Source of the DNA: an uncultured Alphaproteobacteria bacterium
GTDB taxonomy: Bacteria; Pseudomonadota; Alphaproteobacteria; Puniceispirillales; Marisalimonadaceae
Reading direction: 5' to 3'
Assembly: GCA_937142855.1 (NCBI GenBank)
Contig: CAKZQZ010000007.1
Span: forward strand, 1 to 34,955
Length of the DNA stretch: 34,955 nt
Shown here: in pieces, positions 1 through 34,955 of the stretch
How the letters are laid out: every line of letters starts with the position of its first letter
Position numbering within the stretch: position 1 is the stretch's first letter
Translations under genes and position numbers: made by a program
Notes under the pieces: generated by a model
What the model was told of the DNA's origin: nothing
Database searches by the model: none
The model's input: only the letters and a program-made list of their open reading frames with translations

Positions 1-1539
1 GATCTAATATTAATTTGCTCTAACACATCTAATATTTCTATTGGAGGAATTGATAGAGCAGCCGACGATTTTTTTGAATTAGGTGAGATTGCAAAACAGA
101 GGTCTATCAAAGTAGGTTATGAGGCACTCGCTTGGGGAAAATATATTAATGATCATAGAGATGCCTGGGAGGTAGTAAGAAGAGCCAATCATGAAAACGT
201 TGGTATTATTTTAGACTCCTTTCATACTCTGTCTAAAAACATTGATTTAAACTCATTAGCCTCTATTCCACCTGAAAAAATATTTATAGTTCAATTGGCC
301 GATGCACCTCTCCATAATATGGATCTATTATACTGGAGTAGACATTTTAGAAACATGCCAGGCCAAGGTGACTTGCCAATTTTAAATTTTATGGATGCTC
401 TAAACAAAACAAATTATGATGGATATCTATCACTTGAAATATTTAATGACAATTACAGATCTGGTCCAAGAGATCTAATTGCAAAAGATGGCCAAAGATC
501 TCTAAAATCTTTAATTTACAAAAGTAAAATAGAGAAAAAAGAAAATATCAAAATTAATAAAATTGAGTTTATTGAATTTGCTACTAATGAAGAGCATTTA
601 GAACTAATAGAAAATATCTTATTCTCCATGGGCTTTATTGAAATAGGGAAACATATAAGCAAAAGAATTAAGCTATTTGTATTTGATGATGTTAAGTTTA
701 TTGTTAACTATGAACAAAGCCCTTTAATCAAAGAAAATAGTCAGCAAGGTCCATACCCATATGCTTATGGAATGAATATTAATGATTTAAATTTATTACA
801 AAAAAAGGCTGAATTCTTAAATATTGACTTAATAAGAAAAAAAGAAAACTCAAACATTTCAATGAACGTTATTAAGAATATTGATGGTTTAATTTATGTT
901 ATAAGTGACGATGATGATAAAATTTGGGAAAAAGATTTTAAATACTTAATTAAATCCAAAACTAATAATTTTAATCTTAAAATAGATCATATAGCCCAAA
1001 CTCTTCAACATGACGAAATGATGTCTTCATTATTATCTTATTCAACACTATTTGACTGTAAAAAATCACCTGTAATAGACATTATAGACCCTGATGGAAT
1101 TATAAAAAGTCAAATAATTGAGAATGAAACAAAAACTTTTAGAATGACTATGAATGGAGCAGAGAACTCAAAAACAAATGCTGGTCAATTTCTAAAAAAA
1201 AACAAACGACCAGGCATACAACATATCGCTCTTAGTTCTAACAATCTAATTGGTCTGGTTAATGAGCTTAAGAGTAAAGGCCAGAGTTTTCTTAAGGTTT
1301 CGGATAATTATTATGATGACATAGAAGCCCGCTTTGGCTTAGATTTTAATTTTTGTAATGAATTAAAGGAATTAAATATATTATATGATGAAGATGAAAA
1401 TGGTTCGTTTCTTCAGGTATATACAAACCTAATTAATAATACTTTCTTCTTTGAAATTGTACAGCGCATTAATAATTATCAAGGATATGGTGCGAACAAC
1501 GCACTATTTAGAATAGCAGCACAGAAAAATATGATTTAA
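1..1539 (+). CDS. quiC: 3-dehydroshikimate dehydratase, fused isomerase/HPPD-like type (5' end outside window)
   Basis: The reading frame is open from the first base, so the start lies outside the window and 512 codons are visible. The first ~170 residues belong to the sugar-phosphate isomerase/AP endonuclease 2 TIM-barrel fold, with the motifs ILDSFHT and LSLEIFND. The remainder is a two-module vicinal oxygen chelate region like 4-hydroxyphenylpyruvate dioxygenase. Its usual metal ligands look intact: His in IDHIAQ, His in IQHIAL and Glu in FFEIVQR. This fusion is the known architecture of QuiC1, which dehydrates 3-dehydroshikimate to protocatechuate in quinate/shikimate catabolism. The dehydratase activity is known to reside in the N-terminal domain. 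No protocatechuate ring-cleavage gene is visible. The stop codon abuts that of the convergent cyclase gene. Confidence 0.82.
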   Translation, partial: DLILICSNTSNISIGGIDRAADDFFELGEIAKQRSIKVGYEALAWGKYINDHRDAWEVVRRANHENVGIILDSFHTLSKNIDLNSLASIPPEKIFIVQLADAPLHNMDLLYWSRHFRNMPGQGDLPILNFMDALNKTNYDGYLSLEIFNDNYRSGPRDLIAKDGQRSLKSLIYKSKIEKKENIKINKIEFIEFATNEEHLELIENILFSMGFIEIGKHISKRIKLFVFDDVKFIVNYEQSPLIKENSQQGPYPYAYGMNINDLNLLQKKAEFLNIDLIRKKENSNISMNVIKNIDGLIYVISDDDDKIWEKDFKYLIKSKTNNFNLKIDHIAQTLQHDEMMSSLLSYSTLFDCKKSPVIDIIDPDGIIKSQIIENETKTFRMTMNGAENSKTNAGQFLKKNKRPGIQHIALSSNNLIGLVNELKSKGQSFLKVSDNYYDDIEARFGLDFNFCNELKELNILYDEDENGSFLQVYTNLINNTFFFEIVQRINNYQGYGANNALFRIAAQKNMI

Positions 1540-3282
1540 TTAAATTGTTTTGATAAAGCTAATAATTGTACTTTTAATTGTTTCATCTTGAATATGAAAT
1601 CTATCGACAGTTTGTTCCCAGTCGGTATCTTTGTGATCATTAATAAACAATGAGAATTCATTACTGGATTTTATATCTTGATCTAATTTAGATCTTGAAA
1701 AAAGTATTAAAATTAAAGATCTTATATCCATATTTCTTATATCAAAACTTAACTCTACAACTTTATTAAAATCTTCAGCAAAAAAATAACCTAATATTAG
1801 ATCTTTTATTCTATTGTCAGATGTGGATTGACCCTGTGGAACTGGATCTAACTCAAATGCCTTATTTAGTAATTCTAAACCTTTATCAACTTTACCTGTT
1901 CTTACTAAAACCTCACCATAACCAGATAAAACTCTAGGGTCATTAGGAACCATATTAAATGCTTTTCTACCATGGTCTTCAGCTAAAATATAATCATGAC
2001 TACTTAAATAAACCGCTGACAACATTCTATGGCATTCAAAGTCATTTTCATTTAATTCGAGAGCTTTTTCAATATTATCTTTGGCCTCAGAAAACACCTC
2101 ATCGCTATCACGGTCTGTAAAGCCTCTATATAAAGCTTGACCTAAAGTACAAACTTTCCAAGCATATGCTTGCGCATTACCAGGATCAGCTATTAAAGCT
2201 TTATCAAAACACTTGAGAGCTTCAATATTTGCTTCTTTGGAAAATTTGTGATGATTTTCTTTACCTCTTAGGAGGTATTCATAAGAAGTGATATTCTCAG
2301 TAGGTTTTCTTTTAGATCTCTGCAATGAACTTATTTCTATCTCACCAAGTAAAGCAATTGATATTTTTCTAACTATCTCGTCTTGCAAATCAAAAATATC
2401 TTCCATAACCCTATCATATTTATTACTCCAAATAATACTATCATCATTAGCATCACTCAATTCAATGTTTATCCTAACTCGTTTACCAGAAGCTCTGATA
2501 CTACCAGTAACGACAAAGTCTAGCTCAAACTTCTTTGAAAACTCCTTAAGTTCTTCATTTTCATTTTTGAAATTTACAGTTGTTTGCCTAGAGAGAATTT
2601 CAAACTCTCGCATCATTGAAAATTCTGTTATCAAATCCTCTACAATACCATCCACTAAAAAACCACTATCCTGGTCTTGGCTATTATTTACAAAAGGTAA
2701 AATTGCAAACTTAAGTTTTTTATTTACAATTTTATTAGATGCTTTTTTGAATTTATTTTTACCATCACCCAATAAAGAGAAGACATCAAAATCATTCGAA
2801 ATATTTTTTAAATCTATTTTTCCAAGGGAATAAATGGGTTCACCTATTTTTTTATTAATATGTTGTTTTACAATATCAGATATCAGAATTTCTCCTGATG
2901 GCGATTGACTTTCTAATCTTGCCGCAATATTTACACCATTTCCGTAAATATTTTCTCCCTCAATAATTATATCGTCCAAATGTATACCAACTCTCCAGTA
3001 AAGTTTTGGATTTGTTTTTTCTAGATTATTTCTAACTTTAATTGCTTTTTGAAATTCTATTGCAGCGTTTACACTACTAACAGGGCTATCAAATTCTGCA
3101 ATTACAGAGTCACCCGCAGTATGAAAAATTCTACCAGAATATTTATTTATTAAAGGGTCAATGATTTCACGACAAGCCTTCAAACTTTCTAAAGTTTTTT
3201 CTTCTTGTTTTTCCATATGCTTACTAAAACCAACACAATCTGTCGCAAGAATTGTCGCTAATTTTCGTTTCACTTGGGACAA
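1540..3282 (-). CDS. Class III adenylate/guanylate cyclase with TPR C-terminus
   Basis: 580 residues. The N-terminal cyclase homology domain covers roughly residues 5-170. It carries two candidate metal aspartates, D15 in ATDCVGFS and D58 in HTAGDSVIAEF, and the Asn-Arg pair of the NIAARLE motif. A middle domain from about residue 190 (LKFAILPFVNN) is the TolB/FlgO-like segment often found in alphaproteobacterial cyclases, and TPR-like helices fill residues ~330-520. No membrane segment or signal peptide is evident, so it should be cytosolic. The likely role is making cyclic AMP in response to an unknown protein partner of the TPR part. The start is a TTG codon supported by AAGGGG seven bases upstream; no closer ATG fits. 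It ends exactly against the quiC stop. Confidence 0.88.
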   Translation of the reverse strand: MSQVKRKLATILATDCVGFSKHMEKQEEKTLESLKACREIIDPLINKYSGRIFHTAGDSVIAEFDSPVSSVNAAIEFQKAIKVRNNLEKTNPKLYWRVGIHLDDIIIEGENIYGNGVNIAARLESQSPSGEILISDIVKQHINKKIGEPIYSLGKIDLKNISNDFDVFSLLGDGKNKFKKASNKIVNKKLKFAILPFVNNSQDQDSGFLVDGIVEDLITEFSMMREFEILSRQTTVNFKNENEELKEFSKKFELDFVVTGSIRASGKRVRINIELSDANDDSIIWSNKYDRVMEDIFDLQDEIVRKISIALLGEIEISSLQRSKRKPTENITSYEYLLRGKENHHKFSKEANIEALKCFDKALIADPGNAQAYAWKVCTLGQALYRGFTDRDSDEVFSEAKDNIEKALELNENDFECHRMLSAVYLSSHDYILAEDHGRKAFNMVPNDPRVLSGYGEVLVRTGKVDKGLELLNKAFELDPVPQGQSTSDNRIKDLILGYFFAEDFNKVVELSFDIRNMDIRSLILILFSRSKLDQDIKSSNEFSLFINDHKDTDWEQTVDRFHIQDETIKSTIISFIKTI

Positions 3283-3289
3283 TTTGAAA

Positions 3290-3295
3290 CCCCTT
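3290..3295 (-). promoter_or_regulatory. Ribosome binding site deciding the TTG start of the cyclase gene
   Basis: Read on the minus strand this is AAGGGG, seven bases before the TTG at 3282-3280. It is a near-consensus Shine-Dalgarno match and the main reason to accept the rare TTG start. Confidence 0.6.
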
Positions 3296-3320
3296 ATATT
3301 TAATAAGATTGTATGTTAAC

Positions 3321-3341
3321 TGTTTTATTTCCTATAAAACA
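3321..3341. repeat. Inverted repeat upstream of the cyclase gene
   Basis: Perfect 8-base arms TGTTTTAT and ATAAAACA are separated by five bases. The repeat lies about 40-60 bases upstream of the cyclase start, inside the 189-base gap between lrgB and the cyclase gene. There is no following T-run on the minus strand, so it looks more like an operator or 5' leader hairpin than a terminator. Nothing else recognisable was seen in this gap. Confidence 0.4.
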
Positions 3342-3471
3342 ACTACTTTCCAAAAAAATGAACACCCAAGTTTAAAATGTTTTAAATGTATGCAAAATCA
3401 GATTTAAATTCATATGAAAATTTTAAAGTTTTTTTCAAAAATCTATACAAATTTTTAATATAAATATTGAT

Positions 3472-4197
3472 TCACATTACTATTTTTAAAAAAAGTGGAA
3501 CTAAAATTGATGTTGTTAAGCCACTTAAACCCATACCTACAGCTGCAAATACACCAGCATTTTTATCTTTACTCATTGCTCTAGCTGTTCCTATTCCATG
3601 ACTTGCAAGACCTAAACTAAAACCCCTTGCTTCCATTTTTTTTAATTTCATTACGTCAAAAACAAAAATTCCTAATGAAGCTCCTATTATCCCAGTAATA
3701 ATTGTAATAATTGCTGTTAAAGAAGGAATACCTCCAATAATTTCAGAAATGCCCATTGCAATTGGCGCCGTAACACTTCTTGGTAATAAACTTAAAATTA
3801 ATTCCTTTTGGATTTCAAATTGTATTGACAGAATATATGTAACTAAAATAGCAAAAACAGATCCTATGATAAGAGATATAAATATGGCTTTACTATTTAA
3901 AATTATTAAATGCCATTTTCTATAAATTGGGATTGCTAAAGCGACAGTAACAGGTCCTAGAAGAAAATGAATAAACTTAGCACCTTCAAAATAACGCTCA
4001 TACTTAATATCAAATGATATTAATATTATACTAACTAACAAAACACTTATTGCCACCGGGTTCAATAGAGGGAATAAATTAAATTTTCTGTAAATTGAAT
4101 CTGATATTATATAAGATCCTATAGTTAACGTAAGCCAAAATAAAGGCTCAGCCTGAAGATAAACCCAGATACTGTAAAGTTTTTGTTGATCTATCAT
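3472..4197 (-). CDS. lrgB: LrgB/CidB-family membrane protein
   Basis: 241 residues, almost entirely hydrophobic, with about six to seven predicted membrane segments. The N-terminal part carries a LLNPVAIS motif, and the C-terminal half is the glycine-rich region typical of LrgB, including RSVTAPIAMGISEIIGG and LGLASHGIGTARAM. Length matches the family (~230 residues). LrgB works with LrgA; the pair was first described as controlling murein hydrolase activity and autolysis, and related plant and bacterial proteins transport small organic acids such as glycolate, lactate or pyruvate. The start overlaps the end of lrgA by four bases, indicating translational coupling. Placement behind catabolic genes favours an organic-acid transport role here, which is inference. 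Confidence 0.92.
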   Translation of the reverse strand: MIDQQKLYSIWVYLQAEPLFWLTLTIGSYIISDSIYRKFNLFPLLNPVAISVLLVSIILISFDIKYERYFEGAKFIHFLLGPVTVALAIPIYRKWHLIILNSKAIFISLIIGSVFAILVTYILSIQFEIQKELILSLLPRSVTAPIAMGISEIIGGIPSLTAIITIITGIIGASLGIFVFDVMKLKKMEARGFSLGLASHGIGTARAMSKDKNAGVFAAVGMGLSGLTTSILVPLFLKIVM

Positions 4198-4562
4198 TTT
4201 TGTTCATCTTCTTTAAGCAATTTTTCCATTATAAATCCGGTTATTGCAAGAGTTAACAATGTGCCTAAAATTATTATAGTAATTACTGATATTAAATTAT
4301 CTTCTAAAAGAGTTAAATGCATTACAACTCCTACACCTACAGGAATAAATAATAAAGGAAGGTAATTTAGTAGACTTTCACATGATCTTATAAGATCATT
4401 TTGAAAATTAGTTGATGCATTAAAATACTTATTTTTTATCAATAAAACAGTTAGTAAAAGAATTAACCCTATAACAGGGCCTGGAATACTTATTTCCAAA
4501 AACTTTTGGATAAATTCTCCAACTAATTGAAATAAAAAAATAGTAAAAATACTATTAAGCAT
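4194..4562 (-). CDS. lrgA: LrgA/CidA-family holin-like membrane protein
   Basis: 122 residues with four predicted membrane helices and a short charged C-terminus (LLKEDEQK). The family motifs IPGPVIGLILLL in helix 2 and LLFIPVGVGVV in helix 3 are present. CidA/LrgA proteins resemble holins in topology and act with the LrgB partner encoded directly downstream, with a 4-base overlap. The gene starts 26 bases after the gcdH stop on the same strand, so it is probably co-transcribed with the acyl-CoA dehydrogenase operon. This linkage is more easily explained by export or import of a small carboxylate than by programmed lysis, though the sequence cannot decide. Confidence 0.9.
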   Translation of the reverse strand: MLNSIFTIFLFQLVGEFIQKFLEISIPGPVIGLILLLTVLLIKNKYFNASTNFQNDLIRSCESLLNYLPLLFIPVGVGVVMHLTLLEDNLISVITIIILGTLLTLAITGFIMEKLLKEDEQK

Positions 4563-4588
4563 AAAAACCTTTTGATTAGATAGTTTTA

Positions 4589-5830
4589 CTAAAAGAAAGC
4601 TTGTATTCCTGTTTGGGCTCTTCCAAGAATTAACGCATGAACGTCGTGAGTGCCTTCATAAGTATTAACAGTCTCAAGGTTCATTAGATGCCTCATGACT
4701 TGATATTCAGCATGTATACCGTTTCCTCCATGCATATCCCTAGACATTCTTGCTATATCAAGAGCCTTACCACAATTATTTCTTTTTATAAGTGATATAG
4801 ATTCAGGTGCCAAATTTCCTTGATCAAATAATCTTCCAACTTGAAGAGCGGCACTTAAGCCTAATGTTATTTCCGTTTGCATATCTGCTAGTTTCTTTTG
4901 GATTAATTGAGTAGCAGCAAGTGGTTTTCCAAATTGTTTTCTATCCAAAGTATACTGACGAGCCCTAAACCAACAATCCTCTGCGGCACCCATAACTCCC
5001 CACGCTATGCCATATCTAGCTCTATTCAAACAACCAAATGGTCCCTTCAAACCAGTTACATTAGGCATTAGATTTTCATTAGGAACAAAAACTTTATCCA
5101 TTACTATCTCACCAGTAATAGATGCACGTAGTGACAATTTACCTTTTATTTTCGGGGCACTTAATCCATTCATACCCTTTTCTAAGATAAACCCTTTTAT
5201 AGCATTTTCATGCTCCTTTGATTTTGCCCATACAACAAATACATCTGCAATTGGGGAATTAGAAATCCACATTTTAGAACCAGATAAAAGATATCCACCT
5301 TCAACTTTTGTTGCTGTGGTTTTCATTGATCCAGGGTCAGAACCAGCATCCGGTTCTGTTAATCCAAAACATCCAATTAAGTTACCAGAGGCTAAACCTG
5401 GCAAATATTTTAATCTTTGTTCTTCGGAACCATAAGTGTAGATTGGGTGCATTACTAATGATGATTGTACAGACATCATTGATCTATAACCAGAGTCAAC
5501 TCTTTCCACTTCTCTTGCAACAAGACCATATGATACGTAAGAAGCTCCAGCACAACCATATTTTTCTGGAATTGTAATACCTAATAATCCTAGCTCGCCC
5601 ATTTCCTTAAAAACATCTTTATCTGTTTTTTCATCCAAAAAAGCTTCTTCAACCCTAGGCAAAAGTTTAGATTGCGCATAATCATGAGCTGTTGATTTAA
5701 TAAGTTTCTCTTCTTCAGAAATTAAAGACTCTAATAACAAAGGGTCTTCCCAATTAAATTGAGGTTTTACTAATTTACTAGTTTTAATATCTACAATTTT
5801 TTCACTATTATTTTTTACTTGAGTATCCAT
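4589..5830 (-). CDS. gcdH: Glutaryl-CoA dehydrogenase
   Basis: 413 residues, full length for the family. It oxidises and decarboxylates glutaryl-CoA to crotonyl-CoA and CO2 using FAD, passing electrons to electron-transfer flavoprotein, in lysine, tryptophan and some aromatic-compound degradation. Seen in the sequence: FAD-binding [13 protein letters not shown] around residue 155, the conserved [12 protein letters not shown] segment, [10 protein letters not shown], and the catalytic base E392 in [10 protein letters not shown], a signature that separates GcdH from other acyl-CoA dehydrogenases. The start is supported by AAAGGAAATAAA just before the ATG. It lies third from the end of a minus-strand run beginning with the TauD-type dioxygenase. 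The fold and specificity are confident; the source of glutaryl-CoA is not shown by the window. Confidence 0.93.
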
Positions 5831-5880
5831 TTTATTTCCTTTTTTTTCAAAATACTTAATATCTGGTTACAAGACAATAA

Positions 5881-6492
5881 CTATTCAGACTTTGATAATT
5901 CATTTAAATGTCTTTCAACAAAATCTAATCTATCTTGTCCCCAATAAACCTGATCTTCTACTATAAATGTTGGGGCACCGAAAACATCATTTTTAATTGC
6001 TTTACTTGTATAATTTTCAAAAGTCTTAGTACACTCTGAAGTTTTTGCAAGTGACATAATTTCGTCAGCATCTAAACCTATTTTTGTTATTATATCAAAA
6101 AGAGTTTTTTCATTATCAATGTCTAACTCCTCAACCCACAAAGCATTCATAATATCGTTTGCAAGAACGAATTCCTTCTTTGTATTTTTTATTTTTGAAG
6201 CAATGATAACTAAAGATGGCAAAAGAGATTTCGAAGGGAAAAACTTAGGTTGAGGAATTAATTTTATTTTGAGATATTTGCTCCACCTCTCCAATTCTTG
6301 CAAACGTATTTTTTGTCTTTGAGGAGGTCTCTTGGAAACTGGCAGCCCCCCAGAAATTGGGAAAATATCTCCGTAATTAACTGGATAAATATTCAATTTA
6401 ACATCAAAATTTTTAACCATTGCTAGCAAACGCTCATGTCCTAGAAAAGTCCATGGACTTCCATGGCTCATATAATAATCAATTTCTATCAT
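5881..6492 (-). CDS. DsbA-fold isomerase, 2-hydroxychromene-2-carboxylate isomerase family
   Basis: 203 residues with a thioredoxin/DsbA-like layout and no CxxC motif. The N-terminal DYYMSHGSPWTFLGHE segment places S12 where kappa-class glutathione transferases and 2-hydroxychromene-2-carboxylate isomerases have their active-site Ser. The C-terminal GAPTFIVEDQVYWGQDRL is the standard family signature with the cis-proline loop. Characterised members use glutathione to isomerise 2-hydroxychromene-2-carboxylate in naphthalene breakdown, but many homologues in non-degraders have unknown substrates, so the specific reaction is not claimed. It lies 16 bases downstream of the cupin gene and 50 upstream of gcdH in the same operon. 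AGAG precedes the ATG by six bases. Confidence 0.85.
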   Translation of the reverse strand: MIEIDYYMSHGSPWTFLGHERLLAMVKNFDVKLNIYPVNYGDIFPISGGLPVSKRPPQRQKIRLQELERWSKYLKIKLIPQPKFFPSKSLLPSLVIIASKIKNTKKEFVLANDIMNALWVEELDIDNEKTLFDIITKIGLDADEIMSLAKTSECTKTFENYTSKAIKNDVFGAPTFIVEDQVYWGQDRLDFVERHLNELSKSE

Positions 6493-6508
6493 TCTTTACT
6501 CTAAAATA

Positions 6509-6889
6509 TTAATCACCAAAGCCAGATCCAGCTTTTTTATATTCATTTCTTGGTGGGCTGAAAATATCTAATATTTTAGCTCCATTTGGTCCACCAATTA
6601 TACCATGTTCAACTCCTCCAGGGGTTTGCCAAAAATCACCTTTTTTTATTTCAATTTGTTCGTTCCCCTGAATTCTTATACCTGAACCTTCTAGCAAAAA
6701 GCCCCATTGTTCTTCTGGATGAGAATGAATTTTTCCCTTAGCATTTGCTTCAATTGAAACAATTGATAACATGGCTTGTTCACCGCAGAATATTCTGGTT
6801 GAAATACCATCTCCTAGAATTCTACTTATCCCTGTATTAACTTCATCAATATTATAAAATTTATCTTTTTGTGTCATATTTTTCACCAT
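6509..6889 (-). CDS. Small single-domain cupin protein
   Basis: 126 residues forming one cupin barrel. Cupin motif 1 is visible as H55, H57, E60 in KIHSHPEEQWGFLLEGSG, and motif 2 as GDFWQTPGGVEHGI with H95. The metal-ligand set is therefore complete. No catalytic role can be read; small cupins of this type act as metal-dependent isomerases, dioxygenases or ligand sensors. It sits eight bases downstream of the TauD-type gene and 16 bases upstream of the isomerase gene, so it probably acts on a related substrate. The ATG at 6889 lacks a Shine-Dalgarno sequence; the ATG at 6877, preceded by GGTGA, is an alternative start that would remove four residues. Confidence 0.85.
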   Translation of the reverse strand: MVKNMTQKDKFYNIDEVNTGISRILGDGISTRIFCGEQAMLSIVSIEANAKGKIHSHPEEQWGFLLEGSGIRIQGNEQIEIKKGDFWQTPGGVEHGIIGGPNGAKILDIFSPPRNEYKKAGSGFGD

Positions 6890-6897
6890 TTTAAAAT

Positions 6898-7761
6898 CTA
6901 AGCGGGCTTATCACCTGCAAACGTAATTCTATGCATTAACCTTCTTTGACCATGATAATCATTAATTGGATTGTGCATTGTACATCTATTATCCCAAATT
7001 GCCACTGAACCTGGTTTCCATCTAAATCTACATGTGAACTCTGATTTAATTTGATGTTTAAATAGGAATTCTAGAATTGGTTGGCTCTCCTCCTCTGTCA
7101 TTCCAACAAAATTGGTTGTATGCGCTTCATTTACATAAAGCGATTTTCTTTTGGTTTCTGGATGGGTTCTAACAACAGGATGAACAGCCTTTAATTCATC
7201 TCCTTTAAGACCAACTGAAGCATGCTTCATTATATCTGATCTTGTTTTCGCCACCCTTGCCTTTCCAGAAATATTAACTGCTTCCAAAGTATTTAGAAAC
7301 TTTTTCATACCCTCTGACAAACTTTCATAAGCTAAATATTGATTAGACCACTCTGTATCACCACCATAATGAGGTATCTCTATACCATATAACATAGTTC
7401 CCATAGGTGGTTCTTCTTGATAAGTTGTATCACTGTGCCAAATACCACCAAAATTGTTAATGTCCGTCTCCTTCTTCAAGATAGGTGTTATTTCTGGAAA
7501 TTCCTCTAAACTTTTAACAAAAGGGTATACAATAGGTTTACCAATTCTTTCAGCAAATGCTTTTTGTGTTTTAGGTTCAAAATTTTGATTTCTAAAAAAA
7601 ATAACTTGGTAGGTTAAGAGTGCATCATAAATCTCTTCAATAATGTTGTCCGGAAGATTATCGGATAAATTAACATTCTCTATTTGAGCACCAAGAGCTC
7701 CAGCAGTTGGAAAAACCTCTATATTTTTAAAATCTTTCTTAACATTAAAATTTAAGTTCAT
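6898..7761 (-). CDS. TauD/TfdA-family Fe(II)/2-oxoglutarate-dependent dioxygenase
   Basis: 287 residues, the normal length for TauD/TfdA. The iron facial triad is visible: H109 and D111 in GGIWHSDTTY and H263 in WDNRCTMHNP. The nearby R274 or R278 in GQRRLMHRITFAG would hold the 2-oxoglutarate carboxylate. Known members hydroxylate taurine, 2,4-D, alkyl sulfates or hydroxycarboxylic acids to release the leaving group; the substrate here is unknown. AAGGAG lies 12 bases before the ATG. It is the first gene of the minus-strand run dioxygenase, cupin, isomerase, gcdH, lrgA, lrgB, and shares an 83-base divergent promoter region with the amidohydrolase gene, so it probably commits a substrate to that pathway. 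Confidence 0.9.
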   Translation of the reverse strand: MNLNFNVKKDFKNIEVFPTAGALGAQIENVNLSDNLPDNIIEEIYDALLTYQVIFFRNQNFEPKTQKAFAERIGKPIVYPFVKSLEEFPEITPILKKETDINNFGGIWHSDTTYQEEPPMGTMLYGIEIPHYGGDTEWSNQYLAYESLSEGMKKFLNTLEAVNISGKARVAKTRSDIMKHASVGLKGDELKAVHPVVRTHPETKRKSLYVNEAHTTNFVGMTEEESQPILEFLFKHQIKSEFTCRFRWKPGSVAIWDNRCTMHNPINDYHGQRRLMHRITFAGDKPA

Positions 7762-7806
7762 TTGGTTATATTTTCTCCTTCAAAAAATAAAAGATGCATA
7801 TAAGAA

Positions 7807-7844
7807 ATTAATTGCACTTAAAATATTAAACAGCAATAATTAAT
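7807..7844. promoter_or_regulatory. Candidate operator dyad in divergent promoter region
   Basis: The arms ATTGC (7811-7815) and GCAAT (7833-7837) flank 17 bases whose centre is the palindrome AATATT. The outer flanks ATTAATTGC and GCAATAATTAAT extend the symmetry imperfectly. It lies between the divergent dioxygenase and amidohydrolase genes, where a shared regulator would bind. No regulator gene is adjacent, and AT-rich DNA yields such dyads by chance, so confidence is low. Confidence 0.25.
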
Positions 7845-8927
7845 ATGTTAAACACAAAGTTTTTTAATAAATTAATTAGTATTATGAAAAAAATTAAATC
7901 TCCACATCTCGAGGTTAACGAAGATTGGTTAAGTTTAAGAAAAGAAGAAGCACTTCTTCCAGATCTACCTATAATTGACCCGCATCATCATCTATGGAAT
8001 GTCGGTTTTGGCAAATACTACGTTGAAGAATTGTTAAATGACATAAGTTCTTCTGGTCATAATGTTAAAGCAACTGTTTATATTATGAGTTCTTCTAACA
8101 CCAAATTATATTCTAAAGAAGGTCCTGAAGAATATAAAACTCTACCTGAAATAGAATTTGCAACCAAAGAAGGTAAAAGAAGTGATCTTTTTTACAATAA
8201 TACTGTTAAGGTGAACGCATCTATAGTTGGCTCATTGGATCTAACACATGGTGACAAACTAAAGCCTGTGATTGAAAAAGGAATTGAGTTTAGCGAGGGT
8301 CGCCTTAAAGGGATAAGAATGCTTTTAGCTTCTCATAGGGACCCCAGAATAACATCTGGTGCAGTGAGGTCGGATTTAGGGTTAATGCTCCATCCAAATT
8401 TTATTGAAGGAGCTAAATGTTTGCAAGAGGCTGGACTGTCCTTAGATTTTTGGATTTATCATACACAACTTAATGAAATGGAACAAATAGCAAAAGCTTT
8501 ACCTGATTTAAATATAATATTAAATCATATAGGTGGACCAATTCAGATAGGTGAATATGAAGGTAAACAAGCGCTTACTCATAGAGAGTGGAGACCTGCA
8601 ATGATGAGATTGTCACGTTTACCAAATATTCGCGTAAAATTAGGAGGTTTAGGGATGGCTCTAAATGGTGCTAAGTTTCATTTAAATGAAACCCCTCCAA
8701 GCTCTACTGAATTATCTGACACATGGAAACCATGGATATACGAAACAATAAATATGTTTGGCGTTGAAAGGTGTATGTTTGAAAGTAATTTTCCTGTTGA
8801 TAAAGGATCATGCAGTTATGGTTCACTCTGGAATGCTTTTAAAATTATTTCTAAAGAGATGTCACAAGACGAAAAAAATAAATTATTTTATGAAAACGCA
8901 TCTAATGTATACAAAATACAAATATAA
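7845..8927 (+). CDS. Amidohydrolase 2 family metal-dependent hydrolase (lactonase-like)
   Basis: 360 residues in a TIM-barrel amidohydrolase fold (Amidohydro_2). The metal-binding motif near the N-terminus is LPIIDPHHHLW (D45, H47, H49). Later family residues are His in ILNHIGGP, and an Asp in ESNFPVDKGS. The closest functional types are 2-pyrone-4,6-dicarboxylate lactonase and L-rhamnono- or L-fucono-lactonase, all lactone hydrolases; the particular substrate cannot be assigned. Neither the ATG at 7845 nor the one at 7884 (starting MKKIKSPHLE) has a clear Shine-Dalgarno sequence, and the later one may be the true start because the first 13 residues look unlike the family. It is followed after 25 bases by a flavin oxidoreductase gene. 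Confidence 0.86.
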   Translation: MLNTKFFNKLISIMKKIKSPHLEVNEDWLSLRKEEALLPDLPIIDPHHHLWNVGFGKYYVEELLNDISSSGHNVKATVYIMSSSNTKLYSKEGPEEYKTLPEIEFATKEGKRSDLFYNNTVKVNASIVGSLDLTHGDKLKPVIEKGIEFSEGRLKGIRMLLASHRDPRITSGAVRSDLGLMLHPNFIEGAKCLQEAGLSLDFWIYHTQLNEMEQIAKALPDLNIILNHIGGPIQIGEYEGKQALTHREWRPAMMRLSRLPNIRVKLGGLGMALNGAKFHLNETPPSSTELSDTWKPWIYETINMFGVERCMFESNFPVDKGSCSYGSLWNAFKIISKEMSQDEKNKLFYENASNVYKIQI

Positions 8928-8952
8928 CCATGGAACCTGTGAGGTCAGTTAA

Positions 8953-9981
8953 ATGCAAGTATCTATTCTTGAACAATCAGTATCTGTTGAAGGAAAACCT
9001 CACTCAATTACTATTCAGGAAAGTATTAACCTTGCTATAAAAGCAGAACAGTTAGGTTTCAAAAGATTTTGGGTGTCTGAGCATCATAATCACCCCACCA
9101 TAGTAGGGAGTGCTCCTGAGGTTTTAATGGCGGCAATAGCAACTAAAACAAAAAAAATAAGGATTGGAAGTGCAGGTATTATGTTACCCCATTATGCGCC
9201 CTTTAAGATTGCTGAACAATTCAAAGTATTAGAAGCTATTGCACCAAATAGAATTGATTTAGGTCTTGGTAGAGCTCCTGGTTCTGATGGAAGAACTGCC
9301 TTGGCGTTAAATCCTAATAGTAGAGAAGACAGTGAGCAATTCCCTAGTAATGTAAGAGATTTAATCGCATGGGTTTCTAATGAAAAATTATTAGAAGGAC
9401 ATCCCTTTAGGCATCTAGTCGCCCAGCCTGAAACTAAAACAAATCCTGAAATTTGGATGTTAGGAACTTCTAATTATGGAGCACAACTAGCTGCCTACCT
9501 TGGTCTTCCTTATTGCTTTGCTCATTTCATAACTGATGGTCAAGGCATGAAAAATGCTATTGACCTTTACAAATCTGAGTTTAGACCAAACAAGAATTTA
9601 AAAAAACCTTTAGTTAATGTATGTTTATGGGCCTTGACTGCTAATACCGAAGAAGAGGCTAAATACCTTTTTTCATCAAGAGCTGCATGGAAAATAGGAA
9701 GAAACTTTGGGCATTTAGAGCCAATAACTGACCCTGACAATGCAATAAATATTATCTATGATAATAATTGGGAAGAACAATATGAATTGATGTATAACAA
9801 ATCATTAGTTGGAGAAGTCAAACAAACTTGTGAAAAAATTTCTAATTTAGTTCAAGAAAATGAAATTGATGAAATCGCTATTTTGACTTGGTGTCACAAT
9901 GAGAAATCTCGGATTAAATCTTATGAATTGTTTGCAGACGGTTTTCAATTATCTTCTTATAATAAATTAGCAAAAGCTTAA
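8953..9981 (+). CDS. LLM-class (luciferase-like) flavin-dependent oxidoreductase
   Basis: 342 residues of the bacterial-luciferase TIM-barrel family, in the single-subunit group often named after MsnO8. Visible signatures are RFWVSEHHNHPTIVGSAPEV near residue 40, IRIGSAGIMLPHYAPFKIAE near residue 75 and the RIDLGLGRAPGSDGRTA segment near residue 105. It would use reduced FMN (or F420 in some relatives) to oxidise an organic substrate with oxygen, in the cytosol. TGAGGT lies about eight bases before the ATG. It directly follows the amidohydrolase gene and may act in the same route. The substrate is not assigned; members of this family are often mislabelled alkanal monooxygenase. Confidence 0.88.
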   Translation: MQVSILEQSVSVEGKPHSITIQESINLAIKAEQLGFKRFWVSEHHNHPTIVGSAPEVLMAAIATKTKKIRIGSAGIMLPHYAPFKIAEQFKVLEAIAPNRIDLGLGRAPGSDGRTALALNPNSREDSEQFPSNVRDLIAWVSNEKLLEGHPFRHLVAQPETKTNPEIWMLGTSNYGAQLAAYLGLPYCFAHFITDGQGMKNAIDLYKSEFRPNKNLKKPLVNVCLWALTANTEEEAKYLFSSRAAWKIGRNFGHLEPITDPDNAINIIYDNNWEEQYELMYNKSLVGEVKQTCEKISNLVQENEIDEIAILTWCHNEKSRIKSYELFADGFQLSSYNKLAKA

Positions 9982-10026
9982 CTGTAAATTGATTTCTAAA
10001 ATAAAGCTTTATATCAATATTTAAAG

Positions 10027-10032
10027 AAGGAG
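10027..10032 (+). promoter_or_regulatory. Ribosome binding site deciding a TTG start
   Basis: AAGGAG lies six bases before TTG at 10039. The consensus Shine-Dalgarno match fixes the start of the DUF3833 gene, which has no in-frame ATG before its hydrophobic leader. Confidence 0.7.
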
Positions 10033-10038
10033 ATACAA

Positions 10039-10638
10039 TTGTTTTCTAAAGAATTTATAAATAAATTAAGAATAATTTTCGTACTTTTCTTTTTTTTATC
10101 AATGAACGGGTGTAGTAAAATCGATATGAAACAATTTGAAAACAACATACCTAAATTAGATTTATTTAATTTTTTTGAAGGTAACACGATTGCCTATGGT
10201 ATTTTTGAGGATAGATTTGGAAATTTAAAAAGGCAATTTAGAGTTAATATTTCTGGTACAGTTGTGGACGAAACACTAATACTAGATGAAGATTTTTTGT
10301 ATGATGATGGTGAGAAAGCAAAACGTATTTGGAAAATCAAAAAAATCAGCACTCCAAACATAGTTTCATATGAAGGCGAAGCTGAGGACATCGAAGGCAA
10401 AGCGACTGGATCAATTTCTGGTAATGCACTTAACTGGTCATATGACATTTATTTAAACATCAAAGGATCTAATATTAAGGTTCATTTTAATGATTGGATC
10501 TATAAACAAAGTGAAAACTTAGCGATTAATCGGGCTTACGTAAGTAAATTTGGTGTTAATATTGGTTCAGTTACCTTAGTATTTCTAAGAGGAGAAACTG
10601 CAGCTCAAGTAGGAACTCTCAATCTTAAAAGCTGGTAA
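10039..10638 (+). CDS. DUF3833 family lipoprotein
   Basis: 199 residues starting at TTG. Residues ~10-24 form a hydrophobic leader ending in SMNGC, so C25 is the likely lipidated cysteine, although the lipobox is atypical at the -3 and -2 positions. The mature part, with FFEGNTIAYGIFEDRFGN and an abundance of beta strands, matches DUF3833, a family of unknown function. It is predicted to sit on the periplasmic face of a membrane. The next gene, six bases on, encodes an exported chalcone-isomerase-like protein, a pairing that recurs in proteobacteria and suggests a joint but unknown envelope function, perhaps in lipid or hydrophobic ligand handling. Confidence 0.85.
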   Translation: MFSKEFINKLRIIFVLFFFLSMNGCSKIDMKQFENNIPKLDLFNFFEGNTIAYGIFEDRFGNLKRQFRVNISGTVVDETLILDEDFLYDDGEKAKRIWKIKKISTPNIVSYEGEAEDIEGKATGSISGNALNWSYDIYLNIKGSNIKVHFNDWIYKQSENLAINRAYVSKFGVNIGSVTLVFLRGETAAQVGTLNLKSW

Positions 10639-10644
10639 TTCTTC

Positions 10645-11202
10645 ATGCGTTCAAAATTTTATATAATTTTTGCATTAATTCTTCTCTTATTTCCTAATTA
10701 TGCAAAATCAAATATAAATAACATACTAAAAGAAGATCAAAAAACACTAAACATTTTGAACAAATATTTTTCTAAACGATTTTTAGTTGGACAAGCCAAC
10801 TTTCAATTCATTTTTTGGAATATGTATGATGCAAAACTTATTTCTGAAACTGGTAAATATCCATCAAATAAGTTTGCTTTAATTTTAAAATATAATAGAG
10901 AATTTACAAAAAAAAGTGTTGTGGATGAAACTATTAATCAACTCAAAAAGCAAAAAAATTATAACATAAAAGAACTAGATGACGTAAAAGTACTTTTGAA
11001 TAAAGCTTTCCGAGATATAAAAAAGAATAATAAATTCATTGGTATTAAGAACAACAATCAAGCTATTTTTTATTTTCAAAACGAAAAGGTATTAGAAACA
11101 AAAAATATTGAGTTTATAAATCTTTTTTTTAATATTTGGTTAAGAAAAGATAGTCAAAACCCAAAATTTACCAATGAATTATTGGGTTTGTCTAAAGGAT
11201 AA
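10645..11202 (+). CDS. Exported chalcone-isomerase-like protein
   Basis: 185 residues. A signal peptide is clear at residues ~1-22 (hydrophobic FYIIFALILLLFP, then NYAKSN as a probable cleavage area). The mature part has the bacterial chalcone-isomerase-like core: FWNMYDAKLISETG, then FALILKYNREFTKKSVVDET, and a late FIGIKNNNQAIFYF strand pair. Plant chalcone isomerase chemistry is not expected; bacterial and fungal relatives of this fold bind fatty acids or have unknown roles. It follows the DUF3833 gene by six bases and ends four bases before yciB, so all three are probably one transcript. Shine-Dalgarno signal is weak. Confidence 0.78.
   Translation: MRSKFYIIFALILLLFPNYAKSNINNILKEDQKTLNILNKYFSKRFLVGQANFQFIFWNMYDAKLISETGKYPSNKFALILKYNREFTKKSVVDETINQLKKQKNYNIKELDDVKVLLNKAFRDIKKNNKFIGIKNNNQAIFYFQNEKVLETKNIEFINLFFNIWLRKDSQNPKFTNELLGLSKG
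11194..11199 (+). promoter_or_regulatory. Ribosome binding site deciding the yciB start
   Basis: AAAGGA lies seven bases before the ATG at 11207 and within the last codons of the preceding gene. It argues for 11207 and against an upstream in-frame ATG at 11174, which would overlap the preceding gene by 29 bases and add 11 non-homologous residues. Confidence 0.7.
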
Positions 11203-11206
11203 TAAT

Positions 11207-11746
11207 ATGCGATTAAGTGCATTTTTTTTTGAAATTGTCCCTTTGTCTGGTTTTTTCATTGGCACTCAATATTACAGCTTAATCATTGCGGCTATAATCT
11301 CATTAATTCTCGGCATCTTAGTAATGCTAATATTTTATGTATTAGAAAGACGTATTTCTAAATTTCAAATTTTTGGAATTTGTATGTCAGCTCTTTTTAC
11401 TTTTTTTGCTTATATATTTAATGATGAAGAGTTTGTTAAAATCCAACCAACAATTTTTAATGGTTTTTTTAGTGCTGTGTTATTAATTGGTATCTTTTAT
11501 AAAAAAGCTATGATGAAGCAGTTTTTTGGATCTCAATTTTCTCTTAATAATGATACTTGGCACAAATTAAGCCTAAGATGGGGATTGTTTTTTTTATTTC
11601 TTACAATCATAAATGAGTTAGCTTGGAGAAATCTTGAAACTCAAGACTGGGTTTTTATAAAAGTTTTTATATTAACCCCTTTAATAGGATTATTTATGCT
11701 TGCTCAACTACCACTTACTTTAAGAGGAAGAATTAATATTAAATAA
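11207..11746 (+). CDS. yciB: Inner-membrane septation-related protein YciB/IspA
   Basis: 179 residues from the chosen ATG, equal to the usual length of YciB. Five or so membrane helices are evident. The family motifs FFEIVPLSGFF near the N-terminus, NDDTWHKLSLRWGLFF in the middle and NELAWRN followed by WVFIKVF near the C-terminus are all present. YciB is an inner-membrane protein linked to envelope synthesis and septation in enterobacteria, interacting with elongation and division proteins; its molecular activity is not settled. The preceding exported chalcone-isomerase-like and DUF3833 genes are only 4 and 6 bases apart, which makes an envelope-associated operon plausible. Confidence 0.9.
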   Translation: MRLSAFFFEIVPLSGFFIGTQYYSLIIAAIISLILGILVMLIFYVLERRISKFQIFGICMSALFTFFAYIFNDEEFVKIQPTIFNGFFSAVLLIGIFYKKAMMKQFFGSQFSLNNDTWHKLSLRWGLFFLFLTIINELAWRNLETQDWVFIKVFILTPLIGLFMLAQLPLTLRGRINIK

Positions 11747-11794
11747 CTAATTTAAATAAATTAAACCACATTACGGTAGATGAATAAAAATAAT

Positions 11795-11799
11795 GGAGG
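11795..11799 (+). promoter_or_regulatory. Ribosome binding site supporting a GTG start
   Basis: GGAGG lies five bases before GTG at 11805, which begins the enolase-superfamily gene. The strong match makes this non-ATG start convincing. Confidence 0.65.
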
Positions 11800-11804
11800 A
11801 TTGA

Positions 11805-12959
11805 GTGAGCATTAAAATCAAAGATATAATTGTTCATGTAATAAAATCAGATTTAGATGTTCCTTTTGCTTTTTCACAAGGTTGGGTAACCAAAAGATCT
11901 GCGACGCTTGTAGAAATAATTACTAATGATGGTCTTACAGGTTGGGGAGAAGCTTTTTGTCAAGGCTTAGAACCTCCAGAAATTTCCGGAGCAGTTATAG
12001 AAACTGCCCTTAAACCTCTACTGATAGAACAATCGCCTCTAAATATAGAAGTCCTCTGGTATAAAATGTATAACGCCACTAGAGATTTTGGCAGAAAGGG
12101 TTCTGTTATATCGGGTATAAGCGCTATAGATATTGCTTTATGGGATATTTTAGGAAAATATCATAATCAACCTATTCACCAATTGTTAGGTGGAGCTTTT
12201 AGAACAAATATCAAACCTTATGCTACAGGTTTTTATAGAATTCATGGTCAAGGAGAAGCGAAAAGGCTAGCTGAAGAGGCATTACTACATTATGAGAATA
12301 ATTTTGACCATATGAAGGTAAAATTAGGATTTGGTATCCAAGATGACATTAAATGTATGGAGGCCATATATGACGTAATAGAAAATAAAAATGTTACTTT
12401 AATGATTGATACTAATCATGCTTATGGAAGATCAGAAGCATTAATTTTAGGTAAAGCCCTTAAGGATTATAACTTGCGTTGGTACGAAGAACCCGTTGTT
12501 CCTGAGGATATTCAAGGTTATAAAGAATTAAAATCAAAACTTGATGTGCCAATAGCAGGTGGCGAAAATGAACACACTTTATATGGTTTTAGATCTCTTT
12601 TTGAAAATAGAGCAATAGACATAGCTCAACCAGATATTGGGTCATGTGGAGGTATATCTGGCGCAAGACATATTATTAATTTAGCACAAAGTTTTGGTAT
12701 AGAAGTTAATCCACATGTATGGGGATCTGCAATTGCACAAGCAGCTTCTATACAGGTTATTGCCTCAATACCAAACACTCATCATTCTGTCTTTACTCGA
12801 TCGCCAATTTTAGAATATGATCAGTCTAACCATCCTTTCAGGATAGAATTACTTAAGACACCCCTTGAATTAGATAATGGTATGGTTAATGTTTCTACAA
12901 AGCCTGGTCTAGGAATTGATATAAATATGGCTACGATCAACAAATATAAATGTAACTAA
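11805..12959 (+). CDS. Enolase superfamily enzyme, mandelate racemase/muconate lactonizing group
   Basis: 384 residues with a complete set of the superfamily residues: the KxK pair K171/K173 in HMKVKLGFG, D202 in LMIDTNHAY, E228 in RWYEEP, E254 in AGGENEH, D277 in QPDIGSCGG and H304 in NPHVWGSA. The KxK base plus the His-Asp dyad assigns it to the mandelate racemase subgroup, whose members include racemases and sugar-acid dehydratases. A dehydratase for an aldonic or aldaric acid is the commonest function of such proteins in marine bacteria, but that is inference. It starts at GTG with GGAGG five bases upstream, and is followed after 15 bases by an alpha/beta hydrolase gene. Confidence 0.88.
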   Translation: MSIKIKDIIVHVIKSDLDVPFAFSQGWVTKRSATLVEIITNDGLTGWGEAFCQGLEPPEISGAVIETALKPLLIEQSPLNIEVLWYKMYNATRDFGRKGSVISGISAIDIALWDILGKYHNQPIHQLLGGAFRTNIKPYATGFYRIHGQGEAKRLAEEALLHYENNFDHMKVKLGFGIQDDIKCMEAIYDVIENKNVTLMIDTNHAYGRSEALILGKALKDYNLRWYEEPVVPEDIQGYKELKSKLDVPIAGGENEHTLYGFRSLFENRAIDIAQPDIGSCGGISGARHIINLAQSFGIEVNPHVWGSAIAQAASIQVIASIPNTHHSVFTRSPILEYDQSNHPFRIELLKTPLELDNGMVNVSTKPGLGIDINMATINKYKCN

Positions 12960-12974
12960 TTAAGAAATTATAAA

Positions 12975-14087
12975 ATGATTGAATTAATAGATCCTATAAT
13001 AAAGTCATATAAAATACATATATCAACAGGTTTAAATGTTCATTATTTAGAAGCTTCAAAAAATAGAAAAAGTATAATCAAACAACCCACTGCCCTTTTA
13101 CTTCATGGCTTCCCAGAATTAAGTTTTAGTTGGCGTAAAATAATGCCAATTTTAGCTAATGAAGGCTTTAGAGTTATAGCACCTGACTTAAGAGGATATG
13201 GCTTAACTTCAGGTGGCACTAAAGAATATAATGCAGACATATCGGAGTACAGGTTATTAAGCCTAGCAACTGACATACTTAGTCTATTAAGCGCTCTTAA
13301 AATAAACAAAATTGATTTATTAGTAGGTCATGATGCTGGTTCATCCGTGGCTGGCACGTCAGCTTTGATTAGACCTGACATATTCAAATCTGTTGTAATG
13401 ATGAGTGCACCTTATACAGGCGCTCCAAATATAGAAAGTGATCTATTGTATCAAGATCCTATTCATAAAGATTTAGAAAATTTAAATCCACCAAGAAAAC
13501 ACTATCAATGGTATTACTCAACTCCTGAAGCCAACAAGCATATGCATTTAGACAAAAAACAGCTGCATAAATTTCTTAGAGCTTATTATCATATGAAAAG
13601 TGCCGATTGGAAAGAAAATAATCCATATGAATTAGATTCTTGGACTGCTCAAAATCTAGCTAAAATGCCGGAGTATTACATCATGAAATTAGATCAAACA
13701 ATGGTTGAAGCAGTCATGTCTCAGTTTCCACAAGGTAATAGTTATGATAATTGGTTAAGCGATAAAGAGTTGGAAGTTTATTCTAATAGTTTCTTCAAGA
13801 ACACCTTCCAACCTGCTCTTAATTGGTATAGATGCATGACTTCCCCTTACCAAAACAGTGACTTAAGAGTTTTTTCAAATAAAAAAATTGAAATACCATC
13901 ATGTTTTATTGCTGGAGAAAAAGACTGGGGAATTTTTCAAAAACCAGGAGCTTTAGACAAAATGGAAAATGATTTATGCATTAATTATTGTGGTAGACAT
14001 ATACTACAAAATGCAGGACATTGGGTTCAGCAAGAAAACCCTGATGATGTGTCAAAAACATTATTAAATTTTTTTGAACATCAATAA
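12975..14087 (+). CDS. Alpha/beta hydrolase, epoxide hydrolase/dehalogenase-like
   Basis: 370 residues of the alpha/beta-hydrolase fold. The oxyanion-hole segment LLLHGFPELSFSWRK (from residue 41) and APDLRGYG are typical of epoxide hydrolases and haloacetate dehalogenases. The nucleophile elbow reads VGHDAGS, with Asp (D120) in place of Ser, as in those enzymes, and the catalytic His is in NAGHWVQQENP near the C-terminus. An Asp nucleophile implies an ester intermediate with an epoxide or alkyl halide. Length is above the usual 290-330 because the cap region is larger. It lies between the enolase-superfamily gene (15 bases) and the EamA transporter gene (21 bases). Confidence 0.87.
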   Translation: MIELIDPIIKSYKIHISTGLNVHYLEASKNRKSIIKQPTALLLHGFPELSFSWRKIMPILANEGFRVIAPDLRGYGLTSGGTKEYNADISEYRLLSLATDILSLLSALKINKIDLLVGHDAGSSVAGTSALIRPDIFKSVVMMSAPYTGAPNIESDLLYQDPIHKDLENLNPPRKHYQWYYSTPEANKHMHLDKKQLHKFLRAYYHMKSADWKENNPYELDSWTAQNLAKMPEYYIMKLDQTMVEAVMSQFPQGNSYDNWLSDKELEVYSNSFFKNTFQPALNWYRCMTSPYQNSDLRVFSNKKIEIPSCFIAGEKDWGIFQKPGALDKMENDLCINYCGRHILQNAGHWVQQENPDDVSKTLLNFFEHQ

Positions 14088-14108
14088 TAATAATATTTAG
14101 GAAGAATT

Positions 14109-15014
14109 TTGAACTTTTCTTTATCTGGAAATCTTTTCAAGGGTATTGGAATAGCAAGTATTGGTGCATTGATTTTATCTCCAGATGTTCTTTTCATGAG
14201 ATGGTCTGAAATGGATGTTTGGTCTATGCTTACTTGGAGAGGGATTCAGATGGGTATCATCTTAATTATATTTTCGAGTTGTTTTAAGGTTTTTAGAATA
14301 AATTTTAAAAATATACTATCTCCAATTGGTTTTAGTATTATTTGTTGCCAGATTATTAGTTCATTTTTTTTCACATATGGAATTGCAGAAACTTCAGCAT
14401 CTCTAATATTATTTACTTTGGCAACGTCACCTATATTTGCCTCTATATTCTCTACGCTTATACTTGGCGAAAAAACATCTAGAGCCACTTGGATTACTGC
14501 ATGTTTTGCTCTAATAGGTGTTGGTGTTTCTGTAGCTAATGGTGATGATGTTCTTAATGCTCCAGGAGGAAGTGTTTTAGTAGGAACTTTATGTGGAATT
14601 GGAGCAGCAGCATCTTTAGGCTTAAGCTTAGTTTTATTAAGACACAAACCAAATATACCAGCTATGACTGTAACAGGTATAAGTGCACTAGGTAATGGAA
14701 TAATAGGACTGTTAATTGTTTCTCCACACTTACTATTTGAAGGAGACATAATTGCTATTTCTTTATCTGGTTTAATTATATTACCAATTTCTTTTGCTTG
14801 CCTAACTTTTGCAACTCGTTATACACAAGCACATAACATTGGCCTACTTATGTTGTTAGAAACAGCGCTTGGACCCTTTTGGGTTTGGTTAGGAACTAAT
14901 GAAACACCTAATATATTTATGATTTTTGGAGGTGTGGTTGTTATAAGCAGCCTTGCTTATTATATCTTATTCGATCAAATTAAAATTACTTTTCCAAAAA
15001 AAATTGATAATTAA
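14109..15014 (+). CDS. EamA/DMT family transporter
   Basis: 301 residues with ten predicted membrane helices arranged as two EamA repeats. The first repeat ends with the typical IFASIFSTLILGEKTSR pattern and is followed by TWITACFALIGVGVSV; the second carries TFATRYTQAHNIGLLMLLETALGPFWVWL. Family members export or import amino acids, purines and other small metabolites; substrate unknown. The start is TTG at 14109, backed by AGGA about six bases before; no ATG precedes the first helix. It is the last gene of the run with the enolase-superfamily and hydrolase genes and may carry their substrate. It faces the HIT gene with only 13 bases between stop codons. Confidence 0.88.
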   Translation: MNFSLSGNLFKGIGIASIGALILSPDVLFMRWSEMDVWSMLTWRGIQMGIILIIFSSCFKVFRINFKNILSPIGFSIICCQIISSFFFTYGIAETSASLILFTLATSPIFASIFSTLILGEKTSRATWITACFALIGVGVSVANGDDVLNAPGGSVLVGTLCGIGAAASLGLSLVLLRHKPNIPAMTVTGISALGNGIIGLLIVSPHLLFEGDIIAISLSGLIILPISFACLTFATRYTQAHNIGLLMLLETALGPFWVWLGTNETPNIFMIFGGVVVISSLAYYILFDQIKITFPKKIDN

Positions 15015-15027
15015 AGTTAATTAAATA

Positions 15028-15426
15028 TCAAACTACAAACTTACTAACTAATTCTGATCTATATTTTTTTGTTTTTTCATCAAGATAATTAAAGTCCATG
15101 CCCCAAACAGGTCCTGGCCATGCAGTATCATCTATTTTTCTTAAGACAACGTGTAAATGTAATTGAGAAACTACATTACCTAACATTCCAATATTTACTT
15201 TGTCATACTTTTCTGCAGTTTTGATAAACTTGCCTAATTCAATAGCAAAGTTCATTAAGTAATTCCTTTCATTTATATTTAAATCACTTAATTCAATTAA
15301 ATTAGCTTTATTAGGTATTAAAACTATCCAAAAAAAATCTTTTGCATTCATAAGTCTTACTTGGAAATTTTCTAAATTTTTTATTAAAAAGGTATCTTTT
15401 TCTAATCTCTTATCTAATTTAAACAC
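15028..15426 (-). CDS. HIT domain protein
   Basis: 132 residues, one HIT domain. The signature is SQLHLHVVLR, so the third His pair position is H90 and H92 while the first canonical His is Gln (Q88). This Q-variant is found in a branch of the family common in alphaproteobacteria, which also carries the downstream DTAWPGPVWG segment seen here. HIT proteins hydrolyse or transfer nucleotidyl groups from dinucleoside polyphosphates or adenylated compounds; H90 would be the general nucleophile site region. The gene is monocistronic, with the promoter region shared divergently with the M20 hydrolase gene (87 bases), and converges on the EamA transporter gene. Confidence 0.87.
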   Translation of the reverse strand: MFKLDKRLEKDTFLIKNLENFQVRLMNAKDFFWIVLIPNKANLIELSDLNINERNYLMNFAIELGKFIKTAEKYDKVNIGMLGNVVSQLHLHVVLRKIDDTAWPGPVWGMDFNYLDEKTKKYRSELVSKFVV

Positions 15427-15513
15427 TTCAAATTCCTATTAAATTCATTTAACTTAATTTTAATATGTCACAATTTATTAAGCTAATTAATGTCTAAGTA
15501 AAAGGATATTCGA

Positions 15514-16752
15514 ATGGTAAAAGAAACAAATATATCAATTAATAGCGATAGACTTTGGGATAGTTTGATGACAATGGCTAAAATTGGACCTGGAATTGCT
15601 GGAGGTAATAACAGACAAGCTGTGACTTCAGAAGATGGAGAAGCAAGAAAATTATTACAAAAATGGTCTGAGGATGCTGGTATGACCATGAAAGTCGATG
15701 AACTTGGATCAATGTTCTTTAAAAGAGAAGGAACAGATAAAAACGCACTACCTGTTGTTATTGGTAGTCATTTGGATACACAACCAACGGGTGGTAAATA
15801 TGATGGAGTTCTTGGGGTTTTAGCTGGTTTGGAGATTGTTAGAACTCTAAATGATTTAAATATTCAAACAAAACATCCAATCTTGGTCGTAAATTGGACA
15901 AATGAAGAGGGTTCTCGTTTTCCTCCTGCAATGATGGCATCGGCCGGATATGCCGGAATATATGATGTAAATACTCTTCTTTCAGCAAAAGACGCTGAGG
16001 GCAATGTTTTTGGGAATGAGCTTAATAGAATTGGATGGAAAGGCTCAGAACCTGTGGGAGCACAAAAGTTTCAATGCTATTACGAATTGCACATTGAACA
16101 AGGACCAATATTAGAAACAGAGGAAATTGATATTGGAATAGTAACACACGGACAAGGGCTTAAGTGGTTAGAAGTTAAATTAACAGGTAAAGAACAACAT
16201 ACTGGCACTACACCAATGAATGTTAGAAAAGACACCTCCTTAGCTATGTCAGAAATAATTTTAGCTGTTAATGCTATAGCAAATCAAAACCAACCTAACG
16301 CTCTTGGTACTGTTGGTCATATCGAAGTTTCTCCAAATTCTAGAAATGTAATTGCAGGTGAAACTTTATTTACAGTCGACATTAGATCACCAGATATAAA
16401 TAAGCTTAATAAAATGGAAAAAGAATTAAAATTCACAGCTAATGAAATATGCCTAAAATATAATGTACAGGTTCATATGGAACAAATTGGTGGTTTTGAT
16501 CCTGTTGAATTTAATAAAGAATGTTTACACCACCTACGCACTAACGCGGAAAAATTTGGTTATTCTCACAAAGATATAGTCTCAGGTGCAGGTCATGATG
16601 CATGCTGGATTAATACTGTTGTTCCTTCTGCAATGATTATGTGCCCTTGTGTTGATGGATTAAGTCACAATGAAGCAGAAGAGATAAAACCTCATTGGGC
16701 AGCTTCAAGTACAAATGTTTTACTCCATGCAGCCATAGCTTCTGCAAGTTAA
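15514..16752 (+). CDS. M20 family Zn hydrolase, N-carbamoyl-L-amino-acid hydrolase/allantoate amidohydrolase type
   Basis: 412 residues, normal for the family. The two-metal site is visible: H86 in VIGSHLDTQP, D97 in GKYDGVLG, E131/E132 in NWTNEEGSRFPP, H193 in YELHIEQGP, and the late LSHNEAEE His. The lid domain has GKEQHTGTTPM. These enzymes cleave N-carbamoyl amino acids, beta-ureidopropionate or allantoate, releasing ammonia and CO2, and so feed nitrogen from hydantoins or purines. The particular substrate cannot be chosen from sequence alone. AAAGGA lies seven bases before the ATG. No hydantoinase, allantoinase or purine gene is nearby, so context gives no help. Confidence 0.89.
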   Translation: MVKETNISINSDRLWDSLMTMAKIGPGIAGGNNRQAVTSEDGEARKLLQKWSEDAGMTMKVDELGSMFFKREGTDKNALPVVIGSHLDTQPTGGKYDGVLGVLAGLEIVRTLNDLNIQTKHPILVVNWTNEEGSRFPPAMMASAGYAGIYDVNTLLSAKDAEGNVFGNELNRIGWKGSEPVGAQKFQCYYELHIEQGPILETEEIDIGIVTHGQGLKWLEVKLTGKEQHTGTTPMNVRKDTSLAMSEIILAVNAIANQNQPNALGTVGHIEVSPNSRNVIAGETLFTVDIRSPDINKLNKMEKELKFTANEICLKYNVQVHMEQIGGFDPVEFNKECLHHLRTNAEKFGYSHKDIVSGAGHDACWINTVVPSAMIMCPCVDGLSHNEAEEIKPHWAASSTNVLLHAAIASAS

Positions 16753-16769
16753 ATTACAAGAACTTTTAA

Positions 16770-18593
16770 TTAATGAGTATTTATTAAATCCAAACCTGCC
16801 CCATTTTCTGCATCAGACGCATTTTGTCTTAGCAGTGAAAATAAGTTTCTACCAAAATTTTTTTTATAATTTTTATCATTAGGTAAAACTAATTTTCTAT
16901 TAGAAAAATTTTCATTGAGATTTATAGAACCAGAAATAGCATCAATTTCTATTTCATCACCATTTTTAATTTTTCCTATTACTCCCTTATCCATTGCCTC
17001 AGGAGTTATATGAATTGCAGCTGGCACTTTTCCTGAAGCACCAGACATTCTACCATCAGTTAATAATCCAACTTTAAACCCTAAATCTTGAATATTAGAT
17101 AATATAGGCGTAAGTGCATGAAGTTCTGGCATTCCATTAGCTTTGGGCCCTTGAAAACGAACGACGATTATAACATCCCTACTTAACAAACCTTTATCAT
17201 AAGCTTCCTTAACTTCATTTTGATTATCAAAAACCATTGCAGGAGCTTTTATTTTTTGTTGATCTATACTAACTGCAGATATTTTAATTACACCCTTACC
17301 AATATTACCTTTTAACATTTTCAACCCACCATTTTTTTGATGAGGATCTTCTACAGTTTTTAAAATACTGCTATCAAATGATTTTGGTTTTGATTTGGTC
17401 CAAATTAATTGAGAATTTTTTAAAGTTGCCTCCGAAACATAATCAAAAAGGTTCTCTCCCCACACAGTCTTAGCTGTTCCATCTAATAATCCAGCATCCA
17501 GCAATTCTCCAATGATAAAACTCATCCCACCAGCAGCATGAAATTGGTTAACATCTGCTTTTCCGTTAGGATAGACCCTGGCTAATAACGGAGTAATTTC
17601 TGATAAGTCTGAAAAATCTTCCCATAATAATTTGATCCCTGCTGCGGCAGCCATTGCTGGCAAATGAAGTGTATGATTTGTTGAACCTCCTGTAGCATGA
17701 AGGCCAACAATGGCATTAACAAAACTTCTTTCGTCAATTATTTTACCTATAGGTCTGATGTCATTACCTTTTCTAGATATTAAAATAGCTTGTTCGGTTG
17801 CAACAATATTATATGCATTTCTTAGATCGCTGTGAGGATGAACAAACGCAGAACCTGGTATGTGAAGCCCCATAATTTCCATTAACATTTGATTTGAATT
17901 TGCAGTTCCAAAAAAAGTACAGGTCCCTTCCCCATGGTAAGCTGAAATTTCAGCTTTCAGCAATTCTTCTCTAGTTGCATCTCCTTTTGCAAAAGCTTTT
18001 CTAACCAAGTTTTTTTCTTCATTAGTAATACCTGTAGACATTGGTCCAGCTGGAACAAATATAACTGGTAAATGTCCAAAAGAAAGAGAGCCAATTAAAA
18101 GTCCAGGAACTATTTTATCACACACACCTAAACATAATGCTGCGTCATAAACTCCATGGCTTAGAGAAACTGCAGTAGACATTGCAATAACATCTCTAGA
18201 CATTAATGATAACTCCATTCCTGGTCTGCCTTGAGTCACTCCATCACACATAGCTGGAACAATTCCTGCAACCTGAGCTGTTGCTCCAAATTGAGTGGCT
18301 GCGGCTTTGATAACTTTAGGAAAATGTTCTAATGGTTTATGTGCTGAAAGCATATCATTATAAGAAGACACAATTCCAATATTAGGTTTAGAATTCATGA
18401 GAATTGATGCTTTGTCACTTGAGGGAGCTGCAGCTACTGCGTGTGCCATATTTGAACATGAAATAGCGTTTCTATTAGTATCAATGTTTTCTTCCATCGA
18501 TATAATATTTCTTAAATACTTATTCCTAGAATTAATACTTCTTTCACTTATCCTTTTAGTTATTTCAATAATTCTACTATGAAGTTTACTCAT
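16770..18593 (-). CDS. edd: 6-phosphogluconate dehydratase
   Basis: 607 residues, the normal length of Edd. It dehydrates 6-phosphogluconate to 2-keto-3-deoxy-6-phosphogluconate in the Entner-Doudoroff pathway, using a [4Fe-4S] cluster. The IlvD/Edd motifs are present: AMCDGVTQGRPGMELSLMSRD, LGVCDKIVPG, EGTCTFFGTANSNQ and LTDGRMSGASGKVPAAIH, including cysteines in the CDGVTQG, GVCDK and GTCTF motifs. The segments ISCSNMAHAVAA and the C-terminal FGRNLFSLLRQNASDAENGA separate Edd from dihydroxy-acid dehydratase. Its ATG lies eight bases inside the end of pgl, indicating translational coupling. It is the last gene in the sugar-uptake and oxidation run. The next enzyme, KDPG aldolase (eda), is not in the window. 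Confidence 0.96.
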   Translation of the reverse strand: MSKLHSRIIEITKRISERSINSRNKYLRNIISMEENIDTNRNAISCSNMAHAVAAAPSSDKASILMNSKPNIGIVSSYNDMLSAHKPLEHFPKVIKAAATQFGATAQVAGIVPAMCDGVTQGRPGMELSLMSRDVIAMSTAVSLSHGVYDAALCLGVCDKIVPGLLIGSLSFGHLPVIFVPAGPMSTGITNEEKNLVRKAFAKGDATREELLKAEISAYHGEGTCTFFGTANSNQMLMEIMGLHIPGSAFVHPHSDLRNAYNIVATEQAILISRKGNDIRPIGKIIDERSFVNAIVGLHATGGSTNHTLHLPAMAAAAGIKLLWEDFSDLSEITPLLARVYPNGKADVNQFHAAGGMSFIIGELLDAGLLDGTAKTVWGENLFDYVSEATLKNSQLIWTKSKPKSFDSSILKTVEDPHQKNGGLKMLKGNIGKGVIKISAVSIDQQKIKAPAMVFDNQNEVKEAYDKGLLSRDVIIVVRFQGPKANGMPELHALTPILSNIQDLGFKVGLLTDGRMSGASGKVPAAIHITPEAMDKGVIGKIKNGDEIEIDAISGSINLNENFSNRKLVLPNDKNYKKNFGRNLFSLLRQNASDAENGAGLDLINTH

Positions 18594-19206
18594 CTATTTT
18601 CTCAATCAATAAATTTTCTCTTCTATTTTTTAAAAGATAATGAATTGGTAATTTTTTATTATTATAAGCTTCATTAAGTACGTTTATTTTTTTTTTCCCT
18701 TTAACTAATAAAATAATCATTTCACTATTTAAAATTAATGATAAGTTCATTGTTATTCTGGGAAGAAATGGATCTCCTTGGGATGAGGTTTCAAAAACTT
18801 TAAATTTAGCTTTAATATTAAAAGCGTCAAAATCGTTAATCATACTAGGAAATAATGACGCGAAATGACCATCCTCACCCATGCCGAGTAAATTTACATC
18901 AAATGGTAATTTAAAATTATTTGTCTTAGTAATTAGGTCATTAGTTAAGGGAAAAAATTGAGCTACTTTTGCTTTACTCTTTAAAAAGTAATCTGATATT
19001 AATTTTTGATTACTATTTTTATTTTCAGGTTCAACTAATCTATCATCAACTAGAGTTACTTGTACTTTTGACCAAGGAAGGTCAAAATTAGAAAGTTCAT
19101 CAAAAACCTTTATTGGACTACTTCCTCCAGAAACCACTAAACTAGCTATCCCTTTTTTTTCTATAGAAGAAGACAGTTTATCAGTAATTAATTTTATAAC
19201 ATTCAT
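18586..19206 (-). CDS. pgl: 6-phosphogluconolactonase
   Basis: 206 residues, hydrolysing 6-phospho-glucono-1,5-lactone to 6-phosphogluconate in the cytosol. Family motifs are VVSGGSSP near residue 30, VTLVDDRLVEPENKNSN near residue 65, and NLLGMGEDGHFASLFP near residue 110. I chose the ATG at 19206, preceded by AAGGA nine bases upstream and six bases after the zwf stop. An in-frame ATG at 19233 would extend 22 bases into zwf and add nine residues with no family support. It lies between zwf and edd, the order of the pathway. It is slightly shorter than the ~230 residues common in the family. Confidence 0.94.
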   Translation of the reverse strand: MNVIKLITDKLSSSIEKKGIASLVVSGGSSPIKVFDELSNFDLPWSKVQVTLVDDRLVEPENKNSNQKLISDYFLKSKAKVAQFFPLTNDLITKTNNFKLPFDVNLLGMGEDGHFASLFPSMINDFDAFNIKAKFKVFETSSQGDPFLPRITMNLSLILNSEMIILLVKGKKKINVLNEAYNNKKLPIHYLLKNRRENLLIEKIDE

Positions 19207-19211
19207 GCTAA

Positions 19212-20654
19212 TTAATCCTTCGGATCTATCCATTTATGACCATCTATAGATAAGATTTTATCCTCAGGTCCCATAGTTCCTGTTCTATATAGTTGAGGCT
19301 CTTGTTCTTTTGAGATGCTGACAATTGGATCAATATAGTCCCAAGCCGCTAAAACTTCATCGGACCTCATAAATAAAGTTTGATTACCTCTGACAACATC
19401 CATCAGTAAACGTTCATAAGCATCTGGTAGTCTATCTGAAAATGTGTCTCCAAAAGATAAATTAAGCTCAGATGGAAAAAAGCGCATTCCACCCGGACCT
19501 GGAGCTTTTGAAGTTAATTTGAGTTTTAACCCTTCTTCAGGTTGAACCCTAATTATTAATCTATTTGGATTATCTTGGGCATCTTTAGTAAATTTTGAAA
19601 AAATATCATGAGGTTTTTTTTTGAATGTAATTATTATTTCACTTGCTTTAGTAGATAACTTCTTACCTGTGCGTATATAAAATGGTACTCCAGCCCAACG
19701 CCAATTATTTATCATTACTTTTAACGCAACAAAAGTTTCCGTATTAGAACTATTTCCTAATTCATCTGTAAAACTTCTATATTGTCCAGTTTGTATTTCA
19801 TCTTTTGTAAGTGGTTTAAGCGCTTTTAATACCCTTAATTTTTCATCTCTCATTTGGTCTGCTTCATAAAATGATGGAGGTTCCATTGCAACCAAACATA
19901 TCAATTGAAGAAGATGATTTTGTAACATATCTCTAATGGCACCGTATTGGTTATAGTATGAAATTCTATCTTTAACTCCATCAGTCTCAGAAACGGTTAT
20001 TTGAACATTATCTATATTTTTGTTATCCCACTGATTTTCAAAAAACGTATTTGCAAACCTCAAGGCCATAAGATTTTGAACTGTTTCTTTACCTAAATAA
20101 TGATCAATTCTATAAACCTGAGTTTCTTTAAAGACTTCAGATATTTGATCATTGATTTCAATAGCTGTTAATTTGTCTTTACCTATGGGTTTTTCTATAA
20201 CAATCCTACTTTGAGATACGTTTAAGCTACAGTCACGAAGAAATTTGCAGCTATCTGCAAATAAATTTGATGCTATGGCAAGATAAAAAATAATTGGTCT
20301 ATTAGTATCAAATTTTTCTTTTAAGGTATTTAATAATTCTAAATGCCCATTTCCATTTTTTATATCTAATTGAATAGGCTTTAAAATACTTGTAAAATCA
20401 TCCCAAACTTTATCATTATCAACTTTTTTAAAGAATGCGTCCGAACAATAGTTTTTAAGTGTTATTAAAAAATCATCCCATGAATTTATATTTTTATCAC
20501 ATAATATAATTGTAGATTTATTATCAATTTGTTTATCGAGGAATCTCCAAAATAATGCTGGTAATATTTTTCTTATCGAAAGATGACCAGTGCCACCTAT
20601 AATTACAAAGTCACTTGGAATAACATTTGCAGTTTCTGGTATTTTCTGCATCAT
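19212..20654 (-). CDS. zwf: Glucose-6-phosphate 1-dehydrogenase
   Basis: 480 residues, full length. It oxidises glucose 6-phosphate to 6-phosphogluconolactone with NAD(P)+. The catalytic signature YRIDHYLGKETVQNL is intact around residue 182, including the His-Asp dyad partner region. EKPIGKD precedes it, and the C-terminal dimer motifs PFYIRTGKKL, GDTFSDRLPDAYERL and ALKPLT are typical. The Rossmann fingerprint reads GGTGHLSIRK, with His where most Zwf have Asp (GDL). The tandem Met start (ATGATG) has only a weak Shine-Dalgarno sequence. Gap to the upstream ATPase gene is 11 bases; gap to pgl is 5 bases, so it is expressed with sugar uptake. Confidence 0.95.
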   Translation of the reverse strand: MMQKIPETANVIPSDFVIIGGTGHLSIRKILPALFWRFLDKQIDNKSTIILCDKNINSWDDFLITLKNYCSDAFFKKVDNDKVWDDFTSILKPIQLDIKNGNGHLELLNTLKEKFDTNRPIIFYLAIASNLFADSCKFLRDCSLNVSQSRIVIEKPIGKDKLTAIEINDQISEVFKETQVYRIDHYLGKETVQNLMALRFANTFFENQWDNKNIDNVQITVSETDGVKDRISYYNQYGAIRDMLQNHLLQLICLVAMEPPSFYEADQMRDEKLRVLKALKPLTKDEIQTGQYRSFTDELGNSSNTETFVALKVMINNWRWAGVPFYIRTGKKLSTKASEIIITFKKKPHDIFSKFTKDAQDNPNRLIIRVQPEEGLKLKLTSKAPGPGGMRFFPSELNLSFGDTFSDRLPDAYERLLMDVVRGNQTLFMRSDEVLAAWDYIDPIVSISKEQEPQLYRTGTMGPEDKILSIDGHKWIDPKD

Positions 20655-20665
20655 TATGAAATACT

Positions 20666-21760
20666 TTAAATCCTTTGTCCGCTAAGTTTATCAAAATATG
20701 ATATTTTTCCAAGATCAACTACGAAGTCAATTTCAGAACCAACACTTACCTGAGTCTCTGAATTAAAACGAGCAGTAACTTCAGTATTACCAATCTTCGT
20801 AACCACAAAAGTATCTGAACCTGCAGGTTCTATTATGTCTACCTTTGATCTGATTATATGACAATTTTGCTTATTTTTTAGACTGGTTTCAGTAATATTT
20901 TCAGGTCTTATCCCTAATAAAAGATCCTCAGGTAATTTTGATTTATTTTTTTCCTTAATAGAAACAATTGATCCATCTTCCATTTTTATATTTATTTTAT
21001 AATGGTTTTTTTCCTTTATAGTAGTCGCATTAATGAGGTTCATTGGAGGAGATCCCATAAAATCAGCTACAAATATATTTTCTGGATAATTATATATCTC
21101 AGCTGGCGTTCCAATCTGTTGGATAAAACCATCTTTCATAACAACTATTTTTGTAGCCAATGTCATAGCTTCAATTTGGTCATGAGTAACATAAACCATT
21201 GAGGCTCCTAAATCATAATGTAAACGTTTGATCTCAGTTCTCATCTCAACTCTTAATTTTGCATCAAGATTTGATAAAGGTTCATCAAATAAAAAAAGCC
21301 TTGGGTTTCTAACTAACGCTCTTCCCATAGCAACTCTTTGCCTTTGACCACCTGATAATTGACCTGGCTTTCTTTTAAGAAGATTTTCAATTTGTAATTG
21401 CTTAGCTACTTCTTTTAATTTTTCTTTTTGAACATCATCTGGGACACCTCTAACTTTCATTCCAAAAGTTATATTTTTTTCTACAGTCATTGTTGGATAA
21501 AGTGCATAAGATTGAAACACCATAGCAATATCTCTGTCCTTAGGTGCCACATCTGACATATCCTTATTATCTATAAACACATCACCTGAATCTATTATTT
21601 CTAATCCAGCAATACAATTTAATAACGTTGATTTTCCACAACCAGATGGGCCAACAAGAACAAGAAAGTCACCACTTTCAATATCAATATTTATATCATT
21701 AAGTACCGAAATTTTTCCAAAATTTTTATTAACATTTTTAATTTTTAAAATTGAATTCAT
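20666..21760 (-). CDS. Sugar ABC transporter ATPase, MalK/UgpC type
   Basis: 364 residues. Residues ~1-235 are the nucleotide-binding domain: Walker A GPSGCGKST (37-45), Q-loop MVFQSYALYP, signature LSGGQRQRVAMGRAL, Walker B LFLFDEP and the switch His in YVTHDQIEA. Residues ~240-364 form the OB/TOBE regulatory domain (LLGIRPENI, then SEIDFVVDLGKISYFD). It powers the carbohydrate importer encoded by the three preceding genes and equates to GtsD in the Pseudomonas glucose system. AAAGGG precedes the ATG, and only three bases separate it from the upstream permease stop. MalK-type ATPases can be shared between several importers, so it may serve others as well. Confidence 0.94.
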   Translation of the reverse strand: MNSILKIKNVNKNFGKISVLNDINIDIESGDFLVLVGPSGCGKSTLLNCIAGLEIIDSGDVFIDNKDMSDVAPKDRDIAMVFQSYALYPTMTVEKNITFGMKVRGVPDDVQKEKLKEVAKQLQIENLLKRKPGQLSGGQRQRVAMGRALVRNPRLFLFDEPLSNLDAKLRVEMRTEIKRLHYDLGASMVYVTHDQIEAMTLATKIVVMKDGFIQQIGTPAEIYNYPENIFVADFMGSPPMNLINATTIKEKNHYKINIKMEDGSIVSIKEKNKSKLPEDLLLGIRPENITETSLKNKQNCHIIRSKVDIIEPAGSDTFVVTKIGNTEVTARFNSETQVSVGSEIDFVVDLGKISYFDKLSGQRI

Positions 21761-21763
21761 TTT

Positions 21764-22642
21764 CTATCCCTTTACAGAACCAGCAGTTAAACCACGAATG
21801 AAATATTTTCCTGCGAAAACATAAACTATTAAAGTAGGCATTGCAGCTATTATAGCTGCAGCCATATCTACGTTGTATTCTTTGACACCTGTTGTGGAGT
21901 TAACAATGTTATTAAGAGCTACAGTTATTGGTTGTGTCCCTGCTTGGCTAAATGACACTCCAAATAAAAAATCATTCCAAATCTGTGTAAATTGCCAAAT
22001 TACTGTGACTACTATGATTGGCAAAGATAATGGAAGGAAAATAGACCAAAAAATTCTTAAAAATGTAGCCCCATCTATCTTGGCTGCCTTGACTAGCTCA
22101 TTAGGAATATTTACGTAATAATTACGAAAAAAAAGAGTTGTAAAACCAATCCCATAAATTACATGAACAAAAATCAATCCGGTAATACTACCAGCCAAGT
22201 CCATGAGGCCTAAAATTCTAGCCATAGGTAATAAAATTACTTGAAATGGAATAAAACAGCCAAACAACATCAAAGCAAAAATAATGTTTGCACCCCTAAA
22301 TCTCCACTGCGCCACAACATATCCATTCAACGCTCCTATTAATGTAGAGATAAAAACTGCTGGGATTGCAATAAAAATTGAATTCCAGAAAAACGGTCTT
22401 AGACCTTCACATTGTATCCCAGTACATGCAGAAGACCAAGCCGTTCCCCATGCTTCAAAAGTAATATTTCTTGGTAAAGAAACTAAACTTCCAGTCCTAA
22501 TCTCCTCCAAACTTTTTAAAGATGTTGTTATCATGACAAACAATGGAAGGAGATAATATAAAACAAAAACAATTAGTATAAAGTATAATAAAAACCTCAA
22601 TAACAAATTAGTATAATTAGTATTGTTAATATTATTGATCAT
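21764..22642 (-). CDS. gtsC: Sugar ABC transporter permease, MalG/GtsC type
   Basis: 292 residues with six membrane helices. The permease EAA loop that docks on the ATPase reads NELVKAAKIDGATFLRIFW, close to consensus. The N-terminal YLLPLFVMITTSLKSLEEI and the C-terminal AGKYFIRGLTAGSVKG are typical of the MalG half of CUT1 importers. The periplasmic loop after helix 1 is long, with ACTGIQCEGLRPFFWN containing two Cys, a feature I would expect of GtsC-like proteins. The start overlaps the gtsB-like stop by 11 bases and has AAGGA six bases upstream. Placement with a GtsA-like binding protein makes glucose or a close hexose the likely cargo. Confidence 0.9.
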   Translation of the reverse strand: MINNINNTNYTNLLLRFLLYFILIVFVLYYLLPLFVMITTSLKSLEEIRTGSLVSLPRNITFEAWGTAWSSACTGIQCEGLRPFFWNSIFIAIPAVFISTLIGALNGYVVAQWRFRGANIIFALMLFGCFIPFQVILLPMARILGLMDLAGSITGLIFVHVIYGIGFTTLFFRNYYVNIPNELVKAAKIDGATFLRIFWSIFLPLSLPIIVVTVIWQFTQIWNDFLFGVSFSQAGTQPITVALNNIVNSTTGVKEYNVDMAAAIIAAMPTLIVYVFAGKYFIRGLTAGSVKG

Positions 22643-23507
22643 TTTTATTCCTTAACTCTGAATACAAATAAGGAACAACCACAGCAAAAACGACTAACAT
22701 CATTATAATTGCTGAGCTTGCAGCTTGACCAATATCACCTCGTGAAAAAGCCATAGTATACATATAAGTGGCAGGTAGATCAGTGGCATATCCTGGACCT
22801 CCCCCAGTCAGTGCAATTACCAAGTCAAAACTTTTAATGGCTAAATGTGCAAGAACTATAAATGCTGATAGAAAAATAGGCGCCATTGAAGGTATAATTA
22901 TTGCAGTGTAAATTCTTAAAGTTGGTACCCCGTCTACTTGGGCTGCTTTAATTATTTCTTGATCCACAGACCTTAAGCCAGCTAGAAATAAAGCCATAAC
23001 AAAACCTGAGGCTTGCCAAACACCTGCTATAACAACTGTATAAATAGCGAAATCCGGATTGATTACCCAATCAAAAGTAAAATCTTTGAACCCCCAACCT
23101 TTAATTACTGATTCTAAACCTAAGCCTGGGTTCAAAATCCATTTCCAAGCAGTACCTGTAACGATTAACGATAATGCCATAGGATATAAATAAATAGTTC
23201 TTAAAGCACCTTCAATACGAATTTTTTGATCGAGAAAAATTGCAATGACTAACCCTAAAAGCATTGATATTAAAATAAAAAGAAAGCCAAATATAAATAA
23301 ATTATCAATGGCCACTTCCCATCTTGGTGAGTCAAACAACCTTTGATATTGAATAAAACCATCGATGTCATATTTAGGCATCAATCTTGAACGGGTAAAT
23401 GAAATCCACGCTGTCCAAGCAATAAACCCATATACAAATAAAATGATTACAAGAAAAGAAGGTCCCAATACGATTTTGGGCAAATGTTTTTCAAGCCAAT
23501 TAGACAT
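22632..23507 (-). CDS. gtsB: Sugar ABC transporter permease, MalF/GtsB type
   Basis: 291 residues with six membrane helices. The EAA loop reads DQEIIKAAQVDGVPTLRIYTAI. The IALTGGGPGYATDLPATYMY segment near the C-terminus is the typical CUT1 MalF-half signature. I chose the ATG at 23507 (MSNWLEKHLPK), which has GGA seven bases upstream. A longer frame from a TTG at 23534 would begin inside the stem-loop described separately and add nine residues unlike any family member. The gene follows the binding-protein gene by 56 bases, the largest gap in this run, and overlaps the next permease gene by 11 bases. Confidence 0.9.
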   Translation of the reverse strand: MSNWLEKHLPKIVLGPSFLVIILFVYGFIAWTAWISFTRSRLMPKYDIDGFIQYQRLFDSPRWEVAIDNLFIFGFLFILISMLLGLVIAIFLDQKIRIEGALRTIYLYPMALSLIVTGTAWKWILNPGLGLESVIKGWGFKDFTFDWVINPDFAIYTVVIAGVWQASGFVMALFLAGLRSVDQEIIKAAQVDGVPTLRIYTAIIIPSMAPIFLSAFIVLAHLAIKSFDLVIALTGGGPGYATDLPATYMYTMAFSRGDIGQAASSAIIMMLVVFAVVVPYLYSELRNKNDQ

Positions 23508-23518
23508 GATAAAATCCA

Positions 23519-23554
23519 AAATAACTGTCCTCAAAAATTTGAGAACAGTTATTT
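23519..23554 (-). terminator. Stem-loop between binding-protein and permease genes
   Basis: Arms 23519-23535 and 23538-23554 are complementary over 16 of 17 positions, the only mismatch being 23529 (C) against 23544 (A). In the RNA the core is ACTGTTCTCAAA facing TTTGAGGACAGT. It starts ten bases after the gtsA stop and ends before the gtsB Shine-Dalgarno sequence. No long T-run follows, so partial termination or protection of the upstream mRNA from 3' exonucleases is more likely than full termination. Such hairpins after periplasmic binding-protein genes are known to give them a higher expression than the membrane genes. Confidence 0.72.
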
Positions 23555-23563
23555 AATTTTTTC

Positions 23564-24811
23564 TTATTTACTATTATCTATTGCCTTTACAAGCATTGCA
23601 ACAGCGTCTTTTGAAGACATATCTGAATTAAAATGAGCTGTTACAGTATCTGTTATAGCACCAGCTTGTGCACCGCGAAGAGCCATGCCATGCGCATAAC
23701 TAGGCAGTAATGTACCACCAACTGAACTAGCGTTCATATCAGCAGCAGAAACATGAGCACATTGATCAAACTCATTCAAGGCCACATCAGTTCTTGCTGG
23801 TATAGATCCTTTATTAAGGTTAAAAACTTTTTGAAAGTTTTTACCAACAATCAATTTGGCTAATAACTTTTGACCATCTTGTCTATCTGAACCCTTAACT
23901 TTAAACATTGCGAAGCTATCTACATTATACAAAAAACCTTCTCCTGGGGTAGAAGCACATAGAAAATCTTTGCCAGGTACTTTTCCAGCTGCTAAAAATT
24001 CACCTTTTGCCCAATCACCCATGATTTGAAAAGCAGCTTCACCATTCATAACCATAGCAGTGGCTAAATTCCAGTCTCTACCTGAAAAGTTTTTATCAAC
24101 GAAGCCTCTCATGGTTCTCATTTGGTCAAATACTTTAACCATTGTATCAGACTGTAATGCTTTCTTATCTAACTTTACAAATGCATCATGGAAAAAATTA
24201 GCTCCTCCAATTCCAAGTGCAACTGCTTCAAATACAGTAGCATCTTGCCATGCCTGACCACCGTGAGCTAATGGAATTATACCCTTAGCCTGCAAAGCTT
24301 TTGCAGTAGCATTAAATTCATCCCATGTTTTTGGCATACCAAATCCATTTGATTTAAGAACAGAGGCATTTGCCCATATCCAGTCAATTCTGTGAACATT
24401 CACAGGAGCCGCACACCACTTGCCTTCACATTTCATATGACCAGCAATTGATGCAGGCAGAACACTTGACCAATTATTTTTTTTAGCAACATCACTTATA
24501 TCAGCCAATGCACCTTCTTCATACCACTCTTGTATAGATGGACCCTTGAGTTGAACTGCAGCAGGAGCGTTGCCTGATAAAACTCTTGCTCTTAACGCAG
24601 TCATGGCGGCATCACCACCACCACCAGCAACAGGCATATCTGTCCATGAACCACCATTTTCAGAAAATTCTTTTTGAAGAACAGCAACAGATTTAGCTTC
24701 TCCTCCAGAAGTCCACCAATGAAGAACCTCTGCTTTAGGTCCAGCATATGATATTGATGTTGATAAAGTTAATGTAGTTGCAAGTGCTGCAACAGTTATT
24801 TTATTAAACAT
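23564..24811 (-). CDS. gtsA: Sugar-binding protein of ABC importer, GtsA-like (glucose/mannose type)
   Basis: 415 residues with a signal peptide (residues ~1-23, ending SISYA-GPKAE), so periplasmic. The mature start EVLHWWTSGGEAK, then MPVAGGGGDAAMTALRARVLSGN, QLKGPSIQEWYEEGAL and APVNVHRIDWIW match the pattern I recall of the Pseudomonas glucose-binding protein GtsA. This is family-1 (CUT1) extracellular solute-binding. Glucose is the likely ligand, also because zwf, pgl and edd follow in the same run. GGGGGA lies six bases before the ATG, an unusual G-run Shine-Dalgarno sequence. Upstream is the divergent promoter region shared with a two-component system. Transporter specificity for mannose or other hexoses is not excluded. 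Confidence 0.92.
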   Translation of the reverse strand: MFNKITVAALATTLTLSTSISYAGPKAEVLHWWTSGGEAKSVAVLQKEFSENGGSWTDMPVAGGGGDAAMTALRARVLSGNAPAAVQLKGPSIQEWYEEGALADISDVAKKNNWSSVLPASIAGHMKCEGKWCAAPVNVHRIDWIWANASVLKSNGFGMPKTWDEFNATAKALQAKGIIPLAHGGQAWQDATVFEAVALGIGGANFFHDAFVKLDKKALQSDTMVKVFDQMRTMRGFVDKNFSGRDWNLATAMVMNGEAAFQIMGDWAKGEFLAAGKVPGKDFLCASTPGEGFLYNVDSFAMFKVKGSDRQDGQKLLAKLIVGKNFQKVFNLNKGSIPARTDVALNEFDQCAHVSAADMNASSVGGTLLPSYAHGMALRGAQAGAITDTVTAHFNSDMSSKDAVAMLVKAIDNSK

Positions 24812-24922
24812 TTATTTCCCCCATATGTATTAAAATTGTCAACTATATTATTCTTTTAGTACTTTGTTTAAAAGGTAGAAATTGTTTTAATCATCCATAA
24901 AAACCTATTTTTTTTGTATATT

Positions 24923-24938
24923 TGTTACATTGTGTTAC
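24923..24938 (+). promoter_or_regulatory. Direct repeat, candidate response-regulator operator
   Basis: TGTTAC occurs at 24923-24928 and again at 24933-24938, ten bases centre to centre, which is one helical turn. OmpR/PhoB-type regulators bind tandem direct repeats with 10-11-base spacing, and such a regulator is encoded 33 bases downstream. The same repeat is about 110 bases upstream of the divergent gtsA-like start. Two copies of a 6-mer in this 159-base region could be chance. Confidence 0.45.
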
Positions 24939-24970
24939 TAAAGAACGTGAAACTGATTTGAGTATTTACA

Positions 24971-25711
24971 GTGCCGATTCAAAAAATTTTAGTAGTTGAA
25001 GACGATTTAGACATGCAGGAAATGATAGTATCTTTTTTGCAAAAAAATGGCTATATGGTCTCAGCCGCAAAAAATGCGATAGAACTTTCAAAACAAATCA
25101 AATCAAATAAAACAGATCTAATTTTACTAGATGTTATGCTTGGTGATGATAACGGTATAAATTTATGTAAACAAATACGTAAAGAAAATAATATTCCTAT
25201 AATAATAGTTTCTGCTTTGTCTGCTGATCAAGACCGTTTGCAAGGTTTTGAAGTAGGAGCAGACGACTACATTAGCAAACCATTTAATCCACAAATATTA
25301 CTTGCTAAAATAAAAGCTATTCTTAAAAGGGGGACAAAGATAGCGTCGCTAGCATATAGAAGAAATACAAAAAGTTATCATTTTGATGAATGGATTTATG
25401 ATGGAAAAAAAGATATCATTATATCTCCTTCAGGCTTTCAAGTTTCTTTATCTCAAAAGGAAACTAAAATATTAAAAGTTTTTTTAGCTAACAGCCATAT
25501 AGCTCTATCAAGAGAAGAAATAGCTAATGCGATAGATGATACAAGGGAACAAGAAAAAGCTCTTGATAATTTGGAGAGCAGAGCAATTGACGTACTTGTT
25601 GGAAGACTAAGAACTAAAATTGAAAAAGATACAAAAAAACCTTCGCTTATTAAAACAGAAAGAGGTGTTGGGTATATATTTTCATGTGAAGTTATAACAA
25701 AAGATGAATAA
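24971..25711 (+). CDS. OmpR-family response regulator, GltR-like
   Basis: 246 residues. The receiver domain (1-~120) has the acidic pair D11-D12 in VVEDDLD, the phosphoacceptor D54 in LLDVML, S81 at the usual Thr/Ser site and K103 in SKPFNP. The second half (~130-240) is an OmpR-type winged-helix DNA-binding domain, with LSQKETKILKVF, DVLVGRLRTKIE and IKTERGVGYIF. The start is GTG with only a weak upstream signal. It overlaps the kinase gene by eight bases and lies divergent to the sugar-uptake run, the arrangement expected of the local regulator, similar to GltR in Pseudomonas which controls the gts glucose operon. That equivalence rests on context. Confidence 0.9.
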   Translation: MPIQKILVVEDDLDMQEMIVSFLQKNGYMVSAAKNAIELSKQIKSNKTDLILLDVMLGDDNGINLCKQIRKENNIPIIIVSALSADQDRLQGFEVGADDYISKPFNPQILLAKIKAILKRGTKIASLAYRRNTKSYHFDEWIYDGKKDIIISPSGFQVSLSQKETKILKVFLANSHIALSREEIANAIDDTREQEKALDNLESRAIDVLVGRLRTKIEKDTKKPSLIKTERGVGYIFSCEVITKDE

Positions 25712-27161
25712 AATATTTAAACTTAAGTCAATTATAACTCAAACTTACTTTATAGTTTTTGTTTCTTTTCTAATGGGAGTTATTATTACTTTTATTTGGA
25801 TTTCTTCTGAAAATAAATGGGAAAAGTTTCTGAGAAACTCATATTCCTCAGGAATATCATTGTATAACAATATTAAGTTTCAAAATAAAATAGACAACAA
25901 AATAAAAATCAAAAAAATTGATGTAAACGATGAAGTAATCTCTAAGGAACAATTAGATTATCATTCTGAAATACCTCTTCCTTATAAATTAACAACTCTT
26001 TCAATCTCTGATTATGGTCAAAAATCAGAAATACAAGAAAAGATAATTTTACACCTTTTATCCAAAAAATTAAGGTATCCAATTTCTAAAATTGAACCTT
26101 TTAATAACTTAGCAGTCGAACAACAATTGGGCAAAGTAATTGAATTAGTGGCAAACTACTGCACAAACCCTATAATATTTATAAAAATCAACCAAGGCTT
26201 TTGGTATCGTATTGATGGCAACAATGTTTGGGGATGCAAGACAGCACCTAACGATAACCGAATGTTATCAATAATACTGTCAGTTATTACTTTGTTTTCA
26301 ATATTTTTTTTAATAAGAAATAATGAGTTAAAATTTAATAATTTTATATTAAATTTAAAAAATAACCTAAAGTCTAAAAAATATAATATGGAACAAGTCA
26401 AGGGACCTTCCGAACTTATAGAGATTAAAAACACATTAGACGGGTTTTTAAATACCCAAAAAGAGAAATTGGAAAAACGATTGATGGTATTATCTTCAAT
26501 TAGCCATGATATTGGAACACCTGCTACAAAGTTAAAATTAAGGACATCATTAATTGAAGATAAAAACTTAAAGGAAAAGCTTGAAACAGACATAGATAAT
26601 ATGATTGAAATGATGAATGGCGTACTATCATATACGCGTTCAGAAATGGATTTAGAAGAAGAAATTGAAATTTCATATATTTCTCTAATAGATTCAATAG
26701 TATTTGACTATCAAGATTTAGGGAAAAAAGTTAGTTTTATTAAGCCTGAAGAGAAAAAAATTGGTTTTGCTTCTACTATTTTTACAGGCAATAAAAAAGC
26801 TCGAACCTTACAAGTTAATAAAAATCATCATCTACTTGTGATTGCAAAACCACTCTCACTTCAAAGGGCTATTACAAATTTAATTGAAAATGCTCTTAAA
26901 TATGGAAGAACTGCTACTTTGTCTTTAGAGTTTACATCACAAAATATTACCTTAGTTGTAGAAGATGAAGGTAAGAACGCTTCAGAAGAATTATTAGAAA
27001 CTTTAAAAAAACCTTTTATTAGAGGACAAAATACAGGCTTAACAAAAGGAACTGGACTTGGTTTAACAATAGTACAAACAATAGCTGAACAACATGGAGG
27101 CTACTTGAGTTTTGAAAAATCAAAAGTAGGAATACGTGCTAAATTTATGATAAAAAGGTAA
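25704..27161 (+). CDS. Sensor histidine kinase, GtrS-like
   Basis: 485 residues. Two membrane segments (~13-34 and ~187-204) enclose a ~150-residue periplasmic sensor, followed by a linker, an H-box with H268 in ISSISHDIGTPATKL, and an ATPase domain with N-box NLIENALKYG (392-401), DEGK (421-424) and GTGLGL (449-454). The H-box differs from the usual HDLRTP by having Gly for Arg. The sensor contains two cysteines (C153, C178). The protein is membrane-bound and would phosphorylate the response regulator encoded upstream. In Pseudomonas the corresponding GtrS senses sugar acids such as 2-ketogluconate or 6-phosphogluconate; the ligand here is unknown. Confidence 0.9.
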   Translation: MNKIFKLKSIITQTYFIVFVSFLMGVIITFIWISSENKWEKFLRNSYSSGISLYNNIKFQNKIDNKIKIKKIDVNDEVISKEQLDYHSEIPLPYKLTTLSISDYGQKSEIQEKIILHLLSKKLRYPISKIEPFNNLAVEQQLGKVIELVANYCTNPIIFIKINQGFWYRIDGNNVWGCKTAPNDNRMLSIILSVITLFSIFFLIRNNELKFNNFILNLKNNLKSKKYNMEQVKGPSELIEIKNTLDGFLNTQKEKLEKRLMVLSSISHDIGTPATKLKLRTSLIEDKNLKEKLETDIDNMIEMMNGVLSYTRSEMDLEEEIEISYISLIDSIVFDYQDLGKKVSFIKPEEKKIGFASTIFTGNKKARTLQVNKNHHLLVIAKPLSLQRAITNLIENALKYGRTATLSLEFTSQNITLVVEDEGKNASEELLETLKKPFIRGQNTGLTKGTGLGLTIVQTIAEQHGGYLSFEKSKVGIRAKFMIKR

Positions 27162-27231
27162 GTAATATTTTATTTTTTAATTTTATTCCTTTAGTCAATA
27201 AATATTTAAAACAACCTTAATGGAGAGATAA

Positions 27232-28137
27232 ATGGGAGAAAAAGTAGCTTTTATTGGGTTAGGAGCAATGGGAGGTCCTATGGCTCAAAATATTGTAAAA
27301 AAGGGCACAAACCTGTCTGTATATGATATTGAAAAATCAAAGATGGATCCATTGATCGATTTAGGTTCAACACCAGGGAAATCAATTAAAGACACAATTC
27401 AAAACGCTGAGGTAATTATAACAATGTTACCATCTACTGACAATGTAAGGTCAGTCATTTGTAGTGCTGAAGGCGTTTTATCTTTTGCAAAACCTGGTTC
27501 AATTATTCTAGATATGAGCACTATAGCCCCTACTGGAACAGATGAAGTTTATGATTTGTGCAGACAAAAAGAAGTGGATTTCATAGACGCTCCAGTTGGA
27601 AGATTGGTAAGTCACGCAATATCAGGAGACTCACTTTTTATGGTAGGTTGTGATAATGATGAAGCTTTTAAAAAAGTTGAGCCTTTATTAAATGCCATGG
27701 GTACAACTATTATAAGATGTGGAAAAGTAGGTTCAGGAATAAGAGCAAAAGTTGTAAATAATTTTCAAATCTTAAGTATCGCACAAATTACTGCAGAAGC
27801 TCTAACACTAGCAAAAAAAATTGGATTAGATCTCAATACTTTTAAAGAAGTAAATGCAGGAACAACAGCTAATAATGGACAATTTCATATAAACTTTATG
27901 TCCAAAGTTCTGCAAAATGATATTGAACCAGGATTTACCATCGACCTAGCCCATAAAGATATGGGGTTAGCTATAGAAACGGCAAACAGTTTTAGAGTTG
28001 GTTTACCAGTTGGATCTTCTGTTCAAGCAGTTTATGGGCAAGCTAGATCAGGTAAGTTTGCCAAAAAAGATTTTAGCGCTCTTTTAGATTATGCTTGTGA
28101 AATTGCTGAAGTTAGCCCGCCAAGAATTAAAAGTTGA
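27232..28137 (+). CDS. Beta-hydroxyacid dehydrogenase, YihU/sulfolactaldehyde reductase-like
   Basis: 301 residues. Residues 7-19 hold the NAD(P)-binding FIGLGAMGGPMAQ motif. The substrate motif is DAPVGR (119-124), differing from the DAPVSGG of 3-hydroxyisobutyrate and tartronate semialdehyde reductases, and matching the PVGR I recall for YihU, where Arg binds the sulfonate. The catalytic Lys is K173 in GIRAKVVNN, and the C-terminal IDLAHKDMG and VYGQAR segments also resemble YihU. The likely reaction is interconversion of 3-sulfolactaldehyde and 2,3-dihydroxypropanesulfonate, though other hydroxyacids are possible. GGAGAG is four bases before the ATG. It follows the kinase gene by 70 bases and converges on the SDR-Gfo-ComE-ComD operon. 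Confidence 0.82.
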   Translation: MGEKVAFIGLGAMGGPMAQNIVKKGTNLSVYDIEKSKMDPLIDLGSTPGKSIKDTIQNAEVIITMLPSTDNVRSVICSAEGVLSFAKPGSIILDMSTIAPTGTDEVYDLCRQKEVDFIDAPVGRLVSHAISGDSLFMVGCDNDEAFKKVEPLLNAMGTTIIRCGKVGSGIRAKVVNNFQILSIAQITAEALTLAKKIGLDLNTFKEVNAGTTANNGQFHINFMSKVLQNDIEPGFTIDLAHKDMGLAIETANSFRVGLPVGSSVQAVYGQARSGKFAKKDFSALLDYACEIAEVSPPRIKS

Positions 28138-28153
28138 GGTGAAAATTTCAACT
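28132..28153. terminator. Small dyad spanning two convergent stop codons
   Basis: AGTTGA (28132-28137) pairs with TCAACT (28148-28153) around a 10-base loop. The left arm contains the TGA of the dehydrogenase gene, and the right arm overlaps the TAG of the convergent short-chain dehydrogenase gene. There is no T-run on either side. It could serve as a weak bidirectional terminator, or be chance. Confidence 0.25.
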
Positions 28154-28925
28154 AGACTACAGGGCACAAACCTCCATCTAAATTAATTGCAGTTCCAGTA
28201 ATATAAGCACTCCTATGGGAAGATAAAAAAGCTACTAAGTTTGCATAATCTATTTCTTCTCCAACCTTCCCCATTGGAACTTTTTTTGACATTTCATTAT
28301 AAAGATCTTCTACACTGCCATTACCAGATCTACGATCCCATTGAGCACTTTTGATCAAACCAATGCAAATGGTATTAACTCTAATATTATCCTTAGCATA
28401 TTGATTAGCTAATGATTTAGTTAAATTAATACCTGCAGCTCTGGTTACTGTCGTAGGGAGTGAACCAGCATTGGGAGCTTTACCGCCACCAATTGTAGCA
28501 TTTATAATCACTCCTCCTGAACTAGTTTTCATATGAGGAATAACTAAGCGACACATTCTAATTGTAGACAATAATTTTAAATTTATATCATCTTCCCAGT
28601 TTTTATCAGTTACATCTTCAAACAAAGCTGCAGCAGAGGCGCCAGCATTATTAACTAAAATATCTACTTTCTTAAACTTAGATATAGTCTGTTCAACTAA
28701 ACTTTTACAATCTTCTGCCTTACTAACATCAGCTTTAATTCCTAAAACATCATTCTTAGTTTTTTCTGAAATTATTTTTGCTTTTTCTTTTAAATAATCT
28801 TCTCTTCTACCACAAATAACAACCTTGGCACCTTCTGAAGCAAGAAGTTCTGCAGAAGCATAGCCTAATCCGTCACTACCACCCGTTATAAGGACAACTT
28901 TATTTTTTAAACCTAGATCAAACAT
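28152..28925 (-). CDS. Short-chain dehydrogenase/reductase with altered catalytic residues
   Basis: 257 residues with an SDR Rossmann fold: TGGSDGLG at 14-21, NNAG at 92-95 and the C-terminal ITGTAINLDGG. The classical YxxxK catalytic pair is missing: aligned on the ...LTKSLA helix, the Lys site is R162 and the Tyr site is T158; the preceding Ser site is not an obvious Ser either. Such variants exist as a distinct SDR group annotated as 3-oxoacyl reductases, and may be active by another mechanism or may not be reductases. A Shine-Dalgarno AGGAG is six bases upstream. The gene is the last in the ComD-ComE-Gfo operon, 34 bases after the Gfo gene. Confidence 0.85.
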   Translation of the reverse strand: MFDLGLKNKVVLITGGSDGLGYASAELLASEGAKVVICGRREDYLKEKAKIISEKTKNDVLGIKADVSKAEDCKSLVEQTISKFKKVDILVNNAGASAAALFEDVTDKNWEDDINLKLLSTIRMCRLVIPHMKTSSGGVIINATIGGGKAPNAGSLPTTVTRAAGINLTKSLANQYAKDNIRVNTICIGLIKSAQWDRRSGNGSVEDLYNEMSKKVPMGKVGEEIDYANLVAFLSSHRSAYITGTAINLDGGLCPVV

Positions 28926-28959
28926 CTTCTACTCCTAATTAATAATTGATTAAATTTAG

Positions 28960-30003
28960 TTAAATCGAAATGGATTTTTTATTAACAGCTGAATCTAATA
29001 TAGATAAAGCAACTTTTAAAGTAAGTTCTGCGTCTTCTGAACTAGTAACTGGTTCTACTTTCCTATTTATTACATCTTTAAAATGATTGATTTGAGAAAT
29101 ATAAGGATCAATATTTGAAACGGTAAAATCTTGAGAATATATTTCATCCATCCAATTTTCACCATTATTTTTATATTTCCATATCTTTAGATTTGGAAAT
29201 TCTAGAGATCCTTTAGTGCCTACAATCCTTAGATTATTTTCAATTAAATTTGGTAAATGTATATTTTCTCCCGTAGCCGTTTCCCAAGACCATGGAGATG
29301 TACCAGTGTCAGTAATTAGGAAATTTCCTAATATACCATTGTTAAATTTTAGGTTTGCGGTTACAATATCTTCTTTATTAAAATTATTTACAATATTTGA
29401 AGAAAATGCAGAAACTTCACCTATATCCCCAAAAATAAATCTTAAATAATCAATATCGTGAATAAGGTTTGTGATAACTGGACCCGCAGTCACCTCCTTT
29501 CTCCAACCTGGTATAAAATAATCTTTGTCCTTTCGTAATGCCCACAAGCCAGATAAACCTACAACTTTTCCTAACTCTTCATTTTTAACAATTTCCTTAG
29601 TCTTTAATACTAATGGATAAAACCTTCTTTGATGACCAACCAAAACTTTACATTTGTTCTTAATTGCAGTTTTTGTAATCTCTTGTGCCTCGATTGTAGT
29701 TGCTGCAATTGGCTTTTCTATTAAAATATCTAAGCCAAGCTCCATGGCCGAGATGGCATTTTCACAATGACTAATAGTTGGAGTTGAAATAATAACACCA
29801 TCAACTCGGTTATTTTGTAACAAGTGATTTAAATTTTTAAATAATGGAATATTTTTATCTATACAAAACTTTTGTGCTGGCTCACTTAAATCTACAATTC
29901 CAACTAAATTAATGTCATCTATTTGGTCAATAGCCATTAAATGACGTTTACCAATTGTGCCAATACCAATGATTCCAATGTTAATTATTTTCTTATTAGA
30001 CAT
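28960..30003 (-). CDS. Gfo/Idh/MocA family oxidoreductase
   Basis: 347 residues. The N-terminal Rossmann domain has GIIGIGTIGKRHLMAI at ~12-27, the DGVIISTPTISH loop, and EKPIA near residue 96. The C-terminal alpha/beta domain carries NLIHDIDYLRFIFG, the segment where the family has its catalytic Asp-His pair. Family members oxidise or reduce sugars, inositols and sugar acids with NAD(P); nothing in the sequence points to one substrate. The ATG overlaps the ComE-like stop by one base (TAATG on the minus strand), showing tight translational coupling to the decarboxylase genes, so its substrate is probably a precursor or product of the decarboxylated oxo acid. Confidence 0.88.
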   Translation of the reverse strand: MSNKKIINIGIIGIGTIGKRHLMAIDQIDDINLVGIVDLSEPAQKFCIDKNIPLFKNLNHLLQNNRVDGVIISTPTISHCENAISAMELGLDILIEKPIAATTIEAQEITKTAIKNKCKVLVGHQRRFYPLVLKTKEIVKNEELGKVVGLSGLWALRKDKDYFIPGWRKEVTAGPVITNLIHDIDYLRFIFGDIGEVSAFSSNIVNNFNKEDIVTANLKFNNGILGNFLITDTGTSPWSWETATGENIHLPNLIENNLRIVGTKGSLEFPNLKIWKYKNNGENWMDEIYSQDFTVSNIDPYISQINHFKDVINRKVEPVTSSEDAELTLKVALSILDSAVNKKSISI

Positions 30004-30572
30004 TATGAGTTCATCGAACTCATAAATCTATTTATAGACACTGAACCATCAAAGGAATGCGGAAATACTAATGGTGTAGCTTTGGGTTTACACTTAACAA
30101 CAATAAAAGAAGGACCTTCCTCTTCGTATACAGTTTTCATTATCTTCTCATAACCTTCTTCACTCTTAACCGTATATGAGTTATTTATTCCTGAACCCTT
30201 GGCAATTAATTCTAAATCGGTTTTTCCTGCAGTGGCAGTAGGTTGACTTCCAGTTTCTACATATGACTCGTTATCTAGAACAATCATAGTAAGATTTGAT
30301 ACAGGGTGATTGGCTATAGTAGATATCGAACCAAGGCTCATTAACGTATCGCCATCACCAGTGAATAACAATATTCTATAATTAGGTTTTGCTTTAGCTA
30401 GACCTAAAGCAAATGGAATAGATTGCCCCATAGCACCTATGAAACCAAAATTTCCTACATTATCTCCTGCAGACATTAGGTCCCAGGTAGATGTACCAAT
30501 ACCACTTACAACCCTTAAGTTATCTTTTCTATTCTTTAAAATTTTTTGAACAAACGGTCTTCTTTCAATCAT
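30003..30572 (-). CDS. comE: ThDP-dependent oxo-acid decarboxylase, beta subunit (ComE-like)
   Basis: 189 residues of the C-terminal (pyrophosphate-binding) half of a ThDP decarboxylase. The ThDP/Mg2+ motif starts at GDGDTLM (72-78) and ends near LDNESY (D100, N101), followed by ETGSQPTAT, which is typical of sulfopyruvate and phosphonopyruvate decarboxylases. FGFIGAMGQSIPFALGLA precedes it. Together with the ComD-like subunit it should decarboxylate sulfopyruvate to sulfoacetaldehyde, or a phosphono analogue or another 2-oxo acid; sequence does not distinguish these. It is six bases after the comD-like stop and shares one base with the Gfo start. Low similarity to characterised enzymes in the N-terminal region is expected. 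Confidence 0.82.
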   Translation of the reverse strand: MIERRPFVQKILKNRKDNLRVVSGIGTSTWDLMSAGDNVGNFGFIGAMGQSIPFALGLAKAKPNYRILLFTGDGDTLMSLGSISTIANHPVSNLTMIVLDNESYVETGSQPTATAGKTDLELIAKGSGINNSYTVKSEEGYEKIMKTVYEEEGPSFIVVKCKPKATPLVFPHSFDGSVSINRFMSSMNS

Positions 30573-30578
30573 AATATT

Positions 30579-31118
30579 TTATCCATTTTTGAACTGTTTT
30601 GCCCCAATCATTTTTTGGGATAATAAAACTGCAGCTGAACGGTTAGTATTAAATGCAAATCTAGCGGCCGCATCTACTGTAGATCCAACTTCATCCTTAT
30701 AATCTGCTCTAAAAACTTTAATGTCCATTGCTTCTAAAACTTTGGGCGTCCCTAAACCCATTGGTACTTGCCAAGGAACAAATTCTCCCCACTCACCTCT
30801 CATAGAAACTAAGGTCAAAAAAGGTATACGGCATATATTAGGTAACGCGAGTGCATTTATACAATTTCCAACACCACTAGATTGCATCAATAGAGCACTT
30901 CTTTTTCCACCTGCATACGCACCGCAAGATAGACCAACTCCATCTTGCTCAGTTGTCAAAGTAACCACCTCAATCTCGTTATCTTTTTCACATAAGTTTA
31001 TAAGAGGAGTATGACCAGCATCTGGCACATGAGAAACCATTGTAATATTCAATTCTTTAAAAACTGCGTAAATATCATTACGCCAATCTTTAGTAACTTC
31101 AGCCATAACTTTATCCAT
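30579..31118 (-). CDS. comD: ThDP-dependent oxo-acid decarboxylase, alpha subunit (ComD-like)
   Basis: 179 residues forming the N-terminal pyrimidine-binding half of a ThDP decarboxylase. The activating Glu is E57 in LTTEQDGVGLSCGAYAGG. The KRSALLMQSSGVGNCINAL stretch, about residues 72-90, and VPWQVPMGLGTPKVLEAMDI match the sulfopyruvate decarboxylase alpha subunit family, where these two domains are separate proteins. It is the first gene of the minus-strand operon. The ATG at 31118 has no obvious Shine-Dalgarno sequence; an ATG four codons downstream (31106) is possible. Its divergent neighbour is a short-chain dehydrogenase gene with 125 bases between them. The symbol is a family label and does not prove a role in coenzyme M synthesis. 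Confidence 0.82.
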   Translation of the reverse strand: MDKVMAEVTKDWRNDIYAVFKELNITMVSHVPDAGHTPLINLCEKDNEIEVVTLTTEQDGVGLSCGAYAGGKRSALLMQSSGVGNCINALALPNICRIPFLTLVSMRGEWGEFVPWQVPMGLGTPKVLEAMDIKVFRADYKDEVGSTVDAAARFAFNTNRSAAVLLSQKMIGAKQFKNG

Positions 31119-31195
31119 TTATTAATAATAATTTACATGTTAAATAGTAAATTAAATATTTCAAGTTTATACATTAAATAAGCTTATATATAATT

Positions 31196-31216
31196 TACAA
31201 GATACTATTGTATAAT
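31196..31216 (+). promoter_or_regulatory. Candidate -10 element and operator dyad in divergent region
   Basis: TATAAT at 31211-31216 is a perfect -10 match, 28 bases upstream of the SDR ATG, but no good -35 is present. TACAA (31196-31200) and TTGTA (31208-31212) form a dyad with a 7-base spacer overlapping it. The palindrome ATAAGCTTAT lies at 31178-31187. These are consistent with a regulated divergent promoter, without being strong evidence. Confidence 0.3.
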
Positions 31217-31243
31217 TTCGTAACTAATTAAGGATTTCATCAA

Positions 31244-31990
31244 ATGAATCATAATAAAGATAAAGTAGCCATTGTTACTGGAGCAGCCAAGAACATCGGC
31301 AGAGCCACTTGTGAGGGCTTAGCAAAATTAGGTTATAACGTTTTAGTTCATGCAAACTCAGACCAAAAAGGCGCAGATGAAACTATAAAAATAGTTAAAG
31401 AAACTGGAATACTGACAAGTAGAGTTATTGGAGACCTAACCAAGCCTGAAACTTCTAAAGAGCTTGTTTTTGAGGCTTCGAAATTAGGTAAAGTATCAGT
31501 TCTTGTAAACAACGCATCTCAAAGAGAATTTAATAAATTTGAAGACATGACATTTGATGATTGGCGGTTTGTAATGTCAATCAATCTAGATTCATTATTT
31601 CATACGTGTAAAGCTGCATTGCCAGAGATGAAAAAGAATAGTTGGGGTAGAATTATCAATTTAGGTGGTTTATCTGGTCACATTAGCGCTATTGGCAGGG
31701 CTCATGTTATAACTTCTAAGCTAGCTGTGGTTGGGTTTACCAGGGCTTTGGCTATGGAATATGCAGAAACAGGAATTACTATTAACACTGTAGTTCCAGG
31801 ATTGATTGATACAGTAAGAGGAGCATCAGCTGGAAGCAGTCTAGTACACCCCTCTCACTCCAACCCACCAGTAGGAAGAAAAGGATATCCTGAAGAAGTT
31901 GCTACCATGATATCTAATCTATGTGGTCCAAATTCCGATTTTATTACAGGGCAGACAATACATGTAAATGGTGGTAGTTATTTTTCATAA
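31244..31990 (+). CDS. Short-chain dehydrogenase/reductase lacking the catalytic Tyr and Ser
   Basis: 248 residues of FabG-like SDR fold, with TGAAKNIG (12-19), LVNNAS (87-92) and the C-terminal ITGQTIHVNGG. Aligned on the conserved helix, Lys is kept (K159) but the Tyr site is V155, preceded by H154, and the Ser site is G142 (in NLGGLSG). The AHVITSK stretch confirms this directly in the DNA. An adjacent S144 or H154 might substitute. Otherwise it looks like an intact enzyme, ending at the normal length. AAGGA is nine bases before the ATG. It is divergent from comD and followed, 12 bases on, by a DMT transporter gene. Confidence 0.87.
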   Translation: MNHNKDKVAIVTGAAKNIGRATCEGLAKLGYNVLVHANSDQKGADETIKIVKETGILTSRVIGDLTKPETSKELVFEASKLGKVSVLVNNASQREFNKFEDMTFDDWRFVMSINLDSLFHTCKAALPEMKKNSWGRIINLGGLSGHISAIGRAHVITSKLAVVGFTRALAMEYAETGITINTVVPGLIDTVRGASAGSSLVHPSHSNPPVGRKGYPEEVATMISNLCGPNSDFITGQTIHVNGGSYFS

Positions 31991-32002
31991 TACCAAAACT
32001 AT

Positions 32003-32893
32003 ATGACAAACAAATCAATTGATGGAATTGCTGCAACTTTTCTAATAGTTTTTTCAATCTTACTTGGCCTTAACCAAGTTCTTGTAAAATTAGTAAACGT
32101 CGGCATGCATCCAATCTTTCAAGTTGCCCTTAGATCAACTTTAGCAATCATTCCCATTTTAATTTATTGCTACTTCACAAAGAAAAAAATAAATTTTTTT
32201 GATGGTAGTTTGTTGCCAGGTTTAATTGCCGGAGTTCTTTTTGCAGTAGAGTTTATTTTACTATTTACAGCTCTTGATTATTCTACAGTGACTCGCGTTT
32301 CATTAATATTTTATACTATGCCAGTATGGTTAACGATTGCCGCTCATTTTCTCATTAAGGATGACCGTCTTAACCTTAATAAATCTATTGGTTTAATTAT
32401 AGCTTTTGTAGGATTAGTTTTTGCAGTTTATCAACCCATAACTAACTATGATATTAGACAGTTTTACGGAGATTTGTTTTCTTTACTTGCCAGTTTCTGC
32501 TGGGCCATTATAGCTATAATGCTTAAAACAACTCGATTAACAAGATCCATTCCAGAGACGCAACTTTTATATCAACTTATTGTTTCCGGCATTATTTTAT
32601 TACCTGTTTCATTTATGCTTGATGATTACATAAGAGAGTTGGACGCACAACTAACACTCATTTTTTCTTTTCAGGTTATTGTAATAATGTGTTTAGGTTT
32701 TATAGGCTGGTTATGGGTAATGTCCAAGTATTCCGCTAGCAGCACCAGCTCTTTTGCTTTTTTAACTCCAATATCAGGTGTTATGTTTGGCTGGCTGATA
32801 ATGAATGACGTCATTAATGAACAAATATTTATTTCATTATTTCTTACATGTCTTGGAATTTATATAATTAACAAAAAAAATAATCAAAATTGA
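32003..32893 (+). CDS. EamA/DMT family transporter
   Basis: 296 residues with ten predicted membrane helices and two EamA repeats; the first contains FILLFTALDYSTVTRVSLIFYTMPVWLTIAAHF with the polar dyad residues, and the second ends with YSASSTSSFAFLTPISGVMFGWLIM. It is a substrate-unknown drug/metabolite-type carrier. The gap to the SDR gene is only 12 bases, without a Shine-Dalgarno sequence, so the two are likely co-expressed and this would carry the substrate or product of the nearby enzymes. Its end faces the helicase gene with 74 bases between; I saw no clear terminator there. Confidence 0.87.
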   Translation: MTNKSIDGIAATFLIVFSILLGLNQVLVKLVNVGMHPIFQVALRSTLAIIPILIYCYFTKKKINFFDGSLLPGLIAGVLFAVEFILLFTALDYSTVTRVSLIFYTMPVWLTIAAHFLIKDDRLNLNKSIGLIIAFVGLVFAVYQPITNYDIRQFYGDLFSLLASFCWAIIAIMLKTTRLTRSIPETQLLYQLIVSGIILLPVSFMLDDYIRELDAQLTLIFSFQVIVIMCLGFIGWLWVMSKYSASSTSSFAFLTPISGVMFGWLIMNDVINEQIFISLFLTCLGIYIINKKNNQN

Positions 32894-32967
32894 CGTAGGT
32901 AAAAACTTAATTTTTAAAAACTTTGTCCTTTTACTTAATCTTTTTGCTGAATACTTTACCAGACCTA

Positions 32968-34821
32968 CTAAATTATTTTTTGTTTTTTTCTTCTGCTCAA
33001 AGACTTTTTCTTTTTACTCTTAGTATCAAAAGATACATTATTTTTATTTTCTGCATTATCTGTAGACGGTGTTTGTTTTGTTCTTCTTTTCTCTGAATTT
33101 CTCCACCTATCTGATTTTCTTTTACCTTGGAAGCTCTTTGAACCTTCTTCTCTTGAAGTTTTGAAAACAGACCTATCATCTACTTTTTTAAACCTATTCT
33201 TATTATCTTTACTTGAAGAAACAAACGCAGGAGGTTTTGTAAGAATTTTGACCATTATATGACGTTCTATGGGTTTTTTATCTTTTGAAAAAGCCTTTAA
33301 TGTGTCTGATTTTTTTTCAGAGATTTCAACGAGTGTAACTTTTGGCTGAATTTTAATTGAACCAATATCTCTCTTAGATAAGTTACCAGCTTTACATAAC
33401 ATCGCTACTAACCACCTAGGCTCTGCAGTTTCTTCTTTACCAACTGATAGCTCAAACCAAATACTATCTTCAAAACCGTTTTTAGATGAACTCAGGTTCT
33501 TTTTATCATTTGGATCTCGCAAGTCCTCCGGTGCAGACAAATCCTTGCCAATTAACCTATAATAAGCAACTGCTAGTTGCTCTATAGTATTTTTTGAGGT
33601 CAAATCGTCAACAAAAGCTTTTTCATCTTCTGTGATTGGATCTTCTAGAATTTTATTTTCAACAATTCTTTTTCTGTCTTCCTTTAGAATTTCATCTCTC
33701 GAAGGAGGTGATAACCAAGTTGGTTTGATATTTGCCTGTGCAAAAAGTCGTTCAGCTATTCTTGATCGGTTATGCGGTACTAAAACAGCGCAAACACCTT
33801 TCCTTCCCGCTCTACCCGTACGTCCACTTCGATGAAGTAAAGTGTCAGAAGTTCTTGGGATATCAGCATGAATAACTAAATCAAGATTAGGTAGATCTAA
33901 ACCTCTAGCAGCTACATCAGTGGCAACACAAACTCTTGCCTTAGATGTTCTCATTGCTTGCAAAGCCATATTTCTTTCATTTTGGCTTAACTCTCCAGAC
34001 AAGGCTACGGCAGATATACCTCTGTTAGTCAATCGACTAGTCATGTGATTAACAGCTACCCTAGTAGCGCAAAAAACAATAGCGTTAGTAGCTTCATAAT
34101 ATCTTAGAGTATTGATGATAGCATTCTCTTGATCACTCATGATTATCTTGTAAGCCTTATAATCTATGTCTACATGTTGTGAGTTAGATTGCCCAACCGA
34201 TATTCTAATAGCTTCTTTTTGATAACGTTTGGCTAAATTAGCTATACCTTTCGACACAGTTGCAGAAAACATTAAAGTTTGTCTTTCTACAGGAGTTGTG
34301 TCTAAAATGGCTTCAAGGTCTTCCCTGAAACCCATATCCAACATTTCATCCGCTTCATCTAATACAACAGTCTTAATATTTGATACCTTGAAATAATTTC
34401 TTTCTATATGATCTCTTAATCTTCCAGGGGTCCCTACAACAATATTAGGTTTTGTTTCTAAGTTTCTTCTTTCAGCTCTTATATCCATTCCACCCACGCA
34501 AGAAACTATTTTTGCATCTAAAGAATCTAAAACCCATGTTAATTCGTTTTTAACTTGCAAAGCCAATTCCCTTGTAGGGACAATAATAAGAGCTTCAGGT
34601 GATTGAGGAGTTTTAAATACTTTGTTTCCAGCCAAAAGATTTTCTACGATTGCAAATCCAAATGCTATAGTTTTACCAGAACCTGTTTGTGCAGATACCA
34701 ACAAGTCTAACCCAGAATAACTTTCTTTACTCACTTCTTCTTGGACAGGAGTTAATTTTTCGTACCCCCTATCTTTCATTGCTTTTACAATAGGTGCAGG
34801 TATTCCAGACGCTTCTAACAT
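32968..34821 (-). CDS. deaD: DEAD-box ATP-dependent RNA helicase, DeaD/CsdA type
   Basis: 617 residues. All helicase motifs are present: Q-motif TPVQEE (24-29), Walker A AQTGSGKT (44-51), PTRELA (82-87), DEAD (155-158), SAT (186-188) and HRSGRTGRAGRKG near residue 331. Beyond the two RecA-like domains is a DbpA-like RNA-binding module (WLVAMLCKAGNLSKRDIGSI, ~460-480), the mark of DeaD/CsdA, and a lysine/arginine-rich tail from ~540 to the end for RNA contact. DeaD helps ribosome assembly and mRNA unwinding at low temperature. The gene is complete. The ATG lacks a clear Shine-Dalgarno sequence; the 134 bases upstream to the window edge hold only AT-rich sequence where I see no gene. Confidence 0.93.
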   Translation of the reverse strand: MLEASGIPAPIVKAMKDRGYEKLTPVQEEVSKESYSGLDLLVSAQTGSGKTIAFGFAIVENLLAGNKVFKTPQSPEALIIVPTRELALQVKNELTWVLDSLDAKIVSCVGGMDIRAERRNLETKPNIVVGTPGRLRDHIERNYFKVSNIKTVVLDEADEMLDMGFREDLEAILDTTPVERQTLMFSATVSKGIANLAKRYQKEAIRISVGQSNSQHVDIDYKAYKIIMSDQENAIINTLRYYEATNAIVFCATRVAVNHMTSRLTNRGISAVALSGELSQNERNMALQAMRTSKARVCVATDVAARGLDLPNLDLVIHADIPRTSDTLLHRSGRTGRAGRKGVCAVLVPHNRSRIAERLFAQANIKPTWLSPPSRDEILKEDRKRIVENKILEDPITEDEKAFVDDLTSKNTIEQLAVAYYRLIGKDLSAPEDLRDPNDKKNLSSSKNGFEDSIWFELSVGKEETAEPRWLVAMLCKAGNLSKRDIGSIKIQPKVTLVEISEKKSDTLKAFSKDKKPIERHIMVKILTKPPAFVSSSKDNKNRFKKVDDRSVFKTSREEGSKSFQGKRKSDRWRNSEKRRTKQTPSTDNAENKNNVSFDTKSKKKKSLSRRKKQKII

Positions 34822-34955
34822 TGTTATCTTTCAGAATTCACAAGAGTTTTATTATTTAAAGAATTTAGAATATTTTTTTCATATACTAAATTAAAATATA
34901 CTAGAATGATGTTTTAGTCTTCAATATCAATAAAGTAAAGCATTTGAAATCTTAA

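Follow-up and report, generated by a model that had tools for sequence, protein, structure and literature searches.

A conserved SAR116 gene block with a predicted, apparently uncharacterised split ThDP decarboxylase and a possible role in 2-oxo acid metabolism

What compound is processed by a seven-gene block that places a two-subunit ThDP decarboxylase beside a YihU-like dehydrogenase in an uncultured alphaproteobacterium? The block is located in a 34,955-nucleotide stretch of contig CAKZQZ010000007.1 (hereafter called the window), and an initial annotation of this DNA proposed a sulfonate or 2-oxo-acid pathway built around a split decarboxylase. All seven linked ORFs are open, and the family types that were first assigned to them agree with our domain and profile matches. 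The YihU-like beta-hydroxyacid dehydrogenase of the 'PVGR' subfamily (positions 27232-28137, plus strand; 301 amino acids; PF03446 and PF14833) is followed by four genes on the minus strand. These encode SDR1, a protein with a short-chain-dehydrogenase fold (28152-28925; PF13561/PF00106), an accessory Gfo/Idh/MocA oxidoreductase called GFO (28960-30003; 347 amino acids; PF01408), and the ComE-like PP (diphosphate-binding) subunit (30003-30572; PF02775) and ComD-like PYR subunit (30579-31118; PF02776) of a split ThDP decarboxylase that we assign to 'group A'. The 1-base overlap between comE and the GFO gene is evident as a TAATG junction. On the plus strand are SDR2, a FabG-like SDR (31244-31990; PF13561), and an accessory membrane transporter of the DMT/EamA family (32003-32893; PF00892). 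The divergent intergenic region between comD and SDR2 (31119-31243) carries partly conserved boxes in an alignment of 37 such regions, window included, and is a candidate promoter/operator. No Rfam match over the gathering score was found within positions 24000-34955.

Conservation of the block in relatives, which the initial annotation had put forward as a check, is borne out. The core composed of SDR2, ComD-ComE, SDR1 and the YihU-like gene is whole in 36 of 40 SAR116-type loci, and the other four loci end inside the block at contig ends. This core is found under three different left flanks in SAR116, and the continued association of its five genes is more than chance. GFO is present in 30 of the 36 complete loci, as is the DMT gene, and the block lacks both in L063-L068, the SAR116 copies that diverge most. 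The core genes are under purifying selection, with dN/dS values of 0.01-0.07 (versus L032, L033 and L046), and GFO has the highest values of the block (0.12-0.14); these ratios are rough because dS is mostly >1.

The ComD/ComE pair exhibits the hallmarks of the split ThDP decarboxylase superfamily, including PYR and PP domains and a GDG...N motif (GDGDTLMSL...LDN). It shares with ComDE, known from methanogens and from DHPS degradation in marine Alphaproteobacteria, the ThDP motif and an organization of two small subunits, PYR then PP, encoded by adjacent genes. However, ComD scores 134.6 bits against a cut-off of 147.95 for TIGR03845 (sulfopyruvate decarboxylase alpha), and ComE scores 123.2 bits against a cut-off of 221.5 for TIGR03846 (beta). 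The alpha model is nonetheless the best NCBIfam model for ComD, whereas the best for ComE, likewise below cut-off, is PRK06163 ('hypothetical protein'). True ComDE proteins of a sister SAR116 family exceed both cut-offs (L127 and L132), L135, scored with the alpha model, exceeds its cut-off, and a ComDE on a Sulfitobacter plasmid (L159), annotated as sulfopyruvate decarboxylase, resides inside an apparent DHPS-degradation operon. A tree built from 88 ComD+ComE rows places the 11 true ComDE rows in one clade (support 0.998), separate from the 77 group A rows.

Residues that are near-fixed (>=90%) in each of these two groups also distinguish them. Changes from true ComDE to group A include C33D, K34A, Q35G, L36H, N80S, T81S, A82G, Y106M and C116W in ComD and S106E in ComE, such that the VPCKQL, QNTAI and SYRGE residues of true ComDE are not kept in group A. 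The ComD of the window has VPDA in place of VPCK, and carries the group A motifs VPDAGH ... MQSSGVGN ... MRGEWGEF.PWQ. The closest solved sequences, at 60 and 59 bits, belong to the phosphonopyruvate decarboxylase RhiEF (PDB 9iz3/9iz4), which also has split PYR and PP subunits and is distant in sequence (ComD versus RhiE 9iz3_A, E=2e-15; ComE versus RhiF 9iz3_B, E=5e-15). From these comparisons, ComD/ComE is apparently a split ThDP decarboxylase of an uncharacterised family, related to yet distinct from ComDE and phosphonopyruvate decarboxylase.

The YihU-like protein carries the domains NAD_binding_2 (147.3 bits) and NAD_binding_11 (86 bits) and a Lys aligned with that of YihU, as expected for the beta-hydroxyacid dehydrogenase family. 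The PVGR motif reported in the initial annotation is present, and DAPVGR occurs in all 42 aligned sequences, that of the window among them. Members of the family resembling 3-hydroxyisobutyrate dehydrogenase or tartronate-semialdehyde reductase share these domains, but 3q3c and 3obb align PVSG where the subfamily of the block carries PVGR. The closest PDB relative is the SLA reductase 6sm7 (218 bits), and the best-scoring model is sulfolactaldehyde reductase (NF012005), yet the score of 271.4 bits falls below the cut-off of 348, as do those of two ComDE-linked PVGR enzymes (298.6 and 307.8). In YihU, Arg123 and Ser178 are the sulfonate-binding residues. The PVGR Arg is kept in the protein of the window, but Ile is aligned at Ser178, and 20 of 20 homologues lack Ser there. 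The three best models all describe semialdehyde reductases or dehydrogenases, and the enzyme is predicted to interconvert a semialdehyde with its hydroxy acid.

Neither SDR retains the catalytic Tyr of the classical Tyr-x-x-x-Lys motif, a point absent from the initial annotation. In SDR1, Thr and Arg replace the Tyr and Lys in 41 of 41 aligned sequences, window included, and the unusual motif recurs in all 29 homologues with 42-62% identity. Its nearest PDB relative, 6jh7, also has no Tyr there in the printed alignment. In SDR2, Val replaces the Tyr and the Lys is kept (HVxxSK) in all 37 aligned sequences, window included, and Tyr is missing from this position in 29 of 29 homologues.

Outside SAR116, relatives of ComD/ComE and of the YihU-like enzyme lie among genes of carboxylic-acid metabolism. 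We inspected 12 annotated plasmid regions, each from a different genus, that surround group A ComDE with 9-kb flanks, and six around PVGR-type dehydrogenases that are 50-59% identical to that of the window (10-kb flanks). The former contain genes for aldehyde dehydrogenase (11/12; the nearer one in L150 is a fragment), CoA-transferase (8/12), acyl-CoA dehydrogenase (8/12), MaoC (7/12) and CoA ester lyase (6/12). The latter contain genes for (semi)aldehyde dehydrogenase, acyl-CoA dehydrogenase and enoyl-CoA hydratase (6/6 each) and CoA-transferase (5/6), and a sulfotransferase is annotated in two of them. Taurine-transport, Hps and Suy genes were not seen in the annotation of these 18 regions. 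Existing labels for the group A plasmid relatives are mostly 'thiamine pyrophosphate-binding protein' and sometimes 'phosphonopyruvate decarboxylase', and the ComE partner is labelled 'aldehyde dehydrogenase' in two cases.

In a sample of 384 further alphaproteobacterial genomes, group A ComD (E <1e-37) is carried by 84 overall and by 27 of the 30 with a PVGR enzyme (E <=1e-50; Fisher p 9e-17, with phylogeny ignored). Moreover, 14 of the 16 families with a PVGR enzyme include a genome with both, and all 11 genomes with an SDR1 orthologue (57-62% identity) also carry group A ComD. The PVGR gene adjoins ComD in one of the 27 genomes having both (G153), SDR1 is near ComD in none of the 11, and a PVGR dehydrogenase adjoins group A ComDE in loci of other lineages (L083, L115, L149 and L158).

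We give about an even chance to the explanation that the block constitutes a brief pathway acting on a carboxylic 2-oxo acid and not on a sulfonate. ComD/ComE would remove CO2 from a 2-oxo acid, most likely one with a second acidic group, to yield a semialdehyde that the YihU-like enzyme would then interconvert with the matching hydroxy acid, while the PVGR Arg would hold the second acidic group. The two SDRs might conduct an adjoining step that dispenses with Tyr acid/base chemistry, such as a conjugate hydride transfer or a non-redox reaction. GFO could oxidize a polyol or sugar-acid precursor, and the DMT protein could serve for export or uptake. We infer the decarboxylation and its order relative to the dehydrogenase, as well as the carboxylate substrate and the roles given to the Arg, SDRs, GFO and DMT protein. 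Several observations count against this carboxylate route. The best NCBIfam models of ComD and the YihU-like protein remain those for sulfopyruvate and sulfolactaldehyde, albeit below cut-off; the SAR116 block lacks the acyl-CoA genes that the plasmid clusters have; and the genes are rarely linked outside SAR116. In addition, ComDE was not found in the six PVGR plasmid regions, one group A region (L154) has a cysteine dioxygenase gene, and an ArsI/CadI-type gene lies behind the nearest non-SAR116 ComDE relatives.

The order of the two steps could instead be reversed, with the PVGR enzyme oxidizing a hydroxy acid to an oxo acid or semialdehyde and ComD/ComE acting downstream. L-threonate dehydrogenase, a member of the same family, makes a 2-oxo acid, and its model also matches the YihU-like protein (145.8 bits, cut-off 350). 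Hydroxy acid oxidation is likewise suggested because PVGR plasmid enzymes sit near (semi)aldehyde dehydrogenase genes. We regard this order as unlikely, since the SAR116 block has no aldehyde dehydrogenase and the three best models are for semialdehyde enzymes. An unusual substrate, such as a heterocyclic carboxylate or a long or aromatic acid, with the Tyr-less SDRs and GFO modifying the ring, seems quite improbable. Its precedent is LumK/LumL, which, as described in PMC12746152, is likewise a two-subunit ThDP decarboxylase but acts on an aromatic ring, quinoxaline carboxylate, and belongs to a different operon, for riboflavin breakdown. Although the Tyr-less 6jh7 fits this proposal, no ring-cleavage gene was seen in the block, and the plasmid relatives have acyl-CoA and aldehyde-dehydrogenase genes as neighbours.

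The sulfonate half of the initial proposal is not supported, whereas its 2-oxo-acid half stands as a prediction together with the split ThDP decarboxylase. If ComDE made sulfoacetaldehyde from sulfopyruvate, the YihU-like enzyme or an SDR could reduce it to isethionate for export by the DMT protein. A sulfolactate-sulfopyruvate-sulfoacetaldehyde route exists, according to PMC11382572, and the best models, the conserved PVGR Arg and the L154 cysteine dioxygenase are in accord with it. However, this route is very improbable, as evident by the failure of both ComDE cut-offs that true ComDE passes, the loss of VPCK and other near-fixed residues, the Ile at Ser178 and the lack of taurine-transport, Hps or Suy genes in the annotation of the plasmid regions. 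DHPS, sulfolactate or Xsc genes are absent from the block, and no sulfoglycolysis gene was noticed within the window. Xsc is over cut-off in none of 37 genomes of the genus of the window, and in 20 of 24 genomes from three other families of the order. The proposed sulfolactaldehyde activity of the YihU-like enzyme is disfavored by its sub-cut-off score and by the (semi)aldehyde-dehydrogenase and acyl-CoA genes beside six of its nearest plasmid relatives, and isethionate export is without support, with the DMT gene outside the core and missing from L063-L068. Homology to RhiEF raises the prospect of a phosphonopyruvate decarboxylase whose phosphonoacetaldehyde product would be reduced to 2-hydroxyethylphosphonate. 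This is highly improbable given that the best PEP mutase hit in the genome of the window has 112 bits against a cut-off of 319.55. PEP mutase is over cut-off in only two of 61 genomes, each time adjoining a separate, weakly ComD-like frame, and the scores for TIGR03297, which describes fused chains, are 72.6 and 116 bits versus 312.5.

Substrates within the decarboxylase family may vary, because an ArsI/CadI-type gene follows the nearest non-SAR116 ComDE relatives. This gene behind comE is all that suggests a bolder variant, in which organoarsenic analogues of sulfo- or phosphonopyruvate were the original substrates of the family, and we judge this extremely improbable. A sulfopyruvate decarboxylase label would credit this marine genus, where Xsc is not found over cut-off, with a sulfonate pathway. 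We tentatively suggest, at somewhat less than an even chance, that the block represents a catabolic pathway not described before, in a clade that is abundant in the surface ocean. Such a pathway would combine a further split ThDP decarboxylase family, neither ComDE nor phosphonopyruvate decarboxylase, its own subfamily of dehydrogenases that act on semialdehydes, and two SDRs whose catalytic Tyr is lost and which therefore may perform non-classical chemistry.

The seven reading frames that the initial annotation had joined into one block are all present, and profile searches confirm the families to which it had assigned them. A YihU-like dehydrogenase gene (27232-28137, forward strand) is followed by four genes on the reverse strand, namely SDR1 (28152-28925), a Gfo/Idh/MocA-type gene (GFO, 28960-30003), comE (30003-30572) and comD (30579-31118). 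Beyond an intergenic region (31119-31243), SDR2 (31244-31990) and the DMT carrier gene (32003-32893) lie on the forward strand. The 1-base overlap of comE and GFO is a TAATG junction. The window is the entire contig G000:C7 of a 2.32 Mb genome rated 100% complete.

The block is likewise found in relatives. ComD was located in 55 loci of the genome contigs; in 46 of these, the open reading frames called by our script include a ComD or ComE with 60% identity or more. Five core genes (SDR2, comD, comE, SDR1 and the YihU-like gene) stand together in 36 of the 46 loci; four more (L035, L044, L069 and L086) are SAR116-type contigs that terminate within the block, and six (L070-L072, L074, L077 and L081) come from other bacteria and are without it. 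Of the 36 complete loci, 30 carry GFO and 30 the DMT gene, L063-L068 having neither, and an additional frame of 367-368 amino acids separates SDR1 from the YihU-like gene in L033 and L040. The core stays intact in SAR116 loci despite differing left flanks, which carry a histidine kinase (in some with a sugar transporter), zwf-pgl-edd, or a relative of the gene at window position 15514. Within the window's genus, 29 of 37 genomes yield ComD at E < 1e-100, and those that do not are mostly incomplete, with the exception of G013, which is rated 90% complete. Estimates of dN/dS, which are rough because dS mostly exceeds 1, are 0.01-0.07 for the five core genes relative to L032, L033 and L046, and 0.12-0.14 for GFO. 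We conclude that the block is real, conserved and coherent in SAR116.

The surroundings of the block were also inspected. The stretch directly to its left (16770-27161) holds edd-, pgl- and zwf-related frames along with a sugar ABC transporter and a two-component system, and zwf-pgl-edd frames directly adjoin the YihU-like gene in most SAR116 relatives. Positions 1-1539 appear, by eye, to encode a fused protein of the sugar-phosphate-isomerase and hydroxyphenylpyruvate-dioxygenase types, as in quinate catabolism. No riboswitch or other RNA element scored above its gathering score in 24000-34955, alignment of the intergenic region gave partly conserved boxes and no clear operator, and no paper on this block was among the literature matches listed.

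The initial annotation had proposed a candidate sulfonate or 2-oxo-acid pathway around ComD/ComE and considered export of isethionate by the DMT protein conceivable. Against the curated sulfopyruvate-decarboxylase models, the window's ComD scores 134.6 bits (cut-off 147.95) and its ComE 123.2 bits (cut-off 221.5); the top model for ComE, PRK06163 (hypothetical protein), is likewise matched below its cut-off. Both sulfopyruvate-decarboxylase cut-offs are exceeded by two pairs from a sister SAR116 family, L127 (154.7 and 231.0) and L132 (150.0 and 238.2), and L135, which belongs to another alphaproteobacterium, passes with its alpha subunit (167.4). Falling below them are L145, the second copy in the window's genome (117.7 and 114.6), and two further representatives of the window type, which we call group A: L123 (106.8 and 125.1) and the alpha subunit of L107 (114.2).

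A tree built from 88 concatenated ComD and ComE rows places the 11 true ComDE in a single clade (support 0.998). The 89 input loci gave 87 pairs, and two genes are entered twice among the rows (L002/L145 and L070/L087); L113 has a mixed label, its ComE being nearer to true ComDE. The open-reading-frame method had left 19 of 75 loci without ComD, and these were excluded from the neighbourhood picture drawn with it; tblastn recovered ComD in 18 of them for the tree, from which L079 is absent. Columns held by at least 90% of each group and differing between groups were taken as near-fixed differences. From true ComDE to group A these are C33D, K34A, Q35G, L36H, I77L, N80S, T81S, A82G, I83V, V85N, Y106M, C116W, A121G, A168Q and Y174K in ComD, and N24G, I25L, E31D and S106E in ComE, although they arise partly by construction because the group labels in the tree were set by the better-scoring query. 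The HMM cut-offs are independent of this labelling. As judged by these comparisons of sequence, the window's decarboxylase is not ComDE.

The second group A comD-comE pair of the window's genome (G000:C29, 85647-86162 and following; L002, L145) is 45% identical to the first and adjoins, by eye, a formate dehydrogenase and a MarR/multidrug-efflux operon, an arrangement similar to that of L140 and L141. In the nearest relatives outside SAR116 (72-82% ComD identity), comE is followed by an ArsI/CadI-type VOC gene (L072, 9170-9613; L071, 9193-9630; L081, 1017-1394; L070, 9211-9402, which is L087, 3-194, on one contig). The two full copies tested both pass the family cut-off, which was exceeded in 0 of 61 SAR116 genomes.

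The YihU-like dehydrogenase is closest among solved structures to sulfolactaldehyde reductase 6sm7 (218 bits, with the next at 171). Its score of 271.4 is below the sulfolactaldehyde-reductase family cut-off of 348. Relative to YihU, in which Arg123 and Ser178 presumably bind the sulfonate, the window protein retains the arginine of the PVGR motif but has isoleucine at the position aligned to Ser178. Among 20 homologues from other genomes, P(V/I)GR occurs in 19 and serine at this position in none.

Gene neighbourhoods on plasmids point to carboxylic acids for relatives of both enzymes. Group A ComDE was represented by 12 annotated plasmid regions, hand-picked as one for each of 12 genera from 36 records of at least 45% identity among the matches listed (63 matched in all). 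Within 9 kb of ComDE, these carry aldehyde dehydrogenase (11/12), CoA-transferase (8/12), acyl-CoA dehydrogenase (8/12), MaoC dehydratase (7/12) and CoA ester lyase (6/12), a recurrent module of the kind that would be expected where a semialdehyde is converted to a dicarboxylic acid, here a putative one. L149, the only region lacking aldehyde dehydrogenase, carries a PVGR dehydrogenase adjoining ComDE, and L158 has both enzymes. In L083 and L115, too, group A ComDE has a PVGR dehydrogenase (46-47% identity) as its neighbour. The carboxylic reading is weakened by L154, since this group A region carries cysteine dioxygenase.

For the PVGR dehydrogenase, six plasmid regions were drawn from 33 records (20 among the matches listed), including two each from Novosphingobium and Sphingobium. 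Their enzymes are 50-59% identical to the window protein and all have P(V/I)GR. Within 10 kb, all six have (semi)aldehyde dehydrogenase, acyl-CoA dehydrogenase and enoyl-CoA hydratase genes, and five have CoA-transferase, the sixth region having an unannotated gap; ComDE was found in none. These neighbours are carboxylic-acid genes.

Other associations recur. PVGR dehydrogenases also adjoin a full-length ThDP enzyme of 529-535 amino acids (L172, 1770-3359; L178, 6199-7806; L166; L174), which is a second kind of ThDP partner for them; that of L172 is acetolactate-synthase-like, below cut-offs, and a gamma-glutamyltransferase-like gene accompanies the two in L166, L172 and L174. PhyH-type dioxygenase genes occur near ComDE (L071, L072, L082, L085, L112), near PVGR genes (L169, L175) and near SDR1 orthologues (L218/L247, L240).

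Across 384 other alphaproteobacterial genomes, group A ComD (E < 1e-37) is present in 84. The PVGR dehydrogenase (E <= 1e-50) occurs in 30, of which 27 have group A ComD (Fisher p 9e-17, ignoring phylogeny), and 14 of the 16 families with the enzyme include some genome that has both. SDR1 orthologues (57-62% identity) occur in 11 genomes, all with group A ComD (p 3e-8, ignoring phylogeny) and seven also with the PVGR enzyme. However, the PVGR gene adjoins comD in only one of the 27 genomes that have both (G153), and SDR1 is on a different contig or hundreds of kb away in 11 of 11. The operon argument is therefore weakened outside SAR116, and the SAR116 block is a gathering of genes that elsewhere mainly co-occur. 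Where SDR1 and PVGR genes stand unlinked in other Alphaproteobacteria, their surroundings were too mixed to read, and spurious long frames in GC-rich DNA partly interfere.

Both SDRs depart from the classical active site. In SDR1 the catalytic Tyr is Thr and the Lys is Arg in all 41 aligned sequences, the window's included, and the same holds for all 29 further homologues (42-62% identity). In SDR2 the Tyr is Val in 37 of 37 aligned sequences, and Tyr is absent from 29 of 29 homologues (40-50% identity). Purifying selection acts on both SDRs, which makes them probably functional, though not as classical Tyr-dependent oxidoreductases. The best solved relative of SDR1, 6jh7, which we take to be AerF of aeruginosin biosynthesis, likewise aligns without Tyr at this position. 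In other bacteria, most of the SDRs that lie close to group A ComDE have the normal Tyr.

The sulfonate route is thus not supported as the best reading, as evident by the missed HMM cut-offs, the separate clade in the tree, the neighbourhoods and the distribution of Xsc. Of 24 genomes representing three further families of the order, 20 have Xsc above the cut-off; in the window's genus none of 37 does, the window's own genome among them. A SuyB search with PF04295, a broad domain, gave two frames of 515 and 524 amino acids in the window's genome that resemble the longer altronate/galactarate-dehydratase type (those of family f2 are mostly 393-438). A ComDE annotated as sulfopyruvate decarboxylase on a Sulfitobacter plasmid clusters with a TRAP transporter, histidinol dehydrogenase, SDR, alcohol dehydrogenase, stress protein and alpha-hydroxy-acid oxidase, which fits the DHPS degradation via sulfopyruvate described in PMC11382572. 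PMC12262181 reports ssuD/msmA sulfonate monooxygenases within SAR116 only for subclade I, and its main text is without sulfopyruvate, isethionate, taurine, DHPS or sulfolactate; the main text of PMC8547437, also on SAR116, is without the first four. A sulfonate substrate is unlikely, though not impossible. A phosphonate route was rejected because PEP mutase is not over its cut-off in the window's genome; it is in 2 of 61 genomes. In two genomes of the window's genus (G001:C3 106826-108192 and G023:C2 211829-213065), PEP mutase over the cut-off adjoins a long, weakly ComD-like frame that is probably a fused phosphonopyruvate decarboxylase.

Split ThDP decarboxylases can take very dissimilar acids, as shown by LumK/LumL of riboflavin breakdown (PMC12746152). 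From its family and partners, ComD/ComE would decarboxylate a 2-oxo acid bearing a second acidic group to a semialdehyde; alternatively, the dehydrogenase could catalyse the earlier step. With decarboxylation first, such an aldehyde would be oxidised by aldehyde dehydrogenase in many bacteria. In SAR116, the PVGR enzyme would replace the aldehyde dehydrogenase and interconvert semialdehyde and hydroxy acid, SDR1 and SDR2 would work upstream or downstream of these steps, and GFO and the DMT protein may be optional additions to the route.
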